Below are positions 1-45,269 of a stretch of 45,269 nucleotides of DNA, one piece after another. Every line of letters starts with the position of its first letter. The stretch's first letter is position 1. Source of the DNA: a virus. The stretch lies in IMG/VR virus record IMGVR_UViG_3300013014_000052, positions 1-45,269 of that record; one strand, given 5' to 3'. Position numbers and translations under genes: made by a program. The notes beneath the pieces are model-generated. The model worked only from the letters and a program-made list of their open reading frames with translations, was not told where the DNA came from and searched no databases.

Positions 1-1
1 A

Positions 2-121
2 GTAACCGGACCTCAGGGACCTCAAGGAGTAACCGGACCTCAGGGACCTCAAGGAGTAACCGGACCTCAGGGACCTCAAGGAGTAACCGGACCTCAGGGA
101 CCTCAAGGAGTAACCGGACCT
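2..121 (+). repeat. 27-nt tandem repeats encoding GVTGPQGPQ, block 1
   Basis: Four or more near-identical 27-nt units encode the collagen-type nonapeptide V-T-G-P-Q-G-P-Q-G. They differ only at synonymous positions (cag/caa), so the array is a candidate for length change by slippage or recombination. It continues beyond the left edge. Confidence 0.9.
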
Positions 122-2824
122 CAAGGCCCAAGTGGTTTAGACGGTGATAGATATCATACTACATCTACTTCAACATTTACTATTGGTGGAACTGGAACTT
201 TTACGGTTTATACCGCTGATTTAAATTTAGATTACAGCATAGCTCAAACTATAATTTTAGCCTATGATCTAAGTAATTATCAACACGCGGAAGTTGTAGG
301 CTATAATCCATCTACTGGCCAATTACAATTATCTAAAACTACTTACTTAGGAACTGGTACATATAGCAGTTGGCAGATTAACCTTGATGGAGCGGTAGGT
401 ATTGCAGGTGCTGTTGGTGCCCAAGGACCACAAGGTGTAACCGGACCTCAAGGACCTCAAGGTGTAACCGGACCTCAAGGACCTCAAGGTGTAACCGGAC
501 CTCAAGGACCTCAAGGACCGCAGGGAGTAACTGGACCTCAAGGTCCTGCAGGTCAAAGCAGTAGTTTATATCGCTTCAATGCCAAGGTCAGTGCCACATC
601 AGGTAATCCAGGTAATGGTTTCTTAATTTGGAATACCAGCACACAGCGTCTTGCCACACAGATCAATGTAAGTCACCTGGATGGTTTAAACAATGATATT
701 GACGTGTTTCTAGCATTATTGAAACCCAATGATACAATTATTATTCAAGATCGCAACGATTCTACTAATTATCAAACTTGGACTGTTAGCACTACTACTA
801 CTGTAATTCCCAATAGTTATGTTCAAATTCCAGTGACATTAGTAAACAGCACTGGCACTGGCTATACAAACTTTAGTGGTGGTCATGATTTATTATTCAT
901 TATTCAAAGCGTGGGCGTCCAAGGTCCTACTGGCCCAACTGGTCCACAAGGACCTCAGGGAGTCACAGGACCACAGGGACCACAAGGACCACAGGGGGTT
1001 ACTGGACCACAAGGACCACAGGGAGTAACCGGACCACAAGGACCACAGGGAGTAACCGGACCACAAGGACCTCAGGGAGTAACCGGACCTCAAGGACCAA
1101 GTGGAGTAACCGGACCTCAAGGAGTCACAGGACCTCAAGGACCACAAGGACCACAAGGAGTTACAGGACCACAAGGACCACAAGGAGTTACAGGACCACA
1201 AGGACCACAAGGTGTTAGGGGTAGTATTTGGAGTTCTGACGTAGGAGTTCCTACGACTCCTGGTGGACAGGTAGATGACCAATACCTTGACACCTCTACC
1301 GGTTACATCTATAGATGGAATGGATCTAGTTGGTTATATGTTGGCAGCATACTGGGTCCAAAAGGTCCCCAGGGTCCCCAGGGATCTGCAGGTCCTAGTG
1401 GTCCTTCAGGTGTATCAGTATTAAACATCACAGCTGATAACACCACTACTAGCAGTATAAATCTAGCTACTGATCCTCTAGTCCTACATGGACAGAATGG
1501 TATCAAGGCCACAGTATCGGGGACAACTGCAACCTTTGCTCTTGATCTAACCGGTGCTACACCGGGACAACTACTTTCAGCTGATGCCTATGGTAATTTG
1601 GCCTTTGTTGATCCAGCAGATGTTGGCGGCCAAGCATTGGTTTTTTCCACCAGCGGTACTTATAGGACTCTGACAGGTTACACAGAATCTGGATCAGTTA
1701 AAACCATTAGAACAGCAGAGTTTTATTCTAATCTGTTACGACTGACATTGGCTGCATTTACTCCTATCTTGTCGGCTAGTGCCAGTCCTTCTGTTTCTTT
1801 AAACTGGGATGTGCCTGCGACAGGATTTAGCGTATCAGTAACTAATCCTACAGATTATCCCAGTCAGTATATCAGCACGGCATCTAGCCTATCGGTGATA
1901 TCTGGATCAATCAGCTCATTAGCAACCTTTACGGCAGGTGCTCGATCTGCAACACCGGCAGGCGGAGTTAATTGGACACAGGCATTTACTACCGACGGTG
2001 ATTCATACATCAGCCCTGTAAGTTCAACTATTACAGGTGGTTCTGCCAGTGCTAGAGTTAATTTCAAATATGCTACCAGTTCCACAGAAGCCAATTACAC
2101 GGACGATTCTGCACTTTGGACTGTAAATTGGGCCACTCCTAGCTTATCAGTGTCATTGGCCAGTTTAACTGGTAATACATTTTTAGGAACCTATACCACT
2201 GTGGCCTATACGGTGTCTGTTACCGGAATTACCAATTCAGCAAACTATGCTAATAGTGTAACAGCCACAGGTGGTTCTGTCAGCAATACATCCACATCGG
2301 GCACAATGACATTTACTAACCCGTTGCACAAAGATAATGCGTCTTCTACCAGAACAGTGGCCGTAAGCACAGTATTTTCCAGACCTAGTTCTGTTACAGG
2401 ATCAGCTTACACGGCCACACTGTCTCAGGTCACAGGTAATCCTACCAGTTCCTTTACCTACCCTAGCTTGTGGGTTTTCACCAGTTCTGTTTACAGTATA
2501 CCTACTAGAACAACTTTTGTGTCCGGAACAGGATTTCAGACCGGAGTCACTGTACTAGCAAATCAAACCATCACATTGAGTGGATATATAAATAATCCGG
2601 CTGCTGTACCACAGGCCTTTTGGTTCGCTGTTAGATCTTCAATTACACAACCGACTACATTCAAAACAGGAGCCAGCCCATCATTGATCAGTGACGTGGC
2701 AGTGACTACAGGAAATTCAGTGAATCTACAACCAGATAGCCCTCCGGCAGGATATTCAGCAGTTGCATATACACTATACGGTATTACCCTACAGGCTGGT
2801 TCAACTTATGTGAGCATATCATGA
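2..2824 (+). CDS. Collagen-repeat tail fibre protein, 5' end beyond window
   Basis: The frame starting at base 2 is open without a stop through to the TGA at 2822-2824, so the gene enters from the left edge and at least 940 residues are visible. A GTG at 704 lies inside this frame and is not a credible start. Three blocks of Gly-x-y repeats (GVTGPQGPQ type, about bases 2-121, 420-550 and 910-1220) alternate with non-repeat segments. A short [10 protein letters not shown] stretch follows near 1350. The last 450 or so residues are Ser/Thr-rich and beta-strand-like, with no enzyme motif. Phage collagen-like repeats form trimeric rods, so the likely role is a fibre shaft with a C-terminal host-binding or tip region. 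The stop overlaps the next ATG (ATGA), implying translational coupling. The fibre identity is inferred from architecture; receptor and exact fibre type are unknown. Confidence 0.85.
424..545 (+). repeat. Collagen-type tandem repeats, block 2
   Basis: A second array of the 27-nt GPQGPQGVT unit (ggtgtaaccggacctcaagg form) sits in the same fibre gene. It is separated from block 1 by about 100 codons of non-repeat sequence. Confidence 0.85.
917..1221 (+). repeat. Collagen-type tandem repeats, block 3
   Basis: This is the longest visible array of Gly-x-y triplets in the fibre gene, with unit variants using ggaccacaagg and ggacctcaagg. One S-G-V variant interrupts it near 1095. Confidence 0.85.
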
Positions 2825-3480
2825 CCACAAATTATGACGGTCTAACCAGAAATATTTGGCCAGGTACCTGGAGTCCTACTGACGACAACCCTATTGTACT
2901 AGACACTGAAGTACGAGGTACGCTGCAGGGTATTAGTGGGTTAGTAGGAGACAGATTGACCAACATACCAGGAAAAAGACTGGCAGAAGGCATGTTGGTC
3001 TATCTCAAAAACGGCTATGACGCCGATGGATATACTCGAGTAGGTGATACCTATTATACCTATAGACTAATGGCAGGGCAGAGCCGAAATTTAGCCACCG
3101 GGGCTTTGCCCAACATTGAAAGCAATTGGAACGTGGTCAGCTTTTCTGGGGGAGGAACCTCCAGCGGCATTATCAAAACCTTTAACATTCTTAATGAATT
3201 TACATCTCCTTTGATGGGCAAGGCCATATATGTACCTGTAACCACTGACATCATTAGATCGGTACAAATGACCAATGGACAGGCCGTGGGCACCGATCTA
3301 ATGATGGGCTTATATAGAAATAACGAACTGTTGAGCTTTTTTACGCTATCAGCAGGCAGATATACTGCTAATTACAGCGGGCTTTCCTATAGAATAACTC
3401 CCAACGATTATCTATCAGTAAGTGCTGTATCTGGGTCAGGAATGAACTTCAGTATGGCTCTGCTAAATATTGATATATAG
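2821..3480 (+). CDS. Fibre-associated protein of unknown function (219 aa)
   Basis: The ATG overlaps the stop of the upstream fibre gene (ATGA), so the two are probably translated together. The product has no enzyme motif. Its first 100 residues include a segment of the kind seen repeatedly in phage fibre proteins ([11 protein letters not shown], then a Y-T-R-V-G-D stretch). A Gly-rich hinge near residues 110-115 (GGGTSSG) precedes a beta-rich C-terminal domain of about 100 residues. Position directly behind a collagen fibre suggests a fibre tip, a fibre chaperone or a second fibre subunit. I do not recognise a named family. No terminator follows; a late promoter lies 20 bases downstream for the next gene. 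Confidence 0.75.
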
Positions 3481-3499
3481 TTCTTTGAATGAGAAAAAA

Positions 3500-3506
3500 C
3501 TAAATA
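3500..3506 (+). promoter_or_regulatory. T4-type late promoter (CTAAATA)
   Basis: CTAAATA lies in the 74-base gap before the 977-aa structural gene. Initiation about six bases downstream would give a leader of roughly 40 nt containing the AGGAGA ribosome-binding site at 3542-3547. Confidence 0.65.
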
Positions 3507-3554
3507 CAAAATAGAAAAAGGTCAGCCTTTAACACAAAATTAGGAGAATACTAA

Positions 3555-6488
3555 ATGGCAACGCTAAACGAACTTGGTAGAAATAGTGCTTCTATCACTT
3601 ACGGTCCTTCAAGCACAGGTCAAGAGATGTGGGCCACTTTGCAAGGTTTTGATACATGGGTCAAAAATGATACCATGCAAGGTTCTGCTACAGCGACCGG
3701 TACTAATGTCACCGGCGTTAGCAGCATTTACACAACACAGTTGAGATCCGGTGATGTGGTCATGCTGGCAGGACAGATGCGTACTGTAAGTACAGTGACA
3801 TCAGATACAGCTTTTTCAGTTACAGCTGGATTTACACAAGGCGTTTCGCTTCCTAGTGCTCTTAAGCAGATCAATACCACCTTAACTGGGGTCAGTACAG
3901 CGACCATTCGTGGAACAACTACTGGAACAGTCAGTGTTACTCAGGGTTCAAAAGTAATCACTGGCTTAGGTACTTACTTCCTTTCAGAGATGACCAACAG
4001 TGTAACCACTGCCACTCTAGCAGGTACAGTTTCGTTAGATATCAACGGTAACATTACCGGTTCGGGAACCAGCTTTAACACTGGTGCTGATGGCAGTACT
4101 AACAGGCTACAGCCGGGTGATTCTGTTTGGATGGGCGGACTCTATTACACAATTGCCACTGTAGTCAGCGATACTACGGCCACAATTGTAACTAGTGGTG
4201 CTTCTACCACTGCCACAGTGTTGTCAAGTGTGATTATTGCCAAAGCCCTTAACGGAGCAGTTGGACGCACAATCAACATTAACGGGAAGATACGTCAAAT
4301 TGATGGAATCACCAACAATACGGTAATGAGTGTAAACCTAGCAATGGACTTTACAGACAGCAATTTGCGTGTAAAAGTCTATCCTAGAGGTAACGTCAGT
4401 CTTGCAGGTAACGTTAGTAATGTGACCAGCAGTGGGGCCAACTTCCTATGGGATCTAGTGTCAGGTGATCAAGTTTGGTTAGGTAATGAACTTAGAACTC
4501 TTACATTTGCTAGTTCGTCGGCGACCACTGCTGTTGTTAGTGACTATGTTGGATTTTCAGGAACAGCTACTACTGTAACAAGACAGGGTCTCAGCAGTGT
4601 GCCATTTAAGAGAGATGATACTTATATCAACGCCCCTCTTGGTGCGTTCACAACAGAATTACGTGTCGGTGATGACTTGATTATTGATGGCACAGAAGTT
4701 ACGGTGGCTAGCATTATCAGTAATACACAGTTCCGTTGTACTAACGAATTTACACATACTTTAGCAGGTAGCACCATTTACAAAAAGAAAAAGGTGCATG
4801 GTTTTGTAATGGAGGGTACACGCGAAGGTGTTGCTACAGGTGGTAAGTTAACTTCTTCTACATATGCATCGGGAGTTGTCAATCTTGGAGCAACCTTGCT
4901 ACCTGTTGCATCAGTTGGAACTGCCTTTGTTCAATACGCATTAATCAAAGTTCAGGCCGCTGGCGGAACTCCAATTCCGTTGAATGGAACAGCTGGTCTT
5001 ATTAGTGCCAGCACAGCAGTAAACGGAATTGGAACTCAGTTTACTACCCAGCTGCACGTGGGTGCTGAAATTGTAATTGCTGGGCAATATTTCACTGTAA
5101 CAGCTATTGCTAGCGATACTGCATTAACTGTGAATCAAAATGCCTCCGCTACTGTTTCTTCCACCCCAATTTATCGTACGGTTCCTCTGTACTCATTTAT
5201 TAACAGTGTTGCCAGTAACAACATCACACTAGGGCATGCTACTAAAAATGCTTTAGACAGTAGTGCTGCAACCGCTCCGCTTGTGTTTACACCATTTGGG
5301 GCTACTGACTTTATTGAATATGTATATTCTGCACCTAACAAGACTGCAGAAGCCAGTGTAACTCTGCTTAATACTAGCTTAGATCGCAAATATGTGGCAT
5401 TCCGTTTTTATCCATTGGCCACAGGTGGTGGTTCAGGTAACACTGTTTCTACAGCTGGTAGTCAGTGGAGTTTGCCAGTTTACGAGCGTTGGGTAGCCAG
5501 CTATGGACAAGCCAACGGTGTTGGTATTAACGTAGCTGATGCTAGTACTTCAACAGTGTATTTGAGCGGTGTATATGACCAAACTAACATGACTCAAACC
5601 ACAGGTGGATTTCTTTATATGTTTGCAAAGCCCAGATATTTGATTGTCCAGGGCAAGACATTCAGTAATATCCAGACACAGTGGTTAGGTTGCGTTGAGT
5701 TTGAAAGAGCCCAACCAGAAGATGTTGGAACCGGACTTGGTGTCAGCACTGGTGTTAATATCTTTACTGGTGCTCCAGTATCAGGTACACCCGGTGTTGC
5801 TCCTTGGCCCTGCTATGCCTACTTTAACGGCAACAGATTCCCAGTGGGATCTGCACAAACTCCAACACTACCTATTGCACAGAGTGGACCGGTTCACGGA
5901 GGTATTTTTTCCGTACCAAGAGTGCGTTGTTCAACTGGTGACCTAACTGGTCTAAATGCACATATTTACAGTGCATGTACAATTACTACAGGACGTTGGG
6001 GACACTTGTATGAGTTAGCAGCAGTTGGTAGTTATAACCCAGTACCTACCCCAGCTGGCGGATTCTATACTACAACAGCGGTGGGATCTAATGCTATTCC
6101 TCAACCACATATGGGTCAGCTGGTGCCAGTGTATACTAACGTATACAACAGTAAGCGTTTTATGTTTAGTCCAGTGGTAATTCTTGGACCATCCTACGAT
6201 CCAGATATCCGCGGACGTATTTTTGGTCTGAAGGTTATTCCGAGTGCATTAGGTACATTAATGGACACTGTCAGTGTTACAGTTGACAGCAATGACTTCT
6301 ATGATTCAACACAATCTGCTGCTGATCATTGGGTTATTACAGCTAGTACCGCAACAATTAACTTTACCCTTGCTAACAGCGGATCGTCTGTTAGCCAGAG
6401 CTGGAGAAGTTTAGAGTTTGCTTCTCAACCTACTGCTAACACCACAGCTACATTTGTCAACAACTTCCGTTGGGCCATTCCTGCATAA
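3555..6488 (+). CDS. Virion structural protein with repeated beta modules (977 aa)
   Basis: The start is fixed by a strong AGGAGA site 8 bases upstream. The product is Thr/Ser/Gly-rich with no catalytic motif. Its first half holds about five diverged copies of a 45-60 residue module whose core reads roughly G-T-x-F-T-T-x-L-x-x-G-D-x-I-x-x-x-G, then T-V-x-x-I-x-S-D-T. Clear copies begin near residues 47, 165, 270, 355 and 475. The C-terminal half is a different, Tyr/Trp/Pro-richer domain. The same module appears once in the 1046-aa protein further on, which supports a shared role in the tail, baseplate or fibres. It has its own late promoter upstream and a strong terminator downstream, so it is probably one monocistronic late message. 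The exact virion location is unknown. Confidence 0.8.
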   Translation: MATLNELGRNSASITYGPSSTGQEMWATLQGFDTWVKNDTMQGSATATGTNVTGVSSIYTTQLRSGDVVMLAGQMRTVSTVTSDTAFSVTAGFTQGVSLPSALKQINTTLTGVSTATIRGTTTGTVSVTQGSKVITGLGTYFLSEMTNSVTTATLAGTVSLDINGNITGSGTSFNTGADGSTNRLQPGDSVWMGGLYYTIATVVSDTTATIVTSGASTTATVLSSVIIAKALNGAVGRTININGKIRQIDGITNNTVMSVNLAMDFTDSNLRVKVYPRGNVSLAGNVSNVTSSGANFLWDLVSGDQVWLGNELRTLTFASSSATTAVVSDYVGFSGTATTVTRQGLSSVPFKRDDTYINAPLGAFTTELRVGDDLIIDGTEVTVASIISNTQFRCTNEFTHTLAGSTIYKKKKVHGFVMEGTREGVATGGKLTSSTYASGVVNLGATLLPVASVGTAFVQYALIKVQAAGGTPIPLNGTAGLISASTAVNGIGTQFTTQLHVGAEIVIAGQYFTVTAIASDTALTVNQNASATVSSTPIYRTVPLYSFINSVASNNITLGHATKNALDSSAATAPLVFTPFGATDFIEYVYSAPNKTAEASVTLLNTSLDRKYVAFRFYPLATGGGSGNTVSTAGSQWSLPVYERWVASYGQANGVGINVADASTSTVYLSGVYDQTNMTQTTGGFLYMFAKPRYLIVQGKTFSNIQTQWLGCVEFERAQPEDVGTGLGVSTGVNIFTGAPVSGTPGVAPWPCYAYFNGNRFPVGSAQTPTLPIAQSGPVHGGIFSVPRVRCSTGDLTGLNAHIYSACTITTGRWGHLYELAAVGSYNPVPTPAGGFYTTTAVGSNAIPQPHMGQLVPVYTNVYNSKRFMFSPVVILGPSYDPDIRGRIFGLKVIPSALGTLMDTVSVTVDSNDFYDSTQSAADHWVITASTATINFTLANSGSSVSQSWRSLEFASQPTANTTATFVNNFRWAIPA

Positions 6489-6505
6489 GGATCAGTAGCG
6501 TAGAC

Positions 6506-6536
6506 AAAATAGCCACCCTAGGGTGGCTATTTTTTT
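6506..6536 (+). terminator. Rho-independent terminator
   Basis: A perfect inverted repeat (aaaatagccacc / ggtggctatttt, about 12 bp with a CTAG loop) is followed by a run of T. It ends the 977-aa gene message and separates it from the giant gene. Confidence 0.9.
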
Positions 6537-6540
6537 AAGG

Positions 6541-6546
6541 TAAATA
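6541..6546 (+). promoter_or_regulatory. Late promoter of the giant gene, leaderless arrangement
   Basis: TAAATA lies between the terminator and the ATG at 6552. If its last A is at -6, as in T4 late promoters, transcription starts on the A of the start codon. No Shine-Dalgarno sequence fits between promoter and ATG. Confidence 0.65.
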
Positions 6547-6551
6547 TTATC

Positions 6552-9500
6552 ATGCCTGCCTTGATATTCCCCGCTCCCGGCTATACTGCTGTAGATAGTA
6601 GCAGTATACTGTCAACCGCTACCTGGTGTTCTTCTGATTCCTTAGGAGCTATTGGTAAATTAAAAACTCAATCTACCATAGTGGCCAGCACTATTAAATT
6701 AGACGTTCCTAAAGTCTCTTCGTCTAGAAAACTGACAACTAATCCTGTAAATTTTACACCTAGTGCCATTAAACAAGGATTTCGAACAAAATCAGTCGAT
6801 AGCCGTATTTTAACCACCAGTACCAACAGATTAGAATCAACTGTTAATACTACTACTTTTGTCTATACACAGACATCAGTAATCACAACATTAATTCCTA
6901 CCACACCTCGCGAGAGATTATACTATGCTCAACTAGTACCAGGAAAATATGGACAGATATTAACCTATAATGGTAACAAAGTTATTGATGTTGTTTCTTC
7001 TCAGTTAAAGACCGGTGTGCTATCTAAACCTATATCTATATTAAGGCCGGATACCTCATCTAGAACATCAATAAGTCTATTGGCTAAACCTATAACTGTT
7101 CTGAGGCCAGATAATACCAGAGCTGCTACTACCAATACCAATATATCTTTAGTCAATAAAGCCATATTTGGTAATAAATTACCTAGAGCATATACAACCA
7201 GTTCCATAAAAGCAGTCAATATCGACATTCAGCTGCCTATAACCGGACAATCTGGATTTACGGCAGATACAGTCAGTTGGTATATTAATGATCAAGACAT
7301 ATTAACAGTTGTTTCACTAGGTACTCCGCTGGTTACGCTGTATTTTGCTAGATCTATATATGCTCCTGTTGCAGGCAGCACGGTAAAGTTGATTAATAGC
7401 AATATTGGGTATTCAAAACAGATTTCTGTTATTTCTGCTACAGACGGATCTATAACATTTACTGATCCGGGAGATTTTCCCAGTATCAGCAGCATGTACA
7501 TTGCTACAGTTACCAGTCAAAATATTGTAAATTATGTAACTACCGTTTATCTAGATAATAGTACCAAAATATTTGACACACCTTCTGTTGCCAAAATTAA
7601 AACAGTTACCAGTCTAAGATCTGATTCAAAGAGATCCATCGGCGTTGAAAATACTAACACAAAATTCAGCAGATTAGAATCAACCATTAATACCACTACC
7701 TTTGTCTATACACAGACATCAGTGTCTACAACACTGGCTCCTACAACACCTCGCGGCAGACTGTATTATGCACAAGTAGCACCTGGAAAGTACGGACAAA
7801 TAATAACCTATAATGGAACTTCAATTACTCAAGGTATTCCAGTACCCGGGATAGGTAAGACAGCCAATGTTGCCAAATTGGCAGCTATGAGTTCTATGGT
7901 CACTAGAGCTACTCTTCAAAAACCCGTGGCTTTATTAAAAGCAGGTGATATTAGGGTTTATAGTACTAATACTAATCAACCTTTGATTAATAAAGTTATA
8001 TTTGGGAAAAAAATTCCCAGGGCCTATACTACCGCTACAGTTAGGACGATTACTACTGATGTTGCAATTCCTATAACAGGTATTTCAGGATCGCCTGCAA
8101 ATACAGATATTATTAGTTGGTATATAAACGATCAAGATATATTAACCGTGATTTCACAGGAATCTTCCCTAATCACTCTTTATTTTGACAAAATTATCTA
8201 TCCTGTAACCGGTACAATTACTTTATCTAGTTCGGCTACAGGCTATAATAAAAAAATATCAGTAATATCTAGTACTGATATTTCCCTTACATTTAGTGAT
8301 CCTGGCGACTTACCTGGTATCAATGCACTGTCTATGATTATTTCTATATCTAAGGATATTATTGATTATTCAACTGTTACCTATCTAGACAACAGCACTA
8401 AAATATTTGACATACCTGGACCTTATAAATTATCTAAAATTGACGCACTAAAGGCAGATACTGCACGTATTTCAAGTGTAGGGAAAACCAATAGTGTAAC
8501 ACGATTGATTAATAAAACCACTATTAATACTGCTGGAAATTTACAAAAACCCGTAGTTTCTCTAAGACCAGATAGTTCATACTCGTCAACAGTCTATGTG
8601 GGAACTGACACTACACAGATTTTCTATGATACTGTAATAAAAAAAGTAATACGAGTAACTACTACAGCTCGTTCTAGTGCAACTAATGTTAATAATCTTG
8701 TTGATTGGATCGATGATGAAACAAATATACTAGTTACGACAGACATTACACCTGCTGTTCCATTATTGACTGTATACATAGATGGAAACAATATACTTAA
8801 TCCTCAACCTACAGTTCAAATTAGAATGGAAACAGTCTCGGCTAGGGCATCTCTTACAACAACTGCATCTATAGTATCTTATACAGCTAATTCTATTACT
8901 ATAGTTGATCCGGGGGAAATTCCGTCCCCAATAGATACTAACGTATGGTTGCATTGGACAACAGTTAGATCAGTAATTACCACAACTATTACTTCAAATA
9001 ATACCAATAAGATTGCTTTAGTCAATAAGGCCACATTTGGTAGTCGTATACCTAGAACATATACAACCTCGACCATGCAGACAGTTTCGGTTGATACTGT
9101 AATATCTGTTATAGGACGCAGTGGATCAACAGCAGACACAGTTAGTTGGTATATTAATGATCAAGATATATTGACCATAGTTCCTCAAGGATCTGAACTG
9201 GTTACTTTATACTTTATTAAACAACCTCGATTGTATTTTACTGCAGGAAGCTCTGTAAAATTGTTTAATTATCTAACTGGGTACTCTAAGCAGATCACTG
9301 TGATTACCAGTACAGATGGGTCGATTACTTTTGCTGATCCTGAAGATATTCCCAGTACTAGTGGTTTACAATTAGTTTATACTGAAACTCAAACAGTATT
9401 TAGAACAGTAACCAACAGCATTTTAGAAAATGGCATTGAGATTTTTGATGCTCCAACTGCTAGTAATTTGGTAAAGCCTATAACAGTGCTAAAAGCTGAT

Positions 9501-12500
9501 TCAACGGCTACTAAAACATCTGGATTAATTAATAAACCTATAGTAAGTTTACGTGATGGCCCTCCCTTAATTCCTACTCCTGGTAAGGTAACTTCGGCAA
9601 TTGTGGTGAGGCCTGATAATAATCAGAGATCTGTTTTATACACTACCGCAACTGGCACAGCCTTGGTTACTAAGGCTATATTTGGAAAAAAATCTACTAG
9701 AGCCATTACCACTGCTACAACCAGAACCGTTACTACAGATATTGCAATTCCTGTAACAGGTATGTCTGCATCTAAATTCACGGCAGATACCGTCAATTGG
9801 TATATTAATGATCAAGATATATTAACAGTAGTTCCTGTTGGAGCTTCGTTAATTACCTTTTTCTTTGCCAATAGTCGTTTAGGCAGCAATATTAGAATAA
9901 CAAACGGCACTAATAATTACATTCGATCGGTTTCTGCTATCTCAATCACAAATTATAGTATAACCTTTACTGATCCCGGTGACCTGCCTGGCATCGGTGA
10001 AATGTATATCTTAAGTTCAACAACACAGAATGTTTTAGATTATCAAACCTATGCTTATCTAGACAGCGGAACTCAGATGTTCGATGTGCCCAATATTTCC
10101 AAATTATCAAGAGTAATATCTGTAAAAGCTGACCCGGCTCAAATTCAAACAATAGGTAAGGCTAAAATTGTTTCTAAATTAGTTCCTAGTATAGGTGTCG
10201 GTATTCCTTTGAGTTTACAAAAACAATTTACAACACTAAGGGCAGATAACAATCAACGGACTGCTACCTATACAACCACTACTCAAATTCCTTTAGTCAA
10301 TAAGGCTACATTTGGAGGTCGGTTTCCGAGAGCTTATACTACTTCTACTACGATCATTACCTATATAGACACTCCTTGGCCAATTACAGGACGTAGTGGA
10401 TCAACAGCCGATACTGTCAATTGGTATATTAATGATCAAGATATATTGACAACTACTAATATCTCAGGATCAACGGTTACTCTATACTTTGCTCAACAGA
10501 ACTTACAGACATTATCGTCTGGCCTTCAGATTCGATTGGTCAATTGGGTTATTGGTTATACCAAATTAGTTACATTGACTGCGGCCACTAATGCATCTAT
10601 AACTTTTGTTGATCCAGGTGATTTGCCCAGCATTAGTGGTATGAATATATTGTTGTCTGTTCCTAAGACTGTAACTGAAAGTTCCTCTGTTGCCTATTAT
10701 GATAGCAGTAACAAAATATTTGATATTCCTACCAGCAGCACATTGATTAGATCTTCTAAGATATCTAAACTGGTAGCTGGAACCTCAATAGATATTCCTG
10801 CTAATCTGCAGAAGCCAGTAACTGCTTTAAGAGCAGACAATAATCAGAGATCTAGCATCTATAATACTGCTACACAAATATCTCTAGTCAATAAGGCCAT
10901 ATTTGGGAAAAAACTCCCCAGAGCCTATACTACCAGCAGCACTTTTAATTTAGTTACCACTGACGTTCAGATACCTGTAATCAGTAGAACTGGCTCTACC
11001 GCAGATACAGTCAGCTGGTATATCAATGATCAAGACATATTAACCGTAATCCCTGTAGGCTCTGCATTGATTACATTTTATTTTGCTAGACCTGCAGACA
11101 ACGTGATCATAAACAACAGTACTATAAAAATTATCAATTCAAATATAGGTTATTCAAAACAGGTTTCTATAATTTCTAAAACAGAAAATTCTGTAACATT
11201 TGCTGATCCCGGTGATCTTCCCAGCATCAGCAACATGTTTATTATAGGAACAACTAGCCAATATGTGATAGATTATTCTACTGTTACCTATTTAGACAGC
11301 AGCACTGAAATATTCTATACACCAACATCAGGTAATACCAGTATCAGACCAGTTAAACAACAATTGTTTGCTGAAACTGTCCGTATTCAAACCCCGGGAA
11401 AAACCAGCAGAATATCAAAATTAATTGCAGGTACTAATATAACAACTTCGGCTAGTTTGCAAAAACAATTTGCAGTTCTAAAGGCAGATAACAATCAAAG
11501 GACCACTACCTTCTCGACTGCTACACAGGCACCATTAGTTACTAAGGTCATATTCGGGAAAAAACTTCCTAGAGCCATTACTACCGCTACAACTAGGATA
11601 GTTACTACCGACATTTCGATTCCTATAACTGGCATAAGTGGATCTACTGCGGATACAGTTAATTGGTATATTAATGATCAAGATATTCTGACCGTGATTC
11701 CTTTGGGATCTGCGTTGGTTACACTGTATTTTGCCAAAATATCATATGTTATTTCAGGCACAATCAAACTAACCAACACCAATATTGGATATTTTAAATC
11801 AATTTCAGTAATATCCAGTACTGACGGATCGATTACATTTACCGATCCTGGGGATTTGCCTAGTATTAGCGGAATGTATATTATAATTTCAACTACACAG
11901 AGTGTGATAGATTATCAAACCTATACTTACTTAGATAGTAGTACTCAAATGTTTGATGTGCCTAGAGCATCAAAGCTATCTGTAATCACACAATTAAAAT
12001 CTGATTCAACTCGCATTCAACCCGTAGGAAGAACATCTACGGTTAATAAGTTAATAGGTAAAACGTCTCCCGGTACATCAGGTAATTTACAAAAACCCAT
12101 AGTTTCTCTAAGACCAGATAGCTCATACCCATCAAAAACCTATGTTAGTACTGATACTACGCAGATTGTCTATGACACTGTGATAGAACAGGTAATTAGA
12201 ATTTCTACTACTGCTCGATCTGGAATCAGTAATACAAATAATCTTGTTGATTGGCTTGATGATGAAACAGATATACTAGTCATAACAAACAGCACACCTG
12301 CTACGCCATTACTGACCCTATATATAGGTAATAATAGTATTGTTAACCCTCAGCCTGTTGTTAAAATACAATCTCAAAATGGTGATCCTTTAACAATAGC
12401 ATCGATAGTATCCTTTACACCTAATTCTATTACCATTGTCGACCCGGGCACGATCTCATCCCCAATAGACAATAGAATATCGTTGTATTGGACAACTGCT

Positions 12501-15500
12501 AGATCAGTGATCACCGCATCTCTTTCTTCAAATGACCTTAACAAGAATCCCTTAGTTAATAAAATTACATTCGGCAGTCGTATCCCTCGGGCCTATACTA
12601 CTTCTACTACTAGCATTATCTATGTAGATACTCCGTGGCCCGTTACTGGACGCAGCGGATCAACAGCTGACACTGTTAATTGGTATATTAATGATCAGGA
12701 CATTTTAAATACGACTCAGTCTCAGGAATCTTCAGTTACACTATATTTTGCTCAACAGAATTTACAGACATTATCAGCTGGCCTACAAATAAGATTGCTC
12801 AATTGGATCATTGGTTACACTAAATTAGTCACATTGACTGCTGCCACTAATGCATCTATAACTTTTGTTGATCCAGGCGATCTACCCAGTATCAGTGGAT
12901 TAAGCGTTTTATTATCTGTACCTCAAACTATAGTTGACAATAGTTCAATAACTCGATTTGAAAGCAGCAACGAGCTGATTAATACTCCTAAATCTGGCAA
13001 TTTGTCTAAGTCTCTAATAGTGCTAAGGGCCGAGTCTACTGCTACTAAGATGTCTGGATTACTCAGCAAACCTATTGTAAAATTAGCCAGTGGTCCTTCG
13101 ATAGTCACTAGAACTGGAAAAGTAACTTCAGCAATAGCCTTAAGGCCTGACAACAATCAGAGAGCCAATCTATACACTACCGCAACCGGTACAGCGTTGA
13201 TCAATAAGGCTATATTTGGAAAAAAATCTACTAGGGCTACTACTACAGCCACAACTAGAACTGTTACCACTGATATTGTAACCCCTGTGATAGGCATATC
13301 TGCATCTAAATACACAGCAGACACTGTTAATTGGTATATCAATGACCAAGATATATTAACGGTGAGTCCTGTAGGACCTTCATCAGTTACTTTTTTCTTT
13401 GCCAATAGTCGTTTAGGCAGCAATATTAGAATAACAAACGGTACCAGTAATTATATTCGATCAATTTCTGCAATTTCACTCACTAATTACAGTATAACTT
13501 TTGCTGATCCTGGTGATTTACCCGGCATCGGTGAAATGTATATCCTAAGTTCAACAACACAGAATGTTTTAGATTATCAAACCTATGCTTATCTAGACAG
13601 TGGCAATCAAATGTTTGATATACCTAGAGTTTCAAAATTGTCAAGAGCAATATCTGTAAAAGCTGACTCGGTTAGAATTCAAACGCCATCAACCTTATCT
13701 AAAAACACAGCTAAGTTAGTATCGGCAGCCAACGTTAGTGGATTGGCGAAATTAACAAGATCTTTACTGATTAAAGGAGTACCATTTACTTCTTCTACGG
13801 TTACTAATATCCCTCTAGTTAACAAGGCTATATTTGGTAAACGAGTTCCTCGGGCCTACACCAGTGCAACTACTAGGACAATTTATACAGATATTCAAAT
13901 TTCTGTCACAGGTATAACAGGATCAACAGCAGACACAGTCAGTTGGTATATCAATGACCAAGACATTTTAACTGTAATTTCTGTAGGATCTGCATTAGTT
14001 ACACTTTATTTTGCCAAGCAGAATCAAAACTATTTTTCGGTAGGATCTCAAGTTAGGGTATTCAACAGTAATATAGGATACAATCAACTAGTAACCTTGA
14101 CTTCTTTTACAGACGGCTCTATTACTTTTGTCGATCCTGGAAATCTGCCCAGCATCAGCGGAATGTATGTAATTGCTACGCAATCTCAAAATATCATTGA
14201 TTATATTACGATCAGCAATTTAGATTATAGTACTTCTATATTCAGTATTCCGACAGTCAACAGTTTGATCAAATCACAGATTCAGATTAGAAGCCCACGA
14301 ACAATCAGTTCAGCCTATACACTGACCAATACCGCCAATAGATTAGAATCAACAGTCAATACCACTACCTTTGTCTATACACAGACATCGGTGACCACAA
14401 CACTGTCTCCAAATACCGCTCGTGAGAGACTGTATTATGCTCAAATGGCTCCTGGCAGATATGGACAAATAATAACCTACAATGGTAGTTCTATAGCACC
14501 GGGTGGAATTCTTTCGACATCTACCAATAGATTAGAATCAACGGTCAATACCACCACCTTTGTCTATACACAGACATCGGTGACTACAACATTGGCTCCT
14601 ACCACTGCTCGTGAGAGACTGTATTATGCTCAATTGGCACCGGGCAAATACGGTGTAACATTCACTTATAATGGTAGATCAATTGCACCGGGTGGAATTC
14701 TTTCGACATCTACCAGTAGATTAGAATCAACAGTCAATACCACCACCTTTGTCTATACACAGACATCGGTGATCACAACATTAGCCCCTACTACAGCTAG
14801 GGAGAGATTATACTATGCTCAATTGGCACCAGGCAAATACGGCGTAACATTTACTTATAATGGTAAATTTTTATCCAGCGGATTGAATGTTCCTGCAACT
14901 GATGCTCTTCAACAAAGGGCCAGAGACAATAGATTCTACGGAATAGCACCAGTTGAGGTCAATAGGAATTTAGAATTCTTTAATGATACTGACTTACCTG
15001 GTGAAATAAGTTTTCCGGTTAGATATCAATTGACTAATGTTTTAACTACTAGCAATAGCATAGAATCATACATTTACGATTATGACATACTGACTTATTC
15101 AACGTATCAAAATTCTCCTCTTACTAGAACATTTTTATTAGATTATAATTCATTAACTTTACCTTCTAATACTTCTACTAATGCTAGTTACATTCCTTTT
15201 GTAGCTGGTAGCACAGTTAAGATTTCCAGCAAGAAAACAAAATATGCTAATACCTTTACAGTAGTACAGTCTAATTACAACAGTGTTACGGTATACGACG
15301 ATCCTTCTATACCTATACTACCAGAGGCTAACGATGTAGTCATTTCCGGTCTTCCTTCTGTATACCCTATAGCTTTGATTTCTACCAACAAGGCTCCTGT
15401 TACAGCAAGAGAAAATTTGTATTATTTTAATATCAGTCCAGGTCTAAGATCCGGTAAGAATTTAACTGTTGGCGAAGCTTTGAGAACTCCTAGTGCGGCA

Positions 15501-18500
15501 AAATTGACACCATCTCTAGTGGTCAAGGCCTTGCCCAACAATTTATCAGCTAGTGTAACCGGCCGAGTTCCTATCAAACTGAGTTCAGACAGTATCAGAT
15601 TAACTGTTAACAGGCTAACACAAGCCGCTACTAGATTAAAGGCTGATCGAAGCAGCATTATACCTTCTAACTTAGAATTGATCTATTTTGTTGATTATTT
15701 TTCTTCTTCTACGGTGACCACTTCGACTTTTGTGGTCCCTACGGCCTCTATACAAATTAATCGTGCTCCGCAGAGTCCGAGAGAAGTGCTCTATTATGCC
15801 CTAATGGGGCCTGGAATTAGAAATGGGGGTATTACATTAACTGCCTTTGGAAAACAAATAGGTGATGCTAATGCCAAACTACCAATTAGCACCATAAACA
15901 AGAATATTTCTCCATTAAAGGCAGATACGACAAAAATAATTGTTGGTAAAACCAGTATTCCTTCAACGCTAGTAGGCAGATTTTCAGTAGCATTATCTGG
16001 GAATTTACAAAAAGCTCTTCAAGTATTAAAAGCAGATAGTTCTTATCCTACAAAATCTTATACTGCTGTAGATACAAGCAGTACTGTTTATGCCAGTTAC
16101 TCTGTGTCTGTAACAGGTATTAGTAGAAACTTATCTACAGCTGACACAGTAGCATGGTATATCAATGATCAAGATATATTAACAGTTACTCCTGAAACAA
16201 TTAATTTAATTACCCTATATTTTATACCTAGTGCAAATTCAATGTTAGATGCTGTATTATATCTATCTCAACCGAGTGCCGGGTATTCTAAAATTATTAC
16301 CAGTTTCAGTTATACCAATTCGTCTATAACTTTTGTAGATCCGACAGATCTACCTGACATATCTGGAATGACCATAAATTGGTCTAGATCAAATACAGTG
16401 ATCTCTACAACAATTACTGGTCAAGATAATAATAAGATTCCATTAGTCAATAAGGCTATATTTGGTAAAAAACTACCACAAGCTAGTGTTTCTTCGGTGA
16501 CTAAAACTATTGATGTTGATGCTTCTATACCTATAACTGCTATTAATAGACCAGGGCCGACAGCTGACACTGTTAATTGGTATATCAACGACACCGACAT
16601 ACTAACTACTAGTGTAACTACAGATAATCTAGTTACGCTATTTTTTAATAGACAAAATCTACAGATTTTTTCTGCAGGGGATGTAATAAGATTAGCTGAC
16701 TATAATCTTAACTATATTAAACAAGTCACCTTGTCATCGGCTACTTCTATATCCGTAACATTTACAGATCCGGGGGATCTAGTCAGTACTAACAATCTTA
16801 AAATTATTGTAAGCAGTACTCAGACCATTACTGACTTTCAAACCACTACTTATTTAGATAGCAGCACTAAAATATTTGAGTCACCTACATCTAGCAACTT
16901 GGTCAAGTCCTCAATTAAATTACGTCCTGATACTGTAAAATTACAGACAATATCTGGAAAGATTCCATTTAAATTAGCAGATAGTCCTCCATTAATTTCT
17001 AAACCAGGTAAGGTAATATCGACAGCAATACTTAGACCGGACAGCAGTTATAGCTCGCCTATCTATACATCGACCAGTACCACATCTGTAGTCTATGACA
17101 GTTATTATGCCCTTGTTACCAGCAGCAGCGAAACAGGAGTTACTACTGATGTAGTGTCTTGGTATATTGATGATCAAGATATATTAACAGTATCTCCATT
17201 TGGTTCTAAATTACTAACCTTGTTCTTTGACCCAATTCAAGATTCTTTATCTGGGTTAACGATAACTATTTCCCATGGTCCTACAAATTATTACAGAGTA
17301 ATAACCAATTTTACCTCCACTAGATCATCTATAACATTCCTAAATCCAGGAGATATATTCAGTACCAACGGGATGATATTAACCTGGTCTAAGCCAAGAA
17401 CTGTAGTTACTGCCACCGCCATTGGCCAAAATCTCAACAAAATACCTTTAGTCAACCGGGTTATATTTGGTAAGAAATTACCAAGGGCTCGTATTTCGAC
17501 AGTAACTAGAACCATAGATGTTGATACTCTATTGCCTGTTATTGGTCGTAGTAGTACTGAATCAACTGCAGATACAGCCAATTGGTATCTCAATGATCAG
17601 GATATATTAAGCACTTCATATTTGGCTAATTCAACAGTGACCATTTACCTTGACAAGCAGAACATACAGACTTTTACAGCAGGCAGTCAGATTCGATTGG
17701 CCAATTATCGAATGGGATATATTAGACAATTTACTGTAATATCTGCCACTGATACCTCAATTACTTTTAATGATCCTGGCGATTTACCCGAAATTAGTAG
17801 TCTTAATGTAATAGTTAGTGTAGCAAAAACTGTTACTGATTTCCAAACCGATACCTATCTAGAAAATACAACAGAAGTATTTGAATCACCAAAATCTAGT
17901 AACTTGGTCAAATCCTTAATTACACTTCGGCCTGATCCCACAAAATTACAGACTATTCTTGGAAAGGTGCCATTCAAAGTAGTAGATGGACCACCTAACA
18001 TATCAAAGTCTCTAGCTAATTTACAGAAATCTCTAATACAGCTAAGACCAGACAGCAGTTATAGCTCTCCTACTTATACATCGACCAGTACTACATCTGT
18101 AACCTACGATAACTATTCTGTGGCAGTTATAGGTAGCGATTTATCTACGGCTAATACCGTAGCATGGTATATTGAAGATAGAGATGTACTAAATTTATTC
18201 CCTACAGGATCATCTTTGATTACACTGTATTTTACACCAGGACCAGATTCAGTGGCAGGTGTTGTGGTACAGTTGGTTCAAAACACTATTGGGTATACCA
18301 GAACCATTACCAGTTTTACCTACACCAGTTCTTCAATAACATTTCTAAACCCGGGCGATTTGCCCAGCACGGGCGGTATGACCATAAATTGGTCCAGACC
18401 AAAGACCACAATCACTGCCACTGCTATTGGACAAGATATTAACAAGATACCATTGGTTACCAAGGCTATATTTGGTAAGAAATTGCCACGTCCTCGCACA

Positions 18501-19253
18501 GTAGCAGTTACTAATACCATTTATGTAGATAGTTCGATTCCTATTTTAGCCATCAACAAACCTACATCTACAGCTAATACTGTGGCATGGTATATTGAAG
18601 ACAGAGATATATTGACCACTACTGCTGTTACTGATTCTACGACTACTTTGATCTTTGCTCGACAGACACTGAAACAATTTACAACAGGAGAGCAAATAAG
18701 ATTAGCTGATTACTCTCGCAACTATGTTAAACAGGTCACAGTTATATTTGCTACCGATACGTCAGTGACGTTCACTGATCCAGGCGATCTAGTATTCACT
18801 AATAACCTTAATATTTTGGTCAGTGTGGCACAGACTGTAACTGACTCACAAACCACTACCTATTTAGACAGCAGTATTGAAATATTTGATACTCCTAAAA
18901 TCAGTAATCTGGCCTATAAACAGCTAGTACAATTAAAAGCGGAACCGGCCGTGTTTAAAGAAGTTGGAAAGGTTAAAATACCATTAAAATTAATACCTAC
19001 AGGCGAGATATTTACAACAGCTAAATTATTAACCTTTGCTATATTAAAGGCTGATAGGAACAAGTTAGTTACAGAAAATCTATCAATTACTGGTTCTAGA
19101 TCGATTTATAAATTAACAGACGACGTTTCAATCAAATTGGTATTAGGTCGCGGACAAATCATTAAACTGCATACAGGTAACTTTAAGTTGGGCAGTGTGG
19201 GCATTCAGGATCCCGCTGCACAGAAGAAAGAGCCTATTCAATTTTGGAATTGA
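6552..19253 (+). CDS. Giant repeat protein (4233 aa), putative adhesin or long fibre
   Basis: One uninterrupted 12.7-kb frame, unusually long for a phage structural gene. About 16 units carry the signature W-Y-I-N-D-Q-D-I-L-T (Trp codons from 7278 to 18588). Two variants read D-W-x-D-D-E-x-x-I-L (8706, 12252) and one degenerate copy lies near 15065. A typical unit is about 200 residues: N-K-A-I-F-G-K-K-L-P-R-A, then T-A-D-T-V-x-W-Y-I-N-D-Q-D-I-L, V-T-L-Y-F, S-I-T-F-x-D-P-G-D-L-P-S-I-S and Y-L-D-S-S-T-x-I-F-D, then a linker with L-R-x-D. A second module (L-E-S-T-V-N-T-T-T-F, ending Y-Y-A-Q-x-x-P-G-K-Y-G) occurs five times. I see one cysteine (Cys26), no signal peptide and no enzyme motif. It lies among fibre genes with a late-type promoter, so a fibre or surface adhesin is inferred. 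I do not recognise the family. Confidence 0.85.
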   Translation: MPALIFPAPGYTAVDSSSILSTATWCSSDSLGAIGKLKTQSTIVASTIKLDVPKVSSSRKLTTNPVNFTPSAIKQGFRTKSVDSRILTTSTNRLESTVNTTTFVYTQTSVITTLIPTTPRERLYYAQLVPGKYGQILTYNGNKVIDVVSSQLKTGVLSKPISILRPDTSSRTSISLLAKPITVLRPDNTRAATTNTNISLVNKAIFGNKLPRAYTTSSIKAVNIDIQLPITGQSGFTADTVSWYINDQDILTVVSLGTPLVTLYFARSIYAPVAGSTVKLINSNIGYSKQISVISATDGSITFTDPGDFPSISSMYIATVTSQNIVNYVTTVYLDNSTKIFDTPSVAKIKTVTSLRSDSKRSIGVENTNTKFSRLESTINTTTFVYTQTSVSTTLAPTTPRGRLYYAQVAPGKYGQIITYNGTSITQGIPVPGIGKTANVAKLAAMSSMVTRATLQKPVALLKAGDIRVYSTNTNQPLINKVIFGKKIPRAYTTATVRTITTDVAIPITGISGSPANTDIISWYINDQDILTVISQESSLITLYFDKIIYPVTGTITLSSSATGYNKKISVISSTDISLTFSDPGDLPGINALSMIISISKDIIDYSTVTYLDNSTKIFDIPGPYKLSKIDALKADTARISSVGKTNSVTRLINKTTINTAGNLQKPVVSLRPDSSYSSTVYVGTDTTQIFYDTVIKKVIRVTTTARSSATNVNNLVDWIDDETNILVTTDITPAVPLLTVYIDGNNILNPQPTVQIRMETVSARASLTTTASIVSYTANSITIVDPGEIPSPIDTNVWLHWTTVRSVITTTITSNNTNKIALVNKATFGSRIPRTYTTSTMQTVSVDTVISVIGRSGSTADTVSWYINDQDILTIVPQGSELVTLYFIKQPRLYFTAGSSVKLFNYLTGYSKQITVITSTDGSITFADPEDIPSTSGLQLVYTETQTVFRTVTNSILENGIEIFDAPTASNLVKPITVLKADSTATKTSGLINKPIVSLRDGPPLIPTPGKVTSAIVVRPDNNQRSVLYTTATGTALVTKAIFGKKSTRAITTATTRTVTTDIAIPVTGMSASKFTADTVNWYINDQDILTVVPVGASLITFFFANSRLGSNIRITNGTNNYIRSVSAISITNYSITFTDPGDLPGIGEMYILSSTTQNVLDYQTYAYLDSGTQMFDVPNISKLSRVISVKADPAQIQTIGKAKIVSKLVPSIGVGIPLSLQKQFTTLRADNNQRTATYTTTTQIPLVNKATFGGRFPRAYTTSTTIITYIDTPWPITGRSGSTADTVNWYINDQDILTTTNISGSTVTLYFAQQNLQTLSSGLQIRLVNWVIGYTKLVTLTAATNASITFVDPGDLPSISGMNILLSVPKTVTESSSVAYYDSSNKIFDIPTSSTLIRSSKISKLVAGTSIDIPANLQKPVTALRADNNQRSSIYNTATQISLVNKAIFGKKLPRAYTTSSTFNLVTTDVQIPVISRTGSTADTVSWYINDQDILTVIPVGSALITFYFARPADNVIINNSTIKIINSNIGYSKQVSIISKTENSVTFADPGDLPSISNMFIIGTTSQYVIDYSTVTYLDSSTEIFYTPTSGNTSIRPVKQQLFAETVRIQTPGKTSRISKLIAGTNITTSASLQKQFAVLKADNNQRTTTFSTATQAPLVTKVIFGKKLPRAITTATTRIVTTDISIPITGISGSTADTVNWYINDQDILTVIPLGSALVTLYFAKISYVISGTIKLTNTNIGYFKSISVISSTDGSITFTDPGDLPSISGMYIIISTTQSVIDYQTYTYLDSSTQMFDVPRASKLSVITQLKSDSTRIQPVGRTSTVNKLIGKTSPGTSGNLQKPIVSLRPDSSYPSKTYVSTDTTQIVYDTVIEQVIRISTTARSGISNTNNLVDWLDDETDILVITNSTPATPLLTLYIGNNSIVNPQPVVKIQSQNGDPLTIASIVSFTPNSITIVDPGTISSPIDNRISLYWTTARSVITASLSSNDLNKNPLVNKITFGSRIPRAYTTSTTSIIYVDTPWPVTGRSGSTADTVNWYINDQDILNTTQSQESSVTLYFAQQNLQTLSAGLQIRLLNWIIGYTKLVTLTAATNASITFVDPGDLPSISGLSVLLSVPQTIVDNSSITRFESSNELINTPKSGNLSKSLIVLRAESTATKMSGLLSKPIVKLASGPSIVTRTGKVTSAIALRPDNNQRANLYTTATGTALINKAIFGKKSTRATTTATTRTVTTDIVTPVIGISASKYTADTVNWYINDQDILTVSPVGPSSVTFFFANSRLGSNIRITNGTSNYIRSISAISLTNYSITFADPGDLPGIGEMYILSSTTQNVLDYQTYAYLDSGNQMFDIPRVSKLSRAISVKADSVRIQTPSTLSKNTAKLVSAANVSGLAKLTRSLLIKGVPFTSSTVTNIPLVNKAIFGKRVPRAYTSATTRTIYTDIQISVTGITGSTADTVSWYINDQDILTVISVGSALVTLYFAKQNQNYFSVGSQVRVFNSNIGYNQLVTLTSFTDGSITFVDPGNLPSISGMYVIATQSQNIIDYITISNLDYSTSIFSIPTVNSLIKSQIQIRSPRTISSAYTLTNTANRLESTVNTTTFVYTQTSVTTTLSPNTARERLYYAQMAPGRYGQIITYNGSSIAPGGILSTSTNRLESTVNTTTFVYTQTSVTTTLAPTTARERLYYAQLAPGKYGVTFTYNGRSIAPGGILSTSTSRLESTVNTTTFVYTQTSVITTLAPTTARERLYYAQLAPGKYGVTFTYNGKFLSSGLNVPATDALQQRARDNRFYGIAPVEVNRNLEFFNDTDLPGEISFPVRYQLTNVLTTSNSIESYIYDYDILTYSTYQNSPLTRTFLLDYNSLTLPSNTSTNASYIPFVAGSTVKISSKKTKYANTFTVVQSNYNSVTVYDDPSIPILPEANDVVISGLPSVYPIALISTNKAPVTARENLYYFNISPGLRSGKNLTVGEALRTPSAAKLTPSLVVKALPNNLSASVTGRVPIKLSSDSIRLTVNRLTQAATRLKADRSSIIPSNLELIYFVDYFSSSTVTTSTFVVPTASIQINRAPQSPREVLYYALMGPGIRNGGITLTAFGKQIGDANAKLPISTINKNISPLKADTTKIIVGKTSIPSTLVGRFSVALSGNLQKALQVLKADSSYPTKSYTAVDTSSTVYASYSVSVTGISRNLSTADTVAWYINDQDILTVTPETINLITLYFIPSANSMLDAVLYLSQPSAGYSKIITSFSYTNSSITFVDPTDLPDISGMTINWSRSNTVISTTITGQDNNKIPLVNKAIFGKKLPQASVSSVTKTIDVDASIPITAINRPGPTADTVNWYINDTDILTTSVTTDNLVTLFFNRQNLQIFSAGDVIRLADYNLNYIKQVTLSSATSISVTFTDPGDLVSTNNLKIIVSSTQTITDFQTTTYLDSSTKIFESPTSSNLVKSSIKLRPDTVKLQTISGKIPFKLADSPPLISKPGKVISTAILRPDSSYSSPIYTSTSTTSVVYDSYYALVTSSSETGVTTDVVSWYIDDQDILTVSPFGSKLLTLFFDPIQDSLSGLTITISHGPTNYYRVITNFTSTRSSITFLNPGDIFSTNGMILTWSKPRTVVTATAIGQNLNKIPLVNRVIFGKKLPRARISTVTRTIDVDTLLPVIGRSSTESTADTANWYLNDQDILSTSYLANSTVTIYLDKQNIQTFTAGSQIRLANYRMGYIRQFTVISATDTSITFNDPGDLPEISSLNVIVSVAKTVTDFQTDTYLENTTEVFESPKSSNLVKSLITLRPDPTKLQTILGKVPFKVVDGPPNISKSLANLQKSLIQLRPDSSYSSPTYTSTSTTSVTYDNYSVAVIGSDLSTANTVAWYIEDRDVLNLFPTGSSLITLYFTPGPDSVAGVVVQLVQNTIGYTRTITSFTYTSSSITFLNPGDLPSTGGMTINWSRPKTTITATAIGQDINKIPLVTKAIFGKKLPRPRTVAVTNTIYVDSSIPILAINKPTSTANTVAWYIEDRDILTTTAVTDSTTTLIFARQTLKQFTTGEQIRLADYSRNYVKQVTVIFATDTSVTFTDPGDLVFTNNLNILVSVAQTVTDSQTTTYLDSSIEIFDTPKISNLAYKQLVQLKAEPAVFKEVGKVKIPLKLIPTGEIFTTAKLLTFAILKADRNKLVTENLSITGSRSIYKLTDDVSIKLVLGRGQIIKLHTGNFKLGSVGIQDPAAQKKEPIQFWN
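8535..10150 (+). repeat. Long-range intragenic duplication, copy 1
   Basis: This segment contains the DW-type unit (8706), a WY unit (9147) and another WY unit (9798). It pairs with 12080-13684 at an offset of 3534 bases, measured at the Trp codons 9147/12681 and 9798/13332. Some stretches are nearly identical in DNA, for example around 9861-9907 against 13395-13441. Confidence 0.8.
12080..13684 (+). repeat. Long-range intragenic duplication, copy 2
   Basis: This is the partner of 8535-10150. The middle unit (Trp codon 12681) resembles the unit at 10422 more than its positional partner at 9147 downstream of about 12590, so this copy looks mosaic. Confidence 0.75.
14340..14910 (+). repeat. 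Tandem triplet of 189-nt LEST modules
   Basis: Three copies of the L-E-S-T-V-N-T-T-T-F module start at Leu codons 14343, 14532 and 14721, exactly 189 nt (63 codons) apart, with high DNA identity. Two further copies lie alone at 6831 and 7674, and two degenerate relatives near 15390 and 15760. Confidence 0.9.
15945..18960 (+). repeat. Tandem 1005-nt super-repeat, three copies
   Basis: Each copy holds two WY units 423 nt apart. Trp codons are at 16155/16578, 17160/17583 and 18165/18588, so both series have an exact 1005-nt period. Local six-base indels balance out within the units. Outer boundaries are approximate. Confidence 0.85.
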
Positions 19254-19260
19254 CTAAATA
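19254..19260 (+). promoter_or_regulatory. T4-type late promoter (CTAAATA)
   Basis: CTAAATA directly follows the stop codon of the giant gene. A start about six bases downstream would leave a leader of about 28 nt carrying AAAGGAA before the ATG at 19294. Confidence 0.65.
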
Positions 19261-19293
19261 AAGTTAACAATTTCTCTAAAAGGAACAATCACT

Positions 19294-19539
19294 ATGTCAA
19301 CATTTGCCGAGCTCGATGCAGCTTTTCCTGGTCATACACATTTCTATCAGATCAATGGGCTTTCTTTTAGTGAAGCACTAGATCGTTGTGCTAGACTTAC
19401 AGGTGACGCTGCCGAAGTATTAAATTACAATGGCATGATTATTTTTGCCGTTAAACATCATCTCGAAAGTGACGGAATATCTTGGCTAAATCCTGTTTCC
19501 GGTAGCCCAGTGGATGTTACTCCCAGCAGCGGTAACTAA
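19294..19539 (+). CDS. Small late protein of unknown function (81 aa)
   Basis: An AAAGGAA ribosome-binding site precedes the ATG, and separate late promoters lie upstream and downstream. The product is acidic to neutral, with one Cys and two adjacent His residues (K-H-H) near residue 55, and a Ser/Pro/Gly tail. I recognise no family. Its place between two large structural genes, with its own late promoter, suggests a virion or assembly protein such as a fibre chaperone, but nothing in the sequence proves this. Confidence 0.75.
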   Translation: MSTFAELDAAFPGHTHFYQINGLSFSEALDRCARLTGDAAEVLNYNGMIIFAVKHHLESDGISWLNPVSGSPVDVTPSSGN

Positions 19540-19542
19540 ATA
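19536..19542 (+). promoter_or_regulatory. T4-type late promoter (CTAAATA)
   Basis: CTAAATA overlaps the stop codon of the 81-aa gene. It gives a leader of about 19 nt with AGGAAA before the ATG at 19567. Confidence 0.65.
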
Positions 19543-19566
19543 TAACAATTATTAGGAAATAGAGAC

Positions 19567-22500
19567 ATGGCCAAGCACTTACTACTAGAAGCATATTCAT
19601 TTGCACCATCAAGCTCTCCCGGAGCAGCCACCATTACCTTAACTGGTAAGGCTCTAAGGAGAGAGCAGGTAATTTTAATTACTAATGTGACATCTAACAG
19701 GGTCTATTACAACTTTGCTGATTCAGGATTAACGTTTGCACAGTTTACAGCGACCACTGCATTAAACGTTGAATCAACTGTGATGACTTTAAGTACCAGT
19801 ACAGTCGGAGCCAGCTCAGGTGACAAGCTCAGTATTATCATTGAAGATGTCTATGAAACTTTCCAACCCGCAGAAACTTACATGGATCCGGTGGGCAAGT
19901 TCAGAGTCAGTCAACCACAGAGTTTGATCGACACTGACTTTGAATATGGCGTGCAGCCTACCAAGTGGGAAACATTGAATCTGATGAATAACAGACCAAG
20001 TGCTTTCTTTGACCCAACGGCTCCTATAACATTTACGGCCATTACAGGTAACGGCACCAGATTGGTCACTATCACGCTGGCCAGTACTGCTGGTATTGAT
20101 ACCAGCACTCCGATTTTTATTCAAGATACTACAGACCCTAATGCCAACGGATGGTACCTTCCACAAGCAGTTGTGGTCAATACCAGCATTACTTACTATG
20201 CTAGGGCCAATGTGACCAACGGCAGCATTTTTGATCAGACCAAGACCTATCTGTTCCAAGGTACTTTTTACACAGGTGCAGGTATTCTTTGTTCAACAGT
20301 GACCAACGCTGCCTTTACCAGCACCAACCTTGCACTTACGACTATGACTGTGACCACCATTAACAATCATGGGCTCAGCATAGGTGATGCCATCTATATA
20401 ACAAACGTTACAGGTGCTAGCAGTGTTAATCCCAATGGTGGATACTTTATCAAAACTACACCGTCGACCAGCCAGTTTACTTTTGAGGCAGCAGCGGCCC
20501 CGGTAGCGGTCACTGGTGGTTTTAGTCCTAACTACAGTGCTAGTGGAGCAACGGTTACTATTACTGCTGATTCGGCTGGACGAGTTATTACAGTTACAAC
20601 AGGTACTACTGCTGGCTCTAACTATAAATTAGGTGACGTAGTGTCAGTAGGTGCCGGTGGCCTTAACTGTTTCTTGAGAGTTAACAATGTAGTCGCAGGT
20701 GTTCCCAACAGTTGGCAGATCTATCAGTCCGGTACTGGTTATACTGCAGGGGTGACTTCTAACGTAGCTACTACTTTCATATACAGTGCTAACATGATTT
20801 TTGCTAGGCCCTGGGGTAATGCTATTCATAGACCATTTGATGGAGGTGTGTATTTTACCGCAGGTGCTCCATACCATGGTAATCAGCTGATACGACAGAC
20901 ACGTAGATACTTCCGTTACCAATCTGGTAAAGGTATTCAGTTTAGCACTGGTAGTTGTATGACCAGTCCATTTATTTTAGATAACCTAACATGGTCGGGC
21001 GGTTTAATCACAGTGACCACCAAGTTTCCGCACAACATGTTCACCGGGGCCAGAATTAAGATTCAGTTCGCCAATGAAGGCGGGTATAATGGCACATGGG
21101 TGATCAATGCCGCTCCTACTGACCTTACATTTAATATAGGGTATGCTCCGACCTTGACCAGTCCGGCCACCGGCCCCTACCAGGTTCAGCCATTCCAGTG
21201 GGACGGATCTTATATTAGATTGGGCATGTTTGATCAACAGAACGGATTCTTCTGGGAGTATGACGGTAGTGTGTTAAGTGTCAATAAAAAAGGTGCTACA
21301 TTCCAGTTGTTCGGTTACATCGCTACTCTAGGTAACGGTGGATATGTCTGTACAGGCATTAACACACAGTGGGCCTCACAGTTGAGCCCAGGTAACTTTG
21401 TAAGCATTCGCGGCAGCAGTCACACTGTGGTCAGCATTGAAAGCAACACCAGTATGACCATCTATCCTGACTACAGAGGAGTCTCAATTGTTCCTCCAAC
21501 ACAGTGTATTATCAGCAGAATTGACCAAGTCAGGGTCACGCAGAGTCAGTTTAACATTGATCGCTGCGACGGAACCGGTAACAGTCTCTATAACTGGGAT
21601 GTAACCAAGATGCAGATGTGGTACATTGACTATACTTGGTACGGTGCTGGTGCTATCCGTTTTGGATTTAAGAATAGCAGAGGTGAGGTATTCTATGTTC
21701 ATAGATTGGCACATGCTAACAAGGAAACCGAAGCTTTCATGCGTTCAGGCAACTTGCCAGGACGTTACGAGGTCAGTACCATTGCTTCCTTTACTAAACT
21801 GACAGCAACCTTGAGCAACAGTGAAACTGGTTCCATACAGGTTGCGTCAACTGAGGGATTTCCTTCAACAGGAACCGCAGTGGTCAGCGCTTCAGGTAAT
21901 GCCAATTCAGTGATCGAGTATATTGGATACACTGGTAAAACTGCTACTACATTTACAGGGTTAACCAGAGCACGACAGGATCTATCAGGTCCGTTGGGAT
22001 TAGTCGGAGGCGGTGGTACCAGTACTGCCGCTACATTTACGTTGAGTGCTACGGCACCGCATGCTGTAACATTCTTTAGTCCACAGTGTAGCAACACAAT
22101 TAGCCACTGGGGTAGTTCGGTTATGATGGACGGACGTTTTGACAGTGATAAATCGTTAGTGTTCGTTGCAGGACAACAGACTACTTTCACCAACTTAGCT
22201 TTAGGTACACAGTTTCCACTGATCAGTATTCGTATTTCTCCTAGTGTTGACAGTGGTATTACTGGCTTCTATGGAGCACGTGAGTTGGTCAATCGTATGC
22301 AGCTGACACTGGTACAGATGGATGCATTTACTACAGGAGCTAACATGAGCTTCTTGGTTACCCTGCGACTGAATGGATTCTTTACTTCAGGAATTCCATT
22401 GTTTACACCAGCAGGTGGATCTAGTTTAGCACAAGTAGCCGCTCATGCTACATCAGATAGGATTGCAGGCGGCGAAACTATATTTGGTTTCTGGACCAGC

Positions 22501-22707
22501 ACTCCAGGTGTGACCAGCCAAGACTTGAGCCTGGTGCGAGATCTAGGTAACAGTATTCTAGGTGGCGGAACCAGTAACTTTGCCAGTACAACGGGTACCA
22601 ACAGATATCCAGATGGTCCGGACATTCTAACCATTGTTTGCCAACCATTTGCTTCGGCGACTAACAGTATTAACGCACGTATCAGTTGGACAGAAGCACA
22701 GGCCTAA
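19567..22707 (+). CDS. Virion structural protein, baseplate/fibre type (1046 aa)
   Basis: ATG follows an AGGAAA site, and the gene ends just before a terminator. The segment around residues 105-140 (V-S-Q-P-Q-S-L-I-D-T-D-F-E-Y-G, then P-T-K-W-E-T-L-N-L) resembles a conserved stretch I associate with large structural proteins of T4-like aquatic phages. Near residues 575-625 it carries one copy of the beta module repeated in the 977-aa protein (T-G-I-N-T-Q-W, then V-S-I-x-S-N-T). The rest is Thr/Ser/Gly-rich and beta-like, with no catalytic motif. A late promoter drives it. A baseplate wedge or fibre-attachment role is likely by family resemblance; the equivalent T4 gene number cannot be set from sequence alone. 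Confidence 0.8.
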   Translation: MAKHLLLEAYSFAPSSSPGAATITLTGKALRREQVILITNVTSNRVYYNFADSGLTFAQFTATTALNVESTVMTLSTSTVGASSGDKLSIIIEDVYETFQPAETYMDPVGKFRVSQPQSLIDTDFEYGVQPTKWETLNLMNNRPSAFFDPTAPITFTAITGNGTRLVTITLASTAGIDTSTPIFIQDTTDPNANGWYLPQAVVVNTSITYYARANVTNGSIFDQTKTYLFQGTFYTGAGILCSTVTNAAFTSTNLALTTMTVTTINNHGLSIGDAIYITNVTGASSVNPNGGYFIKTTPSTSQFTFEAAAAPVAVTGGFSPNYSASGATVTITADSAGRVITVTTGTTAGSNYKLGDVVSVGAGGLNCFLRVNNVVAGVPNSWQIYQSGTGYTAGVTSNVATTFIYSANMIFARPWGNAIHRPFDGGVYFTAGAPYHGNQLIRQTRRYFRYQSGKGIQFSTGSCMTSPFILDNLTWSGGLITVTTKFPHNMFTGARIKIQFANEGGYNGTWVINAAPTDLTFNIGYAPTLTSPATGPYQVQPFQWDGSYIRLGMFDQQNGFFWEYDGSVLSVNKKGATFQLFGYIATLGNGGYVCTGINTQWASQLSPGNFVSIRGSSHTVVSIESNTSMTIYPDYRGVSIVPPTQCIISRIDQVRVTQSQFNIDRCDGTGNSLYNWDVTKMQMWYIDYTWYGAGAIRFGFKNSRGEVFYVHRLAHANKETEAFMRSGNLPGRYEVSTIASFTKLTATLSNSETGSIQVASTEGFPSTGTAVVSASGNANSVIEYIGYTGKTATTFTGLTRARQDLSGPLGLVGGGGTSTAATFTLSATAPHAVTFFSPQCSNTISHWGSSVMMDGRFDSDKSLVFVAGQQTTFTNLALGTQFPLISIRISPSVDSGITGFYGARELVNRMQLTLVQMDAFTTGANMSFLVTLRLNGFFTSGIPLFTPAGGSSLAQVAAHATSDRIAGGETIFGFWTSTPGVTSQDLSLVRDLGNSILGGGTSNFASTTGTNRYPDGPDILTIVCQPFASATNSINARISWTEAQA

Positions 22708-22723
22708 TAGGTTTTTGCTGCAG

Positions 22724-22756
22724 AGAGAAAGGCCTCCATGTGTGGTCTTTCTTTTT
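22724..22756 (+). terminator. Rho-independent terminator
   Basis: The stem agaaaggcc (22726-22734) pairs with ggtctttct (22744-22752) with one G-U pair, followed by T residues. It ends the 1046-aa gene message. Confidence 0.75.
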
Positions 22757-22759
22757 GAC

Positions 22760-22766
22760 ATAAATA
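22760..22766 (+). promoter_or_regulatory. Late promoter (ATAAATA), nearly leaderless
   Basis: ATAAATA sits between the terminator and the ATG at 22774. Initiation six bases downstream would fall at about 22772, leaving two bases before the start codon and no ribosome-binding site. Confidence 0.65.
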
Positions 22767-22773
22767 TCAAACT

Positions 22774-23658
22774 ATGCGACTAACTGAATTTGCCACCGAT
22801 ACATTTGAAGATTTTAAAGAAATGTTTGGCAAATTTTTGCCCATTGCTATGGAGACCATAGAACTACAGTCACTGCCAAAATTTTATTTCGACGACTATG
22901 TTGACAGTCCTAATCAGCCTACCTTTGGTATGTACAAAAATGGTCAAAATATCATGCACATAGGACTGGCCGGTCGGCATCCTGTGGACATATTGCGTAC
23001 CATAGCACACGAGCTAGTACACTACAAACAGGACACAGAACATCAATTGAACGTACATAGTGGAGATACTGGCAGTCCTGAAGAAAATCAAGCACATCAG
23101 TTGGCTGGTGTGGTCATGCGTCATTTTAACAAAGAATATCCCGACTACCTAAGAAGTAAACCCATCATGGAAGGCCTAACTCCTGATGCTATACATGATC
23201 TTGCAGATCGTAAAAAGGTCAAATGGGACAATGATCCTAAATTTTTATCCTTAACCAAACGGCTTACAGGCAAACAACACCTAGATGATCTAGATGAAAA
23301 GGGCCTACGTACTGTTTATAATTACCTGTCAAATTTAGACGAAAATGTAGATATTAATTACGGAATTGGTGCTAATCCCGGCGATTTATTCAAGATCGGT
23401 GACGTTTATGGTGAAAAAAATACCAAGGTACCCCATGCCGCACTCAGAGTTAACACCAGTCCTGCTAGAAAGAAATTGTTAGGCCTACCTGAAAACTTTG
23501 CTGATGGTCGTAATCCTCAAGACAAGGGAGACAGTGCTAGACACGGTATTCCTAAAAAAGCCAGTTTAAGTACATTGGATAAAATAGGGCACGGATCGGG
23601 ACGTAAAGCACAGTTGGCCAGATGGCAGGCTAACATGCGTAGAGGTAGAAAAAAATAG
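22774..23658 (+). CDS. HExxH zinc metallopeptidase-like protein (294 aa)
   Basis: Residues 79-83 read H-E-L-V-H, the zinc-binding and catalytic motif of HExxH metallopeptidases. Twenty residues later E-E-N-Q-A-H (103-108) offers a glutamate third ligand in the style of gluzincins. The C-terminal 100 residues form a separate, strongly basic region ending in R-R-G-R-K-K, which might bind nucleic acid or be a cleaved tail. T4-like phages use proteases in head maturation, but this is not the T4 gp21 serine-protease type, so the substrate is unknown. The start codon lies eight bases after a late promoter with no Shine-Dalgarno site. The gene ends inside a hairpin shared with the convergent leftward operon. 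A metal-binding fold is likely; activity is inferred. Confidence 0.75.
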   Translation: MRLTEFATDTFEDFKEMFGKFLPIAMETIELQSLPKFYFDDYVDSPNQPTFGMYKNGQNIMHIGLAGRHPVDILRTIAHELVHYKQDTEHQLNVHSGDTGSPEENQAHQLAGVVMRHFNKEYPDYLRSKPIMEGLTPDAIHDLADRKKVKWDNDPKFLSLTKRLTGKQHLDDLDEKGLRTVYNYLSNLDENVDINYGIGANPGDLFKIGDVYGEKNTKVPHAALRVNTSPARKKLLGLPENFADGRNPQDKGDSARHGIPKKASLSTLDKIGHGSGRKAQLARWQANMRRGRKK

Positions 23659-23674
23659 GGCCCGAAGGCCCTAT
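23648..23674 (-). terminator. Terminator of the leftward operon
   Basis: A perfect hairpin ATAGGGCC-CGAA-GGCCCTAT (23655-23674) is flanked on its left by a run of A, which reads as a U-run for leftward transcripts. No T-run follows on the plus strand. It therefore mainly ends the minus-strand operon, overlapping the stop of the metallopeptidase gene. Confidence 0.8.
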
Positions 23675-23695
23675 GGTGCTATGCACTAATTGTTA

Positions 23696-23965
23696 TTATT
23701 TTGCTTTAACGCCTTGATTAACAAAGCCGTACATCTTTTCTGCTGTAGATAGCACTTGCTCAAGGCCAGGAAACTGTGGCATACCTACTGTGGTAACGAC
23801 CTGTCCTGATTTTTCATCACGCTGTGCCGAGATTTCCCAACCGTGGAATTTAGCGTGGTATTCCTCCATCATAAGGCCCTTGGCCATATCGAGGATTTCT
23901 GTGCGGATTTCATATCCGTTCTTGTTGAACTTTACATCCGGAAGTTTTGGTGTGTAGTCTGACAT
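23696..23965 (-). CDS. Small leftward protein of unknown function (89 aa)
   Basis: A good AGGAGA site lies upstream of the ATG on the minus strand. The product is an intact soluble-looking protein of mixed charge (G-Y-E-I-R-T-E near residue 17, H-G-W-E-I near 41) with no recognisable motif. It is the last gene of the leftward operon, 21 bases before the terminator hairpin. Opposite orientation to all late genes and sigma70-like promoters upstream suggest early expression, so a host-takeover or regulatory role is possible. No family recognised. Confidence 0.75.
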   Translation of the reverse strand: MSDYTPKLPDVKFNKNGYEIRTEILDMAKGLMMEEYHAKFHGWEISAQRDEKSGQVVTTVGMPQFPGLEQVLSTAEKMYGFVNQGVKAK

Positions 23966-24009
23966 TTTATTTCTCCTATGTGTGTGTTAATGTCGATCCG
24001 TAAGGTGGA

Positions 24010-24255
24010 TTACGCCTTCTTGGGAAAGTATCTGTTTGTAATACAATCCATAGAATAGTGAGCAAGATCAACTGTATTTTTAGTCAGCATCTTGGCAAAT
24101 TCAGTTTGACTATTGATATAATTATGAGCAGCACGATTTAGTGTAGGATCTGTAATGATCTTGTCAGTTAAATCACGCTTGACACCTTGAAATGCATCAA
24201 TAAAAAAATCTGTATTCATGGTGGGCTTAAACCATGGTAGTAAGGGATTAATCAT
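24010..24255 (-). CDS. Small leftward protein of unknown function (81 aa)
   Basis: The protein looks alpha-helical: amphipathic stretches run from about residue 20 to 70 (F-Q-G-V-K-R-D-L, then F-A-K-M-L-T-K-N-T-V-D-L). This pattern vaguely recalls phasin-type helices, but the resemblance is too weak to name. Only a weak GGACAG precedes the ATG. A sigma70-like promoter (TTGCTA, 17 bp, TATAAT) lies just upstream, so this gene can be transcribed separately from the tiny genes before it. Confidence 0.7.
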   Translation of the reverse strand: MINPLLPWFKPTMNTDFFIDAFQGVKRDLTDKIITDPTLNRAAHNYINSQTEFAKMLTKNTVDLAHYSMDCITNRYFPKKA

Positions 24256-24273
24256 AATGTGTATCTGTCCTAT

Positions 24274-24302
24274 ATTATATACTTATGTCAATTAGATAGC
24301 AA
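24274..24302 (-). promoter_or_regulatory. Sigma70-like promoter, leftward
   Basis: On the minus strand, a TTGCTA -35 (24297-24302), a 17-bp spacer and a consensus TATAAT -10 (24274-24279) precede the 81-aa gene by about 20 bases. Confidence 0.65.
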
Positions 24303-24320
24303 CTGATTTATTTGCCTTTT

Positions 24321-24398
24321 TCATGGATGCACCTCGAAATTCTTAGGATCAAACTTTAAAAAATATATCAAGGCAATAATGAAATTTAAACTGCCCAT
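24321..24398 (-). CDS. Putative 25-aa hydrophobic peptide
   Basis: On the minus strand, TAAGGAG of the preceding gene's end lies 5-6 bases before an ATG opening a 25-codon frame. The peptide has a hydrophobic stretch (L-N-F-I-I-A-L-I-Y-F-L) that could be a short membrane helix, then a charged tail. The ribosome-binding site and chaining with neighbours support it, but size leaves doubt. Its stop overlaps an ATG opening a 10-codon frame (24292-24324), which I do not count as a gene. Confidence 0.45.
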   Translation of the reverse strand: MGSLNFIIALIYFLKFDPKNFEVHP

Positions 24399-24407
24399 AA
24401 CGACTCC

Positions 24408-24503
24408 TTAATAGTAGTGATTAATATTATTACGTTTGCGATATTCGTAAACAACTTCGCTCCAAACCGCTAACCATTCATAAAATTTACGGATATATTT
24501 CAT
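24408..24503 (-). CDS. Putative 31-aa micro-protein
   Basis: The ATG overlaps the stop of the 52-aa gene (ATGA), so reinitiation is likely. The peptide starts M-K-Y-I-R-K-F-Y-E-W, is rich in aromatic and basic residues and ends N-H-Y-Y. No family is recognised. Support comes from the overlap with a well-supported upstream gene and from the close chain of small frames in one direction. Confidence 0.55.
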   Translation of the reverse strand: MKYIRKFYEWLAVWSEVVYEYRKRNNINHYY

Positions 24504-24658
24504 AATGCATCCTTACGTCCGTATGTGAATTGACGGATGAGATTGTCAACATCGCCGCCATGCACAGGATTGTGGGCTGTGATGTATCTCTCCAAATCTG
24601 TTTGGTGATTAGTAAAACGGTCTAGTAAATCGATGAACTTGTCAAATAGCTTAAACAT
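24500..24658 (-). CDS. Small leftward protein (52 aa)
   Basis: On the minus strand an AGGAGA site stands 8 bases before the ATG. The frame begins M-F-K-L-F-D-K-F-I-D and ends R-K-D-A-L, with alternating acidic, basic and aromatic residues that suggest a helical, soluble protein. A sigma70-like promoter (TTGCTT, 17 bp, TAAAAT) lies about 60 bases upstream. It appears to be the first gene of the leftward operon. No function can be assigned. Confidence rests on the strong ribosome-binding site, promoter and overlap with the next frame. Confidence 0.7.
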   Translation of the reverse strand: MFKLFDKFIDLLDRFTNHQTDLERYITAHNPVHGGDVDNLIRQFTYGRKDAL

Positions 24659-24718
24659 TGTGTGTTCTCCTTTGGTTTATGGTAGAGTGACTCATGGTTT
24701 CTACTTACTTACTTATCT

Positions 24719-24747
24719 ATTTTATGTGGCAATGCAGCAAAAAGCAA
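24719..24747 (-). promoter_or_regulatory. Sigma70-like promoter of the leftward operon
   Basis: On the minus strand, TTGCTT (24742-24747), a 17-bp spacer and TAAAAT (24719-24724) lie about 60 bases before the 52-aa gene. A short AAGT-type tandem repeat follows in the leader. Confidence 0.5.
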
Positions 24748-24796
24748 CCTATTTTGGCCTGAATTAAGTGAATACTTACAACCGCTATAGCCTGGG

Positions 24797-24803
24797 CTAA
24801 ATA
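24797..24803 (+). promoter_or_regulatory. T4-type late promoter (CTAAATA)
   Basis: CTAAATA lies 18 bases before a TTG start. The predicted leader of about 12 nt carries GAGGAAA. Confidence 0.65.
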
Positions 24804-24820
24804 TTACAGAGGAAACCAAA

Positions 24821-25123
24821 TTGAAAAAAATTACTCGAAGCCTTCTAGAAGAACTCAATGCTGTGTCTGTTAAACGCAACAGCGAAGAGGTCATTGAAAG
24901 TCGTGCTACTCATGTTATCAACAGTGCTATAAATCTGCTGTCTATCATAAGAGAAAATTTTCCAGAAGATCAAGCACATGAACTAGAACGCAGATTGCTC
25001 AACAGTATCAAAGCCAGTGACCCTAATAAATTTGTACGTGGTATTAGAAAACTGCGAGACAGTCGAGAAATACATAAAAATTTTCGTATTGTAGAAGATG
25101 ATAATTCGGACCCTAATACCTGA
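24821..25123 (+). CDS. Small helical late protein of unknown function (100 aa)
   Basis: The likely start is TTG, preceded by GAGGAAA at a good distance and by a late promoter; no suitable ATG precedes it. The product (M-K-K-I-T-R-S-L-L-E-E-L) is charged and strongly helical by pattern, with R/K-E/D alternation and no Cys or Trp, and has an acidic tail (E-D-D-N-S-D). It opens the rightward series of small late genes, diverging from the leftward operon. No family recognised. Confidence 0.7.
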   Translation: MKKITRSLLEELNAVSVKRNSEEVIESRATHVINSAINLLSIIRENFPEDQAHELERRLLNSIKASDPNKFVRGIRKLRDSREIHKNFRIVEDDNSDPNT

Positions 25124-25139
25124 ATTTTTTTCAATAGGG

Positions 25140-25146
25140 CTAAATA
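25140..25146 (+). promoter_or_regulatory. T4-type late promoter (CTAAATA)
   Basis: CTAAATA precedes the 138-aa gene. The predicted transcript starts near 25152, just before a perfect hairpin. Confidence 0.7.
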
Positions 25147-25154
25147 AAAACAAT

Positions 25155-25174
25155 AGTTCCATGCCTATGGAACT
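25155..25174 (+). other. 5'-terminal mRNA hairpin
   Basis: AGTTCCAT and ATGGAACT pair perfectly around a GCCT loop. The hairpin starts about 3 bases after the predicted late start point and ends before the AAGGAG site. It may stabilise a highly expressed message. Confidence 0.6.
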
Positions 25175-25197
25175 TAAAAAACAAGGAGATTTTTAAA

Positions 25198-25614
25198 ATG
25201 GCAACTTTGACCAAAAAGAACGAAGCAGTTTCTCTACCATTCTTTAAGAATGGTGTTACTCTACAATTTTTTCAAATTGATTTTAGCACCACAGTTACTA
25301 ACCTATTGACTGCAACCAGCACAGGTACACCTAGCCCAGTGGCCAAGGCTTTCGAAGCTATTCAACAGCAGACTAGCATTGAAGTAATGGGTTCTGCTAC
25401 AACTGGTACAGGTAACCCACAACCGGGTACTGCAATCCGTGTTGCTGTTGCTGCTCTAGGTGGTGCTTATCCTACAGATGACTATGACGGTACTAACCAA
25501 GAGACAATGGCCAAGAACCTACAGGATCTAATCCAGGCTGTGACCTACAACGGTAGTTCCACAATTCAGGGTGTTAACATGGCTGCTACCACAGTCACTA
25601 ACTACACACTATAA
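25198..25614 (+). CDS. Probably abundant late protein (138 aa), unknown function
   Basis: Late promoter, 5' hairpin, strong AAGGAG ribosome-binding site and a dedicated terminator make this a complete monocistronic unit built for strong late expression. The product is Ala/Thr/Gly-rich with few charged residues after the first ten (S-T-T-V-T-N-L-L-T-A, then R-V-A-V-A-A-L-G-G), and is beta-like. This composition and expression design fit a virion decoration, fibre or tail-associated protein. I do not recognise a named family. The role is inferred from context only. Confidence 0.75.
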   Translation: MATLTKKNEAVSLPFFKNGVTLQFFQIDFSTTVTNLLTATSTGTPSPVAKAFEAIQQQTSIEVMGSATTGTGNPQPGTAIRVAVAALGGAYPTDDYDGTNQETMAKNLQDLIQAVTYNGSSTIQGVNMAATTVTNYTL

Positions 25615-25632
25615 TCTAACACTAGATTAATC

Positions 25633-25661
25633 AAAGGCGTTCTTTTTAGGACGCCTTTTTT
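25633..25661 (+). terminator. Rho-independent terminator
   Basis: AAAGGCGT (25633-25640) and ACGCCTTT (25651-25658) form a stem around a 10-base loop, followed by a T-run. It closes the 138-aa gene unit. Confidence 0.85.
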
Positions 25662-25666
25662 ATGAC

Positions 25667-25673
25667 ATAAATA
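25667..25673 (+). promoter_or_regulatory. T4-type late promoter (ATAAATA)
   Basis: ATAAATA immediately follows the terminator and lies 17 bases before the next ATG. It predicts a leader of about 12 nt with only a weak AGGT site. Confidence 0.65.
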
Positions 25674-25690
25674 CTTTATATAGGTATATT

Positions 25691-26116
25691 ATGCAGGTCG
25701 TCGAAATTCAAACTCTAATAGATATCACTAATACCAAGGTTATTAGACCTAGACAGGGCTCTTTGCAGGAGCATGATCAGTACAGAAATTTTACCACTAT
25801 GAAACAGTGTGTGGAACTAAGAAGCATCATTAACTATGATACTGATCCTCAAAAAGAAGTAACGGATATTAAAAATCTAGGTTTTGGCACTAAATATAAA
25901 GGTAAGCACACAGTTTGGACTTTTAGATTTAGTCCGGATCGAGAAGGAGTTTACCAGGATGGCTTCGATTCTGTAGGATGCCTCGTAGAGGATCTACACG
26001 AAGTTCCTGTAGTAGAAAATCTAACAGAGACGATAAATATTGGTAAGGCAATCTTTGATTTAAAAGATCCTGAATATAAAAACACCGTCATTAAGGCACT
26101 TAAAGGCACAATTTAG
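25691..26116 (+). CDS. Conserved T4-like phage protein of unknown function (141 aa)
   Basis: A single intact domain begins M-Q-V-V-E-I-Q-T-L-I-D-I-T-N-T. It includes a Q-Y-R-N-F-T-T-M-K-Q segment and then an I-I-N-Y-D motif, an arrangement I associate with an uncharacterised protein of T4-like aquatic phages. The second half is acidic, with a W-T-F-R-F beta strand near residue 77. No catalytic pattern is visible. A late promoter right after a terminator makes it the first gene of a run to about 27.2 kb. Confidence 0.7.
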   Translation: MQVVEIQTLIDITNTKVIRPRQGSLQEHDQYRNFTTMKQCVELRSIINYDTDPQKEVTDIKNLGFGTKYKGKHTVWTFRFSPDREGVYQDGFDSVGCLVEDLHEVPVVENLTETINIGKAIFDLKDPEYKNTVIKALKGTI

Positions 26117-26139
26117 GCAAGTTAGGCACATTAGGCAAA
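26113..26139 (+). repeat. Three 9-bp direct repeats
   Basis: TTAGGCA occurs at 26113, 26122 and 26131 with an exact 9-base period, spanning the stop of the 141-aa gene and the gap after it. Confidence 0.6.
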
Positions 26140-26175
26140 TCAGCCAATTTCGACCTATTTTGGAGACCTTTTGAA

Positions 26176-26406
26176 GTGAGCACCACAAACATAGAAAAAA
26201 CTAACCTAGAAGCACATGTGGAACTGTGTGCCCAACGCTATGATCAAATTGAAATCAGACTTGACACCATTGAATCTAAAGTGGGCAAGCTGCAAGAAAC
26301 CATTGAAAAAAGTCACAACAGCATGGTCAAGGTTCTAATTGGCACCGCAGGAACAGTAATGACAGGTGTTTTTAGTGTGATCATTGTGGTTATGAACAAG
26401 CTGTGA
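26176..26406 (+). CDS. Coiled-coil protein with C-terminal membrane helix (76 aa)
   Basis: The start is GTG at 26176, with TGGAGA about 10 bases upstream. Residues 10-48 have heptad-like spacing (V-E-L, I-E-I-R-L, I-E-S-K-V, L-Q-E-T-I) typical of a coiled coil. Residues 51-73 form one hydrophobic membrane segment. The layout is that of XhlA-like haemolysin/holin-accessory proteins and of small membrane proteins near phage lysis genes. The lytic peptidase of this phage is 12 kb away, so a lysis role is only a possibility. Confidence 0.65.
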   Translation: MSTTNIEKTNLEAHVELCAQRYDQIEIRLDTIESKVGKLQETIEKSHNSMVKVLIGTAGTVMTGVFSVIIVVMNKL

Positions 26407-26409
26407 TTG

Positions 26410-26799
26410 ATGCGAATACAAGAATTATTAGAACAAACCCCAGTATCCTCAGTAGGGTCAGCCGCTAACCCTTCTACGGTGCCCACTGTCAGTAATCAAC
26501 CCAGTGATAAACCTGCTAGTGCTACTAGCTCAACTCCTGCCGCTGATCCCAATATGCAAAAACTGGCAGCAACACTGCAACAAACCGGTGTTACTAAAAA
26601 TCCCAAAGAAGTCAATGACTTTATCAGTGCTTACCAGGCCAGCACTAATGGTAAAACTCTAAATCCTCAACAACAGGCCACAATGGCCAAATTGGCTCCG
26701 GCCATGCTGAAAGATCCTAATTTAGATGCTAAAATCAAATTGATGACCGCACAAAAACCTGGACAACAAATCGCACCAGGTACCGCTCCCCCACAGTAA
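26410..26799 (+). CDS. Low-complexity protein of unknown function (129 aa)
   Basis: I choose the ATG at 26410; the codon before it is a TTG directly after the previous stop. After a short helical start (M-R-I-Q-E-L-L-E-Q) comes a Ser/Thr/Pro/Ala-rich disordered stretch (residues 10-45). A helical Gln/Ala/Leu-rich domain follows (residues 48-115), with another Pro/Gln tail. A similar N-terminal R-I-x-E-L-L segment begins the 115-aa protein at 29329 (K-I-V-E-L-L), which may mark a shared targeting or assembly signal. No family recognised. Confidence 0.65.
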   Translation: MRIQELLEQTPVSSVGSAANPSTVPTVSNQPSDKPASATSSTPAADPNMQKLAATLQQTGVTKNPKEVNDFISAYQASTNGKTLNPQQQATMAKLAPAMLKDPNLDAKIKLMTAQKPGQQIAPGTAPPQ

Positions 26800-26800
26800 A

Positions 26801-27271
26801 ATGAATCAATCTCCAGAACAGATATTAAAACAAATACAACAGATAAATCAACGAGTCACAGAAAAATTGACCAACAAAGGTTTTGTTCCCGCTCGTCGCA
26901 GTGAGAATGGTGTCATCAGAGTAGGCAGCTACAGCATAGTTAGACACAGCACTGGTTTTTACAGTGTGTTAGATCGGCTGGATAGATCCATGGCCGATGG
27001 TATTAATCTACCTCAAACCGCTGCTCTGATAGCCAACAAATTGGCCTTGGGACAATGGACTGATCAAGATCTTATCACACTAGATCGCAAGTATGGATAT
27101 TATGAGTTTGACGAAACTCTGCACAAACGCAACTACATTCGCTGTCAAAAACAGAAGAATTATGAAAGAGCCGAATTAATGAATGAAAAGTATCTAACAG
27201 CCAAGCAGAGAAAAGAAGTTTATCAACAGCAGATACAACAAGGTTTTGACAAACTGATCAAGATAGCATAA
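26801..27271 (+). CDS. Conserved phage protein of unknown function (156 aa)
   Basis: It starts one base after the previous stop, so the genes are cotranslated or closely coupled. The first 40 residues are helical (Q-I-L-K-Q-I-Q-Q-I-N-Q-R-V). A compact beta segment follows (I-R-V-G-S-Y-S-I-V-R), then a basic helical C-terminus rich in Lys/Gln (residues 115-156). No catalytic motif. By pattern it resembles a widespread small protein of T4-like aquatic phages, not functionally named. Confidence 0.7.
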   Translation: MNQSPEQILKQIQQINQRVTEKLTNKGFVPARRSENGVIRVGSYSIVRHSTGFYSVLDRLDRSMADGINLPQTAALIANKLALGQWTDQDLITLDRKYGYYEFDETLHKRNYIRCQKQKNYERAELMNEKYLTAKQRKEVYQQQIQQGFDKLIKIA

Positions 27272-27274
27272 ATA
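27268..27274 (+). promoter_or_regulatory. T4-type late promoter (ATAAATA)
   Basis: ATAAATA overlaps the stop codon of the 156-aa gene and precedes the 676-aa gene by 28 bases, with GGTGGG as its ribosome-binding site. Confidence 0.65.
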
Positions 27275-27301
27275 AAATTATCTATTTTTGGTGGGTCAAA
27301 T

Positions 27302-29332
27302 ATGAAAACCAGCGATTTTAATCAACCTCTCAGCAGTGCAACCCTAAAGGAAAACATTGGTCGTCAGTTTGGTGTCAGTGTCGATCTTAACAAATACGAT
27401 CGAGAACAGCTGGAAGATTTTAGAAATAAATTACGTACTCGTATTTTTCAACATGAAGGTCGTGCAGGCATCAATGATCTACTGACCAATGAAACTTACC
27501 AAAAAGACAAAGCAATGTTAGAGTTGCTCAACACAAGGATTAAAGAAATGCTAGGCGAAGACATTAAAAAACTCAGAGACAAATTAGTCGCATTAGACGA
27601 AGCCAAAAAGGGAGTGCGTGATGTCAAACATTCCGCCAAGGCCAAAGGATCCAAACCGGACTTTTTAGATCTTGACCATGATGGTAACAAGGCCGAGCCA
27701 ATGAAGCGGGCCGCAAAGGATTCCAAGATGAAGGAAGCCATCAAAAAAGATAGAAAAGAATTTGAAGGTAATGCTGTCACAGGTGGTCTGGCAGATAAAA
27801 GCATTCCGATAGGATCAAAAATTCCCGGAACCAATGTTGTTAAGAAAAAACAGATTGAAACAGAATCTATGAGAGAGGGCGATGAAGAAGAGATCACTAA
27901 GGATCTAAGAAGTCGCGGTGGTGATCAGGATACTAAGAGCAAGTACAACAAAAAAGAAGTTAAACCTGGCGTTACTCGTTATACCAAAAAGAGTGGAGAA
28001 TTTACCAGCGAACCACATCGTGACACAGGCAGCGGTGCTCGTACCAAAGCCGATACACAGGCCAGACATGACGACGAAACCGAACGTGCCAAATATACAG
28101 GTCTAAGAAAAGTTCGTAAGGGCGGAGAAACGCAATACTTTTACAACGGCAAACAAATTGACCAAGATCGCTATGAAAGAATCGCCAGCCGTCCAAGTGC
28201 TGTGGGAGAAGCCGCTGAGAAAAAATGTAATCATACTGCCAAAGGTAAAAAATGTCCAGTACATGGATTAAAAGAGTGCGGAATGGGAGTGTATGAAAGT
28301 ATCGATCCTGAACAAGCAGGATTTTATGTGGTTGACGAAGAGGGAGATGTAGTCGAAGGTCCGTTTGACTCCAAGCAGGAGGCATACGAACAAGCCGCTG
28401 CAATGGGCCGTATGTATGATGTAAAATACAAAGGTGATGTAATCCCAACATCTGATTTAATACATAAAATAATTCGAGCATTGCCACCAGATGTAAGAAG
28501 TGATGATATTACGGATCCAATGGATCTTGAGCACTATTTGAGAAAAAATCCTCTAGGACGAGTATTTGGCAGTTTGTCACCCCAAGAACAAGCTCGTGTA
28601 ACAGACGAAGTAGCAAATTATTTTTATGGAAAAAATGGTTCGGCTTTTGGTGATTTAGATGAAGGCAAGGACGAAGGCAAGCCTGGCAAGAACTTTGCTA
28701 AGATTGCTAAATCTGCAGGTAAGCGTTATGGCAGTAAAGAAGCCGGCGAGCGTGTGGCAGGTGCTGTTCGTAACAAATTAAAGAAGCAGGGCAAGCTGGA
28801 AGAATCACAGCAGATTTTCAAACACCATGTTCGTGTTGTCAATGAAAGCCTAGCATATCTACTGAGTGAAAATGAAGAAGAAAAGGCCAAGAGCATTACA
28901 GCCGCAGGTGACATTGTCAATGATTTTACCAGCTGGATGCAGCGTGTCGGTCAGTATCAGACCAAGAGCATGATCGAACTCAGCGACAAGATCCGTGCTG
29001 ACTTTGGCCCAGTAGAAGCAGAAGCATTTAAACAGGCAGTTGGTCCAGCGTTAACTGCTGCTCTTGAAATGCTGACACAACAACGTGAAGCCATCAGCAA
29101 TGCGGTGGCCACATTGGCCGGTGAGCAGATGCCTACTAATCCAATGGGCACTGAGCCAGAAATGCCTGTTGCCGAACCAGACATGATGAATGAGCCTGAA
29201 GGCGGTGATGAGTTTGCCGCTGCTGATGCTGCTGCTGGTGGTGATGCTGCTGCTGGCCGTGATCTACGTGAAAGCCGTGTAAAAGCTCGCCTACGCGAAA
29301 GCCACAGCATTATCAGCAAATTGTCCAGATGA
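27302..29332 (+). CDS. Large multidomain late protein (676 aa), unknown function
   Basis: Several distinct parts are visible. Residues 1-100 are helical and highly charged. Residues 121-130 read F-L-D-L-D-H-D-G-N-K, an EF-hand-like calcium loop of the dockerin style (D-x-D-x-D-G). Residues 200-300 are charged and low-complexity. C309, H311, C318, H321 and C326 form a compact Cys/His cluster that could bind zinc. Residues 450-500 are a Lys/Gly-rich segment. Residues 505-610 form a helical domain (S-I-T-A-A-G-D-I-V, W-M-Q-R-V). An Ala/Glu-rich linker and a basic tail with R-E-S-R-V and R-E-S-H-S motifs complete it. A late promoter precedes it and the stop overlaps the next gene (ATGA). A structural or assembly role such as scaffold or internal protein is plausible but unproven. 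Confidence 0.7.
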   Translation: MKTSDFNQPLSSATLKENIGRQFGVSVDLNKYDREQLEDFRNKLRTRIFQHEGRAGINDLLTNETYQKDKAMLELLNTRIKEMLGEDIKKLRDKLVALDEAKKGVRDVKHSAKAKGSKPDFLDLDHDGNKAEPMKRAAKDSKMKEAIKKDRKEFEGNAVTGGLADKSIPIGSKIPGTNVVKKKQIETESMREGDEEEITKDLRSRGGDQDTKSKYNKKEVKPGVTRYTKKSGEFTSEPHRDTGSGARTKADTQARHDDETERAKYTGLRKVRKGGETQYFYNGKQIDQDRYERIASRPSAVGEAAEKKCNHTAKGKKCPVHGLKECGMGVYESIDPEQAGFYVVDEEGDVVEGPFDSKQEAYEQAAAMGRMYDVKYKGDVIPTSDLIHKIIRALPPDVRSDDITDPMDLEHYLRKNPLGRVFGSLSPQEQARVTDEVANYFYGKNGSAFGDLDEGKDEGKPGKNFAKIAKSAGKRYGSKEAGERVAGAVRNKLKKQGKLEESQQIFKHHVRVVNESLAYLLSENEEEKAKSITAAGDIVNDFTSWMQRVGQYQTKSMIELSDKIRADFGPVEAEAFKQAVGPALTAALEMLTQQREAISNAVATLAGEQMPTNPMGTEPEMPVAEPDMMNEPEGGDEFAAADAAAGGDAAAGRDLRESRVKARLRESHSIISKLSR

Positions 29333-29676
29333 AAATTGTTGAACTGTTAGAAGACCCAAGTTATGACATTGGGTCTTTACGAAGTGCCCTGGCCGTAAGA
29401 CAAGGGCAGGCTCCCGGTAAGGCTATATCTTTAGACGTGATCAAAAACATAGCTAAAGATTTGGGATTCAGTATTACCGACATGGCCACCTTAAAACTGT
29501 TCAAAGACAAAATTGATCCCACCGGCGATGTTATAGACATCGATGATCAGGGCCAAATTACACTTAACAATCCTAATCCAGAAGCTCCTGCAGCAGCATC
29601 AGGTAAAGGCCCTAATGTTGATGCAATGGCCAAAGGCAACAGCAAAATCAGCCCGGTTGGTGGATCAAAAACTTGA
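29329..29676 (+). CDS. Small protein of unknown function (115 aa)
   Basis: The start overlaps the 676-aa gene stop (ATGA), indicating coupling. The first 65 residues are an ordered helical domain (D-V-I-K-N-I-A-K-D-L-G-F, then T-L-K-L-F-K-D-K-I). The rest is Pro/Ala/Gly/Ser-rich and likely disordered. No motif identifies it. Its 3' end contains the -35 box of the promoter for the next gene. Confidence 0.65.
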   Translation: MKIVELLEDPSYDIGSLRSALAVRQGQAPGKAISLDVIKNIAKDLGFSITDMATLKLFKDKIDPTGDVIDIDDQGQITLNNPNPEAPAAASGKGPNVDAMAKGNSKISPVGGSKT

Positions 29677-29700
29677 CAATCTGTTTATTTCTAGTATAAT
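29673..29700 (+). promoter_or_regulatory. Consensus sigma70 promoter, near-leaderless
   Basis: TTGACA (29673-29678), a 16-bp spacer and TATAAT (29695-29700) match the consensus in both boxes. The -35 overlaps the stop of the upstream gene. The expected start at about 29707 is two bases before the ATG at 29709. Confidence 0.8.
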
Positions 29701-29708
29701 TACTAGAT

Positions 29709-30407
29709 ATGAAAACTTATAATCCTCCTCCCTTTGTGGAGCGTTTCCAATATAAAAACTGCCGACAGGTCAATGATCCCGTAACTCGCAAACGTGTCTA
29801 TGTAACACCTGACGGTGAGTCTCTACCCAGTGTTACAACCATACTGGGTGCTACCAAAGACATGACAGCATTGAACGAGTGGCGAAAAAGAATTGGTGAA
29901 GAAAATGCCAATCAAATTACCAGAGAGGCGGCCGGGGTAGGTACGGCCATGCATGCCAATTTGGAACGATTTATTATTGGAGAGCAACGACAGCCAGGAA
30001 ATAATCCTGTGCATATACAGGCTAATGCCATGGCCGATATCATAATTGAAAATGGACTGAGCAAACTCAGCGAAGTTTGGGCATTAGAACAGAGTTTGTA
30101 TTTTCCCGGACTGTATTCAGGTACTACAGACGGTATTGGTGTATTTGATGGTGTCCCAGCCGTGTTTGATCACAAGCAGACAAATAAGCCCAAAAAATCA
30201 GAATGGGTAGATGATTACAGAATACAGTTAGTTGCCTATATATTGGCACACAATGAAGTCTATGGTACTGATATTCGTCGTGGTGTAGTGTTTATGTGCA
30301 GTAGAGATCTACAGTATCAACAATTTGATCTACTGCCAGAAGATTTCAACAAGTATCAGGATCTTTGGCTCACTAAAGTTCAAGAGTACTACGATATGAA
30401 TGGATAG
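29709..30407 (+). CDS. PD-(D/E)XK nuclease, RecB/Cas4-like (232 aa)
   Basis: The motifs of the RecB-type nuclease family appear in order: G-T-A-M-H (H82), G-T-T-D-G (D141), F-D-H-K (D154 and K156) and Q-x-x-x-Y (Q173-Y177). These are the metal-binding and catalytic residues of this fold, so a magnesium-dependent DNA exonuclease or endonuclease is likely. Related nucleases are common in T4-like aquatic phages, where host-DNA breakdown or recombination is the presumed role. It is driven by a consensus sigma70 promoter with almost no leader, unlike the late genes around it, so early expression is probable. A late promoter follows for the tailspike. Confidence 0.85.
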   Translation: MKTYNPPPFVERFQYKNCRQVNDPVTRKRVYVTPDGESLPSVTTILGATKDMTALNEWRKRIGEENANQITREAAGVGTAMHANLERFIIGEQRQPGNNPVHIQANAMADIIIENGLSKLSEVWALEQSLYFPGLYSGTTDGIGVFDGVPAVFDHKQTNKPKKSEWVDDYRIQLVAYILAHNEVYGTDIRRGVVFMCSRDLQYQQFDLLPEDFNKYQDLWLTKVQEYYDMNG

Positions 30408-30414
30408 ATAAATA
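30408..30414 (+). promoter_or_regulatory. T4-type late promoter (ATAAATA)
   Basis: ATAAATA just after the nuclease stop predicts a leader of about 17 nt containing AAGGGG, before the tailspike ATG at 30437. Confidence 0.65.
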
Positions 30415-30436
30415 TCCTATAAGGGGATATGAATCT

Positions 30437-32398
30437 ATGGCCGTAATCGAGATTGCAAAGATACAGGTTCGCAGAGGACAAGAAAATCAAACAGGAGTTC
30501 CGGTACTTGACAGTGGTGAATTTGGCTGGGCATCGGACACTGAGCACCTATACATTGGTCTTAGAAGAATTGACGGTGGCAGCAGAGATGCCAACGTAAG
30601 AATTCTTACAGAAAATGATCTAAGAAACATATTTCAGTCGTCTTCATCATCCCCATTTTTATTAAATACAGCAACTGCCTATACCTATCGAGCCGGCACA
30701 TATATAACAACTACTACAATCTTTGGCACAGAAATTCAACGAACTGTGCAGCAAAAACTAGATGGTATTGTTAGTGTATTAGATTTTGGCGCAACGGGTA
30801 ACGGAGCAGATGATGATACTCTTCCTATTCAACTTGCCATTAACAATCTATTTAGAAAAGTATTTCCTCTAGGGTTAACCAACACTGAAAAAGTATTATA
30901 TTTCCCTAGAGGGACTTACAAGATATCATCTACGATCTTTATTCCTAGATATACTACCATTTTAGGTGAAGGAATTGGTAAAACCGTAATTGACCAAATT
31001 TCTACAGGTTCACACTTTTTTCAAACTATAGATGGAACAACTAGTACCTATGGAATGTTCTCTACTCCTATGGCTACACTGCCCTACCCTGATTATGTAA
31101 ACATTGAAAAACTGACACTGAATCATGCTTCTACCATATCCTTGGGATTAAGTTTTGTCAGCTTAGATTGTTCGACTAACTCGGCAATACGAGATGTTAG
31201 ATTTGTAGGATGCTATGATATTGGTGATATCACAACCAGCACCTATGTAGGTATCGATATTAGAGGTTATCAGGCATCAACTTCGGAAAATATAACCATA
31301 GATAATTGTCAATTTGAAAATCTTTATCATGGTATAACATCTGCCTATGATACCTTTAATCATTATATCAGTAATAATAAATTTGTTCGGTGCCATCGAG
31401 GTATTGTATTTTCTCAAGATTTGACACTGCCGGCATTAATAGGTCCTAGATTCGCTAGAATTATAAACAACAAATTTCAAAACATTGCTAACCAGGCAAT
31501 TTTTGTAGGAACTAATACTTCATTCACTGCCACTAGTCATGTCAGCATGAATAACCAGTTTATCAACGTGGGCAATAATGGTGTTGATGACGGTCGCACA
31601 ACTAGTACAGGTACTGAGGTAATAGCCTTTTTTAGCAAAAATAACATCAGTCAGGACGATTATTTTGACAGATTAGAATGGCATCTGACCAAAGCCGATA
31701 TTACTGCTACTGTGTATAAGCCATTAATGATAGGACATTCGTCTATTAACAATGCCATGCAGTCTAAAAATATAGCAGGTGGAACCACTGCTACTGTAAT
31801 GATTTGGCCTCTAACCGGCAAGCAGCAATATCTCACTGTAAAATATCACATTTATAACACATTGATAAACAGTAATTATACAGTTGATCGCAAGGGTAAT
31901 CTAGATATCTATATTAAAGAAGGAACTAATCCCATTGTCAGCTTCACTGATAACTATAATTATGTGACTAATGAAGGCCCTGCTGCATGGTTAACACCTA
32001 TAGTTGACACTACTAATACTTTTGTCAAATTTAAATTGGCCAATATTGCACCAGCAGGCACCGGGGCTGCATTTACAGTTACTAATACAGCCGGAAGTTC
32101 TACATACAATATAGTAACCATTGCTGATCCTGGTAGTAATTATTATGTCGGTGATCTGATAACACTAAGAGGTACATATCTACCTGGGGCTAGTTCTACA
32201 TTTTCAGTATACGTATCTGTATTAAATGTGTCATTACCTGGAGGAAATATAACTTCAATCAGCTGGACCGGCACATCCTCTGTAGTTGTATCAACCACAG
32301 TAACTACAATTTCAACCACTACCTATGTGAGATCTGCAGCAGGTATAGGCAATACAACACTAAGCATAGACTATCAAGCTAACCTAATGACTATCTAA
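30437..32398 (+). CDS. Tailspike with pectate-lyase-type beta-helix (653 aa)
   Basis: Residues 1-45 read as a phage fibre attachment domain (K-I-Q-V-R-R-G-Q, S-G-E-F-G-W-A-S-D-T, L-Y-I-G), a pattern found at the N-termini of many fibre and spike proteins. Residues 112-130 (S-V-L-D-F-G-A-T-G-N-G-A-D-D-D-T) are the start of the pectate-lyase-3 right-handed beta-helix. Helix turns with N-N-K-F and N-C-Q-F ladders continue to about residue 400. The last 200 residues are Thr/Ser-rich beta sequence, probably a tip domain. Spikes of this type bind or cut surface polysaccharide. Catalytic residues cannot be assigned by eye, so enzymatic activity is uncertain. A late promoter precedes it. Confidence 0.85.
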   Translation: MAVIEIAKIQVRRGQENQTGVPVLDSGEFGWASDTEHLYIGLRRIDGGSRDANVRILTENDLRNIFQSSSSSPFLLNTATAYTYRAGTYITTTTIFGTEIQRTVQQKLDGIVSVLDFGATGNGADDDTLPIQLAINNLFRKVFPLGLTNTEKVLYFPRGTYKISSTIFIPRYTTILGEGIGKTVIDQISTGSHFFQTIDGTTSTYGMFSTPMATLPYPDYVNIEKLTLNHASTISLGLSFVSLDCSTNSAIRDVRFVGCYDIGDITTSTYVGIDIRGYQASTSENITIDNCQFENLYHGITSAYDTFNHYISNNKFVRCHRGIVFSQDLTLPALIGPRFARIINNKFQNIANQAIFVGTNTSFTATSHVSMNNQFINVGNNGVDDGRTTSTGTEVIAFFSKNNISQDDYFDRLEWHLTKADITATVYKPLMIGHSSINNAMQSKNIAGGTTATVMIWPLTGKQQYLTVKYHIYNTLINSNYTVDRKGNLDIYIKEGTNPIVSFTDNYNYVTNEGPAAWLTPIVDTTNTFVKFKLANIAPAGTGAAFTVTNTAGSSTYNIVTIADPGSNYYVGDLITLRGTYLPGASSTFSVYVSVLNVSLPGGNITSISWTGTSSVVVSTTVTTISTTTYVRSAAGIGNTTLSIDYQANLMTI

Positions 32399-32833
32399 AT
32401 GTTTAATAAACCGATTGAAAAAAGACTAGAGTCTTGGATCGATCATCGTAGAAATTTAGACAATTCAGATGATCCACTACAGGACACTTGGGACCTATGG
32501 CATACAGCTCCATTTGTTCCTCATAATCAAAAAATTGATCCTTACCATAATCGTAGCTGGCCCAGTCCTTGGGAAATTATTGCTGAAAACAAATACGATG
32601 ACTTTACTCGAGCACTAATGATAGGATGGACACTAAAAATGACTCAGAAGTTTCGAGATTCGGCTATTGAAATTAAAACTCTCGTAGACAATGATCGAAG
32701 CAGACAGTATAATATAGTGTGTGTAGATAATACCTGGGTTATAAATTACAGTGATGTTGGTCCTGTTACTGCCGATTCGATTCCCGAATCGTTTGATCTG
32801 GAAAACCTAATAGAACTTTCACCTCCTAGGTAA
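32399..32833 (+). CDS. Conserved T4-like phage protein of unknown function (144 aa)
   Basis: The ATG directly follows the TAA of the tailspike gene. The protein is unusually rich in Trp (8 or so), with blocks D-T-W-D-L-W-H-T-A-P-F and R-S-W-P-S-P-W-E-I-I, then K-Y-D-D-F-T-R-A-L-M-I-G-W-T. This Trp/Pro/His pattern resembles an uncharacterised protein of T4-like aquatic phages. No catalytic or membrane motif. Placement behind a tailspike suggests a virion or assembly link, though the conserved family has no known role to my knowledge. Confidence 0.7.
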   Translation: MFNKPIEKRLESWIDHRRNLDNSDDPLQDTWDLWHTAPFVPHNQKIDPYHNRSWPSPWEIIAENKYDDFTRALMIGWTLKMTQKFRDSAIEIKTLVDNDRSRQYNIVCVDNTWVINYSDVGPVTADSIPESFDLENLIELSPPR

Positions 32834-32836
32834 ATA
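32830..32836 (+). promoter_or_regulatory. Late-type promoter (GTAAATA) before nrdA
   Basis: GTAAATA overlaps the stop of the 144-aa gene, about 31 bases before the nrdA ATG. The G at the first position makes it less typical than the other late sites. Confidence 0.5.
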
Positions 32837-32866
32837 TCTTTCTCATTAACAAAAAGGCGTAATCCT

Positions 32867-35191
32867 ATGATCACAGTGGTCAAGAGGAATGGGGATCGTG
32901 TTCCCCTGGATATTAGTAAGATACAGAGACAGGTAGCCCATGCTTGCCGTGGTATAGACGGAGTGAGTCCGTCTATGATTGAAATCAAAGCTCAAATAGA
33001 AATATATGATGGGATGACCACAGAAACCATAGATGGACTGCTGCTCAAAGCTATGGTCAACCTCATAGACGAAACCGAAAACCCTGACATCAACAATGTC
33101 AACTATCAATATGTAGCAGGACGTCAGCGTGTCAGCATGTTGCGTAAAGAAGTCTACGGCAGTTATCATCCTCCCCACATCTATGATATAGTAAAAACCA
33201 ACGTGACCGCTGGAATGTATACCGCTGAACTATTGGAGTGGTACGATGAAAGCGAATGGAATGCCATCGAAATGCTGGTTGATCACGATAAGGACGAAAA
33301 CTATACCTATGCTGCCATAGCACAACTGACAGAAAAATATCTGGTACAAAATCGTGCAAACGGTAAAATATACGAAACTCCGCAGATTCGTTATGCTATT
33401 GCAGCAGCCACGGCATTCCATAATGAACCTAAAGATCGGAGATTAAGCTATGTTAAAGATTACTATCAGTGTGCCAGCGATGGACATTTTACTTTGGCGA
33501 CTCCAGTACTGGCTGGTCTCGGAACCACTACTAAGCAGTTTAGCAGTTGCGTTCTTATATCTAGTGACGATACTTTAGACAGCATCTTTGCAAGTGGCGA
33601 AATGATGGCAAAATATGCTTCGAAACGAGCTGGAATTGGTCTAGAAATTGGCAGAATTCGTCCCTTAGGAGCCCCAATTCGCAATGGGGAAATTAAGCAT
33701 ACGGGTATGATACCCTTTTTAAAGAAATGGTTTGCCGATCTAAGGTCTTGCAGTCAAGGCGGTATTCGCAACGCCAGTTGTACCGTGACTTTCCCTATTT
33801 GGCATTATCAGTTTGAAGATCTCATTGTGCTGAAAAACAACCAAGGCACAGAAGAAACTCGTGTCCGACAGATGGATTACAGCGTAGTAGTCAGTGCTCT
33901 TTTCTGGCGTCGCTACAAAAACAAAGAAATGATCACACTGTTTGATCCACATGAAGTGCCGGATCTCTATGAAGCGTACTACAGAGATAGTGCCGAATTT
34001 GAACGTCTATACTTAAACTATGAACTCGATAAGAAAATTAAAAAGAAGGTCGTATCAGCGGATGAGATATTCAAAAACGGAATTCTTAAGGAAAGAACTG
34101 ATACGGGGAGAATTTATCTTGTCAATATCGACAACGTCATTAATCAGGGACCGTTTGATACGAGCTTGGATCCTATATATCAATCAAATTTATGCCAAGA
34201 GATACTTTTACCCACCCGACCTTTCCAAAGAATTGAAGACTCGGAGGGACGTATTGCTCTTTGCACTCTTGGCAGCATAAATTGGGGTGCGTTTAAAGAT
34301 CCTCAACAAATGCGTCGTGCATGCCGTGTGTTGGTTCGTAGCCTAAGCAATCTGTTGAACTATCAAGACTTCCTCAGTATTCAAAGTAAATTGGCCAATA
34401 GTGAATTTGAACCACTAGGAGTCGGCATTACTAATCTAGCATATTGGCATGCTCGCCGTCATCTTAAATATGGGGAAGAGGATGCTCTCAAAGAAGTCAA
34501 ACGCTGGATGGAACATCAAGCATATTATCTCACTGAAGCCAGTGTAGAACTGGCACAGGAGCGTGGTGCTTGTGAACGCAGCAGTTATACCTACTATGGT
34601 AAGGGAATCTTTCCGTGGGAACGTAGAAATAAGGGTGTAGATGAGTTGACTGACTTTACACCCAGTATGGATTGGGAACCATTGCGTGAACGTATGAAGC
34701 AGTATGGTATACGCAATGGCACACTAATGGCAGTGGCTCCTGTCGAGTCAAGCAGTGTAGTATTAAACAGCACCAACGGTATTGAAATGCCGATGGAGTT
34801 GATCAGCGTTAAGGAATCCAAGGCTGGAAGTTTTGTACAAGTGGTTCCTGAATATCGTAGATTAAAAAACCGCTATCAACTTATGTGGGAACAGACGGAT
34901 TGTCTAGGCTACTTAAAAACAGCCGCGGTGTTGGCCGCTTATATTGACCAGAGCCTGAGCACCAACACCTTTTACAGTCCTAAACATTTTGCTGATGGTA
35001 AAGTACCAGGCACTGTAATCGCTAAAAATTTAATGCTGGCCTATCGTTGGGGCATTAAAACAATTTACTATAGCCTTATTGATAAGGTAGGTAGTAAAAA
35101 TATTCTAACCACTCAAACTGATAGATTAATTAATACAGAACCTGTTACAATCTACTCCGATGATGAAGATTGTGCCGCTTGTAAGTTGTAA
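32867..35191 (+). CDS. nrdA: Ribonucleoside-diphosphate reductase, class Ia large subunit
   Basis: It reduces ribonucleotides to deoxyribonucleotides together with NrdB, supplying precursors for phage DNA. All key parts are visible. The N-terminal ATP-cone begins K-R-N-G-D-R-V-P. Redox-active Cys228 lies in F-S-S-C and its partner Cys466 in A-L-C-T-L. Asn441, Cys443 and Glu445 lie in N-L-C-Q-E. The radical-transfer tyrosines are Tyr734 and Tyr735 in T-I-Y-Y. The C-terminal shuttle pair is Cys769 and Cys772 (C-A-A-C-K-L). Length (774 aa) matches bacterial and phage NrdA (about 750-760). It heads a cluster with an acidic protein, nrdB and a glutaredoxin, the usual electron donor. Complete and apparently functional. 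Confidence 0.97.
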   Translation: MITVVKRNGDRVPLDISKIQRQVAHACRGIDGVSPSMIEIKAQIEIYDGMTTETIDGLLLKAMVNLIDETENPDINNVNYQYVAGRQRVSMLRKEVYGSYHPPHIYDIVKTNVTAGMYTAELLEWYDESEWNAIEMLVDHDKDENYTYAAIAQLTEKYLVQNRANGKIYETPQIRYAIAAATAFHNEPKDRRLSYVKDYYQCASDGHFTLATPVLAGLGTTTKQFSSCVLISSDDTLDSIFASGEMMAKYASKRAGIGLEIGRIRPLGAPIRNGEIKHTGMIPFLKKWFADLRSCSQGGIRNASCTVTFPIWHYQFEDLIVLKNNQGTEETRVRQMDYSVVVSALFWRRYKNKEMITLFDPHEVPDLYEAYYRDSAEFERLYLNYELDKKIKKKVVSADEIFKNGILKERTDTGRIYLVNIDNVINQGPFDTSLDPIYQSNLCQEILLPTRPFQRIEDSEGRIALCTLGSINWGAFKDPQQMRRACRVLVRSLSNLLNYQDFLSIQSKLANSEFEPLGVGITNLAYWHARRHLKYGEEDALKEVKRWMEHQAYYLTEASVELAQERGACERSSYTYYGKGIFPWERRNKGVDELTDFTPSMDWEPLRERMKQYGIRNGTLMAVAPVESSSVVLNSTNGIEMPMELISVKESKAGSFVQVVPEYRRLKNRYQLMWEQTDCLGYLKTAAVLAAYIDQSLSTNTFYSPKHFADGKVPGTVIAKNLMLAYRWGIKTIYYSLIDKVGSKNILTTQTDRLINTEPVTIYSDDEDCAACKL

Positions 35192-35208
35192 TAATAAGGA
35201 AATAACAC

Positions 35209-35595
35209 ATGAGCTCAGAAAAAGAATTAACCGTTGCAGAACAGCTTAAAACTTGGTTATTTTATTATGGTATTCCTGCAGATTATCCTGTTGAAAAAGA
35301 AGCAGAAGAACATCTGTTGAGAGCTATCACCCAAAAAGATGTAACTGGAGTTAAGATTCAAGATGGGGGCCTGGTTGTTGAATTTGAGGACGATGGTAGA
35401 TTAGATACTCAAATGGACGAGATTCCAGACGGAAATGAAAATAGCATGAACTGGGATGATATCCCTAGCGGAAATGAAAATAGTGTAGATTGGAGTAGTT
35501 TGCCTAATGAAGAAGTACTATCTGAATCCAAGCCAGCTGCTGCTCCTAAAGTACTGTGGGATGACATTCCTTCAGGCAATGGGAATAGAATCTAA
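35209..35595 (+). CDS. Acidic repeat protein between nrdA and nrdB (128 aa)
   Basis: AAGGAAA precedes the ATG and the stop abuts the nrdB ATG. Residues 1-65 form a small ordered domain (L-K-T-W-L-F-Y-Y-G-I-P, then V-K-I-Q-D-G-G-L-V-V-E-F). The rest is acidic and repeats a short motif: M-D-E-I-P-D-G-N-E-N-S, W-D-D-I-P-S-G-N-E-N-S and, at the very end, W-D-D-I-P-S-G-N-G-N. Repeated W-D-D-I-P-S-G-N elements look like short linear binding motifs on a flexible tail. The place between the reductase subunits suggests a partner or regulator of the reductase, which is inference. No family recognised. Confidence 0.75.
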   Translation: MSSEKELTVAEQLKTWLFYYGIPADYPVEKEAEEHLLRAITQKDVTGVKIQDGGLVVEFEDDGRLDTQMDEIPDGNENSMNWDDIPSGNENSVDWSSLPNEEVLSESKPAAAPKVLWDDIPSGNGNRI

Positions 35596-36699
35596 ATGAG
35601 CAAGGCACAATACAACATCAGCAAACAAACTAACTATCTAAAAAGAACCATGTTTCTGGATCCAGAAGGTCCAGTAACAGTTCAGCGATTTGAGGAGGTT
35701 AAGTATCCTAAGATTGCTAAGTTTGAAGAATTAGCTCGAGGATTTTTCTGGGTTCCAGAAGAAATCAGTTTAACCAAAGACAAAATGGACCACAAAGAGT
35801 CTAGTGATGCCGTCAAGCACATCTTTACCAGCAATCTGCTGAGACAGACTGCTCTAGACAGTATTCAAGGACGAGCACCGACACAGGTCTTTAGCCCGGT
35901 GATCAGTATCCCAGAATTAGAATCCTTGGTCAGTAACTGGAGTTTCTTTGAAACCAATATTCACAGCAAGAGCTACAGTCATATCATTCGCAATGTATAT
36001 GGTGTGCCCAAAGAAGAATTTAACAAAATTCATGACACTAAAGAAATTGTTGATATGGCGTCGAGAGTAGGCAACTATTATGATTTACTACACAAATTAA
36101 ATTGTCAGAAAGAAACCAATCCTGACTCAGTTCACGAAAAAGATCATATTCGTGCTATTTGGCTGGCACTGAATGCCAGTTATGCACTAGAGGCATTGCG
36201 TTTTATGGTTTCATTTGCTACCAGTCTGGCCATGGTGGAGAATCGAATCTTTATTGGTAATGGTAATATCATCAGCTTAATTCTACAAGACGAACTATTA
36301 CATGCAGAATGGACAGCCTGGTTAATCAATAACGTGGTAAAAGATGATCCAAGATTTGCCGATATTGTTGAAAGTTGCAGAGAAGAAGTGTATGCTATGT
36401 ATATGGAAGTTATTGCAGAAGAAAAAGCCTGGGCAGACTATCTGTTTAAGAAAGGAGTTGTTATTGGGCTAAATGCTGCTATTCTCAAAGACTTTGTAGA
36501 CTATACAGCATTTACACGTCTTAAGGACATAGGAATTAAGTATCTTGCAGATCATCCCCGTAGTAGTCCTATTCCTTGGTTTAATAAACACGTCAATATC
36601 AATAAGAAACAGACAGCTCTGCAAGAAAATGAATCTACAAATTATGTGATTGGAGTCATGTCGGATCAAGTTACATACGAAGAACTTCCAGATTTATAA
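35596..36699 (+). CDS. nrdB: Ribonucleoside-diphosphate reductase, class I small subunit
   Basis: It carries the di-iron centre and tyrosyl radical used by NrdA. Candidate ligands are Asp88 (A-L-D-S-I-Q-G-R), Glu119, His123, Glu199 (L-E-A-L-R-F), Glu233 and His236 (Q-D-E-L-L-H). The radical tyrosine is Tyr127 in H-S-K-S-Y. The first Glu-His pair is E-T-N-I-H, one residue longer than the E-x-x-H of the E. coli enzyme; this may be a subfamily trait. Length (367 aa) fits the family. It starts directly after the stop of the acidic protein and is followed 13 bases later by glutaredoxin, giving one nucleotide-metabolism operon. Confidence 0.95.
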   Translation: MSKAQYNISKQTNYLKRTMFLDPEGPVTVQRFEEVKYPKIAKFEELARGFFWVPEEISLTKDKMDHKESSDAVKHIFTSNLLRQTALDSIQGRAPTQVFSPVISIPELESLVSNWSFFETNIHSKSYSHIIRNVYGVPKEEFNKIHDTKEIVDMASRVGNYYDLLHKLNCQKETNPDSVHEKDHIRAIWLALNASYALEALRFMVSFATSLAMVENRIFIGNGNIISLILQDELLHAEWTAWLINNVVKDDPRFADIVESCREEVYAMYMEVIAEEKAWADYLFKKGVVIGLNAAILKDFVDYTAFTRLKDIGIKYLADHPRSSPIPWFNKHVNINKKQTALQENESTNYVIGVMSDQVTYEELPDL

Positions 36700-36712
36700 G
36701 AAAGGAAAAAAA

Positions 36713-36949
36713 ATGAAAGCTATTGTATGGTCGAAATATAATTGCCAGAACTGTGATCAGGCAAAGGCCTTATTAGAACAACAGGGTATTGAATTTGAAG
36801 AACGTAAAATCGGTGATAGTTGGAGCAAAGAAGATCTGCTAGAAGTCGTGCCTAATGCTCGTAGTGTTCCACAGATTTTCATCAACGAAAAGCTAATTGG
36901 AGGATTCTCTGAGCTGCAAAAATACCTCAAAGAGGTTGTTGATGTCTAA
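36713..36949 (+). CDS. Glutaredoxin / NrdH-like redoxin (78 aa)
   Basis: I choose the ATG at 36713, with AAAGGAAA just upstream; an in-frame GTG at 36650 lies inside nrdB and lacks a site. C-Q-N-C at residues 11-14 is the redox-active pair, S-V-P-Q-I-F-I holds the cis-proline of the thioredoxin fold, and I-G-G-F-S-E-L is the glutaredoxin glycine motif. It likely re-reduces NrdA during turnover, consistent with its place behind nrdB. Length is typical of phage glutaredoxins. Confidence 0.92.
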   Translation: MKAIVWSKYNCQNCDQAKALLEQQGIEFEERKIGDSWSKEDLLEVVPNARSVPQIFINEKLIGGFSELQKYLKEVVDV

Positions 36950-37454
36950 CGAGTATGCAACAAAAACAGCTGACCTTGAAGACACATTAGACATTACTAG
37001 TATACCTAAGATCGACATCAGTAGTCTATATTCTTCAAATTTCAGCCCACTAACTACCGCTGATGTGGCCAGTTTTAACAATATGAACTATACTAACGGA
37101 CTACATAGTTATGGTAATGTAACCATTAACAGTGGTAGTGCCACTACTAATCCACATGCCAGTCCGTATGTTTATACCACTACTGGTGCTACTAGCGGAA
37201 GTTTTTTGTACAGTAACGGCACATCCCCGACTTGGTCTATTAATACAAACCCTGGGTTGCATGTTAAGGCTGATGCCGAATTCGAAGGCGATATTAAATG
37301 GAAAGGTCGCAGTCTAGGCAAACTGTTAGAAGCGATCGAAGATAGGTTGGCCATTTTGCCAGATCCCAGTCCTGAAAAGTTGGAAAAATTTGCGGCATTG
37401 AAAAAGGCATATGATCACTATAAGACACTAGAACGTCTAATTGGTGATGACTGA
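36942..37454 (+). CDS. Conserved T4-like phage protein (170 aa), possibly structural
   Basis: The start is the ATG at 36942, overlapping the glutaredoxin stop; AGAGG lies just before it. The first 110 residues are Ser/Thr/Asn-rich and beta-like (S-S-L-Y-S-S-N-F, T-T-T-G-A-T-S-G-S-F). The C-terminal 60 residues form a conserved helical domain (D-I-K-W-K-G-R-S-L-G-K-L-L-E-A-I-E-D-R-L-A-I-L) that I have seen in small proteins of T4-like aquatic phages. The N-terminal part looks like a virion surface or fibre segment. Exact role unknown. Confidence 0.72.
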   Translation: MSNEYATKTADLEDTLDITSIPKIDISSLYSSNFSPLTTADVASFNNMNYTNGLHSYGNVTINSGSATTNPHASPYVYTTTGATSGSFLYSNGTSPTWSINTNPGLHVKADAEFEGDIKWKGRSLGKLLEAIEDRLAILPDPSPEKLEKFAALKKAYDHYKTLERLIGDD

Positions 37455-37935
37455 ACGCAGTAACGTTCTCAAAGGACGAGACAGCTACGACGCAGAACTA
37501 GGTGGCAATTTAGTTACGTTTCTTAATCGCAATGTAACACCATACCCTACTGAGGCAGGTGGTCCTAAGTTCGATCTTATTCCGGTTGAAAAACAAAAAG
37601 ACATCATGGTCAATGTAGCCAGAATGCATGCTCAACAAGAATATGATCGCATTATGGAATTGGTTACTGTACTACAACGGCAAGCAGCCAGTATTAAACG
37701 GCGTTTGGAAATCACAGATGCTGTTCATACGGCCAAATACAATTTTCAAATTTATCACGGCCAGATCTATTGGTTGGCTTATAATCATATAGATAAATGT
37801 ACGATATTAACTCATAATGGTCCCGATGACTGGAGTGCCGGTCCCCCAGACCATTATGAATACATATGTCAAGTTAAGTGGTTAGGTGACCACACCTGGA
37901 TTGAATTAAACACAGAGGAAAAAAATGTTAGCTAA
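37447..37935 (+). CDS. DUF2452-like protein (162 aa)
   Basis: The ATG at 37447 overlaps the upstream stop by 8 bases; in-frame TTG and GTG codons just before it are alternatives. The Y-P-T-E-A-G-G-P-K-F-D-L-I-P motif near residue 35 begins a helical region with regular Gln/Arg spacing (residues 45-85). A beta-rich C-terminal part with several Trp/Tyr residues follows. The overall pattern is that of the DUF2452 family, which has no known function to my knowledge. Family assignment is by eye. Confidence 0.7.
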   Translation: MTERSNVLKGRDSYDAELGGNLVTFLNRNVTPYPTEAGGPKFDLIPVEKQKDIMVNVARMHAQQEYDRIMELVTVLQRQAASIKRRLEITDAVHTAKYNFQIYHGQIYWLAYNHIDKCTILTHNGPDDWSAGPPDHYEYICQVKWLGDHTWIELNTEEKNVS

Positions 37936-38224
37936 CAAAAGTTTTACAGACGGTGATATTATTTGCATCAAGCTAGTCAATGGTGAAGAAATCATCGCCA
38001 CATTTAAAAGCATCGAAACAGACAAACTCAATTTATTTGAGCCCTTTACATTAACCATGAATGAACAAGGGCTAGGTATGGTACCTTTCATGGTGTTGGC
38101 AGAGCCTGGATATATTACAATCAACAGAGCTCATGTGGTAACCACTGTGTCAGCAAGAAAAGATGCGGTTGATTCCTATGCCAGCGCCAGAATAAATATT
38201 GCAAAGCAGTATAAGGACAATTAA
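37925..38224 (+). CDS. Small beta-barrel-like phage protein (99 aa)
   Basis: The start lies within the end of the preceding gene, with AGAGGAAAA just upstream. The core L-V-N-G-E-E-I-I-A-T-F with strands around it resembles the small Sm-like or OB-like proteins found in T4-like aquatic phages. A charged helical tail (A-R-I-N-I-A-K-Q-Y-K) follows. RNA binding would fit an Sm-like fold but is speculation. Confidence 0.65.
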   Translation: MLANKSFTDGDIICIKLVNGEEIIATFKSIETDKLNLFEPFTLTMNEQGLGMVPFMVLAEPGYITINRAHVVTTVSARKDAVDSYASARINIAKQYKDN

Positions 38225-38230
38225 AAGCAA

Positions 38231-39226
38231 ATGCCATATATTCCTGGAACTGGTCGACTTACTGATATCTACAATAGCGGCAATGTCTTTGCCAATGGTG
38301 TGCAGATTGCACTTTGGCTACCGCCGGGTAATAGTGATAGTTTTGTGTTGGGCCTGATAGGTTCGCCACAATTTTCTCGAGAAATGTCTACAAATCAAAT
38401 TGACGGTAGTGATGATGAAGCAATAGTTGACGCCAATCACAAGAAATTGATCCAAGAAGGTGTTATCACTCAATATGAGTTAGACCTAGGTAAAAATGCC
38501 GGAGACAATCCTGCTGCTACTGATACGGCAGCTCCAGGGAATGGTAGTGTTCCGGAAGTAACCTCAGGATCAGTTTCAGTTAATATTGCGCCGCCACCGC
38601 CACCAAGTAGTGGCCGTCCTGGTAGTAATGGACAGCCTGCTCCTGCAGGGACTCCTCCTAGTAGTAGCGGGCCTGCGGCAGTAACTTCAGGATCGGCGAC
38701 AGTTGCTGGTGCTGTAGATGAGACACTGCTTTATGATAGTCCATTAACTGGTAAAAAGTATTATGTCAAAACAGTTACTAAACAGCCCGGAGTGGTCTTC
38801 CCTCATGATGTAGCCACGGTAGCACCACAAAATGGATTTAGTGTACAACAAGTCTGTGATAATTTGAGACTAATGATCATTAATTGCTATGATCCAATTA
38901 AGAAACAGTATCCGGATGCACTTATGACCTGCTCATTTAGAGCAGATAGTGGTAATTCAAAAAGTCAACATAAATCTGGGCAGGCCTGTGATATACAATA
39001 TGGATCGGCCAGCAAGGCCGATTATTATACTCGAGCAGTATGGATTAGAGACAATATCAGATATGATCAATTCTTATTAGAATACAAAACCTATGGCACA
39101 CGTAATCCATGGCATCATCTCACTTTCAATGCAGGCGGCAACAGAAATCAAGTATGCACTTTTATGAATGATAAAAACTGCAAGGGTCCGGGTGTAACTG
39201 GTCTGTATGATCTAAGCAACACCTAA
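38231..39226 (+). CDS. M15-type peptidase with virion-like N-terminal domain (331 aa)
   Basis: The C-terminal 150 residues carry the M15 (D-Ala-D-Ala carboxypeptidase or L-Ala-D-Glu endopeptidase type) zinc motifs: S-Q-H-K-S-G-Q-A-C-D (His247, Asp254) and W-H-H-L-T-F (His295/296). It therefore likely cuts cell-wall peptides. The N-terminal 85 residues (L-T-D-I-Y-N-S-G-N-V-F, A-L-W-L-P-P-G) form a separate domain. Residues 90-160 are a Pro/Ser/Gly-rich linker that repeats V-T-S-G-S twice. No signal peptide is visible. A long linker and an N-terminal structural-looking domain suggest a virion-associated lysin, as with T4 gp5, but a free endolysin is possible. Confidence 0.85.
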   Translation: MPYIPGTGRLTDIYNSGNVFANGVQIALWLPPGNSDSFVLGLIGSPQFSREMSTNQIDGSDDEAIVDANHKKLIQEGVITQYELDLGKNAGDNPAATDTAAPGNGSVPEVTSGSVSVNIAPPPPPSSGRPGSNGQPAPAGTPPSSSGPAAVTSGSATVAGAVDETLLYDSPLTGKKYYVKTVTKQPGVVFPHDVATVAPQNGFSVQQVCDNLRLMIINCYDPIKKQYPDALMTCSFRADSGNSKSQHKSGQACDIQYGSASKADYYTRAVWIRDNIRYDQFLLEYKTYGTRNPWHHLTFNAGGNRNQVCTFMNDKNCKGPGVTGLYDLSNT

Positions 39227-39233
39227 GATTCAG

Positions 39234-39262
39234 TTGACAAAACCAGCTGTTCAGCGTATTAT
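39234..39262 (+). promoter_or_regulatory. Sigma70-like promoter
   Basis: TTGACA (39234-39239), a 17-bp spacer and TATTAT (39257-39262) precede the 49-aa gene; AAGGAA at 39293-39298 serves as ribosome-binding site. Confidence 0.75.
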
Positions 39263-39302
39263 ATACACACTGCAACAGTAATTCAACTTTCAAGGAACGA
39301 TC

Positions 39303-39452
39303 ATGTGTAAATTCAACGTTTGGATTCGTCTTAATCAGTTTCAAACTGCTAATGTCATTATCTATGCCAATCATGGATATGAAGCCAAAATGATTGCCGA
39401 ATCACAGTATGGTTCGGGCAATGTTCTGAACTACACACAGGTTAACGATTAA
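39303..39452 (+). CDS. Small conserved phage protein (49 aa)
   Basis: It begins M-C-K-F-N-V-W-I-R and ends Q-V-N-D, with A-K-M-I-A-E-S-Q-Y-G-S-G-N-V in the middle. This layout matches a small uncharacterised protein I associate with T4-like aquatic phages. A near-consensus sigma70 promoter and an AAGGAA site lie directly upstream, which makes translation very likely. It stops two bases before the next gene. Function unknown. Confidence 0.75.
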   Translation: MCKFNVWIRLNQFQTANVIIYANHGYEAKMIAESQYGSGNVLNYTQVND

Positions 39453-39454
39453 TC

Positions 39455-39844
39455 ATGGCATTCCATCTTGAGGGGCCTTGGCTTACCACCACCGGCAAGC
39501 GTAAGGGCAAGAAAAAATGGGCCAGTGCAGAAGCCAAAGCTGATTACGAACAACGTGAGCGTGAATGGAAAGAACTGCAAAAACGATGGGGAGTTGAGGC
39601 CGAGGAGCGTAAGCGAAGCCGAGGACTGAGCTCACCTGCTTACAAACCGGCTGCCCTGTCCTACCGAGGCATTGATCAGCCACATGTTCCCAGTCTTGAT
39701 TCCGGTATTGGTAATGCTACCAAATCCGAAACACAGATGTATACTGGGTCCAATGTGGTAGGGATCACTATTCTACATAAGAGCTGCCTGCAACCTGTCT
39801 TTAGCAAAGAAGCGGCAATAGATGCTGCTAAAATGAGGAGATAG
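39455..39844 (+). CDS. Widespread phage protein of unknown function (129 aa)
   Basis: The N-terminus (M-A-F-H-L-E-G-P-W-L-T-T-T-G-K-R-K-G-K-K-K) and the C-terminal Y-T-G-S-N-V-V-G-I, H-K-S, P-V-F order match a small basic protein found in many phages, as I recall it. The middle is a charged helix (residues 26-60, A-D-Y-E-Q-R-E-R-E-W-K-E-L). The basic first 25 residues suggest nucleic-acid contact. It likely shares the sigma70 promoter of the 49-aa gene. No established function to my knowledge. Confidence 0.8.
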   Translation: MAFHLEGPWLTTTGKRKGKKKWASAEAKADYEQREREWKELQKRWGVEAEERKRSRGLSSPAYKPAALSYRGIDQPHVPSLDSGIGNATKSETQMYTGSNVVGITILHKSCLQPVFSKEAAIDAAKMRR

Positions 39845-39850
39845 GAGTCG

Positions 39851-39857
39851 ATAAATA
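39851..39857 (+). promoter_or_regulatory. Late promoter (ATAAATA), leaderless arrangement
   Basis: If the final A is at -6, transcription begins exactly on the A of the ATG at 39863. An AGGAG at 39843-39847 lies upstream of the promoter, usable only by read-through transcripts. Confidence 0.6.
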
Positions 39858-39862
39858 ACTAG

Positions 39863-40927
39863 ATGACGAACTCATTTAATGAAAAATTAATAGGGTACTT
39901 AGCTCTTTTAAGTGGTCTTAGCATTTCGGCAGTAGCAGTATACTATTCAGTAGTTGGGCTTACTGCTATTTTTGCCGCGGCTGCTATTCCCATTATTATC
40001 ATGGGAACAACATTAGAGATCAGTAAACTTGTGGCCACTATTTGGTTAAAACAGAATTGGTCAAGATCTCCTCTATTGATCAAATCATATTTGGTTTCGG
40101 CTGTTGTGGTATTGATGTTTGTGACCAGCATGGGAATTTTTGGATTTTTATCCAAGGCTCATTTGGATCAAGCGGTGCCAACCGGCGATGTAGTAGATAA
40201 GATAGCAGTAATAGACGAGAAGATTAAAACTCAAAAGGAAAATATTGATGCGTCACGTAAGGTTCTTCAGCAGATGGATCAATCGGTTGATCAATTCATG
40301 TCTAGAACCACGGACGAAAGAGGTGCTGCCCGGTCTGCCGCCCTTAGAAAATCCCAACAAAAAGAAAGAGATCAACTCCGTCATGATGTTGAAATTGCAC
40401 AAAGTGCGATCCAGCAGCTCAACGAACAAAGGGCTCCCCTCGCCAAAGAAATTAGACAGGTAGAAGCAGAAGTAGGCCCAATCAAATACATTGCGGCATT
40501 CTTCTATGGCAGCACAGATCAAACTGTTTTAGAAAAAGCAGTTACCTGGGTCATCATAATTTTGATTTCTGTTTTTGATCCATTGGCTGTTATCATGTTG
40601 TTGGCCAGTCAGGTCAGCTTCGACAACTTGAGAAACAGAAATAGGGAAGAACAAACTCCGGATCCATATATTGCTGATGTCGGTGAGAAACCTACTGCTG
40701 AAGAACTGGCTCCAAATTATGAACCGGACGATGGTCCGTTAACTGATGCTCAAATTGAGCAGATCCGGGAAACAGCAAAAGTTGATCTTCCCCCAGAAGA
40801 GGACCATCATTCGATTGATCACAGATCATTGATTATCGATCATTGGGTCAAATTGGCCAAATCGAAAAGAGTAAAAATGGCAGATATTCCTCCCGAATAC
40901 TTAGAAGAAGTCAAACCCAGAGTCTAA
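39863..40927 (+). CDS. Integral membrane protein with coiled coil (354 aa)
   Basis: Hydrophobic segments lie at about residues 10-32, 34-52, 74-97 and 226-248. Between the third and fourth, residues 108-205 form a charged, heptad-like coiled coil. The C-terminal 100 residues are acidic and soluble, with a basic end. The pattern (G-T-T-L-E-I-S-K-L-V-A, F-V-T-S-M-G-I-F-G-F-L-S-K-A-H) resembles an uncharacterised membrane protein of T4-like aquatic phages. Possible roles include membrane remodelling, lysis control or superinfection exclusion; none can be chosen from sequence. The late promoter abuts its ATG. Confidence 0.8.
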   Translation: MTNSFNEKLIGYLALLSGLSISAVAVYYSVVGLTAIFAAAAIPIIIMGTTLEISKLVATIWLKQNWSRSPLLIKSYLVSAVVVLMFVTSMGIFGFLSKAHLDQAVPTGDVVDKIAVIDEKIKTQKENIDASRKVLQQMDQSVDQFMSRTTDERGAARSAALRKSQQKERDQLRHDVEIAQSAIQQLNEQRAPLAKEIRQVEAEVGPIKYIAAFFYGSTDQTVLEKAVTWVIIILISVFDPLAVIMLLASQVSFDNLRNRNREEQTPDPYIADVGEKPTAEELAPNYEPDDGPLTDAQIEQIRETAKVDLPPEEDHHSIDHRSLIIDHWVKLAKSKRVKMADIPPEYLEEVKPRV

Positions 40928-41331
40928 TGAAAAATAAAGTAACACTAATAACCCCACCTGATTTTTTTGAAAATTCCTCCTACAGTTTATTGTTGATTAA
41001 TATCAACGAACATGATCAAGAAAAAATCAGCAAATATCTGGCCAATTTAGATATCGATCAACATCTCAATATCTATTTTTATTCAGGAGAACCTAACATT
41101 GACTGGCTACTATATGCCCTAGCTAGAACCGATGCTGTGTTTATTGATCTAGATAATGCCGATAAAATTGTCACAGCACTGAGTGGCTACATTGTCAGTA
41201 GACCGTTAGTTAGATATCAAACACACGATGAAGTCATATCTAAAATTTATCAGCATATTAACTCCAATCAAGTTCCAGATATAGATTTCTTTTTAGAAGA
41301 GATTTTCAAACCCTCCATTGTTAAAAATTAA
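40927..41331 (+). CDS. Conserved T4-like phage protein of unknown function (134 aa)
   Basis: The start is the ATG at 40927 in a TAATG overlap with the membrane-protein stop; an upstream in-frame ATG at 40843 lies inside that gene. The N-terminus M-K-N-K-V-T-L-I-T-P-P-D-F-F and the block N-I-D-W-L-L-Y-A-L-A-R-T-D-A-V-F-I-D match an uncharacterised family I associate with T4-like phages. An alpha/beta fold is suggested by alternating strands and helices. Function unknown. Confidence 0.75.
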   Translation: MKNKVTLITPPDFFENSSYSLLLININEHDQEKISKYLANLDIDQHLNIYFYSGEPNIDWLLYALARTDAVFIDLDNADKIVTALSGYIVSRPLVRYQTHDEVISKIYQHINSNQVPDIDFFLEEIFKPSIVKN

Positions 41332-41332
41332 A

Positions 41333-41340
41333 TATAAATA
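41333..41340 (+). promoter_or_regulatory. Exact T4 late promoter consensus (TATAAATA)
   Basis: TATAAATA matches the T4 late consensus fully and is overlapped upstream by another TAAATA at 41329-41334. It lies 20 bases before the bS21 gene. Confidence 0.75.
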
Positions 41341-41360
41341 TAATTTTAACAAAATGGACC

Positions 41361-41597
41361 ATGAGTAAATACAGAGCACCTTTACAGGGAAATAAGATAA
41401 TTTGCGGAGACATGCCCTTTAATACCGCAATGAAAAAATTCAAACAGAAGGTTGATGATTCTGGTGTGTTAGAAGATGTTCGAAGCAAGATGTTCTATGA
41501 AAAGCCTACCACAGTTAGGAAGAAGAAGGCGGGTGCTGCCAAAGCCCGTTGGCGTAAAAAACTTCGCGAACAAGAGCTGCCCAAAAAAATGTATTGA
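41361..41597 (+). CDS. rpsU: Ribosomal protein bS21 homologue (78 aa)
   Basis: From residue 19 the protein follows bacterial bS21: P-F-N-T-A-M-K-K-F-K, then G-V-L-E-D-V-R, F-Y-E-K-P-T-T, R-K-K-K and a Lys/Arg-rich tail ending K-K-M-Y. The host protein is about 70 residues, so this one is complete with a short N-terminal extension. bS21 sits near the mRNA exit and start region of the small subunit and affects initiation. Phage-encoded bS21 could replace the host copy and favour phage messages, which is inference. It has the best late promoter in the window, so expression late in infection is likely. The ribosome-binding site is weak. Confidence 0.9.
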   Translation: MSKYRAPLQGNKIICGDMPFNTAMKKFKQKVDDSGVLEDVRSKMFYEKPTTVRKKKAGAAKARWRKKLREQELPKKMY

Positions 41598-41622
41598 CAT
41601 TTATCAAATCCTATGTTATACT
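41594..41622 (+). promoter_or_regulatory. Near-consensus sigma70 promoter of the nuclease operon
   Basis: TTGACA (41594-41599), a 17-bp spacer and TATACT (41617-41622) lead into a leader with AGGAATGG before the ATG at 41651. The -35 box overlaps the end of the bS21 gene. Confidence 0.8.
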
Positions 41623-41650
41623 ATGCAGATAGTAACAACTTAGGAATGGA

Positions 41651-42505
41651 ATGAAACGTACTAATATCAAAAATGGGTTCGGCGGTGAGGTGCCTTTTAC
41701 CAAATTTATAGCCAGTGACTTTGAAACTTCTAAGAGATTGCTTAACGTACTCGATCTCAGCGAAGAAGATTATTCAGTTACCCCAGAAGAACATACCACT
41801 CATAGCAAACGAGTAGACCTAGTTGTTCGTGACAAAGACAGTGAAACAATTTTGGTAATTGAAAGCCAAGATGCCAGTGGATGGCTCGATTCTGTGCATG
41901 CCAGCAAAATTACCTATTACATGTATGATAAAAAATGTGATGACGGGGTGTTAATTTGTGAGGATGCTGATGAACATATCAAGGGATTTGTCAAATGGCT
42001 AAATGAAAATACACCATTGCGTATCACACTGGTAGGTGTTATAATTTTTGAAACCAGCGGACCCCCACATTGTGAATTTGTTCCTTTAATTCGCCCAAGT
42101 CAGTTGGCAGATAAAAAGATTGTTCGAAAATCAGCAACGGCAACCGATGTTGATCAATCTAAGTTCGATCATCTTGAACAGTTGTTCAACGATAACCCTG
42201 GTTTGTTTACCAATCAAACCGGACGCTATGTAAGTAAAAACAATGTGGCCAATTTGGGAGTAAACATAGGGATCGTTCCCTACAAAACCGGAGGTTATTT
42301 TGTAGATATTTGGCATGCCGGCAAATTTGATACTGACACGTTTAAGAAGTCATTTGCCAAAGTATGTAACGAAAATGGACTCGAACCAAAATTTCAAAAG
42401 GCCAGGGCCTATGTTAACGGAGAAAAGCTGTTGACTACAGAAAACGCTCTGGCTGCTTTTAAGCTATTTGTAAAATCTTTGGAAAATAAAGAGATCATCG
42501 TATAA
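41651..42505 (+). CDS. PD-(D/E)XK-like nuclease (284 aa)
   Basis: The core S-K-R-V-D-L-V-V (Asp56) followed by L-V-I-E-S-Q (Glu71, Gln73) has the D-x(n)-E-x-Q layout of restriction-endonuclease-fold proteins, with Gln where Lys is usual. The next stretch (S-V-H-A-S-K-I-T-Y-Y-M-Y) fits the helix that follows. The C-terminal 120 residues form a second domain (residues 165-284), perhaps for substrate recognition. It is the first of three genes overlapped stop-to-start from a sigma70 promoter. Targets might be host DNA, competing phage DNA or damaged DNA. Activity is inferred from motif only. Confidence 0.75.
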   Translation: MKRTNIKNGFGGEVPFTKFIASDFETSKRLLNVLDLSEEDYSVTPEEHTTHSKRVDLVVRDKDSETILVIESQDASGWLDSVHASKITYYMYDKKCDDGVLICEDADEHIKGFVKWLNENTPLRITLVGVIIFETSGPPHCEFVPLIRPSQLADKKIVRKSATATDVDQSKFDHLEQLFNDNPGLFTNQTGRYVSKNNVANLGVNIGIVPYKTGGYFVDIWHAGKFDTDTFKKSFAKVCNENGLEPKFQKARAYVNGEKLLTTENALAAFKLFVKSLENKEIIV

Positions 42506-43038
42506 TGGCAAAACATTTGATGGTGGATATGGAGACCATGGCGGTCTCCCCTAACGCTGTGGTCCTTAGCCTAGGAGCAGTACATTTCAACCCTTACGAA
42601 AATGGGCACGGTGATAGCATCTACTTCCGAATCGATCTCGATGATCAGGATACGTTGGGAAGAGAAATTGATCCAAATACCATAACCTGGTGGTCAAAGC
42701 AGGACCCTGCTATTATGGAAGAAGCATTTAGTCCAGATAACCGTATTCCTCTAGTAGATGCAATAGACCAGTTTCATCGTTTTGCCTGGGGCTGTAGTGC
42801 CTTTTGGAGTCACGGTGCTACCTTTGATTTGGTTATACTAGAAAATATATATCGCCAATTAAATAAACCATTACCGTGGAACTATTGGCAACTACGTGAT
42901 ACCCGTACACTGTTTGATTTAGGGCAAGACCCAGAAATGCCACAAGGCAGCAAACACGATGCACTGCAGGATGCCATTCGGCAGGCTGTGGGTGTACAGA
43001 ACATTTATCGGAAACTTAACATTAAAGAACAGAGATGA
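42505..43038 (+). CDS. DEDDh 3'-5' exonuclease (177 aa)
   Basis: The five catalytic positions of the DnaQ/DEDDh family are visible: Asp8 and Glu10 (V-D-M-E-T), Asp108 (H-G-A-T-F-D), His151 and Asp156 (K-H-D-A-L-Q-D). It should remove nucleotides from 3' ends of DNA or RNA with two metal ions. Size and motif spacing match the Rv2179c-like/DexA-type single-domain exonucleases. T4 DexA is a non-essential exonuclease linked to host-DNA degradation. It starts in a TAATG overlap with the upstream nuclease and its stop overlaps the next nuclease, so all three are probably made in fixed ratio. Confidence 0.9.
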   Translation: MAKHLMVDMETMAVSPNAVVLSLGAVHFNPYENGHGDSIYFRIDLDDQDTLGREIDPNTITWWSKQDPAIMEEAFSPDNRIPLVDAIDQFHRFAWGCSAFWSHGATFDLVILENIYRQLNKPLPWNYWQLRDTRTLFDLGQDPEMPQGSKHDALQDAIRQAVGVQNIYRKLNIKEQR

Positions 43039-43601
43039 ACACAGTTATTATTACTAGACTGAAAAAAGCAGAGTCTGCATTGTTAGGAATGTCTGTTCCT
43101 AAACAATATAACGGAAACATCGGAAAGTTAGTAGAGAATATTATGGCCGCCAATAATTATGAAATGTCTAACGGACCTGGTCCCGATATACCTAAACTTA
43201 AAGTAGAAGTTAAAACCAAAGGCAATCAATCTGGATCGGCATATAAAGTTGGATCCATGACGCTAGATGATATCAAACGATATACATACGACGAAAGTCC
43301 ATTAAAAGATAAAATGCAAATTTTATTCATCGTAAGTCACTGTCAAATTTATATGAAAATCACCGAGGCCAGAGTCTATCATTTTTATAAAGAATCTATC
43401 CAAGAAAAACTAAGAGAATCATATAATTCTGCTAGAGACCTAATTTTAGCAGGCAATAATTCCTCATATATCAGGGGCAAGGATTGCTGGGGATATTTTG
43501 AAAGACAAAACTCAAATAGTTGGCAATTCAGAATTCCAGTTAAAAACATGCAAAGTTTAAAAGGAATGGCAAGAAGTATTGAGAATAGACTATTTTATTA
43601 A
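43035..43601 (+). CDS. MutH/Sau3AI-like PD-(D/E)XK endonuclease (188 aa)
   Basis: The start overlaps the exonuclease stop (ATGA). Residues 28-36 (G-N-I-G-K-L-V-E-N) supply the early Glu34. Residues 51-61 (D-I-P-K-L-K-V-E-V-K-T) supply Asp51, Glu58 and Lys60, the D-x6-E-x-K catalytic set in the spacing seen in MutH and Sau3AI, where the helix-strand layout and the following G-S-M-T motif are also similar. A sequence-specific double-strand endonuclease is therefore likely. No methyltransferase lies nearby, so it is not an ordinary restriction-modification pair within this window. Recognition site unknown. Confidence 0.75.
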   Translation: MNTVIITRLKKAESALLGMSVPKQYNGNIGKLVENIMAANNYEMSNGPGPDIPKLKVEVKTKGNQSGSAYKVGSMTLDDIKRYTYDESPLKDKMQILFIVSHCQIYMKITEARVYHFYKESIQEKLRESYNSARDLILAGNNSSYIRGKDCWGYFERQNSNSWQFRIPVKNMQSLKGMARSIENRLFY

Positions 43602-43619
43602 ATTGGCAAAAATACACCG

Positions 43620-43648
43620 TTGACCTGCAGGTTTTTTTGTGTTATAAT
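43620..43648 (+). promoter_or_regulatory. Strong sigma70 promoter with extended -10
   Basis: TTGACC (43620-43625), a 17-bp spacer and TGTTATAAT (-10 at 43643-43648 with a TGn extension) precede the HTH-like gene. The leader contains AAAGGAG at 43669-43674. Confidence 0.8.
43623..43632 (+). promoter_or_regulatory. Palindrome over the -35 box, candidate operator
   Basis: ACCTGCAGGT is a perfect 10-bp palindrome overlapping the -35 hexamer and the start of the spacer. It is followed by a run of T. A repressor bound here would block the promoter. Confidence 0.4.
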
Positions 43649-43682
43649 GTAAGACGCATAAAACACAAAAGGAGTTTATTTT

Positions 43683-43907
43683 ATGTCATTTACTACTATT
43701 ACAACTACTCAAAACGAGTTCCTCGTTAGCCACCTTCGTGGTACCGGCCGTACACTGAGCGAGGCACAGGCCCGTTCACTCTACGGTATCAAGAATCTAC
43801 GTGCTCGTATGAGTGAGTTGCGTAAAGCAGGCTACCGTGTTCGCACAGACGTAAATACCAGTGGCAAGACTGTGTACGCAGTTAGCCGCCGTGTTAACGC
43901 TGCTTAA
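43683..43907 (+). CDS. Helix-turn-helix protein, HTH_39-like (74 aa)
   Basis: The pattern L-R-G-T-G-R-T-L-S-E-A-Q-A-R, Y-G-I-K-N-L-R-A-R-M-S-E-L-R-K-A-G and V-R-T-D-V-N is that of a winged-helix domain family found in T4-like aquatic phages. The I-K-N-L-R-A-R-M-S-E-L-R helix is the likely recognition helix and the V-R-T ... V-Y-A-V segment the wing. Strong promoter and ribosome-binding site point to high, probably early, expression. A DNA-binding regulator, possibly of its own promoter, is inferred. Confidence 0.8.
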   Translation: MSFTTITTTQNEFLVSHLRGTGRTLSEAQARSLYGIKNLRARMSELRKAGYRVRTDVNTSGKTVYAVSRRVNAA

Positions 43908-43916
43908 ATGTAAAAA

Positions 43917-44732
43917 ATGAAAGTATCTCTGGTCAGTGATCTACATCTCGAGTTTGGATATCAAGAATTACCCGGAGGTGAGGTACTGATCCTGGCTGGA
44001 GATATTGCTGAAGCTCGCAGTATCAGCAAACATCGTCGTGCTAAAAAAATGTTCGATGATCAACCAGATAAAAAATATGCCTGCTCAGAATTTTTCAAAT
44101 ATGAGTGTGCCAAATATCAACAGGTTTTTTATGTGCAAGGAAATCATGAGCACTATCACGGTAGAATGGACAGGACCTATGATGAACTGAAATCTCTGAT
44201 TCCCAGCAATATCACCCTTTTGGAAAAACAGTTTGTAGACTATCAGGGAGTTCGTTTTTTAGGAGCAACCATGTGGACTGATTTTCACAAGGGAGATGCG
44301 ATAGCCATGATGACTGCTAAACAGGTTATGAATGACTATAGAACCATCAGCAACTATTACCCTGATACTGGACTTTATCATAAATTAACCCCTGAATTTA
44401 TCTATCGTGTACACAAAGATACACTGACCTATTTTGAATCAGTACTTGATCAAAATAAGGAAATCCCTACGGTGATTATTACACACCATGGACCCAGTTG
44501 GTTGAGTATCAACGACAAATACATAAAAGAATATGTGGTCAATGGAGCATTTACCAGCGACCTTAGCAATTTAATGTTAGATCACCCTAATATCAAATTC
44601 TGGGTGCATGGCCACATGCATGATCCAGTTGACTACCAAATTGGAGAATGTCGAATATTGAGCAATCCGAGAGGATATGTTGACCATGAGGACACCAGTC
44701 AATTTGAACCCTCTTTTCATTTTGAACTATGA
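43917..44732 (+). CDS. Calcineurin-like metallophosphoesterase (271 aa)
   Basis: All sequence blocks of the metallophosphoesterase fold are present: S-D-L-H (Asp8, His10), A-G-D-I (Asp29), G-N-H-E (Asn76, His77), T-H-H-G (His190) and G-H-M-H (His233, His235). These bind two metals and cut phosphomonoesters or phosphodiesters. Substrates of phage members of this family vary (nucleotides, cyclic nucleotides, RNA or DNA ends), and none can be chosen here. It starts 9 bases after the HTH gene, so it shares its promoter. The stop overlaps the next ATG (ATGA). Confidence 0.92.
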   Translation: MKVSLVSDLHLEFGYQELPGGEVLILAGDIAEARSISKHRRAKKMFDDQPDKKYACSEFFKYECAKYQQVFYVQGNHEHYHGRMDRTYDELKSLIPSNITLLEKQFVDYQGVRFLGATMWTDFHKGDAIAMMTAKQVMNDYRTISNYYPDTGLYHKLTPEFIYRVHKDTLTYFESVLDQNKEIPTVIITHHGPSWLSINDKYIKEYVVNGAFTSDLSNLMLDHPNIKFWVHGHMHDPVDYQIGECRILSNPRGYVDHEDTSQFEPSFHFEL

Positions 44733-44983
44733 ATACCACAGTTAGAATCTATTACTACGATAATTTTGTCAAAGATATCAATCGCTGGGACGAAGTTTGT
44801 GCCGGTGCTATAGAACTATTTGGATTACCTGGGGAACGTTTTGAAACTCACGCCAATAGTGAATGGATGGACTTTATTTTCTATGATGGGAGGGATGCCA
44901 CTATGTTCATGCTAGCATACGGAGGACATTACATGTCCAATCAGCAATTGACCATCGAGGCTGTAGAGAAATACATTGGCTGA
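44729..44983 (+). CDS. Small paralogous protein A (84 aa)
   Basis: The start overlaps the phosphoesterase stop (ATGA). The core W-M-D-F-I-F-Y-D-G-R-D-A-T-M-F-M-L-A-Y-G is matched by the next gene's F-V-F-Y-E-A-K-W-A-T-W-F-A-L-K-Y-G, so the two are diverged tandem paralogues. It is rich in aromatic residues, with no catalytic or membrane motif. Family not recognised. Confidence 0.75.
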   Translation: MNTTVRIYYYDNFVKDINRWDEVCAGAIELFGLPGERFETHANSEWMDFIFYDGRDATMFMLAYGGHYMSNQQLTIEAVEKYIG

Positions 44984-45206
44984 AGATATAGTAATTAAAT
45001 ATCTCAGTGCCAGTGATGTTAGCCGCATAGTATTCGAATTAAAACAGCAGGGTCTGGTAATAAATCAAGATTTTGATTTCTTTTTTCATCCATCGCAACA
45101 ACCAAAATGGGATGATGAAATATATAAATTTATTCCTAAACATACCAGATTTGTATTTTACGAAGCTAAATGGGCTACCTGGTTTGCTCTTAAATATGGA
45201 CAATGA
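44976..45206 (+). CDS. Small paralogous protein B (76 aa)
   Basis: Translation probably begins at TTG 44976, eight bases before the end of protein A; the next in-frame start would cut the domain. Residues 54-75 share F-x-F-Y, A-T-x-F-x-L-x-Y-G with protein A. The stop overlaps the next ATG (ATGA), so the genes from 43.7 kb to the right edge form one coupled operon. Function unknown. Confidence 0.7.
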   Translation: MAEDIVIKYLSASDVSRIVFELKQQGLVINQDFDFFFHPSQQPKWDDEIYKFIPKHTRFVFYEAKWATWFALKYGQ

Positions 45207-45269
45207 AGCCTAATCCTGATGAAAGCTATGAATCTTGGTGTCAACGTGTTAAAATGTATGAGCACGGTC
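45203..45269 (+). CDS. Gene cut by the right edge
   Basis: The ATG overlaps the previous stop (ATGA) and the frame stays open to the window end. The visible 22 residues start M-K-P-N-P-D-E-S-Y-E-S-W-C and go on R-V-K-M-Y-E-H-G. This opening resembles a conserved small protein of T4-like aquatic phages; the rest is outside the window. Confidence 0.6.
   Translation, partial: MKPNPDESYESWCQRVKMYEHG

Follow-up and report, generated by a model that had tools for sequence, protein, structure and literature searches.

What might a phage do with a single protein of 4233 residues? The window analysed here, the whole 45,269-nucleotide IMG/VR virus record IMGVR_UViG_3300013014_000052, contains one uninterrupted frame of 4233 codons that runs from an ATG at position 6552 to position 19253. 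An initial annotation of this DNA had described the product as about 19 copies of an unrecognised WYINDQDIL unit, with a possible role in adsorption. We give a probability of roughly two in three to the reading that the gene encodes a giant modular fibre (adhesin) on the virion surface of an uncultured T4-like phage, where it would contact a host receptor or glycan.

Repeat structure of the giant protein

The giant gene and its internal repeats are located as follows.

6552-19253, + strand: giant gene, 4233 aa, 19 predicted barrel units plus linkers
7152-18872, + strand: WYINDQDIL-type units modelled as beta-barrels, n = 19, from HMM envelopes
7979-13684, + strand: 2.2 kb block at 7979-10150 with a second copy at 11531-13684, 72% DNA identity, offset 3552 bp
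14335-14865, + strand: 63-aa RERLYYAQLAPG module in three tandem or near-tandem copies, with other single copies elsewhere

An HMM built from the giant protein's own units found 19 of them in the single frame, in agreement with the size and copy number first described. The strict signature W[YL][IL][NDE]D.D[IV]L is present in 16 of the 19 units, spread over aa 243-4013, and the other three, at aa 719, 1901 and 2840, diverge from it; T-A-D-T-V and DPGDLP, which had been reported as well kept parts of the unit signature, were indeed found in most copies. The spacing from unit to unit is 141-375 aa, and a two-unit period of 335 aa occurs three times close to the end of the protein. Because most units match a family-built profile at E 1e-35 or better and the gene also shows DNA self-matches, the repeat array is far beyond chance. 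Two further repeat types were found, namely a module of about 63 aa ('PTTARERLYYAQLAPGKYG') and linker repeats of 20-25 aa. The L-R-x-D linkers and the near absence of cysteine noted initially also held on recounting (15 L-R-x-D, together with 9 L-x-A-D, and one Cys in 4233 aa). Threonine accounts for 14.6% of the residues.

Sequence searches and predicted fold of the unit

Neither the whole giant protein nor 62 unit sequences gave a credible match to Pfam or PHROG. Against Pfam, the 62 units produced weak lone matches only, none of them to a common family, and the Ig-like, Big and cadherin profiles were not matched. The Pfam matches of the giant protein to DUF6081 and Phage_pb10_N span 13-27 residues, no stretch passing alone, and were judged to reflect composition. 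The two routes suggested at the outset for assigning the unit to a known family, a profile search and Foldseek of a predicted structure, found no PDB sequence below E 0.1 and no structure at E <= 1e-3, respectively; the latter result is not taken to mean a new fold. The earlier view that the unit is not a recognised repeat is therefore borne out at the level of Pfam, PHROG and PDB sequence families, and the unit is a domain family absent from Pfam and PHROGs.

Modelling of a single unit by AlphaFold2 with the 62 unit sequences (pLDDT 84.6) gave a small barrel that is entered and left through two long strands (model residues 17-38 and 118-136), the WYINDQDIL stretch being of low confidence in this monomer model (54-56). 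In a two-unit run, AlphaFold2 produced two separately folded barrels with low-confidence linkers (mean pLDDT 64) and again a low-confidence WYINDQDIL stretch, and for this reason we make no claim on how the units are arranged along the fibre. The protein had been expected to form a very long rod or a string of beta domains. Separate beta-barrels agree with the string, but one rod defined by its units is not supported, since some family members at this locus have none of them, and barrels joined by low-confidence linkers do not show a stiff one. WYINDQDIL, well kept yet not ordered in the monomer model, could at a guess be an interface between chains.

Structural comparison of the unit model, which is barrel-like but may yet fit an Ig-like beta-sandwich, reached a Z of 7 at most by VIA-align. 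The N-terminal barrel of the V-ATPase B-subunit and the E1 FCCH barrel resemble the unit in how the barrel is arranged, with Z 6-7 for some 70 residues, but have no sequence match to it and no functional link, and a Z of 6-7 (below 8) may reflect merely a common arrangement. A tail tape measure was also considered and rejected, the protein being rich in Thr, Ser and beta structure and its modelled units consisting of strands with no long helices.

Neighbouring genes and phage group

The genes on either side of the giant gene are listed below.

2-2824: collagen-like (GPQGPQGVT) fibre gene, its start beyond the left edge of the window, with 27-bp tandem repeats
3555-6488, + strand: 977-aa fibre-like gene, ends FRWAIPA, syntenic in relatives
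19294-19539, + strand: 81-aa partner gene, invariably paired with the giant gene; may act as chaperone or adaptor
19567-22707, + strand: 1046-aa protein, phrog_5838 / T4-GC_460, annotated as a cyanophage virion structural protein

The placement of the giant gene among fibre genes, on which its function had first been proposed, is supported by the collagen-like gene upstream, which has hits among the tail fibre PHROGs as well as to Pfam Collagen, and by the adjoining cassette. Of the 977-aa, giant, 81-aa and 1046-aa proteins, only the 1046-aa protein has cultured relatives. Part of the neighbourhood is labelled 'head and packaging' by PHROG. Gp23-type capsid genes on three long related contigs, together with class I ribonucleotide reductase genes within the window, place the phage by gene content in a T4-like group.

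Two other reading frames were noted in the window. A 653-aa ORF (30437-32398) that adjoins the ribonucleotide reductase genes, away from the main fibre cluster, has a weak tail-spike PHROG match, and a 294-aa protein (22774-23658) weakly matches a metallo-protease PHROG and contains a zinc-protease-like HELVHYKQ motif.

A late promoter close to the start codon

Two signals lie between the 977-aa gene and the giant gene.

6510-6536, + strand: hairpin plus T-tract of an intrinsic terminator, downstream of the 977-aa gene; folding energy as RNA -18.4 kcal/mol, z -4.8
6541-6546, + strand: TAAATA, the core of a T4-type late promoter, with 5 nt between it and the ATG

The order 5' of the giant gene, which reads hairpin, T-tract, TAAATA, 5 nt and ATG, is kept from hairpin to ATG in 8 aligned relatives (9 sequences in all), whose stems are different but complementary, and the spacing from TAAATA to ATG is 5-8 nt among aligned family members. 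Of the 29 gene starts, 13 have TAAATA in the 60 nt that precede them, where random positions give a mean of 0.95, and the motif was the most enriched among all rearrangements of its letters, so that the late-type promoter proposed for the giant gene is well founded. The late promoter of T4 is TATAAATA at -13 to -6, the first base varying among T4-like phages (PMC1524935), and that of cyanophage S-PM2 is NATAAATA (PMC2984593). With its TAAATA core, the giant gene carries a TATAAATA-type promoter, as would a T4-like late gene. Given the spacing of 5-8 nt, its mRNA is predicted to be leaderless (spacing 5) or near-leaderless, with a start 1-3 nt before the ATG (spacing 6-8). TAAATA also precedes the ATG by 7 nt in a 294-aa gene and by 5 nt in a 354-aa gene (22761-22774 and 39852-39863), and leaderless late mRNAs may therefore be common here.

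A family with fixed ends and a strictly linked partner

The two ends of the giant protein are encoded as follows.

6552-6581, + strand: N-terminal peptide MPALIFPAPG, kept in MPAxVFPAPG-like form in members whose N-terminus was read
19152-19250, + strand: C-terminal peptide ending ..DPAAQKKEPIQFWN; 21 distinct C-termini align

Scans of viral contigs with the unit itself, as a single protein or as the A1 profile, gave almost no matches, and the family was detectable only through its neighbouring genes. Querying IMG/VR with the 1046-aa protein returned 55 loci; all seven that bear a giant gene have the 81-aa gene, and all 48 others have neither. A profile search with the 81-aa protein returned 25 loci, each with a gene end of the P-I-Q-F-W-N type just upstream (25/25). 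A DNA pattern for the C-terminal peptide plus stop retrieved the same family together with chance matches in other frames. Seven-codon MPIQFWN ORFs in nine contigs, where the pattern lies out of frame within another conserved coding stretch, were likewise dismissed as chance. The cassette order in IMG/VR contigs is the 977-aa fibre-like gene (where seen), the giant gene, the 81-aa partner and the 1046-aa protein, and the giants of known length have about 965, 992, 1128, 1720, 1855, 2159, 2394, 2781, 3868, 4233, 4476 and 5408 aa.

The copy in the window has both family termini (MPAxVFPAPG at the N-terminus, P-[IV]-Q-F-W-[NS] at the C-terminus), with the 81-aa partner directly downstream and then the 1046-aa homologue. 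Since same-locus members without any units exist, it is not the units that define the family but its conserved peptides at both termini, together with the 81-aa partner and the layout of the promoter. Four members (L112, L099, L097 and L109) share a domain after MPALVFPAPG, within the N-terminal 215 aa, that in three or four of them may by eye be like carbohydrate-binding-module-like phage domains; it had no match among PDB sequences. One cassette (L106, IMGVR_UViG_3300043410_001892) is identical to that of a 171-kb contig (L105) but belongs to a record of 372 kb that also contains a Gp23-type capsid gene; this record would be a jumbo T4-like phage, or else contigs have been merged in it.

A tblastn search of 50,697 phage records gave no match to any query, whether one of two large stretches of the giant, one of two shorter relatives, or the neighbours of 977 and 81 aa; the giant has no relative among the cultured phages of the collection. 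We found no description of the family in the literature and no 81-aa relative in bacterial genomes, hence no clue to the host.

A mosaic middle that changes fast

Between its ends the protein varies widely among same-locus members. Its middle draws on three building blocks that recur, the WYINDQDIL barrel, the 60-aa 'PRENLYYFNLAPG' module and the 20-25-aa linker repeats ('NLQKQIEVIRGGAS', 'LRADNNQR'). The barrel is not detectable in L102 and L115; Laminin_G_3 is found in L109 (E 5e-43) and L114 (E 7e-37), Gly_rich_2 or phrog_4474 in L019, L109, L114 and L103 (a PHROG match for L103), and same-locus giants also show tail-fibre PHROG matches. L019 (= L107) and L103 have barrels alongside the Gly-rich domain, which ties the variants together. 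The glycine-rich tail-fibre domain PF21722 / phrog_4474 found inside these four giants is absent from the 6552-19253 copy, and no lectin, receptor-binding, LamG or Gly-rich domain was recognised in that copy by PHROG or Pfam. In one phage pair the 1046-aa proteins are 76% identical and the giants 25-28% in most best stretches, which indicates that the giant changes far faster than its neighbours. These comparisons indicate that the middle grows by repeat duplication and swaps modules between fixed ends. With LamG and Gly-rich domains in same-slot relatives, the adsorption role put forward in the initial annotation becomes plausible.

Comparison with known systems

The cyanophage virion structural protein T4-GC_1121 (S-MbCM7_179, SRSM4_037) occupies the same genomic slot as the giant gene, with the T4-GC_460 / phrog_5838 gene next to it on the downstream side. 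It is large and carries Laminin_G_3 in S-RSM4 and S-MbCM7, as do L109 and L114, but it has 1161-1383 aa, no barrel units, other termini and no 81-aa gene, and the 6552-19253 protein has no sequence similarity to it. Gp85 of S-CREM2, a long tail fibre of a Synechococcus phage, has 4971 aa and was detected in virions by MS with 286 unique peptides (PMC10665884). Like the giant it is a repetitive protein of about 5000 aa from a T4-like phage, but its sequence is unrelated, its repeats are different, and its C-terminus looks by eye like an endosialidase-type chaperone domain. It gave no match to the unit HMM and no significant blastp match, so it was rejected as a homologue and remains a precedent only. 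Cyanomyoviruses lack T4 g34, g35 and g37, and uncharacterised structural proteins are suspected as replacements (PMC2984593).

Function of the giant protein

Taken together, the T4-like group, the lost fibres of cyanomyoviruses and the S-CREM2 precedent make a long modular surface fibre the best reading. It is consistent with the conserved late promoter and terminator layout, the fixed synteny, the virion structural neighbour and the collagen-like fibre gene upstream, as well as with the 81-aa co-occurrence, the fixed termini, the LamG, Gly-rich and tail-fibre matches and the fast change. Against it stand the lack of a cultured relative of the giant and of a recognised lectin or receptor-binding domain in the 6552-19253 copy, the 'head and packaging' label, and the low confidence of the WYINDQDIL motif in the monomer models, which show neither a trimer nor a rod.

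That label, carried by a neighbour family, would also suit a decoration or whisker protein on the tail or head, serving stability or weak sticking to surfaces or particles and not receptor binding. Many equal repeats and free length variation would fit such a coat, and phage CBB has hair-like tail appendages whose gene is unknown (PMC5259590). We consider this unlikely, because the swapping of LamG and Gly-rich modules into this locus in relatives and the adjoining fibre genes favour specific contact, although a decorating lectin would still be possible. A late protein outside the particle, for example one that lysis sets free or that acts on the envelope of the host, is quite improbable given a gene that sits in a virion-gene cassette with strict synteny and a product in which PHROG and Pfam found no enzymatic domain. 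It is also conceivable that misassembled repeats created the length and copy number, since the gene is repetitive and the contig metagenomic, and the copy number could be off by one block. We regard an artefact as highly improbable: the units are divergent (below 90% DNA identity), the frame is open across 12.7 kb, and family giants were found independently in many contigs.

As a surface fibre, the giant protein would be made late and placed on the particle, most likely on the tail. Its terminal peptides may serve as assembly or anchoring points, with the 81-aa protein as a putative dedicated chaperone or adaptor. Contact with host surface glycans or receptors would be made by the array of barrels, and in relatives by LamG lectin and Gly-rich domains. 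A shift in repeat number would then alter reach and valency.

Implications for T4-like phages

Fibres of giant size and structural proteins that bear lectin domains are both already known from phages. What is new is the uncatalogued domain, the design of fixed ends and free middle, to which a partner gene is strictly linked, and a late-promoter layout that predicts leaderless mRNA. We tentatively suggest, at somewhat less than even odds, that such proteins form a new class of phage adhesin: fixed ends and a dedicated 81-aa partner would hold an array of about 1000-5400 residues that can lengthen, shorten and swap lectin, Gly-rich and novel-barrel modules and is translated from a leaderless T4-type late mRNA. 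T4-like phages of aquatic bacteria are often without recognisable T4 long tail fibres, and this locus is a concrete candidate for their substitute in an uncultured clade. The promoter layout predicts leaderless translation for one of the longest phage genes, and the variation in length and modules between fixed ends allows a test of whether reach, valency or host range is tuned by the number of repeats.
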